Shown here: piece after piece, positions 1 to 64,000 of the stretch
Layout: each line of letters opens with the position of its first letter
How positions within the stretch are numbered: position 1 is the first letter of the stretch
Assembly: GCF_001540865.1 (NCBI RefSeq)
Contig: NC_033627.1
Span: 10,931,982 to 10,995,981, forward strand
Direction: 5' to 3'
From: Ananas comosus
Lineage: Eukaryota; Streptophyta; Magnoliopsida; Poales; Bromeliaceae
Length of the DNA stretch: 64,000 nt
Translations under genes and position numbers: made by a program
Notes under the pieces: model-generated
Databases searched by the model: none
What the model was told of the DNA's origin: nothing
Seen by the model: the letters and a program-made list of their open reading frames with translations, nothing else

Positions 1-1009
1 TTCCACGGCAGGATGGTTGGAAAGAATGATGGAGGGGTGGCCGGGTTGCTAGTTTTCCGGCGGCCGGGGCACCTGCCGGCGGCCGGGGTGCGCACAAGGG
101 TTGGGCTGAAACTGGTTAGGGCACAGTTGGGAGACAAGGTCGGCCAGATCTGGGGTTTCGTACATAGAAACCCTAGATGCACAATGTATACAAAGTGCAA
201 TTTTGCACAAAAGTCCACGAAGCTTGGTATTTCTTACCCAGTCCTTCATAGTGGGTAACAATCGGCGTATTCGCACCTCCATATTCGATCTCGTGCGATT
301 CGGTACATAAAATATGGGGACTTTTGCGAGAATTCCAATTAGTCACTTTAGATCCCTTTTCGAACATCATGCGATATCCGGCAATCCGTTCATCAGATTC
401 CGAACGATTGCGCCATCGCGTTCAGCATGACGGGGACAATAAACGTACGATTTTGGTTCACATCGATCGGTCACGGATTCGCGACGAAACCCGTCCGCTC
501 TCCAAATTCCAAAAACCACACACATATACCAATGTGTAATCCCGCTAAATCCTAGATTCAAATTCAAATTTGAATATCTTACTACTAGTAGGTACATGTA
601 ACATCCCTCACCTTACTCTAGGTCACAAACACAGAGCACGAGGAGTCTCATTATGCAAGAACAGCAAAGAGCGAAAACCCTCTTTTCGATAAAATCCCTT
701 TATCTCGAAAACCGTGCATCAGATTTGAAATCTGTCAGTGCCATTGGTTCCAGAATAGCTGAACCGATCGAAACGAGCTATTGGATCGCTATGAACGGAG
801 TCCAATACGTGCCAGAAGCCAACTCTACTCCGCGGCTTCTCCGGAAAACCAGAGTTACTATTCACTTAAGTGAAAACTAATAATCGCGTTACTTCTCCAT
901 TTTAGCTCATTTTCTCCTGAAACTTGACGAGTGCTTATGTAATTAAATTACACACATAAACATCATCAACAGAGAGTTTAGTTGCACTGTAAAAATCTCA
1001 GTCCTCACA
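1..1009 (+). repeat. LTR retrotransposon fragment (3' part of an LTR)
   Basis: From about 319 to 1009 this stretch is similar, in the same orientation, to 19996-20540. Shared landmarks are GACTTTTGCGARAATWCC near the left, GGATTCGCGACGAAA, GAACGGAGTCC, and a tail reading TCAGTCCTYACA. Both copies stop at that CA, as expected for the 3' end of an LTR. The copy at 19996 lacks roughly 100 bp present here. Bases 1-318 probably belong to the same element, but no partner is available inside the window. The short open frames in it show no protein-like pattern. The retroelement family cannot be named without its internal region. Confidence 0.6.
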
Positions 1010-1512
1010 CAATTCTCGTTGACTGTTTGTTTTGCTATGACAATAAACAAGAGTCAAGATCAATCGTTATCGCATGTTGGCTTATATCTACCTAGACCGA
1101 TATTCAGTCATGGTCAGTTATATATTGCAATATCTAAAATTTGAAGTAAGGACGGATTGAATATTCTAATTTGTGATAAAAATGGTTTGTTATCCAAAAC
1201 TACAAGCAATATAGTTTTTAAAGAAGTGTTTCAGAACTTAAAATAGGTGAGCGATTTATTTTTCCTCATGTTATTTCAAAATTTACAATTTTTCAACAAT
1301 TCAACTCTGTCATTTTTTAAAAAAAATAAATTTAGATATTTTTCTGAAAAAATTCACTAATATTATGATATTTATCATTTCACTTATCTAACAATTTATC
1401 TATATTGTTATTGGAGAACTACTTTCCATCTTTATGCAACAAAATTTTTTTTCTTTATATTTTTTTGAAGACCAACATCTATATATTTTTGAATCTTAAA
1501 AGTTTGTATATC
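1010..1512. other. AT-rich spacer, no gene seen
   Basis: AT-rich sequence between the LTR fragment and the TRIM. I see no coding pattern, RNA gene or clear repeat. Its last five bases (1508-1512, ATATC) are the left target-site duplication of the TRIM. Confidence 0.5.
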
Positions 1513-1978
1513 TGTGACATCCCAATAGTCCCACATCGGATGGGAAAGGGGTTGTCATTGGGTTTATAAGAGACTTAGACACTAGTAATAATAACTATGC
1601 TTAACCATTTTGAGCCGGTGGTTGGGCCCAACGAATTATTATTGCTAGTGGGCTGGATCGTTACAGTTGGTATCAGAGCCGGTTTACCAGCTGGACATGT
1701 GTGGCGAGTCTCAGCTGAGCCAAGGTCTGGATGACGGGTTAGCGAGACGAGTCTCACATCGCCTGGTGATCTTGGGCTGTATGTGTGATTGGACTGACGA
1801 GGACGTCAAGCCTTAACGGGGGGAGTCTGTGACACCCCAATAGTCCCACATTGTCCCACATTGGATGGAAAAGGGATTGTCATTGGGTTTATAAGAGACT
1901 TAGACACTAGTAATAATAACTAAGCTTAAGCATTTTGGGCCCAGTGAGTTATTGTTGCTAGTGGGCTGGGTCGTTACA
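1513..1978 (+). mobile_element. Complete TRIM (terminal-repeat retrotransposon in miniature)
   Basis: Two short LTRs (1513-1665, 153 bp; 1828-1978, 151 bp) both begin TGTGACAYCCCAATAGTCCC and end GTTACA. The left LTR is followed after two bases by TGGTATCAGAGC (1668-1679), the primer-binding site complementary to initiator Met-tRNA used by many plant retroelements. The right LTR is preceded by a purine tract, AACGGGGGGAG (1815-1825). A perfect 5-bp target-site duplication ATATC lies at 1508-1512 and 1979-1983. There is no coding capacity, as usual for TRIMs, so it must have been mobilised in trans. The right LTR carries a small internal duplication of GTCCCACATT. It belongs to the same family as the element at 62561-63110. 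It sits about 420 bp upstream of the MATE start codon. Confidence 0.95.
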
Positions 1979-2394
1979 ATATCTCTCACATACGTGTGCT
2001 TACTCTAATTTGTGTAAAGTATGAAAGTTTAGTTGATCTCATTATATGATTAAATATTAATGTCATTTGTAATTTTTTATATCAATTTTAGTTATTATTT
2101 TGTTATTTACATCAATATGTAAATATAAATTGTTTTGCACACCAATTCATAGATAATAGAGTAGGATTGAATTTTGCTTTTTACTTGAGTATTTACTTTG
2201 GTCCATAATTTTTTTTCTCTAGCTTTTGTTTTTTAATATGTACTATAATTAAAATTGATAATATAGTATATTTTTTTATTTGTTAAAAAAAAAATAATAT
2301 TAATTAAAATATTTTTTTTATTATCACATAATAATTTTTATTATTNAAAAAAACGGAAACCTTCTCCCTCCCTCCCGCCGCCTCTCACTCCCCG
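1979..2394 (+). promoter_or_regulatory. Upstream region and probable 5' UTR of the MATE gene
   Basis: Very AT-rich DNA up to about 2350, then a pyrimidine-rich leader (CTTCTCCCTCCC and similar) running into the ATG at 2395. A single N at 2346 lies 49 bp before the start codon and marks an assembly join, so distance and content upstream of it may not be exact. No TATA box can be assigned with confidence because TA-rich strings occur throughout. Confidence 0.4.
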
Positions 2395-5300
2395 ATGGCG
2401 CTCCGCCTCCTCGCTTTCTCCTCCTCCTTCTCCTCCTCTCTCCTTCGCTTCTCCCCCACCACCTCTCCTCGCTCCATCCCCTCCTCCTCCTCCTTCCCCC
2501 ATCTCCCCTCTCCCTCTCCCTCTCCCTCAAACCCTCTTTCTCGAACCCCACACTCCAATGGCGCTCCCCGACTCCGCCCAATTTCTCGTTCCCACGCTCC
2601 GGGAAGCGATTCCGGCCTAGCTCCGCTTCTCCCGACCGACGACGGTGCCGCCGCCGCCGCTGCGGAGCTGGCGCCGTCGGATTCGACGAGCATTTGGAAG
2701 CAGATGAAGGAGATCGCCCTCTTCGCGGGGCCGGCGACGGGTCTCTGGATATGCGGGCCTCTAATGAGCTTGATCGATACAATGGTTATTGGACAAGGGA
2801 GCTCCCTGGAGCTCGCCGCATTGGGTAATCAATTACTACTGCTTAGTTGATTTCTTGATGCTGTTCTTAATCACGATCTTAGGTTTCTGATAACATTCCC
2901 GATTATTTGTATAAGATAGGGCCGGCGACGGTGTTCTGCGACTACCTCTCCTATATATTTATGTTCCTATCCATTGCTACTTCCAATATGGTTGCTACTT
3001 CACTAGCTAAAAAGGTACTCCCTTTTTTTTTTTCCCCTTTTGCTATGGTGCTTAAAATGGAACTTATATGTGGATCATGCTTTCATGAACCTCTTTGTGA
3101 TGGTTATGATCTTTGAGTTCTTAACTAACCAAAGATGCTTCCCTTCGTGATGATTATCCTTCTGCTCTTATATCTTTAACTTAAAATTTTCTTGATACCT
3201 CACAATATAGTGTTTCAACTTTCAAGCACCAAAGTACATTTTTCTGGAGTATTTTTTTGGTTATTCCATGGGAGTTAGTGGCAATCGTTTTTTTTTTTAT
3301 TATTACTTCTTAACCGGCGAGCACATGTAAGATTGTGTATTATTTTATTGCTATACTTAATTGGTAAATTAAATTTTGTAGCATCACAACTGTATGCGAC
3401 CAGTTGCACCATAAAGAGATTATTTTGATGTATCTTTTTTATTTGTATTTTCAGATGCTTGCAGACATTTATTATGTATCATAAAATGCAGGATAAAGAA
3501 TTAGTGCAACATCAAATATCAATATTGCTGTTTGTTGCTTTTGCTTGTGGCTTGGGAATGTTTATGTTTACAAGATTGCTTGGTCCACAAATATTGGCTG
3601 GTAAGTTGTTGAGAAGTTCATGACTATGGCATCTTATGAAATTTTTTTATAAATAATCCTATCAATTTTTATAATTGTAAAAATAAATTTTTTTAAAAAA
3701 TAATTATAAAAATAGATCTTTAAATGCGGTGAGTGATTCACCGCATTCATAACTTCTCATTAGAAGTAAAAAAAGAATAAAAGCGGCGAACCATTTACCG
3801 CTTTTACCATCGTAAAAATATGGAAAGAAGTGAGAAAAAGAAAGAAAGCGGTGAATGGTTCACCGCTTTTAAAAGCGGTGAATGGTCTACCGCTTTTATA
3901 GGACTATACTTACAAATAAAAATTTAACAGGTTTATTTTTAGAAGAAAATTTTAGGAGAAGACTATTGCACTAAAAAATCCGCATCTTATGGTGTCTATC
4001 TCATTTTTTTTTCTGTTACTTGATAATTCTTACATTGTTTTGAGAACTTTTATTCTTCTAAAATTTGAGCCTTTTTTTTTCCCCCTCTTGAGTTGTGAGT
4101 ATTGAGGCCGCTGAGGCAGCACTTTTTTGTGTACTTGGCAGGCAAATAAATCAGTTATACATATCCATGTTGTAACGAAAATTTGCAAACATATATGTAC
4201 GAAACAAATCAACTTACACCTTTTCAAGCATCTTCATGCCTCATGTTCCTTGCATGAGATTTGTGCCAACTTTTGAAGGTTTGATCTCAAGATGATCAGG
4301 AAGTTGCAAATTGGCTATCTCTTGCTGAATTAGGGATAGCGTGCAATGGAAGTTGCTTTCTATGAGCCAAAAGAGCTTTGCTGATCCATGTACACTGATG
4401 ATGCATTACGCTTATGCCAGTTTGTTTCTGTTAGATTTAGACAAAAATCATCTTGGTAGAAGATTGCCTTGGGTGCTTGGATAATCCAGTATAATATAGC
4501 TGCTATGATGTCCATGCTAGTAAAGATAGATGATTGGTATTTGAATATCAATTTAAAAGCAGAGTACTTCTTGCAAGAGATTGGAAACTGCCTTGAAAAT
4601 ATAGCAAAATATTCTTAGAACTTAACAGTTATTTGGTATAAATGTCACAAAATCTATGCTAAGTTGAACATCCATATGCTACCCAATCCTCAAGTGGTCT
4701 CCCAACATAGAATGACCGGCCAAAAGGGATATCTCAATAGCATGATTTTTAATCAAAATATATCAAATTGGATTAGGATAATGGTTTGATGAAGTTCTGA
4801 ATGTAGGATTAGAGCCAATTGGAATTCAAAATTTCTGTTTTGGCTAGAATGACCATAAAGAAGGCTTAGCCTTAGAAACATAGGCGATCCTAATTGGTCG
4901 GAACTATCATATGGTGCTGGATTTTATTCACATGGATCTTATATACTGTCTGTTCTATCATATATTAATTTATTTGAGAGATGACAACCTGCAGTTTTGC
5001 ATGTTGTTTATAAAGTTGTCTAAAACTCACTTTTGATGTGTAAAAATGTGGTGAATTAAACTTTATTATAATTATTGCTGTACAACAATTTTCATCTTTG
5101 CGAAATATTTGGAGATATTTTAGCCATGAAGCTCTCCAGAATCATCAACTTCTGGACACCTCTGAAACTGCCAAAAGTGAAAGTTGAGGAGCTTGTCAAA
5201 AAGTAAAAACAAAGCTGGAATTTCATTTGGAATCTTGGTGAGGTAAAAAAAAAAGTGTTTTGTGTCTGTGGGTATTGGTTAAATTGAAGGGATATGTGTC

Positions 5301-8300
5301 TGTGTGTATGTATGATAGATAGGTGGCATGTGTGAATCTGTAATGTATTTAAGAAAATTATAATTATTATGTCACTGCTCCACTGATTTACTCGTTGTCA
5401 TATAGATTCGCTGATAGGCTATTGACATAATGCATTTCAACACTCCAATGGTTTGTATGCTGGTGAAATAGAGTTGTCCTATTGCAATGATTAACACACG
5501 GAATATCACTTCACAAGTGTTGACAGAATCAAAGTGTGTCACACTTATGCAAAACATCTTGCGTCTATTTAAGACCTTAAATATTGAAAAAGCATGTTAA
5601 ATTCACAAGCCTTACCAGTCTAGATTTTGCAAGTGTTCTATAGTGTTCTATTTCTTATTAAGGAAATTCAGCCTTCGTATTTTGAATCATTTATGCAACA
5701 CTGATCATTGAAATCAAATCAGAAATTGGTTCAGTTTTGATGGGGGTAGGAAATTGTTCTTTCATCAGAGATTAGGTTATCTTTCTCTCTTCATATATCC
5801 AGTTTCTGTTGCTTCTGTCCTATTTTCTGATTTTCCCTTTGTGTTGTTCTTCCACCTTCCTCTCCAATATATAGGAGAGAAGTAGCGAATGTACATGGAT
5901 GTTATCAGTCTTCTAGACCTTTAGAAATAGTTTATATTTATCAACCTTTAGAAATAGTGTATTTTTATCTTTAGCTTCTATGGAATCATCTATATTTAAA
6001 ACCTCTGTACCTTCTAACTATGCAAGCTTAGAGAGCCTCTCCTTTTCTTGATTTGTTTACCTTGATTGAGACCATTGGCCACCTATGGAGTATGCTGCCT
6101 TTCCTAGGCCTACATATGCTAACATAAACCATCTATATATTTTGCATCTTGAGGTCCCTTTTTACTTTGAAATATTAGACATATTATGTGGAAGGTAAGC
6201 AGGCCTTTTTGCTCATTTTAGTTAGTTTTGACTTGACAATATGCTTTGTGTATGCTTTCGACTTCTTTCAATTCTCATATCTTTGGTTAAGCTTTTATAG
6301 CTCCTTGTACCAATTGCTATTTTATAATTCATGACGTTTTCATTCATCGCATTTTAATACCACTTGTTGCTTATTTCTTTTCCAGCTTTTACTGGGCCAG
6401 AGAATCTTCATATAGTTCCTGCTGCAAATACCTATGCACAGGTATATGTTTTTTGGATAATTTTGTATTCCATGATATTCAAAATCTCAAATTCTGTTTC
6501 TTCTCTTCAAGTAGTAGATTGTGGAACTTTATTTCAGTCCATAATTAGGTTTTGTTCTCCTGAGCATGGGGCTAAATCCTTTGAACTATAAGTAATGATT
6601 TCACCACTGTCATGCTTGCTTCAGCATGTCAAATTCTCACAACTTTGATGCGTTAATGCCAATATAAATTGTTGAACTTGAACAAGAAAGCAACAAGCTA
6701 ATTTACCTTTGGCAGAATCAGTTAGACTTGTTTCTTAATCATGGCTTTGTGGATTTGACCGTTATGGGCATTCATTCCTGTATATTTGCGTAATAATTGG
6801 ATTAACCTCTTTGATGGCCTTTTTTTCTTGGAGTTGATAAATATTACTTAACCTTTTTTATCCTTACTATTCATATTTAGTCCACCATTTGATCAATACA
6901 CATTGCAATCTGCCTATTTTGCGTAAAAGCATTATTGGGTATATGGAATTGGCCCTTGGAGGTAACCACTTTTGGGGGAACCTTGGGCTTCTGTATCATG
7001 TTCAAATTTTATAATCAATAGAGATACTGGAGGCCTGATTACTGTACATTTTTGAGATAAGGCGTGTGACACATACCGTTCAATGCCCGAAGAATTCAGG
7101 GGATAAAAAATGTCGTCTAGATGTGAAGAAGGGAATCCCTAATCCCTATGTTGAAGACTGTTTTGAGTCCTGCAAACAAATGTTATAGAAAACATAATTT
7201 GGCAAATCTAATGCATTATTATTATCATGTTGTCATATAAATCATCAGATTTTATTATGGTATCTGAAATTAGTTATCAGGTTCTATTTAGGTATCTGAA
7301 AATTTTTCAAAAATTGTTCACTATAGTGAGTGTTTTTGGACTCCATTGTACCCCAAATGAGTACATAGCACTTTCAATCATCTACAGCTATGAACATACC
7401 TTCTTTGCTTTCTTTAGCTTATAAATGAATCTTTTACACAAGAAATGTTTGTCATCTATTGACTTATATGTTGTCTTCTTCCCTTGTAGATTAGAGGTTT
7501 TGCTTGGCCTGCAATTCTTGTTGGCATGGTTGCTCAAAGTGCTAGGTAATAAGCTTGGCCGTCATTTTTTTTTTCATAGGAACCAAGCACTTGACTACTC
7601 AAGTATTTGGGCATCGATTGCAAATGTCATATGGTCAGTAGAGGCTTGCACTTATAGTGCCTACATGGGATCGTCATAAACTCACAGTACTCTCAATATT
7701 CTCAACAAATTGAGGGTTAATTTTGAGAAAAGATGGCTTTTTATATAGCACTATTCTAAATCTTACTTTCTTAAATTTATTGAGAAAAGTTAATCAAACT
7801 AGTGGTATATTGAAGACTACACTCTCTCAGCTTACTATATACATTTGTACGTGCCTATGTGGAAATTTGATATAACTTGGGGTTAATTTTTGAAATTAAC
7901 AGATTTGTCAAATTTGTAAGTTTTACCCCTTGCTTTCACCAAAACAGCAAATAGTGTATTAGTGTCATATACTAGGAAAGACTTAAAGCTTTATCTATTA
8001 CAGGTTTTTTATTCCTATAACTGCATTGTGGAAGTATATTAAATCAAGAGCTAATTTGTAAAAAAATGGTTTCTTTGTCATTTGGCCCTCTGTTTAATCA
8101 AATCTTAGATCGTTGATGAGATTTTGCTAAACTTAGCGAGGAATTCCGTCAATTGAGGGCCAACTTCGATTAGTAGAGAACACCAATTCAGAGTCAATTT
8201 GGCTATGACATTTATTTGATAGATTTTAATGTTAGGTTTGCAAGTAAGATGTTAAACTATCTGCAAAAGCACCCCATATGTTACTGTTGTGCATTCTGTT

Positions 8301-11261
8301 GGTTTGATTGACTTTTGAAAGAAACTTGGCCGAAGCACAATAAAGTTCTCTTTGTCAAAGCAAACTGAACTGAATTGACCTGAACCTAGAGTTTCCAATC
8401 AATTTGTGTCGTCCACTATGTTCCATTTCTAGTATGCCCCTCTAAATTACATAATGTAGTTCTATGGGTTAAACTTGTTCTTGATCTGGATTAGCTAAAG
8501 TAGTAATTACTTTTCATTTTACTTTAGAAGTGCTTTTTATTTCAAACTTGACTAAGTCTCTTTAGTGGTTTAGGTTTAGGACTGCCTGACTGCCTTGGCA
8601 ACAGTGCTTGGAGGTGATAAGTCTCACATGAACCAGTTTATTGAACATTTGTTGTAATAATTTAAAGTGAGTTATGACAGAAGACACATGAACTCGTCTT
8701 CAACCTGTGCTTCTTATTTAATCGTTTCCAGTGGAATCATGAGCCAAATGATGATTGATTGTTGATTCATCTGCAGTAAGTCTGCAAAAAAAATCATAAA
8801 TAGTGGTCTACACAAACTATCACAAAAATGAAAGGCACGTATAAGTGCTAGAGTGATAAAACATATAAATAGGAAATTTGAACTTGTAGGCATAATCTGC
8901 ACTATGTACCATAGACTGAATTTCACCAAAATTTGATGCTTCAAAGTCTGGATCATAGCAGAAGTAGAGAATCACATTTTCTATTTACTTAACACACAAG
9001 ATATTGACTTGGAAATTTTAAACCAAATGATTTTTGGTTTATAGATTGTTAAATGCTTTACTGCATATATTATTATTATTTTCTTGAGAGAAAGGTAGCA
9101 TGCTACCTACCTTGTTTATTTCTTTCAGAACATATATTATTATTGATGTCCAAATCTATGGCTTTAATAGAGCTTTGAATGATCTCTAAATGTTTCTTTT
9201 GTTGTGAATATGTACTACTTGTCTGTTCATCCATGTTTTATTTCCTATCAGCTTTGAAATTTCAAATTTTACATCACTCTTGATCTAAGTCTTTCTTGTC
9301 TATTTTTTGTGTTGCAGTTTGGGCATGAAAGATTCATGGGGTCCTTTGAAGGCTTTGACTGTTGCTAGTGCCATCAATGGCTTTGGTGATATTTTTCTTT
9401 GCAGTATATGTGGTTATGGAATTGCTGGTGCTGCTTTGGCAACAATGGTCTCACAAGTATGATAACGTTTTTAAGGATTACATTAAGCATATCGATGCGT
9501 ACATATATGAGTATATATATATATCACAAATTGACAAGAATAATGCTTATTTAAAGTTTAGTTGTCCACCGGAGCAAGCTTTAGGAACTGCCAACGATGA
9601 AAGGGACGTTACTCTAGTTTTTCAAGTAATTGTTGAAAAAATTGACTGAATATGTTGAACCTACATAATTTGCACCCATTTAGCTGTTTTGAAGAAAGCT
9701 CTGTTTGGTCCCTTAATCAGTGCTACAAGAAAGTGATCACTTGAACTAAGAGAAGTACACGTGAACCAATAGAACATGTTCAGCCACAGTTGAGGAGCTG
9801 TGTAGCTGTAAGAATGTACATAGCACTGAAGGAAGAAGTTACATCATGTTGTGAAAAATTGGCTTTAGGTCATTGTACAGATTTTAAACTGAATCATGTT
9901 TCTTTATAAGGTTTTTGTCGTTACACTAGTATCTATGAACACGTATGCCCCAAAAGTATTGCCTTGTCTATGTGCAAGTTGTGTAGGACATATTTTCACT
10001 GCTTATTTTGTGAGCATGCCCCAGGCATGTGCTCACTGGGCCCCCAATAACATTTGTCCTGAATGCACTGAAAATTGCATTTTTTGACTAAAAAGACTAT
10101 GGTGCTATCTTTTTGATCTGATACAACTCTTGTGCAACTTCCAGGTTGTTGCAGCTTTTATGATGATGCAAACTCTGAACAAAACAGGTTTCCAGGCTTT
10201 CTCAATGTCAATCCCGTCGGTTGGAGAGCTTTTCCAGATATTTGAGATTGCAGCTCCTGTTTTTGTAACAATGACATCAAAGGTTTTATGAAGATTCTTG
10301 ATTTACTTATAAATGTCTTTGTATGTATATAGCCCTTTAATATCTGGATTTTTCATATATACTCCTTCAATGTCCAATTGGTTACAAAAAATCTTTTATT
10401 TTTAATTGAGGAGTTGTCCAATGCACAGGGTAAAGGAGGCTTTGTATGCTTTGTATTAGAAAAAGTTTCTCAAGGGGGGGCTCTTTCTTATGTAAGAAAT
10501 TGAGTTTTCAATTGAGAATTCAGATTTTATAGGAATATATATGTTAGAGGATAATTTTGTAGGGGCATATGCAAGAATAAGTACTGTGGCATGGGTTGTG
10601 CCAAAAAACTAACTGACACGGTATGACACAATGCGTGCCTGGCTGTGCCGATGTGTGCCGGTCACAAAACATTCATGTGTGCCGACACAAAATGACATGA
10701 AATATTTATTTTCTTTAGCAACAAAATATTCTAATTGTTTATTATGTATCTTTATCAAATCTTTTGAATTTTATTGAGAAAATTACTTACTAATTTTAAA
10801 AATAGAGGATTTTGAGCTGTGCCATTTGCACTGGGGCTGTATCGTGCGGATATTTTGTTGGCACGATATGACACAGTGGATGCGGCCCGCGCTGATAGAC
10901 ACTTAAATCCTCGGGTATATGTATGAATATCTCTATCTATTTTTTGTTAAAATATCTGACAATGTGGCAAATAAATGTTTAGGTCGCGTTTTATTCGCTC
11001 CTTACATATTTTGCAACATCGATGGGAACAATCACTCTTGCAGCTCATCAGGTTTTTGTCTTGAGCTCACAAAGCACTTCTTGTTATCAGAATTTCTTTC
11101 GTGTATGGTATTATGGAGGTACGATGCATTGTTTTTTTACTAATATGTAGGTTATGATTAATGTGTTCTGCATGTGCACTGTTTGGGGTGAGCCTCTCTC
11201 ACAAACTGCACAATCATTCATGCCGGAGTTGATACATGGAGTCAATCGCAGTTTGGTGAAG
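2395..11261 (+). CDS. Chloroplast MATE-family transporter (DTX46/EDS5-like), exons 1-9, 3' end missing
   Basis: Nine exons joined by GT-AG introns: 2395-2824, 2920-3014, 3492-3600, 6386-6441, 7490-7545, 9318-9456, 10145-10282, 10983-11051, 11151-11261. They total 1203 nt and give an open 401-residue protein with all splice phases consistent. Residues 1 to about 95 are Ser/Pro/Arg-rich and poor in acidic residues, like a plastid transit peptide. The MATE domain follows: [19 protein letters not shown] (about 100-118), [20 protein letters not shown] across the exon 1/2 junction, [26 protein letters not shown] (exon 6), [17 protein letters not shown] (exon 9). These are hallmarks of the plant DTX46/DTX47 (EDS5) clade, plastid-envelope exporters; EDS5 is tied to salicylic acid export, but the substrate here is inferred only from family. 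Family members run to about 550-560 residues, so roughly 150 C-terminal residues are absent. Exon 9 ends in a good donor (AAG|GTCTGT), but I find no later exon before 64000. Either the next intron exceeds the window or the gene is truncated. Confidence 0.92.
3724..3896. repeat. Cluster of four short hairpins in MATE intron 3
   Basis: Four near-perfect palindromes built on the same word: GCGGTGAGTGATTCACCGC (3726-3744), a GCGGCGAACCATTTACCGC copy near 3783-3801, and two adjacent copies AAAGCGGTGAATGGTTCACC and AAAGCGGTGAATGGTCTACC between 3845 and 3896, each closed by ...CCGCTTT. The surroundings are AT-rich. Similar GGTGAAT/ATTCACC words at both ends suggest a small non-autonomous repeat rather than host sequence. 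No target duplication was identified. It lies in an intron, so no coding effect is expected. Confidence 0.55.
3897..6385 (+). other. Rest of MATE intron 3, no gene seen
   Basis: About 2.5 kb of AT-rich intron between exon 3 and exon 4. It ends in a pyrimidine tract and TTTTCCAG acceptor at 6385. Open frames on the minus strand are short and show no family resemblance. I see no clear transposon ends here. Confidence 0.5.
9078..9130 (-). mobile_element. 5'-truncated SINE tail in MATE intron 5
   Basis: The segment GAGAGAAAGGTAGCATGCTA and the following TTGTTTATTTC match the 3' tail of the SINE at 43481-43643. It is flanked by a 14-bp direct repeat CATATATTATTATT at 9064-9077 and 9131-9144, which I read as the target-site duplication. 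Only about 50 bp of the element is present, consistent with 5' truncation during reverse transcription. Orientation is minus, with the tail toward lower coordinates. Confidence 0.6.
10590..10910. repeat. GGCACG-rich dispersed repeat in MATE intron 7
   Basis: A stretch with repeated GTGCCG/GGCACGR words (GGCTGTGCCGATGTGTGCCG, TTGGCACGATATGACAC) near each end, in an otherwise AT-rich intron. Related sequence occurs at 11590-11815 and 23544-23690. Words near the two ends are inverted relative to each other, suggesting a small terminal-inverted-repeat element, but exact ends and a target duplication were not found. Confidence 0.4.
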
Positions 11262-12170
11262 GTCTGTACTCCCCACTGCTTATTATTTTCTATTTAATTT
11301 AGATTAAACCTCATGGGAACTTTCAGAAGATTTTGATTTAATATTCTTTTTCTTTTTTTTTTTTTGGTGGGAATAGGAAGGGCCTGGGACGTAATTTCTT
11401 AGTGGCACTATATCTCCCTTTATTCATGCCTTTTTATTAGTTTTAAAAAAATTGAACCTCAGAGGCTCAACTGATCTCTTGTTTCCCCTCTAACCTTCAA
11501 AAAATTAATTAAGTGTGTGGAACAACCAAATATAAGAAGGCTGCTAAACAAAAGCCTAGAAACAAGCCAATCATTGCCACACATCTTTACAGTTAGTCAA
11601 CACCATGCGCTAGTAATATTGTTCATGCACAAGTATTTTTGTGCAATGGGCATGAGGGACGCCGACATGCTTTAGCACAAAACCGTTTTTATATGTCTGC
11701 ACGGTTGGCAAGGGCTATACCTATTTGCACGGTGGGCATAGGTGGCATGTGCAGACCATGTCAGACTGTGCTAATTGGCACGGCAATCTTTGTTCATGCC
11801 ACATTATTGAAAATAGAGTGACAAAAGGATTTGATCCTAATGTAATCTTGTATTAGTGATGAAAAGTATTCTGAATATGTGATGGAAAAGCACATTCACT
11901 TGGAGAGCAATTTGATGAAAACTGGAAAAATATATCTTATTTTGCATAAATTTTATGAATTGAAAATAAAACATCAACTTTCAAGCAATTCAGCTTTTGT
12001 TTGTATTATTATTTTTTTTGGGGAGTTTTGACAGATTCTGACATTTGATTTGTAGATGAAACAGATTTAGAAGATAGTAGACCAAACAAACACTAGCCTT
12101 TTCAAACCCTACAAGATCGACACAATTTTATAAATTATAGCCAAGGATTTATGTGCCACTGGTATTGTCA
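11262..12170 (+). other. Sequence after MATE exon 9 (presumed intron 9), with a GGCACG repeat
   Basis: The sequence begins with a splice donor, GTCTGTACTCC, and has no recognisable exon. Between 11590 and 11815 it contains a GCACGGTTGGCAAGG-type repeat related to 23544-23690 (shared words TTTTATATGTC and CGGCAATC). The target duplication of the solo LTR, GGTAT, begins at 12171. Confidence 0.45.
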
Positions 12171-14394
12171 CGCCTCAAACCCGAGACCTAACAGGCGCCA
12201 TATACCTGCAAGAACAACAAATATGAAAGGCTATAGAACTCAATGAAGAAGTAGATAAAGCGACAGTCACAATAAAATTCACTAAATTAAGCCGTATGAA
12301 GAAAAGAACAAAACAGAATAAATAAGGGCCTATGCGGATGCACAGTAAGAAAACTCCATAGAGTTTACAAATTGTAGTTTATGTATAGAGAAAATAGGGA
12401 ATCCTGTAACTCTATAGGATTACATGTTTTTACTTTTCGGACTGTTTGGATACCCCCTGTAATTCTGCAGGATTTTCTGATCACTTGATTTCTTATGCTT
12501 TGTTCTCCTTGAGCTAAGATCTAAAGTATATCTGATGCAAATCTAGGACATTCTTGATTCTTGAAGACCAATGAAGTACTACATTGCCTCTGCTTCCTCA
12601 AACTGTACATTTGGTAATTAATTGCATGACCGGTTGGATTATTACATTAACATCTTAAATCTAGAGAGAGAGAGAGAGAGAAAGGAGCTTTACCAGTCGG
12701 AGGGAACGCCTCTTTGACTATGATTAGGTCTAGAGAAATAGAAAGAGAAAAAAGGGCGTGGCGAAGGAGGAAGCCTTGTTGGTGACGATGACGCGGGTAG
12801 GGCGCTCAGTTTGGAGGGAGGAAGGGAGGGGGCATGGGTTGGAGGGGAGATGGGCATGAGTTGGAGGTAGGGGACTCAGTTTAGAGGGGGTCGTGAGAGG
12901 GGGAGGGTGAGACATGATTAGAGCTCATTGTAGTTTCAAAATATAGAAATAATAGTAGATGTTTACTTTACTCTATTTTTGGGGTATAGTTTTAACTATA
13001 AGAAAAGTTATATTATGAAATTTGAACCATCCAAACACTTAGGCCCCGTTTGGACGCATAGTAAAAAAATTCCATGGAGTTTAAATACTACTAGTGAAGG
13101 CCCGCGCTACGCCGCGGGAAATTTATATAAATTTAGTATAATAAACAAAATAATGTGAATCATGAATAGATGTCGTATTAAAATATGAATCAGAATTCGG
13201 AATTCATATAAAAGGTAACTTATATGAATTTTGAATGTTTGGTCTTCAGAATTCAGAATTTATATTTTTTGACCTACTCTTACTTTTACGATCCAGTTCA
13301 GATTTCCGAAATTTGAATTTTGAAGTCAGGTAGGCAATTCGGAATTTTGCTAGGTATTTTGGAATTTAGCTAGGCAATTCAGAGAAGGCATACGAAAGGA
13401 GTTTGATATAATTTTTATGTATTTCCCTCTTCTATGCCTCATACTCATGTTATAAACTGTTGTTTCCTTCTGAGTTTATTTGATTCGTTTGAAAAAAAAG
13501 AGACTGCAACCTAAGAGGCCCAGGAAAAAGAGGCCTATTTTTGAACCTAGCAAAAAATCAAGGGTACTGTAAGTTTATGAGGAAAGGACTGACTGACAGA
13601 ATTTGTTATGGAAAAAGGAATGTTTGACGCCTAAGAATTACATAATTGATAACAGACATGAAGCTAAAGCTTGTTATGGAAAAAGAACTGCTTGATAATT
13701 GAACAGTCCATAATAGGTGCAACTGTTTGTTGCTATAGTAAAGGTGGAATTCTCTAGTAATAAAAAATTTTGTTGAGATAATAGAATTATTTAGTTGTGG
13801 AAAATGTTGGATTATCGTTGTGATGATATTATCTAACAATCTTGGCTTTGCACTAACCTGTGAGTTCTATTGTGAAATGGCACTCAAATAAGTCCGTATT
13901 GTCAATTAAGGAAATGCTAGAACAATGTAAATTTACATGATTGCTACATAATTATTTTTTTACATGATTTTTTTTTGCCAGCAGTAATCTTAGTAGATAG
14001 TGTTCAACAAAGATAAAGAGAAAACTAAAACTCTTGATTCGGCACAAAGCAGAAAAAAAATTTTGACCATCAAAACAAAAGCTTCAAGACGGTTCTATTC
14101 TGCTTAATGAAAATACTATAATAGACCATGACAAATGAATAAAGAAACGGAATCCAAAGAATCCTCAAAAAAATATGCAGACTGAAAATTTAGCCAATAG
14201 GATCCTCAAAAGGGATGCGAACTAAAAATTTGGCCAAAACATCAGTTATATAAGTTTCAATCATTATAACCTATAGTGAAAGCCCGCGCTTCGTGGTGGG
14301 AAATTTACGCAATTTCTGAAATTTTTTGAATAGACTATTCAACATTGTTTGCTAAAGTTGATTATAAAATTTAAGTAAAAACAAAATGAATAAT

Positions 14395-14720
14395 TAAACA
14401 TTTAAAATTTAAAATTTTTTATTATCTAAAATTTAAATTTAAATTTAGAATATAAAATGTTGAAGCTTAAAATTTAAATTTTAACATATGAAATTGAAAT
14501 TTCAATATTTGAAATTTAATAGTTGTTTTTTTTTTAAAAACAATTTATAATTTAATATATATTTAAAATATTGAAATTTGAAATTTAAAATTTAAAACTT
14601 AAAAATCTTATATTTTATCTTAATTACTAAAACTAAATTTTAAATGTTTACAATTTTAAATTTAAAATTTCAGTTTCTAAATTTTAAATATTAGATTTTA
14701 TATGGAATTCTTCTGAATTC
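14395..14720. repeat. AAATTT low-complexity tract
   Basis: About 325 bp composed almost wholly of interleaved AAATTT, TTTAAAATTT and GAAATTTAA words, with self-complementary potential along its length. No coding content. Confidence 0.7.
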
Positions 14721-17690
14721 TAAATGTTTTTATATATTTCTAACCTTGCAGAATTCTGAATTCTGGAATATCGGTGATGCAATTCTAAATTCTGAATTCT
14801 ATCCTTTTATATGCATCAAATTTTCTGATGTAGTTCAGATCCAAAATTTGAATTTTAAACTTTTATATGCATCGAATAACTCGCTGCAATTCTGAATTCT
14901 AAATTCCCAATCCAGAATTCAGGTAGATAATTTAGAGTTCTGCTAAGCAATCCGGAATTCAGCTAGACAATTCGAAATTCCATGAAGAATTAATATAGGA
15001 AAAATAAATATACTTTGCTCAAACTCCCCTAGCCAGTTTATTTCTTATTTTTGAATTTCGACCAAATCTGAGGACAACTGAGCTGTTGAGGGTGAGGAGT
15101 TAGGCAGGATGGTCATTGATAGGCTACACCGCTACTATAGTTCTGAACTTGCCGGAAAGTTGTTTGTGTATGATGCGAAAAAAGGCTATCCACATTAGGG
15201 TCTCACCCACAAAACAATTTCGAGAATTCAGAATTTAGAACTTAGAATCTACAATTTAGATTGCGAATTCATATAAAACGTTGCTTGGCAATCATATTAA
15301 AACAAAAAGAATAATTGCACAAAAAAGGGCCAGATAAAGTTTCGAAAGTCAAGATATGTAGTATCCGAATCAAATCATATAATTGAAGACAACAACAAAT
15401 TATATTACACGGTAAAACAAATTAGGACTATAAAAACTTTATAAGAAACTATATTTTTCTATCTGAGATACATAACAAAAGCAAATAAGGCTGTTTTGAC
15501 AGTAAGCTGAGCAAAAACTAATGCTTCCATGCTTGCAGAAATAGAGTATAGGAAGCGCAATAAGATTCCTGCAAAAACTTGCATTTTTAGAAGCTTTAAC
15601 ATTTGACCAAACTAAAGATTGGGTAATTTGAACCATTTCGTCTCATACTTTGTAATAAAAGATTGCCACAAAGTTGGCCCAGGTGTGTTGCAAATGACGA
15701 TGGATTTTATGAAGTGGACTGTCCTGCGTGGCGAGGGTTGCATCAAATAGGAAGTAATGACACCAGTGGCAATAATCAAATTTCTGTACCTTACGCTGCA
15801 TAATGACACCATTGGCAATGATCATTCGCATCCGCCCAACGGAATAGTATTATCAGCCCAACAGTAAAACTGCATTATGAGAGAAAATATGAGTTTCATG
15901 TAAGGCATATATCAACCAAGATACAGGAAAAAAACGAAAACAAAAAAACAGTAAATAGAAAATATATGTTCGGATATCTTTGTCAAACTATTCAAAGTGA
16001 ATTATGCATCTAGACTTAGAATCTTACAATTTCACAAAAAGAGCTTTCAATAGATGCAGAGTTGAGTTGAGTTGTGCTTAGACCAAGTTATATGTAGATT
16101 GATTCTCATAATAATATAGGCAAAGCAAGTAGAACTAAAGAGAGGGATTTGTTGTTAAAAAAGCATCAACTGGGCTGAAGTGGAAGGGAAATTTTCAGAA
16201 TTTGCAAATTGCAGCTACCTAAGACAATAAAAAGTCATTTTCCGACACAATCAGTTGGTAAAAACTTAGTATAAGAGCATACTTACCCAACTATGATCAA
16301 TGTGAGCGCAACAACCAATAATATTAACTGGTAAGCCTTATGTCTTTGTGGGACCTTCCTTCCAGGAGGCAGATTGTGCCGTTCCAACTATGCAAACTGA
16401 GGTTCGAGCAGCAGTACAAAACCTAAGAGAAAGCTAGTGAGAAATGCCCCAATATGTGCAAAGTTATCTACATGTGGGAGTATTTCGAGGGCCAAGCTGA
16501 TCGCAATCATGGCCAAAAGAGTTATTAAAGCTCCGAGCTGTAGAAGTAAGTCGAAAAAAATCAGCTTGCAGAAAACTTACTCATGAGCCTCGAAAAGGAA
16601 ATGAGAGAGAAAAGATAAATCTTGTGTGGTTATAAGGTCCAGTTAGTGAGAAGCTCCGACAGCATTGCTCCGAGAAGACTGAATAAATCACCAGAAGCAC
16701 CTATAGAGATGCTGTTTCGAATGAAGAGAGTTCTTAGCGAACAACGGAGAAAGATGAGAAACAACATAACGAATCAGCCAATGGAAATGGGAATAAACCA
16801 TTCATATATATATAGAAGCAAGGTAAGGAAAACCGAATAGCGAAAATAAATATATTTTGCTCAGACTCCCCCGACCATTGAACATTATTAGATTGGTGCC
16901 GAAACCTGCCCACTCAATACTGGAGACTGAGTTAGAACCGACATGTATACTGAAAGCATTCTTAGCACAAATAAGAGCAATTGGTTGCCTAGGAAGAAGG
17001 CCGTCCAAAGTGTCCCTACCACCAGTGAAGAAGTAGGCCAACTGGTTGCCTATGAAGTAGGCCATCCAAAGTGCCCCTATCACCAGTAAAGAAGTAGGCC
17101 ATCGAAAGTGCCCCTATCACCAACCAAGAAGGCCTGGCCCATTCTCAATTATCGCAAATATCTCACATTCAAGGGGAAGGTCATCATAGCATGGGACAAA
17201 AGAAGTGAAGAGAAACTCCGAAAAAATAGGAGGACTGGACTAAAAGCGAGGAAAGCAAAGTACCCCAAAAGCAACAAAACATTATCACAAACGACGCATA
17301 TCTGGATCCAACATATGCAGGAGGAAATCAAAATATGTCGCATTTAGAATTCAACATATTCAATTCTGAATCACCTAGCCGAAATCTGAATTCAATATGC
17401 TGATTTCAACATATTGCCTAGCTTAATTGAGCTGAATTCAGATTTCTCGATGGAATTTCGAATTGTGTTGATGAATTATGTAGCCCACCCAATTGCCAAG
17501 CTTATATCGGAGACCATCAACTGAACAATCTCAACAGTCAAATGTTCTATTGCGCACGATAGTAATCTAAAGTATAAAAGATAGAACTTAAAATCATTTA
17601 ATTTGACATTGCAAATTTGAGAACACTGAAGAGAAACAAATCAAATACTAAAATCAAACTGAAAAGACCAGGTTTCTAGTTCATTTTTTC

Positions 17691-17981
17691 GAATGAAGGC
17701 TAGGAGCATACTGAGATTCAATCATTTCACGTACTAAATTTCACCAATAGGCTCCTAGAATTCAGATTTCTGAATTCTGAGAGGTTAGAATTCTCAATAA
17801 AAGGTTAGAATTCAGGAAAAGAGCCTTGAATTTTTTTTGGAATGAAGGCTAGGAGCATACCGAGATTCAATCGTTTCATATACTAAATTTCACCAATAGG
17901 CTTCTAGAATTCAGATTTCTGAATTCTGAGAGGTTAGAATTCTAAATAAAAGGTTAGAATTTAGGAAAAGAGCCCTGAAAA
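17691..17981. repeat. Two-copy tandem repeat, 149-bp period
   Basis: GAATGAAGGCTAGGAGCATA begins one unit at 17691 and, with one G shift (GGAATGAAGGC), the next at 17840. The two copies stay aligned through TTCACCAATAGGC, TTCAGATTTCTGAATTCTG and AAAAGAGCC. Differences are a few substitutions, so this is an old local duplication inside the AT-rich block. Confidence 0.8.
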
Positions 17982-19970
17982 ATGCACCAGCGAACGACAG
18001 CAAATCGAGAACTGGAGCGTAAAATCGATGCTTGCAAGAAAGATGAGGAACTCCACAATAAATCAGCAACCAGATAGTTTTTCGAGAAATCAATGACCAA
18101 AAAAGAGCTTTTTGGGGAAATGCCAACAGCCTCAGAAAGATGAAACTAATGTCCGCAAAGAAGAGAAGAGTGGGGGCGGGGTAAAAAAAGAAGAGGACTG
18201 TGAAAATACATTAAATCAATCAAAATAAGTTCAGAGTGAACAACGAAATCCGAAAAACTGAAGTATAAAATCGATGGTTGCAAGGAAAATGCGAAACTCC
18301 ATAATAAATTAGCCTATGGAAATGGGAATAAACCATTCATATATATATACAGAAGCAGGGTAAACAAAACCGGATAGCAAAAATAAGTAATCTATAGAAA
18401 CAAAGAAATAAATAGCACACAAAAACACAAAGAAAAAGCGTAATGTAAAAAAATTACGTAAAGTTCCTTCTGCAGGACTTCTAAAGAGGCTTAGATAGAT
18501 GGCCGTCTAACATACAGCCTGTATTTTCTTTAGGAATCAGTGTGAAAAGTATGCCCAAAAAATTTTGGTGTTGGAAAAAGAAGGGAGGGGATCAGTTTAA
18601 GAAAAGTGTAGACAACTAATAGTAAAGTAAAGAGGATGAATCAAACTAATGAGACAATAATAAGACAAATCAAAAGCTGTATGTAAAGTATGTATATATT
18701 ACAAAATACAAAAGGGAAAAAGATAGACAATATTAAAACATGTGAAAATAAGAGCAAGGTAAAGTAAAGCAGGAAATGCAAATACAATATGTAAAACAAT
18801 GAAAGTGAGCTTCCAATTCTTACTGCGAAAGAGTTATCAGTGATCGATTAGCCAACATATGTAATATATATTGTAAAGTTACATAATCAAACCATGTAAA
18901 TAAGCCCCCAAAAACAGTTATTGAAGTAGAATGAAGCAAAGAGAACAGATAGTTTCAGCTTATCTAGAACTGTTTCGATCGATTAAAACAGCGTAGAATA
19001 GAGCGAAGAATGTAGGAAATCAATAACAAAAAATTAGGCTTCATGTAAATAGCAGAAAGATCAAGAAGTATTGAGCTATATAAATAGAAAGCAGGAACTA
19101 CAACACAAAAAAGTAAGATTCAACTTAAAAGAAACACCATGAAGCACCGAACTATGTGAAGCTAATAAAAGCAGTTTTAGCCATATAGATCATACGAATA
19201 CTAAAAGGTGGAACAAATAGCACAAACTATTTAAACTCAAATGTCCTAACACAGACACAAATATTAAAACCATGCCAAAGTAAAATTAATACAAATTTGA
19301 AACATTCATTAGAAAATGCAAAAAAAAGGTAAGGCTCAGTTAAGTTGAATCAGTAATACCAACCATGAGTAAAAGGTAGTGGCAGGATCAGCGGAGTACC
19401 GAGAGCAGTTAATGAACAACCTGCGACAACCATAGCCAAACACGCATAGCTACAGCTTTCAAACATTAAGGTCATGAGCAGCAGCCACCAAGGATAAGAA
19501 TAACAGATAGTCATGAGTATAGGATAGTGACAGGAACAGTTGATAACCAAGAGCAACAAATGCACAAACAGTGAGAACCAAAACCCAGGATGAACAGCTA
19601 CAGCTTTTCTAGGATTAAGGCCATCAACAGTAGCCATCGAGGATAAGAACAATAGGAAGTGGTTGCCTATGAGTAGGCCGTCCAAACTTTCATTTGTTCG
19701 AAGCCAAAATGTTTTCCACTTTCCTCTACTTGTCATCATCGCCTCAAAGGAAAGAAAGAAAATAGAAGAACGTAACAAATAGCTACAAATATTTAAGGCT
19801 AAACAGTCTAATAGAAGCAAATATTTTGTGGATAATACTTGTAAATTAAGCACAAAGCCGAGAACGAACATAGGAAAGTTGAAGCTACTCTATAAAAGAA
19901 ATTTGAAAAAAAGAATCTAAATTAAACCCAAATTCTTTCTCTAAAGTGAATTAAAATTGCAATTATTCAT

Positions 19971-19995
19971 NNNNNNNNNNNNNNNNNNNNNNNNN
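19971..19995. other. Assembly gap (25 N)
   Basis: A run of 25 undetermined bases. The sequence to its right is an LTR fragment and that to its left is unrelated AT-rich DNA, so an unknown amount of LTR may be missing. Confidence 0.95.
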
Positions 19996-20540
19996 GACTT
20001 TTGCGAAAATACCGTTTTGCCAACACCGACCTCACCTCGATCAACGTGCAATCTCCGTAGATCCGTCTGTCCGATTTGCGAACGAATCGCACCAGTGCGA
20101 TCAGCACCTCGGAGACAACAAGGCTGCGATTTCATTTCGCCTCAAACGGTTGCGGATTCGCGACGAAATCCGCTCTCTCTCCAAAAGGCCAAATACGACG
20201 CACAATTACATATAAAACATGTATTTTCTGATTTTCTCAAAATCCGTGCGTCAAACTCAAAATCCGTCAGCGCCATTAGTTCCAGAATAACTGAACCGGT
20301 CGAAACGAGCTATTGGATTGCTATGAACGGAGTCCGATACACGCCAGAAGCCGTCTTCTCTTATTAACTTCTCGAAAAATCAGAGTTACTATTCACTTAA
20401 GTGAAAACTAAAAATCGCGTATCTTCTCCATTTTAGCTCATTTTCTCCTGAAACTTGACGAGTGCTTATGTAATTAAATTACACACAGGAACATCATCAA
20501 CTGAGAGTCTAATTGTACTGCCAAAATCTCAGTCCTTACA
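19996..20540 (+). repeat. LTR fragment, same family as 319-1009
   Basis: Same-orientation relative of the first kilobase of the window, beginning GACTTTTGCGAAAATACC right after the gap and ending TCAGTCCTTACA. No target duplication can be tested because the left end falls in the gap. Apparent reading frames in it are accidental. Confidence 0.65.
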
Positions 20541-20689
20541 TTGACGCACGATGACCTTTGCCACTACAGTGGTTCATGTATAGATATGATCATGACAGAG
20601 ACATTTCTATCATTTATTTACTCTTGTTGCTACTTTAGAGGCATTTTGAACAGGGCGCGAGCTCTAGGGAGAGGGGGCCTGCGAGCCCT

Positions 20690-20990
20690 GTGGGGCGACA
20701 GGAGGAGGCGGGGAGAGGGGCGCGGGAGAAGAGAGAGAAGGAATAGAGAGAGGGAGAGAGAGAAGCAGGGGAGGGGACAGGGAGAGGGGGAGGTCAGGGT
20801 AGGGTCCGACAAACACCCGACAGGGGCGGATCGGAGAGAGAAGGGATCGGAGGGAGGACGCGGCCGGGGGGGCTGCCATGTGCGCGGTCCCTTCTCGTGG
20901 GGGCACGCGAGCAGAGAAATAGAGAGAGAGAGAGAGAGAGAGAAAGAGGGGGGGGAAGAGAGAAAAAGAAAGAGTGAGAGAGCCGAGAAG
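20690..20990. repeat. GA-rich low-complexity tract
   Basis: Purine-rich DNA with (GA)n runs (AGAGAGAGAGAGAGAG at about 20921) and G-rich strings. It yields an Arg/Glu/Gly-rich open frame on the plus strand and a Ser/Leu/Pro frame on the minus strand, both typical of simple-sequence artefacts. Confidence 0.7.
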
Positions 20991-21757
20991 GAGGGGGGTC
21001 GCTGAGAAGGCGACGCGTGGACAGTTTAGGGTTCGCCTTTTATTATATATATTGATGGTTTTGGTTCAAATGAAATGGAGAATCCCGTAACTCAAAAATC
21101 CCACGGGTTTATTTTAAAAGCTGTTTGGATGCACATTATGCAATTCTACAGTATTTCTGACAATCTTAAAAAATTAACTATTAAGGACTTTAAATTTAAA
21201 ATATTTTACTAACTGGCTTTAAATTTAAAAATTAGAGTAGTTTGGCATGGTCATTTTAGAGAGCCACAGTTGGTGAACTGGTTACTTTCATGAACATGTA
21301 ATTTTCTAAAAATAAATTATAATTTTCAAGGAATTACAAAATGCTTTAGCAACTCACCACCGTAAAACCTCCTCACTACCTTGGTCATGGTTACCCTCAA
21401 TGCTTTGGCAACTAGATTCCCCTTCCTCCTACAAAATCGTAAAAAACTATTCCTATAAATTAAACTTTGCATTTGATGCCTCTGACCTCATTCTATCAAC
21501 ACTAACAAAATTCCAAAGCATTTGACCCTCACCCACAACTAGAGCCCCATATCTAAACACAATTTCATAATGCCATACCAAATCAATAAGCTCTAGAAAG
21601 TACATAAAAAACACAATAAAATACCATAAATACTTAGATTGATCTAGTGCAAAAAAAGGGATCTAAATGCCACATAAAAAAAGAAATAAAATACTCAGAT
21701 TGATCTAGTGCAAAAAAATGGATAATGGGAGAAATCGAAGGGGCGGCGGCCGTGGCC

Positions 21758-21900
21758 GAGACGAGTGCGGCGGCGGAGGCGGCAGCCGAGGTGAGTGTAG
21801 CGGCGGATGCGGCAGATGAGATGAGTGCGATGGCGTCGGCGGCGGCCGAAGTGAGTGCGGCGGCAGAGGTGGCGGCCGAGGTGAGTGTGGAGGAGGTAAA
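21758..21900. repeat. 30-bp GC-rich minisatellite
   Basis: Five units with a 30-bp period start at 21758, 21788, 21818, 21848 and 21878, each opening GARRYGAGTG and continuing with GCGGCGGMGGC-like text. The repeat keeps frame, so it encodes a periodic Ala/Glu/Val peptide (EVSAAAEAAA pattern) of 10 residues. It sits inside the right arm of the Harbinger-like element and has no upstream gene context, so I treat it as a minisatellite, not a gene. Confidence 0.65.
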
Positions 21901-22260
21901 ACTAGTTGGGGGTGTGTAGAGGGTGGAGGTTGGAGAGGGAGAGAGATCAGGGTAGACTTTGGAGAGGGAACAAAAATTGGGGCGCGTGAGTGGAGAAGGC
22001 GACCGAAAAACAGAGTTTTGTTTTTAAGAGAAATTTTTGGATTTTACTTTTACCCTACTTTTTGGGATATAGTTTAACTATAATAAATTGGTATGTTTTT
22101 GAACCCTCCAAACACCTCATAGCAAATTTTTCCTATACTCATAGCATAGTTAAACTATGCTCCAAAAAAAATAGCATCCAAACAGGCCCTTAGCAAGATT
22201 AATTTCCTACGGATGTAGCATAGTTTATGCTATGTTTTTTCGGTGCATCCAAATAGGCCC

Positions 22261-23538
22261 CTTTAAACCAGATTAATTCACGGATACCCACTTAACATAT
22301 ACCTAATTACATAAAGACAAATAACGAAAAGTAACTCGAATGACAAACTACAACTAGCGTTCACTCGGTCCTCCTCCTGCCTAGCAAAACAGTCACAAAA
22401 TCTGGGTAAGTAACTATACACTACATTAGTCAGATTAAGGACAAATAAAATACTAAATACTCTCAAGTAAAACTTTAATATAGAAACGCAGTTTAAGCAA
22501 CTGGTTTTTCTTTCACAAAATTTTAAAAAATAGAGATTATCAGAATTTCCAAATCCATGTTAGATATAAAGATTATAAAATAACAAAGCCCTTTTAAAAA
22601 TAGACGGGGTTTAAAACAAGTCTCCGATAACTAACTATAAAGAGTGACCTGTTGGCTAGATGTAGAGGCATCCGTATGAGCATATGTAGAACAGAGGCAC
22701 CCGAAGGTGCAAATACAGAACAAAGGCACTAGAAAGTGCAATACTCAATAGAGGCGCTTGAAGGTGCAAGCAGTGAGAGGTGCAATATAGAATCGAAGTT
22801 AGCTTTTATAACAGAGTACATGTCGATATGGTCTACATTAGTATAGCAGAATACCAAGAGATATTATAATATAAAATATTTATCCAGCCACTAATTTACA
22901 AAATAAATTATCAAATTTTAAGAATCATTTACTAAAAGAACCTGTCAGTCAAAATCATCAATTTTTCTTCGAAACTGTGTAATAACATGCTTAATCTTTA
23001 TTTTTAGAAATTTGCAAAAATAGGATTGTCTTATAATTAGAACATTTTCCTATATTATATTGCGAAAAACTAATAGGTGCCTGACCGCTTACCTTGAAAT
23101 TAGCTTCTGAGCTATCCGGTCAAAAAGGCATAGAAAATTAACCACCAGAATCGTGGCTAGGAGAACAATGATGAATAGAATGGCCGATGGTTTACGAAAT
23201 CTGCCTATGACGGTCGAAGCCGATCCAGGGGTCGAAACCGATCTAGGGCGTGGCCAAGAAAATGATGATGTCACCATGCCCAATAGCGGCAATGTTGGCG
23301 GATGAAGGGATCAAGAAGACGTGCGGAAAGAAATGCTGGTGCTTCCGAAAGAGAGAGGAAAGATAGCAAGATAGGCTGGAGGCTTTCGTACAGGAGAAAA
23401 AGTGAGAGGGAGTCGAAAGTTAATTAGGGTTATTTGCACAAAATGTAGCCAAGCCCCTCTACTATTACAAATTACAAAAAGTCCAAATTTCAAAATAAAG
23501 GGGCCTAAACAATTAATTATTAAGTCTGGGGTATTACA
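22261..23538 (+). repeat. Right portion of the solo LTR
   Basis: Continuation of the LTR that starts at 12176. Around 22660-22800 it holds short tandem words (GAGGCACCYGAAGGTGCAA and relatives). It ends with GGGGTATTACA and then the GGTAT duplication. No coding region. Confidence 0.6.
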
Positions 23539-23543
23539 GGTAT

Positions 23544-24179
23544 AGTGGCATATCAGTGTGGCATTGTATTGCATGGCACGGCATGCCTTGGCACCTACCC
23601 TCTTTTATATGTCGACATGGTCAGCATGAGCAACATGGGCAGTATGTGCTGACTGATCCGGCAATCCTTGATTTTACGGTATTCAAGTAACTATCCCAAA
23701 CACTCTAGCTAACTTTTAATAGCAACAACAAAGTAAAAGGGCTTAAAGAAAGGCAACCCATTGTCACAGACATAATTTTTTTCTTCGTAAAGCCCGTGCG
23801 GTGCCCTCTTCCTGCTCGACGATGGGCAAGCCTACCCCAAGTCCTAAACACGGACAAGTCTTCCAAACTTAACAGCGGAATACCAATCCAAGCATTTGCC
23901 AAGCTTGCTCCTCCGCGAGACTGATTGCTCAACCAATCGCCTGCAATCGAATCCCTCGTCGGACTCCACGAGTTCCCAATGAGCAACCCCAATACTGAGG
24001 CTGGCCACCAAGCTAGGTCATTTTCTTCACCCTTGTGCCTCATGCGCCTGACAGCATCCACGGCCATACCACATACGCGGCCTGCTCGCTCGGTCCACAG
24101 ACACACGTTAGAGAAGCCACCCAAGTGTGCGCTACAAGCTCGTCTGTCTTCCAACGCCAGCGACCAGCGCGACACTCCG
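23544..24179. other. Flank of the solo LTR: GGCACG repeat and unassigned DNA
   Basis: 23544-23690 is related to the GGCACG repeat at 11590-11815, on the other side of the solo LTR, so both are likely original intron sequence. From about 23761 the composition becomes GC-richer, and a 169-residue minus-strand open frame (24214-23705) is present, but it shows no motif I can tie to a family. It probably belongs to the transposon debris to its right. Confidence 0.4.
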
Positions 24180-26480
24180 CATGTCACGCCCCGGATATCT
24201 CGTTCCCCGGGCACACCTACAAATCCGCCGTATACAAAGGAATTTTTCCTGTATACGAAGCGTCAAAGTACCTGAAGAAATACGATACTACAAACAGTAG
24301 CATAGAGCTGCTCAACAAAACTAAATAACTGAGTTTCATATACATAGCTAGAATCCAAAATACAAGGCTACTCGCATTGGCGAGTTAAACAACTATGTAC
24401 ATAAACTCCAAAACAACAACTACCTGCAGTAGGGGAAAGCCTCTAGCTCTGACTGTCGGGTAGGGCTCTAGCTCGCAACGCCCTTGCCTCGATCCTGGTT
24501 GGCGGAAGATGCAGCAGCCGGCACCTGTGGCTCTGCAAAACATAAGTAACAACTGGGCGTGAGAACTACTGTAAAAACAAGTAGTCCTCAGTGGGTACCG
24601 CCCAAAACAACATCGGTCACCCACTAAGTCTACAGAAGGGAGCAAGGATAGAAGGAAAGCAGGAAGCATACTCTACCGCTATCATCCACTACACTATCAT
24701 GCTCTACACTAACCAACTGTAGGAAATGTCAAATCTGACCCAATCCAAATCGGGACTGTAAGCATACCCGTCCCCGGGACTGTGAATACACCCGTCCCTG
24801 CCCCGCTGCGACTATCGGCTCTATCCACACTAACTGGTCCGTGGAGAGCAAGTCTAACTGGCATGAGCGACACCAACGCAAAAGCACAAGCCTGACTCCG
24901 GAGTGGCACTCGTGGGCGCTACCCAACCGAGTATGCAGCGTATCTCTGTCGAGCTCAATCAGGCTCCAACTAGCCAAAGTCAAGTAATCGACTCAAACTG
25001 GTCTAACAACCAACAGGTAACGTGCCCTCGGCACAATCTAACGCCAAAAAAGGCGATACGGGTCCACCGTCAACTCTGACGGCACCCAACAGTCCGAAAC
25101 AACCTGAACGACCCTGTAAAAATCCACTCGGCGAAACAGCACGAGTGTATATACATTCTAAACTACCTGGAGTACTCGTCTTGAAGAAACTGCGAAGTAC
25201 AATTTTCTAACGGCTCCTAGAGCTAACTCAGGTAGTTAAAACTGGTGACAGGTCCAAATCGCAGGTTTTCTCCTAAGTCAAATCCAAGTCCAACAAGTAT
25301 CAATTATCATCACTTACTAAGCATGCTCCCAATTCAGGTTTTTAATATACTAATCCATGAATTTGAGCTACCTCATTTAGTGTTCAACGACAAAGCATAC
25401 AAGTCGACTAATATGTACTTAGAGGCAAAAACCGATGAACCCACCTCTCAAGCAACTCCTGGCAGCGAAGAAAGTGGCCCGGATCCAAAATGATCCCTCG
25501 CTGGTCCGTCGAAGTCCCCGGTTCTCCTGCTGCGAAGAAGTAAACCCAATTACACTCAAAATCACGAAATCTGCCCAGAAAACAGCAGCGAAGAAAGCGT
25601 TAAATCCGACCAAGCTAGCCTTATCCAAATTCAGCAAACAAGGGTTCTGAAGCTTCGTCTCAAAGTCACGAATCCAATGGTCCAGGTTTTCTTGAATTCC
25701 GACGCTCCTACGCAGAGAACGGGCCAGAATACGAAACGTCGACGCTGGAACCTGCGAAACAGCATCTCTGAAATCTGCTCGGCAAACAGCAGCCTAGTAA
25801 AACTAGGGTTCGACAGGGCAAATCTGCTCCAAAAATCGCGATCTTGGGCTCAGAATCTTCGTCTCGAAGTCGCGAATCTAGCACGCCAAATTTCGTCGCG
25901 TTTCGACATTCCTACACAGAGAACTAGGTAAAACACGGCGGGTCAATGCTGGAATCAGCAATCAGCACTTCAGAGTCTGCTCGGCAAACAGCAACTCAGT
26001 AAAAAGGGATTTCGACAGAGCAAACCTTCTCCAAATCGGGCGAGTAAGGATCCTATGGATTCGTCTCGAATCTCCGTTCCAACGAAATCAAGTCGCGTCA
26101 ACGTTCCGATGCTCCTGCACGAAAACGAGCCGAAACAACGCGTCGACACGAAATTCTGCGAAAACAGCACAATGCTCGGATTCAATGGAGCTTGAAGTAG
26201 AGAAGAAATCCATGGAGGAAAGAGAGCTACCCCACCTCTAACAGCGACTCCAATTCCGGCACGGCGTCGAGAACGACGGAAACACTTCCTCGCCGGCCTC
26301 CTCGTGAAACTACGGCGATGCTCGTATGCTCGACGGTCCGCGGCGTGACGTCGAGACGGAAAGCTCCACACGAGCTCCTCCTTGCTCCCAACCGGCTAGA
26401 GAGAGAGAGAGACAATGAAAGTTAATTAAGGAGGTGGTGTGGTGGCATCCTCGGTTAAATCAGCATGCAGGGAGAGGAGG
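24180..26480 (-). mobile_element. Long-LTR family copy, minus strand, 5' truncated
   Basis: Starts on the plus strand with TGTCACGCCCCGG, the reverse complement of the CCGGGGCGTGACA end seen at 28455-28467. Further landmarks are shared in reverse complement: CGCCGTATAC and GTATACGAAGCG (with 28380-28430), and a CCACTAAGTC ... TAGTTCTCAGTGGGTACCG block matching the one at 28010-28075. So this is an LTR read on the minus strand with its 3' end at 24180. Its 5' end is not found; it fades near an AT microsatellite at 26490. No protein-coding content. Open frames here are shadows of the GC-rich LTR. Confidence 0.65.
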
Positions 26481-26489
26481 CACGTGGCA

Positions 26490-26570
26490 TACTAAATATA
26501 TATAATATTAATATATATATTATATATAATTATATATATATTATATATATATATATATATAATATTAGGA
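26490..26570. repeat. AT microsatellite
   Basis: About 80 bp of (TA)n with interruptions separating two oppositely oriented copies of the long-LTR family. Confidence 0.85.
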
Positions 26571-26574
26571 TACA

Positions 26575-27767
26575 ACATAGGGAGGCATGATATTAAATAA
26601 GTAGATAAACCTAACTTATGACAAGCATTGTGACAAGTGCTATGAATCCTCAAGTTAGATTGGATCGATACCACGATGAAGTTCTGGCTTGAGGGAGGTA
26701 GCTCCCCCTCGTGCGGTGTGGTCCGCAATTGGTCACAAACTGCCATGTAAAGGTCCTCCCAGAAACGGTCCCTGGGAGGTCGGTATCCCACCTATTAAGG
26801 ATTTGGGTTTGAGTCATTGGGGTTAAACATGGTTCTAACCGGTAAATTGTCAAAGCAAGTGAATGTATAGAGCATTAGTGTACGGTATTCGTATCCAGTG
26901 AGAGATTAGGCTGAGTGTATTAGAGACTCCATCACCTCGAACCTAAGTTTGGTGGCGTATCCGCAGTTGATTGACTCGAGACCGAGTTACGGTGATTAGT
27001 GCTTGGCAAGGGTAGAATTGAAAACCTTAGGACAAATAACTAATGATGTAAGTGATAAGATGTAAAATTATAAAAAGTTTGGATAGCATGATACAAAGTA
27101 AAATCATTATTCCTTACATGTGCATATTCGCATAATCATGCATTATGCATCGTGAGGCAAAGCATGGTTTATATTGCATAATAAAGATATATATCTATCG
27201 TTTATGAACTAATTGCAGTTCTCCCTTGGACCTATGGTGAGGCTTTTCCCTTGGTGGCCGTACCCACGGAACATGGAGATTGTCTCACCCACGTGGTTTT
27301 GGGTGTTACAGGTTCGCACCGTTAGCGCGCGCGGCGGCGCGAGGCAGGGCGTAGCTCCATAGTTAGCGCCCTACCACCGAGACCAGAGATAGCGGTACCC
27401 TGAGTCGGCCTTACTTAGGGATGTAAAGAATGAAAAGAATCAAGTTGTAATAATATTGTTAAATTGGATTGTATTTGGAAGTTAAGTGAAAGCTAATGTT
27501 GGAATCTAATGAGATTTGTGATGTAAAAATGGATGAATGTGAATGCATGTAATAACATAGGATATGTTATGTTGTTTGATACCTTCCATTATGCAATCCT
27601 TGATTGCAATGTGTTTCTGGTTGGAACTTCGCACATTATATTGATTGCTATGCCTTGAACGTACAGGGGAGACTCTGTCCGCAGTATAGGGGAAACCCTG
27701 TCCGTTCGGCGATCTGTCGGCGGCGCCGCGACCCGGCCAAATAGGCGGGCTGTCGCGGGGCGTGACA
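26575..27767 (+). mobile_element. Long-LTR family copy, plus strand, 5' incomplete
   Basis: Shares with the solo LTR at 48179-50848 the block CTTGAGGG...AGCTCC, a GGTC/GTATCYCCC region, the TGTCCGTTCGGCG word and the terminal GCGGGGCGTGACA (ends 27767). The first part of the LTR is missing on the left, where the AT microsatellite begins. No target duplication could be paired. No coding content. Confidence 0.6.
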
Positions 27768-28467
27768 GTTGATGACGCAACAGTCCTATTTGGACAGTTT
27801 ACTTGGACCGGCCACCCCCGTGGGTGATGTACGGTGTAGCTTCGATACAGGTTGGGTAGGTCCGTTTGGGCAGCCCTTGTAAGATTGGGTCAGTGTGATG
27901 GATGTCTATGTCTATAGATAGCCTGTGTTGGTTAGCGATAGTATAGTGGTATGTAGCTGTAGAGTTCTTTTTAGCTTTCCTTACTATCCTGTGCATACTC
28001 TACTGTAGACTTAGTGGGTGGGCCGTTGAGGTTGGTGACGGTACCCACTGAGAACTACTTTGTTTTGTAGTAGTTCTAACACCCAGTTGTTACCATCTTT
28101 TCGTAGAGCCTTCATCTGTGGCTGTTGCTGTTGCTGATTTTGACCGTGGTAAGGGAGTCGCGAGCTAGATTCCTACCAGCCTTGGTCGCCGTGCTAACGG
28201 AGTACCCGCCAGAGGTAGTGAGTTGTATTCATGTACATGCTTTATGTTTTGTGTACTCGCTAGAGCGAGGTGTTGTTGTTGGATGTTGTATGTACAGTGA
28301 ATCCTTTATGTTTTATATATGTTTTAGTTCTAGCAGCTCTATACTCTAGGTTGTAACTATGACTTGCTTTATAGGTACAGCTATCGCTTCGTATACACGG
28401 AAAATATCTATGTATACGGCGGGTCTGTTCGCATGCCCTGGGAAACATGGCAATCCGGGGCGTGACA
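27768..28467 (+). mobile_element. 3' part of another long LTR, plus strand
   Basis: It contains the family block ACTTAGTGGGTGGGCCG...GGTACCCACTGAGAACTAC (about 28008-28058) and ends AATCCGGGGCGTGACA at 28467. It abuts the previous copy directly, so one was probably inserted next to or into the other. Only about 700 bp is present. Confidence 0.55.
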
Positions 28468-30150
28468 CTGTGAGGTATGATAACTATATCACTTCATTTA
28501 CTTCTTCTGCTAATTATGTCAGTGCATCTATTGCTTAAGCGAAGGATAATGAGCTGACATCATATAAGAAGGCTTGTGAGTCGACCGATGTTGGGAAGTG
28601 GCAATGTGCGATAGAGAAGGTGTTGGAGTCACTTTGAAAGTGGCAATGCGCGATGGAGAAGAAGGTAAAGTCACTTCGGAAGAACAAGACTCAGAAACTT
28701 GTTGAACTGCCAAAGAGAAGGAACGCGATTGGATGTCGGTGGGTGTTTAAGGTGAAAAAAGATATGGATGGGATTGTAGAGAGGTTCAAGGCAAGGTTGG
28801 TGGTGAAGGGTTATGCTTAGGAGCCGGGGATCGAGTTCGATGAAATCTTCTCACCGGTGGTTTGTCTTATCACTAGTCGGGTCGTTTTGGCGATCGCGAT
28901 GATCATGGATTTGAGCTTGAGTAGATGGATGTAAAAATAGCTTTCTTGTCTAGTGACCTAGAAGAAGAAATATATATGTCACAACCAGAAGGCTTCATCG
29001 AAAGAGGTAAGGAGCATTTGGTTTGTCGATTGAACAAATCGTTGTACGGCTTAAAACGAGCGCCAAGGTGTTGGTACAAACGATTTGATTTCTTTATTGT
29101 GAGTTTAGGTTTTGACAGGCTTGAGGCGGATCATTGTGCATATTTCTGTGGATACGATGACGGGAGCTTCTGTATTTTGCCAGTATATGTCGGCGACATA
29201 GTGGTGTGACATGGTAGTCGCAAAAATATTAAGGGCCGAATATCTACCCTGAAGACTCAATTAGATAGTGAATTTGATATGAAAGACTTAGAAACGTGAA
29301 TCAAATATTCGAGATGAAGGTATTACGGGAGAGAAAGAATAGGAATGTTTGGCTTTCACAAAATGGTTATGTGGAGAAGGTTTTTCAGCACTTCAACATA
29401 CAGAACGCAAAGCTAGTTTCTACCCTGTTTTCTATTCATTTAGAATTATCGGCTGAACAATCATCCAGTGCAAAAGCAGAAAAGGCCAACATGGCTCGGG
29501 TACCATATTTATCGACAGTAGGCAACCTTTTATTTGCCATGGTATGCACGAGACCTGACATTGCTCAAGCAGTGGGAGCAATAAGTCGGTATATGGCGAA
29601 TCCAGATTGTGAACATTGTAATGCAGTAAAGTGGATCCTTATGTACTTGAGGGGGCACTGTGGATTTCTCACTCTGTCGTGGTTTTGTGGGTTTGTAGTG
29701 CATGGATTCAAATTTTGCATGGGATAGAGACAGGAGAAAGTTAGAACAAATTATGTTTTCTCTATGAGCGATGGTGCTATTAGCTGGGAATCGAAGTTTC
29801 AGTTGATGGTTGCTTTGTCAATGACGGACATAGCAATGGCACATGCTTGTAAGAAGGCTACTTCATTGAAAAGGCTTCTAGGAGAATTGAAGGTGAAGCA
29901 AAATATGGTGGGAGTGAATTGTGATAGTCAAAATGCAATACACTTGGTGAAGAATCTGATGTTTTACTCTCGGACGAAGCACATTGATATTCGCTATCAC
30001 TTTGTAAGAGATATATTGGATGAGGGCCTTATCTCACTGTTAAAAGTTCATACCGATGCAAATCCAGCAGATATTTTGATGAAGTCGGTGACTCGAGAGA
30101 AGTTCAATTGGAGTATAACTTCTCTCTGTCTTGAAGCTACGTGAGGAGAG
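28468..30150 (+). pseudogene. Decayed Ty1/copia pol (reverse transcriptase and RNase H)
   Basis: Translating in successive frames gives the Tork/Tnt1-like copia order. IGCRWVFKVKK and RFKARLVVKGY come first (about 28728-28820), then MDVKIAFLSSDLEEEIYMSQ (28925 on), VCRLNKSLYGLKRAPRCWY, a YVGDIVV at about 29185 where the active-site YVDD should be, YLSTVGNLLFAMVCTRPDI, and the RNase H tail CDSQNAIHL...RTKHIDIRYHFVRD...NPADILMKSVTREKF (to 30144). Stop codons and frameshifts occur between blocks (for example before 28925 and after 29208). The second catalytic Asp is kept but the first is Gly, so the enzyme would be dead even if the frames were joined. Gag, protease and most of integrase are absent. 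Confidence 0.9.
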
Positions 30151-30204
30151 TAGGAATTTGGCAAGACTCCTAATTTGTTGTTTTATGGTGTTTAGCACAT
30201 ATAT

Positions 30205-30217
30205 TTAAGTGGGAGAA
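30205..30217 (+). other. Polypurine tract of the copia element
   Basis: TTAAGTGGGAGAA lies directly before the LTR start TGTTGGAATATG at 30219. A purine tract at this position primes plus-strand DNA synthesis in LTR retrotransposons, and its presence fixes the 3' LTR border. Confidence 0.8.
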
Positions 30218-31363
30218 TTGTTGGAATATGTAAAGCCATGTTTCAAGTCGATATCACGGTGAGAACGTCAAAAATTTGAAGTTTCTGGACATTGGGTATC
30301 AGAACTTGAAGTTTGATTACCGGTACTGTAAGGTACTGGACTTCTAAAATTATGAAGTTACGGTGTACGTTTGGTTGGAAAGCCATTTGAATGGTTCCGG
30401 TGAAGTTCGGTGAAGTCCAGAAGCATTCGGGCGTTTCGGTGCGCGTAGGCGCAAAGAAGGACCCGAAAGGCTATGTTGGACCGAGAACTAAATCCGGCAT
30501 TAGCGTGGATGAAAAGATGATAAAAACATGCTCGAAAACATGTTTGGAGAGTCTCGGTTCGATTTGAAAAGAATCGGAGGCCAAACGAGCGAAAACGAGC
30601 AAAAACGGAGAAAAAACGGTGAAAAGGCTGAAAATTTGGCTAAGTTCTAAAATGCTGTTTTTCTGGACCTACGGGGATCGGTCCCTTAAGTCCAAGGACC
30701 GGTCCCTTATACAAAAAATGGCCCCGTGGGGGCAGTGCATTATTTGGAGAGTTGAGGGTCTTTTGTGCAATTTGTGCACTTATGAGAGAGTATAGGAGCA
30801 AGGGTTCTCTTCTCCCTCTCATTTCTCATGACCTAGACCTAAAAGAACACCCTCTCAATCTCTAGAAAGCTTCCTCTCTCTCTAGAAGTTGATCAAGATG
30901 AGGAAAAGGGTGGAGATTGGAGCTTGGAGAAGGGTTTCTATCATCTTCTTCTTCTTTTGCTTGGAGAAGAAGCTTAGTTGAGGTAAGCTTTGATGCTCAT
31001 TAATGGTGAATCACTAGAGCTTGGATTTTAATCTCTAGAAATGGTTTATTTGGAATCCTAGCATGCTAAATAGGTGATAAATGCTAGAATCTAGAGGATT
31101 AACTGTGGATTTTACCGTAGTTGTAAACTAGGGCTCCAAATTGGGATTTTGGAAAATCTACGGTTTTGATCTAAATTGAATGGTTGTAAACCTAATTGCT
31201 AGGTCTTCTGACGCGTTGGCCAAGTCGGTTCGGCGATTCGTCGAGCCGATGCAAAGATATTGAAAAAAGAAACCTTCCGACATTCGTTTCTGCCTGGAGG
31301 GCCGATGTGGCGTCCATAAATCGCGGGATAGGATTCTGAGTGTCGTAGCAAGAAACCGAAGAC

Positions 31364-32331
31364 CTTTAATTTCCGGATCGCGGATCGGAGGTCGTTCGGT
31401 GGTCGCGCGTGGATTGGGTCGAGCCGAGCGGCGTGCGCCGTGGGAGGCCGATTGCGAGTGACGACGAGCTATCGGAACGCTATAAAAGATGGGTGGTGAC
31501 CATCCCGAAGCAGTTGAACTGCTCCCTATGTCTAAGTATTATGGTTGATCAATTATGCATATTGAGCATGATGCATTATCGGGTGCTTAATTAGTTGTTA
31601 TACATTCTTGCATGCTAAAGGTAGTGTTGTATTACTTGTTTAACACTTGAGCCTTGTATGCATGAGATTGAGATATGTTGATTAGTAATCCTATAATGAG
31701 ATGATAAATGTTGATTTGATCCTGGGTAGACGAAAACCTATTGGATGTGTAATTAGTGTATTGGGAACACTTAAACAAGAACGAATGGCATTTGAACTAG
31801 TGTAACTATTATGCATAATAGGGTATTAAATAGTTGCATTTTCATTCTTGCATGATCCTTAGTAGTGTAGCAACATGAGTTTGGCACTTGACTTAGGATG
31901 CATGAGAATAGGGACTTGTGACTTAGAACTCTATAGTGGTGAAGTAAATGATGAACTTAATCTTGTGTTGACGAGAACCAAAGAACGAGTGGCATCTAGA
32001 TAAATGAATAACTTGACGTGTGGCATGATAGGTAGAGTAAAATGGAAACACTTATTGCATGTTGAACTTAGGGATGAACTAGCTCCCAAATGATGTTGTC
32101 TAGAGTGGTAGGGTAACCTCTGTGACGAGGATTTGATCACACTCATATGTCTGTTCAAAGCTTGGGGTGGTCGCTCCACACAAGCAGTGTATTCCGGAGT
32201 TGTCACACGATAGGGATAGCCTTTTGGGTCCCGCAGACGGTCTTGGGCGAGTGAGCTGATCCTCCCCAGGTGAGTTGGGTGAGTGAGCTGATCCTCACCT
32301 GTGAGATAGAGATTGGATTGTGGTACCTGTG
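31364..32331 (+). repeat. 968-bp block repeated at 34540-35507
   Basis: Every part compared between the two blocks is identical, with a constant offset of 3176. The first copy stops exactly at the N at 32332. The second continues into the rest of the LTR. To the left of the second copy is a CTCGAGCTCGG-type repeat not found to the left of the first. This fits two alleles or contig ends placed one after the other, one carrying an insertion, better than a genuine old duplication. Confidence 0.8.
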
Positions 32332-32332
32332 N

Positions 32333-32853
32333 GTAGTAAACGAGCCGTTTTACTACCGATTTGTTTTCGATGATAGAGCTTCCAAATTGACAATCGGCTC
32401 CGTTAAATATGATCTAAACCATTTAAACTATTTAGAAATCAAATTTCACGCACTTTCGATATTGTTCTTTCATCCATCAAGTGAACAGAAAAATAAATGG
32501 CTGAAAATGAATACTCTTTAAAAAATGATGATAGGAGTCTTGTAATAAAGATTAAGAGTATAGATCTTGTTTTAAATAGTTTAAAGAATTTTCTAACAAA
32601 AATTCTTTAGATTTGGATATCTTTACGCCGTTAAACGAGAAAACGCCTCTTATCGACTATTAAAATTACAAATTTTGCAACCCTTTGATCATTAGGTAAA
32701 TGATGTCGAAAAGATTTGAAATTTTATTTCTAAACACTTCAAGTGGTATAGATCATGTTCAATGGAGCCGATCGTCAATTTGGAAGTTCTATCATTGAAA
32801 ACAAATCGGTAGTAAAACGGCTCGTTTACTACCGATAGTACTCTAGCTCAACT
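32333..32853. mobile_element. Fold-back MITE (AGTTGAGCT family), left end cut by N
   Basis: Long inverted arms: GTAGTAAACGAGCCGTTTTA...CGATGATAGAGCTTCC on the left and its reverse complement ending at about 32840, then CTCTAGCTCAACT. Related to 59071-59611. The interior is AT-rich and non-coding. It is followed by CT and TA microsatellite. Confidence 0.75.
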
Positions 32854-32873
32854 CTCTCTCTCTCTATATATAG

Positions 32874-33122
32874 TAGAGCTACTATGCTATCGAAAGTATA
32901 GAGGATCTGGTGCTTTCGATTTTTTGATTCTTAGATCAACCCCTTTAATCATTTCTTATCTTTGGATTAATACTATTATTAGCTTGTAGGGATTACTCAA
33001 TCTTAGGGGTATTATTTAATCCTAGGGGGACCGCAATCATCCTAACCATACAATTCTTAATCAAAGGGTCAAAAATTCAAAAACATCAAATCCTCTATAT
33101 TTTCGATAGCATAGTAGTTGTA
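32874..33122. mobile_element. Short fold-back MITE (about 250 bp)
   Basis: Terminal arms TAGAGCTACTATGCTATCGA on the left and TCGATAGCATAGTAGTTGTA on the right are near-perfect inverted repeats. It is flanked by (TA)n. The interior has TTAGATCAACCCCTTTAA, shared with 58819-59050. No coding capacity. Confidence 0.75.
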
Positions 33123-33431
33123 CACTATATATATATATATTAAAAAATATAAAAATATAATATATTTTAATTATATATAGGTTGAGTGAATAATCTGAGT
33201 TTAGTTAAAATTGGGCCAATGTTGTTGGCCCATAAAAATAAACCCAATAGACAAATAAAAGAGCAAAATTTCACTAAATTGATATATTTTTCCTTTCTTT
33301 CTTTTTTTCACAGAGCTCTAAATTTTCAATATGTTTCTCTCTTTCTTTTTTCTGTCTCTCACCCTAAGTGGCCAAGCCGGAAACCATCCAAGTTACCAAG
33401 TAACAACATATGCCCGCCGTTGCCTACCTTG
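33123..33431. other. AT-rich DNA after the short MITE, no gene seen
   Basis: A (TA)n run is followed by roughly 280 bp of AT-rich sequence with one accidental frame of 95 codons and no recognisable motif. Confidence 0.4.
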
Positions 33432-34509
33432 CTATTAATTGTATGCTTGAAAAAATATACAGAATATTTTTAAAATAAAAATTATTATTCATATAAAATT
33501 TAAATTTAGTTATATATAATTGGATAGTTTAATCCAATATTTATCTATATAATTTATTTATTTTTGACTGCATAAATAAAAATGAATAATATGGAGATTG
33601 AAAGTGGAAGAAAAGATATGTGAGGCTGAAAAGATTAGATATTCAACTCATAAATTATTTTTTCTCATATTACAATACTATATTTCATATAATTATTTTG
33701 TACTTTGAATTATTAGACATATTTTTGTATCAAATTACAGATAATGTTCTATACAAATTAAACTATTAATCGATGTTGAGAATTTCAAGTGGCTCGTTTA
33801 CGGCTCGAGCTCGCTCGACTCGAAATTAGGCTCGCTCGAGCTCGGCTCGAATTAATTTCAATCCAAGCTTGAGCTTAAATTTAGGCTCGAAATTAATTTC
33901 AAGCCGAATNCTATTAATTGTATGCTTGAGAAAATATACAGAATATTTTTAAAGTAAAAAATTATTATTCATATAAAATTTTAATTTTAGTTATATATGA
34001 TTGGATAGTTTAATCCAATATTTATCTATATAATTTATTTATTTTTGACTGCATAAATGAAAATGAATAATATGGAGATTGAAAGCGGAAGAAAAGACAT
34101 GTGAGGCTGAAAAGATTAGATATTCAACTCATAAATTTTTTCCTCATATTATTCATTTTTATTTATGCAGTCAAAAATAAATAAATTATATAGGAGATTG
34201 AAAGTGGAAGAAAAGATATGTGAGGCTGAAAAGATTAGATATTCAACTCATAAATTATTTTTTCTCATATTACAATACTATATTTCATATAATTATTTTG
34301 TACTTTGAATTATTAGACATATTTTTGTATCAAATTACAGATAATGTTCTATACAAATTAAACTATTAATCGATGTTGAGAATTTCAAGTGGCTCGTTTA
34401 CGGCTCGAGCTCGCTCGACTCGAAATTAGGCTCGCTCGAGCTCGGCTCGAATTAATTTCAATCCAAGCTTGAGCTTAAATTTAGGCTCGAAATTAATTTC
34501 AAGCCGAAT
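33432..34509. repeat. Duplicated AT-rich block around the N at 33910, with CTCGAG-rich end
   Basis: 33432-33909 recurs at 33911-34509 with an extra internal segment of about 121 bp. That segment contains an inverted copy (34145-34190) of part of its own sequence and then a second copy of GAGATTGAAAGTGGAAGAAA. Both copies end with a dense CTCGAGCTCGGCTCGA motif region (33790-33909; 34390-34509), a widespread plant repeat motif. The exact stop at the N again suggests unmerged contig overlap. Confidence 0.7.
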
Positions 34510-35509
34510 TTGAGCCGAGGTAAGCTTGCTCGAGCTCGGCTTTAATTTCCGGATCGCGGATCGGAGGTCGTTCGGTGGTCGCGCGTGGATTGGGTCGAGC
34601 CGAGCGGCGTGCGCCGTGGGAGGCCGATTGCGAGTGACGACGAGCTATCGGAACGCTATAAAAGATGGGTGGTGACCATCCCGAAGCAGTTGAACTGCTC
34701 CCTATGTCTAAGTATTATGGTTGATCAATTATGCATATTGAGCATGATGCATTATCGGGTGCTTAATTAGTTGTTATACATTCTTGCATGCTAAAGGTAG
34801 TGTTGTATTACTTGTTTAACACTTGAGCCTTGTATGCATGAGATTGAGATATGTTGATTAGTAATCCTATAATGAGATGATAAATGTTGATTTGATCCTG
34901 GGTAGACGAAAACCTATTGGATGTGTAATTAGTGTATTGGGAACACTTAAACAAGAACGAATGGCATTTGAACTAGTGTAACTATTATGCATAATAGGGT
35001 ATTAAATAGTTGCATTTTCATTCTTGCATGATCCTTAGTAGTGTAGCAACATGAGTTTGGCACTTGACTTAGGATGCATGAGAATAGGGACTTGTGACTT
35101 AGAACTCTATAGTGGTGAAGTAAATGATGAACTTAATCTTGTGTTGACGAGAACCAAAGAACGAGTGGCATCTAGATAAATGAATAACTTGACGTGTGGC
35201 ATGATAGGTAGAGTAAAATGGAAACACTTATTGCATGTTGAACTTAGGGATGAACTAGCTCCCAAATGATGTTGTCTAGAGTGGTAGGGTAACCTCTGTG
35301 ACGAGGATTTGATCACACTCATATGTCTGTTCAAAGCTTGGGGTGGTCGCTCCACACAAGCAGTGTATTCCGGAGTTGTCACACGATAGGGATAGCCTTT
35401 TGGGTCCCGCAGACGGTCTTGGGCGAGTGAGCTGATCCTCCCCAGGTGAGTTGGGTGAGTGAGCTGATCCTCACCTGTGAGATAGAGATTGGATTGTGGT
35501 ACCTGTGTT

Positions 35510-35770
35510 GAGTCGGGCGAGTAAGCGGATCCTCCCCGTAGAGAGTGTGTTGTGAGTCGGGCGAGTAAGCGGATCCTCCCCGTAGAGAGTGTGTTGTGAG
35601 TCGGCGAGTGAGCGGATCCTCCCCGTAGAGAGTAGGTTATGAGTCGGGCGAGTGAGCGGATCCTCCCCATAGAGAGTAGGTTGTGAGTCGGGCGAGTGAG
35701 CGGATCCTCCCCGTAGAGAGTGTGTGTGTGTGTGTTGTGAGTCGGGTGAGTGAGCGGATCCTCACCAGTG
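35510..35770 (+). repeat. 44-bp minisatellite within the solo LTR
   Basis: Six units start at 35510, 35554, 35598, 35641, 35684 and 35739, each GAGTCGGGCGAGTRAGCGGA followed by TCCTCCCCRTAGAGAGT. The last spacing is longer because of a (GT)n run. The minus strand gives a repetitive His/Thr/Pro/Leu-rich open frame of 227 codons, which is an artefact of the repeat. The same array appears reversed without complement at about 39780-40040. Confidence 0.85.
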
Positions 35771-37302
35771 TGACCGAGCAGATGTGGCACCTATAAGGGG
35801 GCCGTGAGATTGAGACGTAAGATAGAAGGCGAGCCCATGGGTTAGCCGAGTGATTGGGTGATTTAATGAATAGCATCGTTGTTGAACATAGTAGCATAGT
35901 AGCTAGCCTTTACTATGTAGTGCATGCATTCATTATATTGGATTAAGGCATGGTAGAGTACTTGCACTTTTCTTATTGTTATCGCTTTCATGTTATTTAT
36001 CTATCTATCTGCCTATGCATGCTTAGACCTAGTGGGGAGATTGGCGGAGTCGGCGGCCGAACCCACTAGGAACTATTCGTAGTTCTCACCCCACTTTGTT
36101 GTAGGGCCGAGTACGAGCACGCCATTTGAGGATCGTGGTAAGGGCTTAGCGCCCTAGTGGTTGTAGTAGCTTACCTTCTTTTTTGCATTAGAGCTACCCT
36201 ATGTACTTGAGAGTAGATGATGTATAAGGTGAGATGAGTTGGTGAATTGTAAATTTATATTTATGTTTTGGAAGAATGTAAATGTAATCAATGTAAATAA
36301 TGGTTGAATGGTTGTGATAGTTAGTTAGTATCTCTCTTTTATTCACTTGTATGTACTCTACTTGTGATGCTTGCTCTTGGTTGTTCGGCACTGGTCGTGC
36401 TCTCGTTGTTGTTGTTGATCGTGTATTTATTCAAGTTGATTTCCTGGGAACTTGTTGTACATGATCTCGTCGTTTTGCCTTGGGCGGACAGGGGAGGTGC
36501 TGTCCGTCCGGCGTCTGTTCGACGCGCCCGAGCCGGACCAAATTGGTAGCGGTCTCGGGGCATGACAGGTACTATAGAGTACCTTCGTAGTTCCTCAAAA
36601 CCTGATTCCTGAATAAACTGTTTTTGTATTGTGTACCGGTACGCGACTTGAGTACCGGTTTTACCAGTACGGGTACGCGAATTGAGTTTGGGTATTGATT
36701 TTCTATTTTTGTATTTTGTACCAGTATGCGACTTTGAGTACTCGTACACAGTTTCATGACTGGCTGGATATGTTGAATTTGACTCCAATTTGATCTAATC
36801 TTGATCCTAGAGATTAGGGATAGTCCATGAATACTTTAAAGAGGATTTTAAAGAGGTGATCGACGGCTAGATGTGAATCGAATTCTCTGATGGACGGTAA
36901 AGATTGTTTAGTATAAGAATTGGGATTTTAGAGATATATTAACTCTTGTAATTAATCTTTTAAATGAGAGCTTCATTGTAGGCACCCTAATTGAGAGAAA
37001 AACGTGGAGAGCTCCTGAGAGAGAAGTTTTTGTAATCCAATCTTACTCCTCATACTTTTGTGCCCTGGATTAATCGAAGAATGTATTGAGGTGGTCTTAT
37101 CCGTAGATGTAGGTCGACTCGTCGTTGGCCAAACCACATAAATCCTGTGTTCTTGTGTTCTCTTTGTTCTTTCTATTGCTTTGTTATTTTCGTGCTTCTT
37201 TTCTACGATCGTTCTCATCTTTTTCGTTGATAAAAGATCCTATTTTCACTATGCTTGTGTACTGTTTGGGTTTAAGGTGTGCTCGGTAACCCCATGGTCA
37301 GT

Positions 37303-37571
37303 CCCTTTAGTAAGAAGGGAGAGCACCATCGGAACGGAGGTGGCTGTTGCGGTAGAGGGAGAGAGTGGGAGCGGGATAGTGTAAAAATATACAAGGGGTG
37401 AAAGAAAACGAAGAAGAAAAAAATAAAAAAAAATTTTCTTTTTCTTGGAAGGCCATCATATGCCCTTTAGTAAGAAGGGAGAGCACCATCGGAACGGAGG
37501 TGGCTGTTGCGGTAGAGGGAGAGAGTGGGAGCGGGATAGTGTAAAAATATACAAGGGGTGAAAGAAAACGA
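37303..37571. repeat. 109-bp local duplication ending at the N at 37572
   Basis: 37303-37411 (CCCTTTAGTAAGAAGGGAGA onward) recurs as 37463-37571, offset 160, and stops at the N. The mirrored block to the right preserves a different continuation after 37459, so the second copy here looks like a scaffolding artefact. Sequence from about 37270 is the left arm of a fold-back repeat whose right arm is at 41212-42010. Confidence 0.75.
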
Positions 37572-37572
37572 N

Positions 37573-40500
37573 TGGGACACCAAATTTCACATAGTTCAAT
37601 CATGGGACACCAAAATAAAAACATAGTTCAATCATGGGACACCAAAAATTTGGTGTCCCATGATTTCACTCTTTCACGCTTTGGTGTCCCGTGATTTCAC
37701 TCTTTCACGCTTTGGTATCCCATGATTGAACTATGTGAAATTTGGTGTCCTATGATTTTACTTTTTCACGTTTTGGTGTCCCATGATTGAACTATGTGAA
37801 ATTTGGTGTCCCATGATTTCACTCTTTTTCACTTTGGTGTTCCCCATAAACTTCAAAAGTGCAACATGATAAACTCTGATTCAACATAATAAACTCTGAA
37901 GTCAACGTAGTATATTTTGATAAATTCTGAATTCAATATCATAAACTTCTCCACGTTGAATTAGAGTTTATTAAAATTTACCACGTTGATTTCAAAGTTT
38001 GTTACATTAAAGTTAAAATACACCACGTTTAATTAGAGTTTATCAAAATTTATCATGTTAAAGGATAGTTTATTACGTTGAAACAAAAGAAAAAAAGAGA
38101 TGAAGAATCGGAAAATACACCGTTTGTGTTATATACTACCGGAAGGTTCTTCTTCTTTTAAAAAAAAATAAAAAAAGAAGAAGCAAAAGAAAGTGGGGAA
38201 CATATAAAAATGTGATAGGGCGAGGGTGAGAGAGGGAGATGGCGTTGTCGGTGGAGGCAAGGCTACCACGAGAGGGAAGAATGATTTCCCTGACTGGTAC
38301 CCCAATGGCTCGTGTGGAATTTGGGTTTGTCATGTGTTCGTATCACTTTTATCCTAGAAAATAGTTGCTTTTTCTACTCTTGCTAGCATCTTTTCTTCGT
38401 GCTTTTATTGTTTCGTTATCTTTCTTGTTTCTCTTGTGTTCTTGTGTCCTAAATACACCAAACCGGTTGCTGCTCAGCTGGATGTAGATGCCTATTCTGG
38501 TGGAGTTATGTAAGAAGCTAATTAGGTCCCGTGTTTTCATACTCCTCATTCTAACCTAATGTTTTTGAAGAGAGAGTCCTCGAGAGGTGCAAAAAGAGAG
38601 TTAATCCCACGGATGTTACTTCGAGAGTAAATTTTCTAATTAATGTTCTCAATTATATAGAGATTTTAGGGTTAAGAATATGATTTGTTAGAAATGGCAG
38701 GTAGTCTCTTAAGCTAAGTGTAGATCGGCAGCTAGTGGAGAAATTTTAGGAGAAATTTCATAAGTACCTGATAGGGATTAGAGATCCTAGTTCTAATCTA
38801 GTTTAACCTCAGTTTAAGTTGTATAGGTCGGTCAGTACTTTGACACATGCTCATGAGTTTCAGCGTATGACCATGTTTTATGTTTTTATCTTTTAGTTAT
38901 GGGTTTGAGTTAAGCGCATGGGCATGACCATTTTGGCCATGAGTTCAGCGCATGGCCATGTGTTATGTTTTTGTCAAATAAGTCCTTAGTCCAAAACTCC
39001 TTGATGCTTCCATGAGATATCATGGACAGTACGGGGCTCTGGCGATGGTTAAACCAGGCCGAGCCCGCGCAGCTTGTCTGCGGCCTGCCTGTCGTGGAGG
39101 GGACAGACGGGTTCCGTTTTGCTGCTCTAGTACATGTTGTTCAAGGGTCCTTTAGTTGAACTTATTTATGTGCTAGTTGTTGTTGTTGCTCTCGTGCTGG
39201 TCACGGCTTGTTGGTTCTCGTTCGTAGTGTTCATCTCATGTATGTTCACTTATTTTCTCTCTATGATTGATTGATAGTGTTGGTAAGTTGGTAATAAATG
39301 TAACTAATGTAAATGTAAGAAGGTTTTGTATTTATATTTAAATGTTAAGTGGTTGAGTAGAGTGGAATATGTAGTAGATGAGAGTTCATGTATCCCATCG
39401 AGATTACGTTTTTTCTTCCATTCGATGATGTTGGTGATCCCGCGATTCGGGAATGGTGCTAGGAGTTTACCGCACGAGCATGAGCCGGGATGTTGTTTCA
39501 CCCCACTCTTGATGCTTATCAAGGATCACCCAAGCCGGCGGCTGAGGCGGTTAGAGGGGTGATCCAGATTCGTACGTATCCGTCTATCTATCTATTTATT
39601 GTACTTTCGCTATTGTTATTCTTTTCACGTTCATGAGATGGTACGGAATTAGGTTATATTACTTACGTACGTGATGTATCATTTCCGATCGATGATACGA
39701 TGATACAAGTTGTTGCTACGATAAGTAATTTAGTGGGTTAGTGAGCCGATTGGGTACCCGAGCGGAAGATAGAATGCAGAGTTAGAGTGCCGGGGGAATA
39801 TCCACGGTGTAGACGAGCCAGTGTGACCACTCCTAGGCGAGTGAGTGGGCTGAGTGTTGTGTGTGTGTGTGTGAGAGATGCCCCTCCTAGGCGAGTGAGC
39901 GGGCTGAGTGTTGGATGAGAGATACCCCTCCTAGGCGAATGAGCGGGCTGAGTGTTGTGTGAGAGATGCCCCTCCTAGGCGAATGAGCGGGCTGAGTGTT
40001 GTGTGAGAGATGCCCCTCCTAGGCGAGTGAGCGGGCTGAGTTGTGTCCATGGTGTTAGGTTAGAGATAGAGTGTCCACTCCTAGTCGAGTGAGTGGGTTG
40101 AGTGGACCCCTCCTAGTCGAGTGAGCGGGTTCTGGCAGACGCCCTGGGTTTTCCGATAGGGATAGCACACTGTTGAGGCCTTATGTGACGAACACACCTC
40201 GCTGGTGGGGTTCGAAACTTGTCTGTATACTCACACTAGTTTAGGAGCAGTGTCTCCAATGGGATGGTGAGATCTGTTGTAGTAAACCCTCGATCAAGTA
40301 GGGATTCAAGTTGTACGTTATTCACAAAGGTAAAATGAGATGGATAGTACGGTGTGCAGTTCAATAAGTAAATAGATCTACGGTGAGCAAGAAACCAAGA
40401 GCAGTTGTGTTCTAATTCAAGTAGTAAATGAAGTGGTGATATCTCAAGATTCAGTGTTCAGGGATAAGAGTACGTAGGATTCAGTTCACGGTTTGAGTAC

Positions 40501-41211
40501 AACGATGTGATGATTCCTAGTACGTTCTTACTTTTACGTTGATAAATTATGGGATAATACGTATTATCAATGTGATCAAGTTTACGGTAAGCAAGAACAA
40601 ATTCACAAGGGTTATGTGATTAATGTGTAGGTTATCCAAAAGCAGATGGGTCCTAGTTTAGTTGTAAATAGTAGAGTAATATCCTAATGATTAGTTGTAT
40701 AGAGTTAGAGTACGTATGTTCCGAGTTCACAATTTGTTCATTATGTTGTGATGGAAATCGTACGTTCTTACATATTGTTGATTAATTCGTGGGCTATTAC
40801 GTAGTACGAGTTATACGTATTAACTAGTTGGTATTATGAATCTGTATCCCTCGTCAAGTTGACGAAGCCCTACCAGTGGTGGGTAGAAAATATCGCAAGG
40901 CTATCGAGCAGCAGTGAGCGTTAGCCGGAGGGTGCCGCGTGCGGCGAGCCGAGCTGGGTTAGGTGCGCGCTGGTGGCTTGCTGGAGGCTAGGCGCTAGGC
41001 CTTTAATTTCGGCTCGAGCTCGTTCGAACGTACGGACGTCCAGCTGAGATCTCCTAGGGGCCCATGGCTCGAGCTTAAGCGGGATATCACTCAGCATAAT
41101 GTTAAGTGACCGGCAGCAAAATGTTGCAGCACTGACCCTTTTGGGACCGCAATGGGTTGAATTAGCGGAACGTCGTGTAGGGGGAAAGCGGTCGACCGCA
41201 TTATCGCTTCT
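37573..41211. other. Mirror-image block: reversed but not complemented copy of 34522-37459 plus BAC vector
   Basis: For any position y in about 38091-41028, the base equals the base at 75550 minus y on the SAME strand. Checked examples: 40141-40170 read backwards gives 35380-35409; 38983 downward gives the LTR end and TSD at 36567-36572; 38281-38340 backwards gives 37210-37269. Below 38091 the reversed text continues into sequence not present elsewhere and finally overlaps 41233-41272. Reversed from 41211 to 41023 it is cloning-vector DNA. DNA cannot acquire such an orientation naturally, so this is a file or assembly error. No gene call inside it is valid, including the 139-codon frame at 40921-41340. 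Confidence 0.97.
41023..41211. other. BAC vector (lacZ-alpha polylinker) in mirror orientation
   Basis: Reading downward from 41211 without complementing gives: lacZ-alpha (TCTTCGCTATTACGCCAGCT), the M13 forward site GTTTTCCCAGTCACGAC and GTAAAACGACGGCCAGT, the T7 promoter TAATACGACTCACTATAGGG (41100 to 41081), then EcoRI, SacI, KpnI, SmaI, BamHI, XbaI, SalI, PstI, SphI and HindIII sites in pUC order. AAGCTT at 41028-41023 is fused to plant DNA that continues from the genomic HindIII site at 34522-34527. This order matches pBeloBAC11/pIndigoBAC-type vectors (known layout, from memory). It marks the end of a HindIII BAC insert. Confidence 0.97.
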
Positions 41212-42010
41212 ACTAAAGTGAGAAAGTGCGAAACCACAGGGTACTAACTTGATACACTTTAAACCACAGGGTATTAAAATGAAAAAGTGCGAAACCACAG
41301 AGGGGGTTTTTGAAGTTCTCCCTAATTTTAAATGGTACAATTAGCTTCAACATAGTCTCAAATAGTACAACTTTTATTTTATTAGCGCAATTTAATCTCA
41401 AATAGTTTTAAACGGTGCAATTAGCTTCAAACAGTACAATTTAGTCTCAAACAATACAATTTTATCTCAAATAGTGCAATTTCGTATTATTCTTCTTACT
41501 TCTCGATTTCTTGGCCCTTTCTGGAGTGGCCATGACATATAATGATCTTCCCAAGAGAAAAGAAAATATAATATATTTTTTCTTGTTATTCTTTTCTTTT
41601 ATTTTTCTTTCATCCTCTGTATCTTTTTTATCTACTCCATCTTCTCTCTCACCGTCTACCGCAACAACTGCCCCTGCCTCGACGTTTTCTCTCTCTTCAT
41701 CATCCTCAAATCCTGCGGACTCTCGTCACTATCGTCATCTACCACTATAACCACCACCGCAACCTCACCTCTACAATTTGCGTCATATCTGAGCTAGAGT
41801 CAGTAGATTTGTAGATGAGGTAAGAGAGAGGACTCTGCCGCAACAGCCGCCTCCGCCCCTATGTGTTCTCCCTCTCTGTCATCTTCAAATCTTGCGGCAC
41901 TCTCGTCGTCGTCATAAGAGTATTTTGATCGGTTTATTAAAAATTCAGGTCGCTTCTTTAAAATAAAAAAAATAGTGGTGTTTTTTTGCATTTTCGCAAA
42001 ACCGGTGGAT
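41212..42010. repeat. Right arm of a long fold-back repeat (ACCACAGGGTACTA family)
   Basis: Repeated units of GAAACCACAGGGTACTAAC...TTTAAACCACAGGGTAT at 41212-41310, then AATAGTACAATT/AAACAGTACAATT words to 41490, then TGGCCATGACATATAATGAT and a pyrimidine-rich stretch with CCGTCTACCGCAACAACTGC. The reverse complement of this order occurs to the left: 37300-37459, then the unmirrored tail of the anomalous block. The two arms would meet at a GGTTTAAAAACC centre. Open frames here are low-complexity. Confidence 0.6.
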
Positions 42011-42360
42011 TTTTTTTTGCAAAAGGACCTTGTTTAATCTAAATTTCATCTTAAACTCATTTTGATCTTTATGTTCATTTACGAGAAGAGTGTAGAGTTA
42101 TTAAATAAAGAGTGAACATCAATTTGCTCCCGTATGGTTTAGTTTATTTTTACTTTACCATCATATGTTTCAAAAAGTTGCATATAACTATTCTATTAGT
42201 TGATTTTCATTTTGTCATTAATTCACTTTGTCACCCTATTTGATGGTAAATTTTTTGGATAAAAATAGAAATAAACTACAGAATAGTTAACTATGGCTTT
42301 TTGAATCGTGAGATGGCAAAATAAAAGTGAGCTAAAGCACAAGGGAGCAAATAGAAGTTT
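42011..42360. other. AT-rich, no gene seen
   Basis: Non-coding AT-rich sequence. A stretch near 42120-42370 (TTTGCTCCCGTATGGTTTAG ... AAGGGAGCAAATAGAAG) is self-complementary at its ends, so a small inverted-repeat element is possible. Confidence 0.35.
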
Positions 42361-42910
42361 ATCCTTAAGTAAATTAACAACGAAGAGAGAGAGAAAAAAA
42401 GCCCTCAATTTTAGGAAGAAAAGGAGAAGATGACGACTTTAAGGTGAGCTTATTTTTCTTGCTTCTTTACCGGTTAATAAAATACTATCTGAATAATGCT
42501 ATAAGAATAACCAGAAGAACTAATTAAATTGAATCTTTTATTTTGGAATTTTAAATTTTTTTTTCTTTTTTCTGTTGCAGCAAAATTCTCCTCATTATTC
42601 TCTTTTGCTAAATGCTTCATTGGACAATGCTGCTGCTGCTGATAACATAAGGAAGGAGCAGGGCCAAATGTGCAGAGCTTATAATAATAATGAGCATTAA
42701 TCATTAAGTTGTTCGGCTTTACTTGCCACTAGTGCGAAAGAAGTAGATGCCTACTTTTGGCGTTGATAGAGGAGTAATTATAACAAAAGAGCATATATAA
42801 TCTTGAAGAAGATAAAAGTGTAAGTAAATTAACAATGAAGCCAAAGAAAAAGCCTCACAGTGAAGAAAACAAGGAGGAGGAGAAGATATTGAAGTGTGCT
42901 CTGCTTTTTT
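42360..42910 (+). pseudogene. Tandemly duplicated gene-like debris, related to 54170-54430
   Basis: Two related segments (42360-42450 and 42815-42905) share AAGTAAATTAACAAYGAAG and AAAAAGCC. The first leads to an ATG at 42430 (MTTL) followed after 14 nt by a GTGAGC donor. A pyrimidine tract ends in GTTGCAG at 42581. Joining gives a hydrophobic start (about 15 residues, signal-peptide-like) and then a stop. The following text, GGAGCAGGGCCAAATGTG ... CCACTAGTGCGAAAGAAGTAG, is matched at 54295-54390. I cannot name a family. It could equally be an unclassified repeat. Confidence 0.3.
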
Positions 42911-43480
42911 TCCCTACTAAATTAAGGGCCTTAATTTGTTAGGTACTGGACTAATCGATGCACTATTATCACAAATATATGAAAGGAAAAAAATTGAATG
43001 ACAAAAAAATAAATATAGAAAGAAAAAAAAAAAACATTATTTATGTGATTAGGTAATTACATACGTCCACCGGGAGAGTAATGTCAAATTATATGGAACA
43101 ACTATTTTTTTATTTCTAAAGTAATGCCGAGTTATATGAAATAATAAATTTTGTACAGTGATGTTAAATTATACGAAATAATTATTAATTTTTTTAAGCT
43201 TAAACTACTAAAAAATAGTATTTTTGTCCAAGACATTCAAACTCAGTAACCTAGCAGGATTGTCCTAGACATTTGATTATCCAAAACTTTGTAATTATAT
43301 ATGAGAAATTTAAATAATACTAGAAGGTTAGAGGGATTCAAATTCAGAATTTTTTTTTTTACTCTGATGCTCTGTTAAACTATATGAAACATAACTATTT
43401 TTTTCTAAAATTTTAAACTACTACAGATTGGTGTTTTTATAGTTTGGCATTTGCTCCTGTGTGGTTTAACAAGTATAAAT

Positions 43481-43643
43481 TTATTTATTTATTTTTTTTT
43501 TTTTGAGAGATAGGTAGCACGCTATCTATTTCGTTTATTTCATTTACAAATAAACTTAGCTAAAAATGTGAATCAATTAGGATTCGAACTTGGATCTTGG
43601 GTACCAACCACCAAGCCCTTTGTCACTTGCTCTAGGGACGGTC
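43481..43643 (-). mobile_element. SINE with 18-bp target-site duplication
   Basis: On the minus strand it starts ACCGTCCCTAGAGCAAGTGA (box A-like TAGAGCAAGTG), has AGTTCGAATCC (plus-strand 43580-43590), a good RNA polymerase III box B, and ends in CTATCTCTCAAAAAAAA. The flanks are the perfect 18-bp repeat GGTTTAACAAGTATAAAT at 43463-43480 and 43644-43661. This is the signature of a tRNA-derived SINE inserted by LINE-type target-primed reverse transcription. The tail word GAGAGATAGGTAGCACGCTA is also found in the truncated copy at 9078. Confidence 0.92.
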
Positions 43644-43661
43644 GGTTTAACAAGTATAAAT

Positions 43662-44335
43662 CTAACGGTGGATATTAAAGGGCAAAACTAGTAATTTACC
43701 ATATTAATCCCATACCATAAAAGAAGAAGTTGGACCATTTTTTTCTCGGCCAACTTTCTCTTGTACAATGGGTCGACCATCATAATTATCGACGAGTGGT
43801 AAAAATGAATAGAGGCCCCCTTAATTATAGGACATTTTGAAATGACACCTTCATTTTGTTTTTTCAAGTGAGACTTCTTTTATCTTTATTTTTTTATAAT
43901 TGAGTCATTTTAGTCCTAATATATAGAAATTTTATTAAATTCATTGATGATTTACTAGATTTAATGGCTTCAAACATTTTTTTGGCAAATAAAACTGAAC
44001 CAATTAATGACTAATAATTCATAGAGTCATTAAATTTAATAAAAATTCAAATAATAAAATTAGAAGTTGAGGGAGCTTCAATCAAAAAATTAATTAAAGT
44101 TGACGACTCTGTTTCAAATTGGGTCTCCAAAAATTTTTGCCTTAAAAAATGCTTAAAAATGTATGGAGACCCGTGACCTATATATAAGCCATCTTGAAAT
44201 GGGACACTAAAGTTTACTTATCTTAATTTATACTTTTTAACTTCCAACTATTCTAAATTTGAGCTATTTTAGTATGTTTCGTTAAAAAAATTTATAACAT
44301 TAATGACCCTATTAATTATCAGTCATTAGTGCACT
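43662..44335. other. Intergenic AT-rich DNA, no gene seen
   Basis: Contains words such as GGACATTTTGAAATGACACC and AAATGGGACACTAAAG, similar in style to dispersed plant repeats, but with no clear ends. It is the left host flank of the LINE; its last bases start the TSD (44336-44347). Confidence 0.4.
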
Positions 44336-47300
44336 CTAGGTTTATTTTTTTTTTAAAGAACACCATAAGGCATTTATTTTATAGGATAAACAGTCACAGA
44401 CTTTTCAAACGTTGCAAAAGAAGACCAACTAGAAACTATCTGAGAACTAAGGCCCCATTTAGCTAGTTTATTAGCACATTGTGAAAATGAACTATATGTA
44501 GAAGACCACCCTATAAGAATATTATTGTTGGACTCCAAAAGGCGGCGAAGCGAAGCAATATGCTCTACTTCTTGTAGTGAAATCAGGATATGCTGGTCCT
44601 TATACAAACAGGAGCGAATGATAGTAGTCGAATCTGTGTAAATTGAGCACTTGATATTAGGCCGATTATTTAGAAGCCACTTAACTGCCTCAGTACATGC
44701 TTGTATCTCTGCAGCAAGAGCAGTTTCTGAATCGATGGAAGGTGCTGCGCAACAATAAACGACCACATCCCCTTCAATGACTAAATATCCAATTCCACCC
44801 GAGTGATTTTCCTTCCAAGCACCATCCACCCAACAGATGGTGTTTGGTCGTGAAAAAGAATTTATAGTAGCCGGATCAGGAATATTGAGAGGTTGAAGGT
44901 GAGCTTTGCTATAGAGCTCTGTCTGTATTCTCGCATTCCTCAGAACTTCCGAACACGAAAATTTCTTGTGCTGAAAAACATAATCATTGCGTGCCTTCCA
45001 AATGGACCACAACACATGCATGCAGTATGCCCGAATCTCGTAAAATCATTCATTGTTAATGAGTGCCTCCAACCACTCTACGAAAGTCAATGAAGACTGT
45101 GCAGTGCGCAAACCAACCTGCGAGGCAAACCACACTTGCTGACTTAATGGACAATGAAAGAACAGATGATCCCTCGTCTCAGACTGCTCTTGGCATAGTG
45201 GGCAAGAGTCTTCGAAATGAGATATACGCTCTGCAAGCTTGGTGCCCACTGGAAGAGCATCCACAACAGCACGCCAAATGAATAGTTTAACCCGCGGCAT
45301 AACTTCCTTGAGCTTCCATATTTTAAAGCAAATACCTTGTGTCCTTGAACTAATCCCATGATTCACACTTGAAGATTGCTGTCGGTTCAGATACGAAATC
45401 GCTGAGCTTAGGGTGAAACGTCCTGTAGATGTAGCCTTCCACCGAGTACGCTCCCTTATTTGTTCAAAAGCCCCATGTAGAACATGTCTCATACTCAGCA
45501 TGGATTTTCAAATCTGAGAGGCATTCGATCTAGCTATTGCTGTCCAGAAATCCTGCACTAGATATTTGTGTTTGATAGCTTTCGCCCACAAGGAATTAGG
45601 ACAGTGTAAGAAACTCCAAACCAATTTAGTAACAAGCGCTCTGTTGAGTACTTCTAGGGATGGAATTCCCAATCCTCCATCTTTCCGTTCTCTCGTGAGT
45701 TTTGACCACACCCGCGGGTATAAATGCCTATTAGAGTCATCAAACCCCCACCAAAAGTCTCTAATAACATTTTCAATCCTGTGAATGAACTTGGTCGGGA
45801 GAATAATAAAACTGAGATAGAAGCATAGTATAGCAAGTAAAACAGATTGTATAAGAGTAAGTCTTCCCGCATGGGAGAGACTTTTAGCTTTCCAACCTGT
45901 TAATCTCTTTTGCAAGCGATTAATAACAAACTCGAATGTATTAGTAAGGCTTTTTTCAAGAAAAAGGGGGTTCCCTAGATACTTGCCTTGCAAGGGTGCA
46001 TCTTTTATATTTAGCTCCAGTTGACCTCGCTCATGCGTCGATTGAAAATAATTGCCGATTTGGAATAGTTAATTTCTTCCCCAGATAATTCACAAAAATT
46101 AAGAAGGAGCATCTTAAGGGCACGAATATCATCATTGGTTGCTTTTGAGAAAACAAATAAATTGTCGGCATACAATACGTGAGTTAGAATTGGCCCGCCA
46201 GTTCCAAGGCGAATCCCTTCTAACGAATTTTCCACAGTGGCTGCCTTGAACATTGCAGATAAAGCATTAATGGCTAATATGAATAAGTAAGGGGAAACTA
46301 GACATCCTTGCCGTAGGCCTCTAGTCGGTTTGAACCAATTAGAATCCTCACCATTAATTAAAACTGAAAAATCAACAGTGGAGATGCACCAATTAACCCA
46401 CTTACAAAACCTTTCAGGAAATCCGTATTTATGGAGCATAATGAGAAGAAAGTCCCAGCTAGGTCAATTTAAATGGCTACGGCCCCTGATTTATGATGCA
46501 TCAATTTAAAAGTATGTAAGACTTCCTGGGTGAGTAAATAATTGTCAGTAATGCTTCTACCTGGGACGAAAGCAGATTGCTCCGGAGCTATGAGATCAGG
46601 AAGGATCGCCTTTAGTTGGTTAACAAGGATCTTCTCCAAACACTTGTATATGACATTGCATAAACTAATCGGCCTGAAATCAGTAATATGCTCGGGGTGA
46701 TCTTTCTTTGGAATAAGAACAATGGATGTCTTATTAATGCTTGTGGGGACATCCTTTTCACTGAAGAAAGCCTGCACTAATGAAAATAGGTCAGTGTGTA
46801 CCAGATCCCAATGGGTATGGAAAAACGAGGAGAAAACCCATCTGGGCCCGGTGATTTATCAAGTTTCATACTAAACAGCGCATCCCGCAACTCGGAGAGT
46901 TGGGGAGGCGCTATTAACTGTGTTGCATTAGTAGAGGAGATAATAGGGAGAAAGCAGTCAGAAGTACTCCATTTTGAAGCAGAGGTGTCACAAAAATGTG
47001 GTAAAGAATAGCAATGATTAAAGTGCTGAGTAATATGCTCCCGAATTTTAGATTGATCAGTGAGCACGAATCCCGAATTGTTTTTTAGCGTGGTAATGGT
47101 ATTACTCTTCTTTCTCTGCGAAGCCTTTGCATGAAAATACGTAGTGTTTCGATCTCCGAACCTGATCCAATTGTCTTTAGCTCTTTGTGCCCAAAATAGC
47201 TCTTGCTTATACAAAAGATCCTTGTACATCGCTGTAAGCGAACCTCCTTCTTCCTAGCCGGATCGCTAAGAGGTAGCCTTTGCAGCTTAGTAAGTTGTTG

Positions 47301-47763
47301 AAATGTGCTATCCAATTGGGCTCGCAAATTAAGGCGGTGCGCTCCTGCCCAACGACTCAGATCAAAAGAGAGTCGACGGAGTCATCGCGGCATGGAAGCA
47401 CCCGAGTCAGAAGTCCAACTCCGCCGAACCTCTTGCTTGCAGTCCTCCTGAAGCAGCCACCAATTTTTGAATCGAAATCGCTTTTTCCGGCGGGCATTCG
47501 ATACATGCAAAGAGAGGAGTAGAGGACTATAGTCATTGGCAACTGTAGGCAAAAGTACTAAGCGGGCTGCAGGAAAAATATTTGACCATTGAGGGTCTAC
47601 GAGCACTCTATCAAGTCGCTCAAGGATCGTGAATGGAGGTTTTTGCTTATTAGTCCAGGTATAACCCGGCCCGACAGGCTTAACCTCAAAAAACCCTCCT
47701 GCTTGGATGAAACGACGCAACGGAGTGTTGGACAGAGATGAAGAAGAGGTACCTCCTAACTTA

Positions 47764-48158
47764 TCTAAAATCTCCAATGAGCATAGTTGGGAGGCTTGCT
47801 TGCTTAATAAGATCAAGGAGTGAATTCCACACAGTAGCAACTAGAGCAGAGATGGGTTGATATAGACTCCGACAAAAAGCCAAGGAGGGGAGTCAGCAAC
47901 ATCCACAGTGGCGAGAATGAAAGCGGCAGATGAAGCAAAAATTTTAATATGAATCTCATCNTCTAAAATCTCCAATGAGCATAGTTGGGAGGCTTGCTTG
48001 CTTAATAAGATCAAGGAGTGAATTCCACACAGTAGCAACTAGAGCAGAGATGGGTTGATATAGACTCCGACAAAAAGCCAAGGAGGGGAGTCAGCAACAT
48101 CCACAGTGGCGAGAATGAAAGCGGCAGATGAAGCAAAAATTTTAATATGAATCTCATC
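47764..48158. repeat. 197-bp duplication across the N at 47961
   Basis: 47764-47960 (TCTAAAATCTCCAATGAGC onward) equals 47962-48158, with a single N between. Inside a LINE coding region this would duplicate part of the endonuclease domain. The exact abutment on the N shows an unmerged contig overlap rather than biology. Confidence 0.9.
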
Positions 48159-48178
48159 AGACCAAAGGAGTGCTAAGC

Positions 48179-50848
48179 TGTAATATACCGAAACTCGGTA
48201 GAGAATATCGAACTTTAGTCAAATTGATTAAAGTCTGCAAAATAAATAGTTGGACAAGGTCCATTTAACATTCCAACCATGTTGGAAGGGTTAAAGTTGA
48301 GTTTCAAAGGAGTTAGAAAGGTTTTAACATTGCTCGGTGAGAAATAGAATCGAAACAATACGAAACTGAAATTCTGGAAGTTTGTAACCGGTTTAGCACC
48401 AGGGGTGTACCGGTACCAGTCGGCTGACCGAGAGCAGCAGCTCTCGGATTAGCTTCTGTCAAGGCTGTTAAACCGGTGACAAATCCAAATGGTACCAGTA
48501 CCAGACTGCTAACCGAGAGAAGTAGCTCTCGAGTTAGCCTCTGCGCGATCGTGTAACCGGTGACAAATGAGCTAGTACCGGTACGTAGTGCTGGGAAAAC
48601 AGCAGGTTGGTCTGTTGCAAATATGAATTGAGGGAGGGGTTATTTGCAAATGTAACAGCCTATATAAGACCCCAACCCCCCTTTTCTCTTGTTCCCAGCT
48701 GAAAACACATCCCAACTCCATTTCTCTCCCTTTCTCTCTCTAGAGATCTCTCCAAGAAGACATTTGGAGGAGATTTGAAGGTGGATTTAGAGTTTTGAAG
48801 GCTTGGGAGCTCTCCTATAAGGTGAACCTTGGAGAGCTAGTGGGCTAAGGTAATGTTTCTTGTAAAATTGAGGTTAGGGCTTGGTTTTATGCCCTAGATC
48901 TTTGGTTTTGATCTTCTTACAAATGTAGAAACCTAGTAGAGGCCGTAGAACACATAAAAACCATGTTTTCTTCATGTGCTCTCATGGTGGATTTCCATGG
49001 TTCGGTTTATAAGCCCTAGGGATGGTTTGAATGGCCTAGAAATGGTTCTAGATGAAATCCTAGAGGTTGAACAAGCTTGTTTTTGCTTGTTTTAGAGATC
49101 AAAATAGTATATTGGGCAAATGACATTATTAGGGCACCAAAATTGGAGCTTTTGTCCTAGGTTGGTTTAAAGGCAAATTGACCTTATAGAAATCAAATTT
49201 GGGATATTTCTAACTCATTTATGGACTCGGTTCGCCGATCCGACGAGTCTACGTAATGATATTGGTGAAAACGCCTAATTTGGCTTCGTTTTGCCGCAGG
49301 CGAGAGAATAGGTGGCTAAAAGTTTCGAGATTTGAACCGTAGCACCTTTACAACCATACAAGGTGGGTGGTGCATGCTTTTCCAAATCGATGAATTTTCT
49401 TTTGTATCTAAAGTGTCATTTTTGAGCATATGTATGTATAGTATCTTCATGTATTGTAGGGTTGATTAAGAGGTGTTATTTGCATACTTTGAGTATAAGA
49501 TGCATTTGAAATGTTGTGAGCTATTGAGAACATGTTAAACCCTATGTATGCATGAATAATGACAAAGACCTAGATGAGGTAAAAAACCAAATGACATTAT
49601 GACAATTGGATTGTGTGGCATTAGTAAACAAATGCATGCTAGAATTGGACTCTTAGTTGAGTGGCATCAATAAGATTTGAATGCTAGAGTGAACACATAG
49701 TTTGGCATTAATGAGAATAATAAATGCATGAAAATGAGTTAAAGAACACATAGTGTGTGTGGCATCATGAAAGTTAGAGAATGCAAGTAAAGTGAGATAG
49801 TTGACATTATGACATAACAACCTTATAGTTAAGGGTCATATGAGCATAGCTTCCTTATAGTTAAGAAATGGATTGAACTTGACATTCTTAAAGTTAAGAA
49901 TTGGATCATAATCACCTATAAGTCTTGGCTTGAGGGCAATAGCTCCTCCTCGAGCGATGAGCTCCGGATTAGTCATCACTGGGTTGTAGCGAGTATCTCC
50001 CCAGAGGACGGTCCCGTCGGGTTGTAGCGAGTATCTCCCCGATATTAGGGATTTGATTTGGTGAGTCTATTGAGGGCGAAACCTACGGGTTAGTCAAGAG
50101 GATTGAGAAATGGAAAGTGATCTTGCATTTATCATGAGCATTCTATTTGAGCATAGCATGGATTATATCTTGTTCAGGCATATTAGCTGCATTTGTTTAG
50201 TTGGTTACTATCATCTCTGTTCTTCTATTAGGCCTGATTTAGACCTAGTGAGAAAGTTAGCGAGGTCGGCGGCCGAACCCACTGAAAACTTTGTTGTAGT
50301 TCTCACCCCACTATTTTAACAGAGCCGGGACCGAGTGAGTCGGCCGACGATCGCGGTAAAGGTATCACGCCATAGACAGGGACCACCCGAGTTGGTTTCA
50401 TTTTGTATAGTTGCATACCGCTTTTATATATCATCTTTTGTACTTGATGATTATAGATGTTTAAATGAAAGAATATAAAGGCCTACTTTGGAGAACATAA
50501 ACGATGTAAAAGAGTATATGTTAAATGCCAAAAAGTTATATTTTGAGATATCATGTAATGTGTAAGAGAAGAAATGATGTTAAAGAAAAGAATGTAAATG
50601 TATAAGTCGAATGCATGTATATTGTTAAAAGTTAATCATTGTACTTGTTTATTGTTTAGTTTAGTACTTTTACTTTGGTTGTTGCTTACTCTCGTGCAAG
50701 CCAAATATATTTATGTTTCCGCTGTGCAATTTATATACTTGCTCTGTACATGTTGTTGAGCCTTGGGCGGATAGGAGAGGTCCTGTCCGTTCGGTGTCTG
50801 TTCGACGTGCCCGAATCAATCAAATAGGACCGGTAGCGGGGCGTGACA
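48179..50848 (+). mobile_element. Solo LTR, 2670 bp, inserted in the LINE
   Basis: Begins TGTAATATACCGAAACTCGG and ends GGTAGCGGGGCGTGACA, with a perfect 5-bp duplication TAAGC at 48174-48178 and 50849-50853. LINE ORF2 reads on directly on either side once it is removed. It belongs to the same family as 30327-36567: CGGTTCGCCGATCCGACGAG (near 49230), CCTAGTGAGAAAGTTAGCGA (50243), and TGTCCGTTCGGTGTCTGTTC (50784) have counterparts there. A CCTATATAAGACCCC promoter-like string lies at 48659-48673. No internal domains remain. The start carries AGCTCTCGG and GTACCGGTAC repeats of unknown role. Confidence 0.95.
48661..48668 (+). promoter_or_regulatory. Probable LTR TATA box
   Basis: TATATAAG within CCTATATAAGACCCCAA, about 480 bp into the LTR, followed by a C-rich and then CTCT-rich stretch. 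This is the expected position for the U3/R promoter of a long plant LTR. Function is inferred only. Confidence 0.55.
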
Positions 50849-51047
50849 TAAGCCCCCAGAATGACCATTCGCAGGGACAAAATTTTTTTTCGTAGCTTGG
50901 GTGGAAAGGGAACATCATTAGCTCGTCGACGGGAACACTTCGTTTCAGATAAGAAGAAAATCGAAGGAGAAGTGGCCGTCATCATGGAGGCGACATATCG
51001 AACTGTAGGGGCGCCTCCGAGCCCCCTACAGTTCCACCCGATGATCC

Positions 51048-53037
51048 TCATTGATCGAGTGACGGCGCGTTATCCAACGTCATCACCGTTTCATTATTAG
51101 CAAAAGCTAGTTGTTGAAACGCCTCCACGCAAATAGGTTCAGTTATCTCCAAGCTGGTATGGTCACGTCTTTTAAAGCTAGTCTTATTAGCCGCAAGTAG
51201 ATTAACCTTCTTCAAACGTCCAGGCAAACCAGGAATCGGGCTAAGTACCCATGCATCAGAATTACTCATAACATGAATCGGGACGTTAAAAATAGAGCCA
51301 ATATGTTCGGTAATCTGGATTATATCCTGGTTTGGCAAGGTCACCTGATTGGGCTCTGACATAGTCGGTGCATTGGGTTCAAGGTGCATTGTGTTGTCAA
51401 CATGTTCATAGTAGGAAAAATTGGTGTAATTGTTGATTGGCCCACATTTGGAGCAGTACAGGAGATATTTTAGGCAGTTATGCTTGCTTTGTTGGTAGTG
51501 TCTATCGGAATCTTGCTGCATGATTGGAGCGACTGATTCTCCTACCTGATTTCTCGGTAACCCACACCATCCCTATCAGGAAAGTATCTTGTCTCTAAGG
51601 CACCTTCCAAAACCGAATCCGCACTCTTGGAAACAGATTTCAAAATCTTGTCCTTCGGGAAGGTAATCTCCATAGGAATGCTAACATTGTGCTTGATGTC
51701 CCCATCTGATGCACTGACCGTAACAGGCAACGGCCCTGCCATTGCCGCAGCCGATCGAGATGGATGTTGGATAACGAGGACGAAGGAAATCAATAATTCC
51801 TGCTCGATCCGACACAGATGTGTCAGGAGGGATGAGGTCTATCATTGATTCACGGACTGTGCAATGTTCCATATCATGACCAATTAATTCGCAGAAGATG
51901 CAAAACCGAGGCAAACGTTCATATGCAATCTTTAGATTAAAGGGCTCGATGTCAGTGATATGAGCGACCAACTTATCTTTCAATGGTTGACGAAGATCAA
52001 TGAGTACACGAGCCCGAATATAATTAGGCCGGACTAAGCGAGAGTTCGGAATTATAGGTAGCACCTCACCAAGCTCCTCTGCCAATTTGAGAGCGATATT
52101 AGGTAGAAGCAGGTCCGGAGGCAATACATGAAACTGCACCCACATTGGTGTATAATGCAACTTGTATTTCTCTAACTAAGTAAACATTCGAAATTGCTCC
52201 AAAACTAGGATAGATCCATTATAGCACCATGGGGAAGCATTCCAAACAGCCATAAGGTCTGCCTCCTATCCAAGACTAATGAAGAATATGCCGGTCTTTG
52301 CCTCTCGAATATCAAAAGACTTGACGAAGGACCAAACCCGCACTACAACAAAAACGGTGTATAGCGACACTTTTAAATGTCGGTATAGATCAAAAAAAGT
52401 GTTGCTGGCTAAATTACCGACACTTTTAAAAAGTGTTGCTATATATGGGGTCGCTAGGTATATAGTGACAGTTAAAAGTGTCGGTATAACCTAAAAATAG
52501 TGTTGCTAATTTACCAACACTTATTTAAGCATTTATCAACTGCCGGAACTCTACTTCGTTGGCTGCGGTGGCCGAGGAGGAGGAGAGGGAAGGGCTCTTC
52601 GTTTAGAATTTCAGTGGATTGAGTGAGGGGAGAAGGGAAGATGGTAATCGATTTTTCTTTTTTTTTTTCTTTTTTGTTTGTAATCGGGCCGAATGGGTTG
52701 GGTGGAGTGGCTTGAGTAGAGTAACCTTTCATTTTTAGTTGGTTTGGGCTTTATATTTAGGCATTAGTAGATTTTTTTTAAAGTTTTAGCATAAATAGGA
52801 CACTTACACAAAAGTGTTCCAAATATGTATTTCTATAACCCAATTCTGTTGTAGTGCCGACGAAGGACACTAAGGAGCCCCCTCAATGGCGGGTGAACAT
52901 CTAAAAGAAGCTAGTTTCACCACAAAGCAGTGCCGGAAAAAAGGGTCCGGTGTAGCGTCGTCCGACCGGCGAGTTACCTTCGCCGTAGGTGGCGTAGACA
53001 AAAGCCGACGAAATTTTTCCAATAAATCCTCTTCCAT
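51048..53037 (-). pseudogene. LINE ORF1: nucleic-acid-binding protein (decayed)
   Basis: Begins MEEDLLEKFRRL at 53037. A DUF4283-like part (AVWNASPWCYNGSILVLEQF, near 52.2 kb) is split by the CACTA MITE and by stops. The central part has WVQFHVLPPDLLLP and a zinc knuckle CIFCELIGHDMEHC (C-X2-C-X4-H-X4-C, about 51.9 kb), the arrangement typical of plant L1 ORF1, which binds element RNA. The C-terminal part ends at a TGA whose last bases overlap the ORF2 start (ATGA, 51051-51048), so ORF2 was probably translated by re-initiation. Frames are interrupted at about 51.5-51.7 kb. Confidence 0.88.
52341..52856. mobile_element. Non-autonomous CACTA element (516 bp)
   Basis: Ends CACTACAACAAAAACGG and ...TTCTGTTGTAGTG are terminal inverted repeats of the CACTA superfamily. 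The flanks are the 3-bp duplication CCG (52338-52340, 52857-52859), the expected size. Sub-terminal repeats of AGTGTTGCTA and AGTGTCGGTAT words in both orientations occupy the left 170 bp. The middle is a GC-richer stretch and a T-rich tract, with no transposase. It interrupts LINE ORF1, so it is younger than the LINE. Confidence 0.95.
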
Positions 53038-53218
53038 AACAAGAGTGGAAAAGCAATGTATGGAGGAGAATTCTTATTAGACAAGGAATCAAAGGGGACA
53101 AAGGTGGAAAACTATAAGAAAAGAGATCGAAAGGAAGACGAAGGGAGTAGGGGGAAAGAGCTAGCTGGTGGTCCCTGATATGCTAACAAGCAATACAAGC
53201 TGCATCCTAGGTTTATTT

Positions 53219-54169
53219 GCTAAAAGTAATTAAAATTATTTAATTTTTTTAGAGTCAAGAATTATTAAATCTTACCAAATCATCAATATATTGTAAAAGT
53301 CCTAATTTGTTAGGCTAAATTTAGTCAATTTTGATTAAAAAAAAAAAAAGTTAACAGTGCGTTAATGAAAAAAGTAAAGTTGAGGGGGAAATTTCAAACT
53401 GTCCCATAGTTGAGGAGGCTAGATGGAAAAGCTTATTATTAAGTCGAAATGGCGTTATAGAAGGTTGATCCGAACCGTTGGCGCTTACAAATCGAATGGT
53501 ATTTGAAGTAAAAAGTATTCAAGCATGGCTCATTTATATTTTTATATTCAATAAGTGAGAATATAAATTTTCGCTTTATGTCTTATTCAAAACCAAAATT
53601 AAGAGACTTGTGGTGTAACCAACTTAATTTCTCTTGTCTACAAAAAAAAAATTTAAAAAATTAAAAGTATAGCTTCTTTGAAAGATCTTAATTAGAGAAA
53701 ACAAATTAGATGAAAAGAGTATTCCTGACCAACATCCCTAATGTCTATATTTATTAAATCACTCAAGCAATTGGTCGTGAGCCAATCTCTCTACTCTATA
53801 CTGCCATATATTTCTGATTTTGCCACACTGAATTTGCTTAGCCATACCTATATATTATTATAGGTAATATTATTATAGGTATTATTATAGGTGAGATTTA
53901 ATTCCTTAGACTTAGGTGAGATTTACTTCCAATTCACGTCAACATGAGTTAATAAGTTTACCGTTTAGATTTTCAAAACTGAGCCCCATTCGAAAGAGTT
54001 GCGGGAGTGCACCAATAGAATTAATTCACCTCCAATGGTTTTAACAATTTCTATGAACCGGTCAGTATAGGCTAAGAAAATGAATGGACAATTTTTATAA
54101 CACCTATGCGACCTTCCTGCTGTGTAAGTAATGCTATAAATTCGTGAAATCAAAAACAAGAGCCCCAAC
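53219..54169. other. Right host flank of the LINE, no gene seen
   Basis: AT-rich DNA. A repeated ATTATTATAGGTAATATTATT motif occurs near 53855-53890. Open frames are short and unconvincing. Confidence 0.4.
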
Positions 54170-54430
54170 TGATAGAATTATACAGAAATGCCATCTCCAA
54201 ATTTCAATTCCCTCTTCCAGTAGAAGCTCTAAATTCTTCTCTTAACGATGCTAGCTTTGCTCAAGATTAATGTTGCCGCTGATAGTAGAAGAAGCAGCAG
54301 GGCCAAATTTGGGATCGAGAGAGCTAATTATTTTTGAGCATATAATGATAGGTGATTCCACTTTACTTGCTACTAGTGCCAAAGAAGCAGATGCCCTACT
54401 TACTCTCTAGTGTTGATTATTACAAGGAGC
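54170..54430 (+). pseudogene. Relative of the 42.4-42.8 kb gene-like debris
   Basis: Shared words with 42590-42770 include GCTGATA, GCAGGGCCAAAT, TTTACTTGCYACTAGTGCSA and AAGAAGYAGATGCC, in the same order and spacing. No open frame spans the region. Two diverged copies on either side of the LINE suggest an older local duplication of an unnamed sequence. Confidence 0.35.
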
Positions 54431-55010
54431 TACGTGGTAGAATAAAGACAACATTGAGTGCTTCATTAATTTTAAATGTTATTCCTTCGTACCATTCTAT
54501 TCGTTTCCCTTGTGTTAAGTCACGTTGTCCAGTGCATTGTCTCGGTCCCATGTATGTAAAGAGAGGATATATCCATATATGTATATATATATACACACAC
54601 AAACGCATGTATGGAGCAGCTCCAAAGGTGTTGGAGCTAGAAGAACCTTCCTAATAATAATTTAACAATAAGTTTCACAGAGGTACGTGCCCGAAACCCT
54701 TATCTTTTTATATGCCCAGCTAACATAGTCTATTATCATCACTTACTTTTATTTATCTTTTTCAAGAGGTAATTGGTAACCATTTTTTCTAGTTTATGAT
54801 TTTGTACACTGTATGCATAGTAGTTTAATTTCTTTGTCGACAATATCCCTGCATCTCGAGAAACTCTTACGCAGGTCAACACTCCCCTTAGTGCCCATAT
54901 ATATTATGATCACTAACGCAACATGCGCACCTGCATAATAGAAATGCTAATGTGCAGGTATCATATAAAATATTTGTTTTTCTCTGAGACCCTTATTTAT
55001 ACTGCTATCT
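54431..55010. other. Intergenic AT-rich DNA, no gene seen
   Basis: Contains a TATATATATACACACACA microsatellite at about 54582-54600. No coding or RNA gene pattern found. Confidence 0.4.
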
Positions 55011-56985
55011 AGGATTTAGTGGGTGGTTGGTTGAATAGTATGATTTAAAGAGTAGAATTAATTAAAGTGTAGATCTAACGGCTAAAAAATAGATAACAAA
55101 AGAGCCCAAATACTATTAATAGTATTTCAGCTCAATTCTCTCTTTCTTTCTCTCTCTCTCTCTCTCTCTGTCCATATAATAATATTATATATATATATAA
55201 TTATAGTATATATATATTTATACTTTATAAATTTAATATTTATAATAAGTCGCGGCTATCGTGATTTTAAAAAGCACAAAATACTTGTGGCTTGTAAGTT
55301 TCTGCCGTTAGACATAACCCTTTTGCAATCATTTCTACGCTGTTAGGATCATACTATTACATCAACCACGCACGCTCAACCTTGGAAAAACCACTATATT
55401 CTAATCGCACATACCCTTGAATCGAAATGTCGAAACCTATTAGCACCATGACTTTAATACTTTGTAAAAACATAGGAGCTTAATTCTCTCTCTCATCTCC
55501 TCCTCCCTCTCTCTCTCAAGCCTTAAGATCGATTGAGATAGAATGGATGGTATCTGTTATAGTATGGATAGTATGTGATCCGCAATATACCGATAATAAG
55601 TCCGCCAGGATGAGGAAGATCTGCCGAAGATTTAAGCGTGATACGGTAGAAGATCGAAGATAAACAGGGAAAGGAGAATAGTGCATCGTGCGGCTATGCG
55701 GGGACAGGCCTAAGTTTATCAGAAACGAGCAGAAAGGGTGGCGAAGAGGTAGAGTAAGTAGTTGAGAGATGGATATAACGTTATTGGTATCCGACGAGAT
55801 ACCACACGTATTCGTATGTGTCGCTATAAAATGAGTGAGATAGAAAGCAGGTATATAAGACATCAGTACGGTGGAGGTCTCAAAAGATGGCGTGCTTTAG
55901 AACTTGCCCTGTTAGCTATTAGTGATCGTACAGGTCGCTATGGTAGAGGATAAGAGGAAGAATTTTATGAGCATCATGGTGGTAGAAGCGAGCTCTCATC
56001 TCTCTAACTGTCTCTCTCTCTTCTATAATATATTATAATAATATATATTATATATATATATATATCGACTACGTTAGCTCTATAACTATCTAATAATTAT
56101 CGGGCTCCAGTATATAATTCGTTTTCGCTCGCAGGGGTTCAAATTAATGATCTACACTGTTATAATACTGATCTAAGATATTTGAAGTTTGTACAAATAA
56201 ATAATTTATATTTTTTTATAAATATATTACTTTATGACAAAGCCATTTCAAATTATTAATTTTTAATGCTATTATAACGATGTGTATTAATATTGTGTAG
56301 ATATAAATCTAAATTTATCAATTTTGGTAAGAACATATTTTTAACACTATCCAGATTAAGGTCATATTCTTGATCTTGAATTTAAAAGTCTATCTCTTAA
56401 ATTTAAAAATACTTAATTTTCATCCGTTCATTTAACTATGATTTTACTTATTAATTAATATAATATTGAAAAAAATAAATTTTATTTCTATGAACTCAAG
56501 TACCGTCAAATCACATTGACGTGGTGAATTCGTTGATATTTGAACACCCTAAGATGAAAACAAGATTTATAGTACTCGAAACTCCGACGCTGTAGATTGA
56601 TATACAGCCTCTACATATTATATATATAATATGGCATGACCTGGAATATTTATTAATAGATATAATGCCTTTCTGCTATCATGAGTTTTAAATTCTTGGA
56701 TGAACAAATTGTAGGTTAGAATGATTATAGTGGTCCTCTTAAGTTAGCTAGTAGTTGCCCTAAGTTAGTGATTGGTTAGTTGAATATATACTAAAGGATA
56801 AAATTGATACAAAGTTAGATACTCGGCTAAAAAATCGAGTAGCAAAAGCAGTTCAAAATACTATTAATTAATAGTTAATAGGTATCTACCAGCAGCTCAT
56901 CTCGTCTCGTCTCTACTCTCTCCTCATCTCCTCCTTCTCTCATCTCTCTCTTCTATATATATATATATATATAATATATATATAG

Positions 56986-57016
<31 letters not shown>

Positions 57017-57590
57017 AGGCAGGAGAAGAGAGAGCTAGTGTCCTATATTATTCTATACTACCGGGCTTCGGTAGCTATACGTCCTCGTTTTCTGATCTCA
57101 GGGGTTCAATTAACGACATCACACCGTTAAAACTGATCTAGGTATTTAAAATTTTTAGAAATAAGATTTATATTTTATCGAATAGTTTACTTATATGATC
57201 AAACCATTTCAAAATTGTCAATTTTTAATGGCTACTATGCGCGAGTTTGAGTTTAACCGTAGAGAAAATCTAATTTCTCAATTTTGATAAAATATACTTT
57301 AAACTATCTAGTATTAAGGTTTAACATTCCTGATCTTGTAATTTAAAAGTGCTATGGCTGTAAATTTACAAGTCTGATTCAAATCTTTCAACCATCCATT
57401 TTTAACATAAATTTATTATTTAATAACTATAACGATACGAAAAAACAACTAAAATTTATTCCTAAAATTTATATATTCCCTAGATCATATTTAGAATGTG
57501 TGGGATCGTTAATTTAAACCACCATAAATCAGAAACAAGATGAAGTACGCGGAGCTCCGTACCATAAGATATTATAGTAGCTTAATTTAA
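55010..57590. repeat. Diverged fold-back MITEs and microsatellites
   Basis: Several decayed relatives of the elements to the right can be recognised. About 55240-55485 has TTTCTGCCGTTAGACATAAC and ATTAGCACCATGACTTTAAT, like 58819-59050. About 56070-56630 and 57045-57590 have GGGCTYCRGTA starts and AGGGGTTCAAATTAA words like the longer type. They are separated by CTCTCT and (TA)n tracts (55140-55200, 56030-56065, 56955-57012). Ends are too diverged to place exactly. Confidence 0.5.
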
Positions 57591-57636
57591 TATATATATA
57601 CTAATATATATATATATCATTTATATATATTATATA

Positions 57637-58184
57637 GTAAGCTTAGCTCCTATGCTATTCGAAGTACGGGAGGCCTCCGTAACTGTAAGTTGTATTTCGA
57701 CTGATGGGACGTCCGTTCGGCGATCGTTTCGTTAGATCATGATCTATATTATTGGAACTATCTTAGAAACCAAATTTCATAATTTTTTGACTTCGTTTGC
57801 CTAGTGAACGAGTAGCCTCAAAATGAACGGCTGAAAATAAAAATCTCATAAAAAATAATGATAAAGAACTCAAATTTCAAATCGGAGGTATTGATCTTAC
57901 TATTGACGTTAAGTAGAATTTTCTATTAAATTTTCATGTAATTTGGATACTTCTACACCGTTGAACTTAAAAACATGCCGCATCGGCCATTAAAATAGTC
58001 ATTTTTGAGACCTTTTGATCGCTTAGTAAATGATGTCAAAAAATTATAAAATTTGGTTTCTAGATAGTTCCAATAGGGTAGATTATACCTAACGGAGCCG
58101 ATCGTCGAATCGGATGTCCTATCATCGAAAACAACTTACAAGCACGGAGGTCCCCGTACTTTCAAAAGTATAGTAGACGCACTC
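57637..58184. mobile_element. Fold-back MITE, long type, copy 1
   Basis: Left arm GCTCCTATGCTATTCGAAGT ... TAAGTTGTATTTCG and right arm ACAACTTACAAGCACGGAGG ... CTTTCAAAAGTATAGTAG are inverted repeats covering most of the element. It is close to the next copy along its whole length. Flanked by (TA)n on both sides. Confidence 0.8.
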
Positions 58185-58201
58185 TATATATATATATATA
58201 T

Positions 58202-58740
58202 AGAGCTAGGCTCCTATGCTTTCGAAAGTACGGGAGCCTCCGTACTTGTAAGTTATTTTCGATGATGGGACGTCCGATTCGGTGATCGGTTTCGTTAGAC
58301 ATAATCTACGCTATTGAAACTATCTAGAAACCAAATTTCATAATTTTTTGACTCCGTTTGCCTAGTGAACGAGTAGCCTCAAAATGAACGGCTGAAAATA
58401 AAAATCTCATAAAAAATAATAATAAAGGACTCAAATTTCAAATCGGAAGTATTGATCTTGCTATCGACGTTAAGTAGAATTTTCTATTAAATATTCATGT
58501 AATTTGGATACTTCTACACCGTTGAATTTAAAAACGTGCCGCATCGGCTGTTAAAATAGTCATTTTTGGGACTTTTTGATCGCTTAGTAAATGATGTCAA
58601 AAAATTATAAAATTTGGTTTCTAAATAATTCTAATATGGTAGATTATACCTAACGGAGCCGATCGTCGAATCGGATGTCCTATCATCGAAAACAACTTAC
58701 AAGTACGGAGGTTCCGGTAATTTCGAAAGTATAGTAGACG

Positions 58741-58743
<3 letters not shown>
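58202..58743. mobile_element. Fold-back MITE, long type, copy 2
   Basis: AGAGCTAGGCTCCTATGCTT on the left; the right arm ends GAAAGTATAGTAGACGGAC. It shares with copy 1 the words GGGACGTCCG, AACGAGTAGCCTCAAAATGA and CTTCTACACCGTTGAA. It is followed by a composite (TA)n(TG)n(TATG)n microsatellite at 58744-58818. Confidence 0.85.
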
Positions 58744-58810
<67 letters not shown>

Positions 58811-58818
58811 ATGTATGT

Positions 58819-59050
58819 AGAGTCCGGCTACAATGCTATCGATAACACCAAGTATTTGGTGCTATCAAATTTTCTGCCGTTAGATCAACCCCTTTGACCA
58901 TTTTCACTTGTTAGATCATATTATTCAAGTAACCACCCACTCAACCTTAGGGGACAACTATCATCCTAATCGTACATCGCTTCATCCAAGGGCCGAAAAC
59001 TTAATAGCACCAATGACTTGGTACTGTTAATAGTATTCTAGCCTAGTTCT
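58819..59050. mobile_element. Fold-back MITE, short type
   Basis: About 230 bp. The left arm AGAGTCCGGCTACAATGCTA and right arm ATAGTATTCTAGCCTAGTTC are imperfect inverted repeats. The interior TTAGATCAACCCCTTTGACC matches 32874-33122. Flanked by TATG/TA microsatellites. Confidence 0.75.
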
Positions 59051-59070
59051 ATATATATATATATATATAG

Positions 59071-59607
59071 AGTTGAGCTGGAATGCTATCGGTAACAAAC
59101 TGGCTCCGTTGTCACCCATTTGTTTTCGATGATGGAGCCTTTTAATTGACGATCGACACCGTTGAACATGACCTATACCACTTGAAGTATCTAAAACCAA
59201 ATTTCAAATCTTTTCGACATCATTGACCTAATGATCAAAGGGTTTCAAAATTTGTAATTTTAATAGTAGATATGAGGCGTTTTCTCGTTTAACGGTATAA
59301 AGCTATCCAAATCAATTGAACTTTGGTTAGAAAATTCTTTAAACTATTTAGAATAAGATCTATACTCTCGATCTTGATTACAAAATTCCTATCATCACTT
59401 TTTAGAGGATATTTATTTTCAACCGTTCATTTTTACGCCCACTTGATGGACAATAGAACAATATCGAAAAAGCATAATATTTGATTTCTAGATACTTTAA
59501 CTGGTATAGATCATATTCAACAGTGTCGATCATCGATGTGGCGGCTCCATCATCGAAAATAAATGGGTGGCAACGGAGCCCGTTTGCTACCGATAGTATT
59601 CTAGCTC

Positions 59608-59611
<4 letters not shown>
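59071..59611. mobile_element. Fold-back MITE, AGTTGAGCT type
   Basis: The left end AGTTGAGCTGGAATGCTATC and right end GATAGTATTCTAGCTCAACT are inverted. The arms extend more than 150 bp inward (CGATGATGGAGCC, TATACCACTTGAAGTATCT). It is followed by (CT)n and (TA)n. Confidence 0.85.
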
Positions 59612-59676
<65 letters not shown>

Positions 59677-60250
59677 GAGTTACGTCTCCCGTGCTTTCGA
59701 AAGTACAGAGGCCTCCGTACTTGTAAGTTGTTTTCGATGATAGGACATCCAATTCGACGATCGGCTCCGTTAGGCATTATCTATACTATTGGAACTATCT
59801 ATGCTATTGGAACTATCTAGAAATCAAATTTTATAATTTTTCGACATCATTTAGCAAGTGATCACAGGGTCTCAAAAATGACCATTTTAACGGCCGATGT
59901 GGCACGTTTTTAAGTTCAGCGGTGTAGAAGTATCCAAATTACATGAAACTTTAATAGAAAATTCTACTTAACATCAATAGCGAGAACAATATTTCCGATT
60001 TGAAATTTGAGTCATTTATCACTGTTTTTTCTGAGATTTTTATTTTCAAACGTTCATTTTGAGGTTACTCGTTCACTAGGCAAACGAAGTAAAAAAATTA
60101 TGAAATTTGGTTTCTAGATAGTTCCAATAGCGTAGATCACGTTTAACGGAACCGATCGCCGAATCGGACGTCCCATCATTGAAAACAACTTACAAGCACG
60201 GAGGCCTCCGTACTTTCGAAAGTATAGGAGCCTAGCGGGAGCCGTAGCTC
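59677..60250. mobile_element. Fold-back MITE, long type, copy 3
   Basis: CTTTCGAAAGTACAGAGGCC with GTAAGTTGTTTTCGATGATA on the left; TTGAAAACAACTTACAAGCA and CTTTCGAAAGTATAGGAGCC on the right. It is in opposite internal orientation to copies 1 and 2. It has a small tandem duplication, CTATACTATTGGAA / CTATGCTATTGGAA, at about 59780-59815. Flanked by (TA)n. Confidence 0.85.
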
Positions 60251-60315
<65 letters not shown>

Positions 60316-60319
<4 letters not shown>

Positions 60320-60595
60320 GAGCTAGAATACTATCGGTAGCAAACGGGCTCCGTTGCCACCCATTTATTTTCGATGATGGAGCCGCCACATCGATGATCG
60401 ACACTGTTGAATATGATCTATACCAGTTAAAGTATCTAGAAATCAAATATTATGCTTTTTCGATATTGTTCTATTGTCCATCAAGTGGGCGTAAAAATGA
60501 ACGGTTGAAAATAAATATCCTCTAAAAAGTGATGATAGGAATTTTGTAATCAAGATCGAGAGTATAGATCTTATTCTAAATAGTTTAAAGAATTT
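60316..60595. mobile_element. Partial AGTTGAGCT-type MITE, inverted copy of 59332-59611
   Basis: The sequence is the reverse complement of the right half of the element at 59071-59611, with no difference in the parts compared. It stops at the N at 60596. Both halves encode the same accidental frame on opposite strands. It may be a genuine insertion whose left half was lost, or a fold-back assembly artefact. Confidence 0.8.
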
Positions 60596-60596
60596 N

Positions 60597-60646
<50 letters not shown>

Positions 60647-61210
60647 CTACTATTCTACTGTAAGTAGGAAGGCCCTTGGTACTTCTGAGTTATTTTTAAT
60701 GATAAAGCTTTTGATTTGCTGATCCATAATATATATTAAACATGATCTAAGGCATTCAAGTTATCTAGAAGCTGACTTTGGTAATTTTTTAAAATTATAA
60801 TTGAGTCTATCAAGCGAATATAAAATGAACGATTAAATTGAACAACCTTGTAAAAATAGAATACCAGGTTCAATTTTTTAAGATTGAAGTTATTGATCTT
60901 GATATAGATAACGAACAGAATTTTCTATCAAAAATTTTCTGTCAAAAATTCAATCAATTTCGATTTTTCTACACTGCTAAATTAATAAATGTTTCATATT
61001 AGCCGTTAAAATTGTCCATTCTCAGGTTCTTTGATCGTAAGATATATAATACCAAAAAATAATTAAATTTGATTCCTAAAATATTTAAATATTTTAAATT
61101 ATGTTTAACAATATAAATTATTATTGCAAAAACTCTATTATGAAAAATAATTAATTAGTACAAAAATAATCGTATAGCAGTTTGGCGCTCTTGCTCTATA
61201 CATATAAAGA
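60597..61210. repeat. TA microsatellite and a diverged MITE
   Basis: (TA)n from 60597 to about 60643, then a decayed long-type fold-back element (TACTATTCTACTGTAAGTAG at the left, GATTTGCTGATCC and CTACACTGCTAAATTAA inside) ending near CTTGCTCTATACATATA at about 61205. Confidence 0.5.
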
Positions 61211-62084
61211 TATTAACTCTTGCCTCCCAATTATCTGAACGTAAATATGCATGTGTTCACGAAGGATGCACTGTGCAATTGGACTACGAACATGCAAGAC
61301 CACAATACCAGAGAAGTTATTTTGGGGAACAATATTGTCTAAATAAATAAATAAATGAAAGATACTGAGTCACACCAGTAGTTACAAGGAGTACTATTTA
61401 TTCATTTTTATTCAATAATTATAAATCAAGCAAACTTTTTATTTCCTAACATTATTGAATGGCCAATCATTTGTCATGCCCTTATTAAGAAATATGAAAA
61501 TTTATAACACTTTATGATTGAACAAAAAAATTTATCTAATATGTCAACAAAACTGTAGTCAAATTTTTATCTTAAAAACTTAGATTAATTGTATAAACAC
61601 GGCTCCCTATAAATATTATTTCTACAAATTTTAAATTTTTATTTTTATCATTACAAAAGTCAAGTGATATTCTCTCTAGTTTATTACCGTTAGAGCGCAG
61701 TTTGTTTCTCACCAGCAAATAAGTGAAATAACAATTTTGCCCTTACAAACATATTTCTCCAAAAGCTTCAACTATTATAATTATGCAGAAATGTCTTTCC
61801 AAAAAAGTATTTTATTCAATAATACAAGAGGAGTAAAAAGGTTAATTTAACTCATTCACTAATCTTGATTAAGTGTTTTATTCATAATTAGCTATATTTT
61901 TCTAACGGATCCTAAATGGTAGGGTTATATTTGAAAATGTTAGGACTTTTATAGAGATAAAAATTAAAAAATTATATTTTGTAGGAATATATCTATTATT
62001 TGATATATTTATAGGGAACTGTATGGAATTAATCCTACAAAAATTTTCATAGAAAGCTACAAAAGAGAAATCTCGTTAGAGGAC
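61211..62084. other. Intergenic AT-rich DNA, no gene seen
   Basis: AT-rich non-coding DNA with no recognisable repeats. Its last five bases before the TRIM (62085-62089) are AAACG, the left target duplication. Confidence 0.45.
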
Positions 62085-62089
62085 AAACG

Positions 62090-63286
62090 TGTTGGCTATT
62101 TATTATTTGGCTAAAATAGGTTCAACATCCTGCCCCGTGACAATATGCCCAGAAGACTAATAAATTGAGTTTTGTGAGCCTAATAAGTTGAGTAGAGATG
62201 CGGTTCACAAGATACCTAATGGCAAGAAGCCCAATAATAGATCCAACTTTCAGATAGGTTGAGTTAGATTGAAGCCCGCGAGCGCTGTAGTTGAGTCTTT
62301 AAGTGCGATGGGTGTGCCCTTTTTATCAACGCGTGTTTTTAGAATAGTTGGTTAGTTTTTACAATTTACAAGTAGTATCAGAGCAAGTAGCGTGGGTTCA
62401 ATTTTCGCATGCTGCATTAACGGTGCAGATTTTGGGGGAGGGGGATTAATTGTTGGCTATTTATTATTAGGTTAAAATAGGTCCAACATCTTGTCCCGTG
62501 ACATTAGGCTCATGAGCCTAATAAGTTGAGTTGGGTGGGCCAAATAAGTTGAGTGGAGGTTGTGACGCTCCAACTTTCCAGGAGGTCACCTATTCTAGGA
62601 CTACTTTTGTCCTAATACGCTTAACTCTCTTAACCTCTTGGGCCTAGCCACCACCCCAAATGTTTAAGGCGGATTAAGAGTTTTAACCCTATTATATTTT
62701 ATAAATAAGACTATTTGGGGTCTCACATTCTCCCCCCTTAAGTCCTAACGTCTTCGTCAAACTTAGACTCACAAGGATCAGGCGATATGAGACTTGTCTC
62801 GTTAGTTTAAACCGATCTTGTGGTGAGCTGCGCTCTATCCACAACAGTCAACAATATAAGAGTCTCGCTCTCCTTGCTGTATAATTCTAGCTCAGGTGAG
62901 ACTCATCTCACACTTCCGGCTGATAATTGGCTCTGATACCAACTGTGACGCCCCAACTTCGTAGGGGGTCACGCATCCTAAGACCACTACTATCCTAACA
63001 CACTTAACTCTCTTAACCTTTTGAGTCTAACCACCACCCAAAATATTTAAGCCGGGTTAAAAGTTTTAACCCTATTATATTTTATATATAGGACTACCTG
63101 AGATTTCATAGAGATGCGGTCCATAAGAGACTTAACAGTAAGAGGCCCAACAATATACCCAACGTCCAGATGAATTGAGTCAGGTCGAAACTCGCAAGCA
63201 TTGTGGCTGAGCCCTTAAATGCGATGGGTGTGCATTTTCTATCAGCACGTACTTTTGGAATAGCTGGTTAATGCTTAAAATCCACA
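62090..63286 (+). mobile_element. TRIM with 281-bp LTRs, its right LTR interrupted by a second TRIM
   Basis: LTR 1 is 62090-62370 (281 bp; TGTTGGCTATTTATTATT ... ACAATTTACA). It is followed by a primer-binding site TAGTATCAGAGC (62373-62384). A purine tract TTTTGGGGGAGGGGGATT ends at about 62447, and LTR 2 starts at 62451. LTR 2 is split by the inner TRIM at 62561-63110. Without it and its 5-bp duplication, LTR 2 ends at 63286 and is also exactly 281 bp. Target duplication AAACG at 62085-62089 and 63287-63291 is perfect. The internal region is only 80 bp, so it has no coding capacity. Confidence 0.95.
62561..63110 (-). mobile_element. Nested TRIM, minus strand
   Basis: LTRs at 62561-62727 and 62944-63110 (167 bp each), starting TGTGACGCYCCAACTT. 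Between them, read on the minus strand, are the primer-binding site TGGTATCAGAGC (plus 62941-62930) and the purine tract TAAGGGGGGAGAA (plus 62740-62728). The target duplication is slightly diverged: GAGGT (62556-62560) and GAGAT (63111-63115). Its internal region shares CGAGACRAGTCTCAYATCGC with the TRIM at 1513-1978, so they are one family. Confidence 0.93.
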
Positions 63287-63291
63287 AAACG

Positions 63292-64000
63292 GACTGTAAT
63301 ATGTCAGTTGTACCCTTTATAGGACCACCTTGCAAGTTTTGAATAGTGCAGGGGGACTATTCATGAATTATCTCATTGTAGAAGTCATCGTTAAAGTTAT
63401 CCAAAATAACCGATATATCATATCCGATCCGGAACCTACCAGGACCCTATCCAGACGTGACCCGAACCTGATAAAAAATAGATAGTATAGAGGTAAAAAA
63501 AATTACCCATTAAAATTTCGGATATGGATCCGAATATTTTATATCCATACCCGGCCGATTTAGACCCAACCCGAACCTAACTTTTAAATGGGTAGGGTCC
63601 GGAATAGTTTTCAAATTCGGACCGACCCGGACCCGATGAAATATCCGATAGCAAATAAAAAAGATTTAAACTTTTGAAGTTGAGAGATCAATTTTAATAG
63701 CACTTATAGATTATAGATGAGGAATCTCTAAGTATTTTTATCTTAGTGAAACACTGAAAGCCTAACCACTCTTTTACTTCTTTCTTTTTTCTTACTTTTC
63801 TATTCTTTATTTTTTTTATTTCAATTCCACCTAAGAGTTTATTTGGCATGTGCAACATTTTTGTTGTTGAAAATCTCGCAAAAAGAATCAATTAACAAAG
63901 AGAAAAATTTTGATAACTATTTTATTAGTTATTCTAACTATTATATTATTGTTCACTCGTGAAAATTTAAAAACTTGAAACTTAATTTTTCATTGTAATG
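63292..64000. other. Intergenic DNA with a degenerate CCGACCCGAACC repeat
   Basis: 63400-63650 is full of GGACCCGA, ACCCGAACCT, CGGATATGGATCCGAATAT and related words, a common type of dispersed plant repeat with inverted ends. The remaining sequence to the window end is AT-rich. No gene seen. Confidence 0.45.

What the first reader, a model, noticed from the sequence alone, without database searches (positions are those of the whole stretch)
37573..41211. A 3.6-kb block is written backwards without complementing, and carries hidden BAC vector
Base y equals base 75550-y on the same strand across 38091-41028 (examples: 35380-35409 against 40170-40141, and 36567-36572 against 38983-38978). No natural inversion does this; an inversion would also complement. 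At its right end the reversed text is lacZ-alpha, M13 forward site, T7 promoter and pUC polylinker up to HindIII. Because neither strand of the record contains the vector in a legal orientation, routine vector screening and BLAST would pass it as novel, unmatched DNA. Gene finders would invent proteins here.
Basis: partly seen in the sequence, partly recalled or inferred. Interest (0 to 1): 0.97.

Follow-up and report, generated by a model that had tools for sequence, protein, structure and literature searches.

The report
Pineapple contig stretch written backwards
In a pineapple genome sequence, 3.6 kb from the end of a cloned fragment, with a piece of its cloning vector still attached, was pasted in backwards without complementing it, so this is a clerical assembly error and not biology.

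Summary
Text 37573-41211 is reversed without complement. Reversed, 38132-41028 matches 34522-37461 over 2,897 bases with 4 mismatches and one 43-base gap in a tandem repeat. Reversed, 41023-41211 is a BAC-type lacZ-alpha/T7/polylinker end at HindIII, 189/189 identical to an F-type plasmid record; as written it has no match there. Mirror axis 75550 holds only for 39954-41028; for 38132-39953 it is 75593.

New here: reversed in place, the block's end joins 41212 in phase with a local repeat (57 exact bases across the seam); the other three versions give no seam, also when each is tested against its own database. The vector match stops at 41211 too. So the block is the 5' part of contig 37573-47960: untrimmed BAC end, about 2.9 kb overlapping the previous contig, 559 further bases, then 41212. 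The DNA is pineapple.

Most likely a gap-closing or contig-extension step oriented a BAC-derived patch by reversing (or complementing) only. I know of no natural process that does this. Verdict: artefact; whether more such patches exist in the source assembly is untested.

The parts
33911..37571 (+). Left-hand contig, ordinary orientation; 34522-37461 is the ordinary twin of the reversed block and begins with the genomic HindIII site AAGCTT (34522-34527)
35597..35639 (+). 43 bases of a tandem repeat present here and absent from the reversed copy (exact placement within the repeat is arbitrary); this shifts the mirror axis from 75550 to 75593
37463..37571 (+). End of the left contig: a second, exact copy of 37303-37411 that the reversed block does not have, so probably a faulty contig end
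37572..37572 (.). Single N, read as a join between contigs
37573..41211 (.). Block whose text is reversed without complement; in its proper sense it is the 5' end of contig 37573-47960
37573..38131 (.). Reversed text without a twin in the left contig: 559 bases that bridge from the equivalent of 37461 to 41212
38132..41028 (.). Reversed copy of 34522-37461
   Evidence: 4 mismatches in 2,897, one gap
41023..41028 (.). HindIII cloning junction (AAGCTT when reversed), shared by vector and insert
41023..41211 (.). Reversed BAC-type vector end: lacZ-alpha, M13 forward priming site, T7 promoter, polylinker up to HindIII (motif names recalled)
   Evidence: 189 of 189 bases identical to CP036489.1
41212..47960 (+). 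Rest of the same contig in ordinary orientation; its first 14 bases complete the 57-base repeat seam once the block is reversed
31364..32331 (+). Third, ordinary copy of 34540-35507 (968 bases, 100%), also a reversed match to 40043-41010, at the end of another contig

Best explanation
This is a clerical assembly artefact. A BAC-derived consensus (vector end, HindIII, about 2.9 kb of insert overlapping the contig before it, then 559 further bases) was used to extend or close the gap at the left end of the contig that now begins in ordinary text at 41212. The patch was turned round by reversing the string without complementing it, or equivalently it was built on the opposite strand and complemented without being reversed. 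The vector was never trimmed, and the overlap with the left contig was left unmerged behind a single N. Shown: the reversal, the vector, the overlap, the limits and an in-phase seam. Inferred: that the source was a BAC assembly, and that a gap-closing or extension step rather than a hand edit made the error.
For: Reversed alignment to 34522-37461, 4 mismatches in 2,897 bases with one tandem-repeat gap. Longest exact reversed match 1,001 against at most 18 in 200 controls. Vector end 189/189 only when reversed, no match as written. The insert starts at a HindIII site present in the left contig at 34522. Two limits found independently agree: the vector match stops at 41211, and the 41211/41212 join gives 57 exact bases only in the reversed version, also when each of the four versions is tested against a database holding itself. 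A divergent relative at 50141-50848 matches the left contig directly and the block only when reversed. The tetranucleotide model scores -19.4 at 40001-41000 against +21.2 for the corresponding ordinary text, 34501-35500. Another unmerged contig overlap sits at a single N: 47764-47960 = 47962-48158. The DNA is pineapple: the first 144 residues of an Ananas comosus DETOXIFICATION 46 protein are 100% identical to 2395-2826, and a paper states that BAC pools were used for the pineapple reference (PMC6139296, passages).
Against: The seam lies in a tandem repeat: moving the right-hand start over 200 positions gives a seam at 3, and trimming the block over 200 positions gives one at 5 (each count includes the actual cut), so an in-phase join alone is worth roughly 1 in 40 to 1 in 70. 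The block's last 42 bases also equal 41231-41272, so a short overlap with the flank is an alternative to a join exactly at 41212. No raw reads, no independent pineapple assembly and no assembly log could be examined. The tetranucleotide test is weak in the left half of the block (+1.4 at 38501-39500) and in the matching part of the twin (+1.1 and -2.2 at 36001 and 36501), and is negative in 10 windows outside the block, down to -9.3. My paper searches found no report of such a bug (listings), and the assembly paper itself is not held.
Confidence: 0.97

Rival explanations
1. The block was reversed by hand in a sequence editor, or in later handling of the data after the assembly was made.
For: A hand 'reverse' gives the same letters; the sequence alone cannot separate this from a program error.
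Against: The limits fall on a contig start (N at 37572) and on a point inside a repeat, where contigs tend to break, that is also the join to 41212. This fits a patch boundary made during assembly better than an arbitrary later edit.
Confidence: 0.12
2. A natural long mirror repeat (H-DNA type) in the plant genome.
For: Mirror symmetry is what is seen between 34522-37461 and 38132-41028.
Against: About 2.9 kb at 4 mismatches, with a synthetic cloning-vector end attached, cannot be a plant repeat; I know of no polymerase or recombinase that copies DNA in parallel sense (recalled knowledge).
Confidence: 0.01
3. An ordinary inversion or inverted repeat with BAC vector at its end.
For: Inverted copies are common in plant transposon-rich DNA (recalled), and some exist in this window, e.g. 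within 57609-60595.
Against: The reverse complement of the block shares no exact stretch of 12 or more bases with the left contig, gives no BLAST hit to it, and no seam at either side.
Confidence: 0.005

Closest known systems
Untrimmed BAC vector end in a draft assembly (pBeloBAC11/pIndigoBAC type; vector name recalled)
   Same: lacZ-alpha, T7, polylinker and HindIII junction to insert; 189/189 identical to a record with repE, sopA and a ParB-family gene
   Different: The vector is readable only after reversing the text, so a VecScreen-like search of the window as written misses it
Unmerged contig overlap at a scaffold join
   Same: Neighbouring contigs repeat the same locus around a single N, as at 47961
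   Different: Here one of the two overlapping copies is text-reversed
Mirror repeat (H-DNA type; recalled)
   Same: Same-strand mirror symmetry
   Different: Kilobase scale, carries synthetic vector, and its bounds are contig joins

Membership tests
Text-reversal artefact | Reversed string, and not its reverse complement, matches known DNA | tested here: met
Text-reversal artefact | Limits coincide with contig or patch boundaries | tested here: met
   N at 37572; vector ends at 41211; seam 41211/41212 in the reversed version only. That 41212 was once a contig start is inferred.
Text-reversal artefact | Not supported by raw reads | not testable with these tools
   No reads held
BAC vector end (pBeloBAC11 type) | lacZ-alpha/T7/polylinker ending in HindIII, exact, on an F-type backbone | tested here: met
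   189/189 to CP036489.1, which carries repE, sopA and a ParB-family gene
BAC vector end (pBeloBAC11 type) | Identity with the named vector record | not tested
   No vector database was searched; the name is recalled
Natural inversion / inverted repeat | Reverse complement matches | tested here: not met
Natural mirror repeat | Both arms are native DNA | tested here: not met
   The reversed block ends in synthetic vector

The most novel reading that the evidence does not exclude
The error is systematic: the step that extended contig 5' ends or closed gaps in this pineapple assembly reversed patches without complementing them, so many such blocks, invisible to BLAST and vector screens, remain in the reference and give rise to spurious 'unique' DNA and gene models.
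Probability: 0.3. Interest if true: 0.5.

Novelty: not a real feature. Interest (0 to 1): 0.25.

Why it matters
There is no biology here. For databases it is a clean example of a contaminant and misassembly that string searches cannot see, because BLAST and vector screens test a string and its reverse complement but not its bare reverse. One extra pass (screening reversed text against vectors and against the assembly itself) would find such cases cheaply. If the error recurs in a crop reference, it affects gene models and repeat counts.

Tried and rejected
Natural inversion, natural mirror repeat, and as-written or complement-only matches of the block to the left contig: four versions tested and rejected. 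My first seam test used a database holding only the reversed version, which favoured it; repeated with each version against a database holding itself, the result is the same.

Other reversed stretches in this window: in the reversed-window self-comparison the long matches are those of the block and its twins; the rest of what I saw is simple repeats or relations of the block to its flank or to about 50.2-50.9 kb. The output was cut in the middle; one search repeats the test with stricter settings and lists hits of 60 bases or more. A tetranucleotide model gave negative scores in 16 of 127 windows, 6 starting in or at the edge of the block (37501 to 40501) and 10 elsewhere (26001, 36501, seven from 55001 to 58001, and 62501; lowest -9.3). 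The 55-59 kb run is probably not reversed: parts of it match 32.3-32.9 kb, or each other, in ordinary orientation. The rest I take as noise, not proven. A reversed patch without a twin and with flat composition could be missed.

Elsewhere in public data: one piece of the reversed vector as written has 0 exact matches in viral contigs and another piece 0 in genome contigs; their forward forms have 5 and 30. This covers viral and prokaryotic collections only; plant assemblies were not available to search. Rfam (gathering threshold) and tRNA scans of the window found nothing.

Papers, seen as listings: phrases on reversed-but-not-complemented sequence gave 0 papers, 2 papers that are not about assembly by title, and 160 papers holding 3 of 4 looser terms, of which the 10 listed do not hold 'not reverse complemented'. 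The pineapple genome paper is not held. PMC6139296 and PMC8774480 were seen as passages. I looked for a printed statement that scaffolders leave a single N at overlapping contigs and saw none in the passages of two papers; that convention is recalled. Searches were listings used to find these.

Full report
Observation. On the fixed axis 75550 the block agrees base for base from about 39954 to 41028, and not further left. Allowing gaps, the reversed text of 38132-41028 aligns to 34522-37461 with 2,897 aligned bases, 4 mismatches and one 43-base gap at 35597-35639, inside a tandem repeat; for block positions 38132-39953 the axis is 75593. The longest exact match is 1,001 bases reversed, 15 as written, 16 complemented and none of 12 or more reverse-complemented, with at most 18 in 200 resampled controls. 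A further, divergent relative at 50141-50848 matches the left contig directly (two pieces, 80% over 99 bases and 72% over 191) and the block only when reversed (79% and 72%).

Vector. The reverse of 41023-41211 reads as lacZ-alpha, M13 forward site, T7 promoter and polylinker ending in AAGCTT (motif names recalled). It is identical over 189 of 189 bases to a plasmid record with repE, sopA and a ParB-family gene, that is an F-type backbone. Of 72,556 plasmid records 1,337 match at least part of it, 2 of them over 80% or more; of 50,697 phage records 12 match parts. As written the stretch has no match among the plasmid records, even with 'distant' blastn. A VecScreen-like search of the whole window against 5.2 kb of that one record finds nothing as written and one hit reversed, 41023-41211. 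The vector match stops at 41211: the next reversed base differs from the vector record.

Anatomy after reversing in place. Starting after the N at 37572, the contig would read: 183 bases of vector, the HindIII site, the insert from the genomic HindIII site at 34522 to the equivalent of 37461, 559 bases without a twin (37573-38131), then 41212 onward. The 41211/41212 seam lies in a tandem repeat (AAACCACAGGGT / ACTAAAGTGAGAAA). In the reversed version 57 exact bases across it occur elsewhere in the local repeat; the other three versions give no match with 6 or more bases on both sides, and no version gives one at the left end. The same holds when each version is searched in a database holding itself. 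Because of the repeat, 3 of 200 shifted right-hand starts and 5 of 200 block trims also give a seam, the actual cut included, so the seam is supporting and not decisive evidence. The block's last 42 bases also equal 41231-41272, so a short overlap is possible instead of a join exactly at 41212. A vector end on the left and a join on the right is what an untrimmed BAC end would give. The left contig carries an extra exact 109-base repeat at its end (37463-37571) that the block lacks.

Independence of the copies. The block is not a copy of the left contig's text: it differs by 4 bases and a 43-base repeat length, and it continues beyond it. It therefore looks like a separately assembled version of the same locus, consistent with a BAC (inference).

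Source. An open frame (44377-45045, minus) has one hit with E below 0.001 among 79 candidates, from Ananas comosus var. bracteatus, 88% over 43% of the query. A concatenation of predicted exons has as best hit protein DETOXIFICATION 46 of Ananas comosus, on a contig of 14,728,688 bases (890 hits, 120 listed, only the 8,000 candidates sharing most words scored). Its first 144 residues are 100% identical to 2395-2826, and further pieces, several of them 100%, follow up to 11261. A database paper states that the pineapple reference (F153) used whole-genome shotgun and BAC pools (PMC6139296, passages); a later paper reports potential chimeric regions and large gaps in F153 v7 (PMC8774480, passages). 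That this window is from F153 is inference.

Mechanism. A patch extending a contig at its 5' end can be built on the opposite strand; complementing it without reversing it, or reversing it without complementing it, yields exactly this text. The limits at a contig start and in a repeat where a contig could break favour a patching step over an arbitrary edit. Which program or person did it cannot be told from the sequence.

Other possible cases in the window. Self-comparison of the reversed window shows none of comparable length. The tetranucleotide test finds its lowest scores in the block (-8.7, -12.1, -19.4, -14.2 for windows from 39001 to 40501), against +20.5 and +21.2 for windows from 34001 and 34501 around the twin. 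It is weak in the left half of the block (+1.4 from 38501), weak in the matching part of the twin (+1.1 and -2.2 from 36001 and 36501), and negative in 10 of the windows elsewhere.

Verdict. The finding is right and the thing is an artefact. Interest is low as biology and moderate as data quality; it rises if the error proves to be systematic, which was not testable here.

Noticed in passing
47764-47960 and 47962-48158: Identical 197-base copies on either side of a single N: an unmerged contig overlap.
   Followed up: partly
31364-32331 and 34540-35507: 968 bases 100% identical, the first ending at an N (32332), with different sequence before 31364: either a very young transposon copy or a duplicated contig end.
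   Followed up: partly
33432-33909 and 33911-34509: Near-identical copies (95-96%) around the N at 33910.
   Followed up: no
2395-11261: Chloroplast MATE transporter gene (DETOXIFICATION 46-like); several exon pieces are identical to an Ananas comosus protein.
   Followed up: partly
44377-46855 and 51684-52175, minus strand: Pieces of LINE-type retrotransposons: RVT_1, zf-RVT and a sub-threshold RNase H in the first; zinc knuckle and a sub-threshold DUF4283 in the second ('LINE' is my reading).
   Followed up: partly
57609-60595: Cluster of direct and inverted repeats of one family, also related to 32355-32881.
   Followed up: no
L001 (CP036489.1, Rahnella aquatilis pMEM40-2): A recorded 49-kb 'plasmid' with an F-type replicon and an exact lacZ-alpha/T7/polylinker end looks like a laboratory BAC or fosmid clone.
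   Followed up: no
L007-L036: 30 stretches in prokaryote genome contigs, 24 of them on contigs under 10 kb, hold an exact 41-base lacZ-alpha/M13 piece; some may be vector contamination.
   Followed up: no
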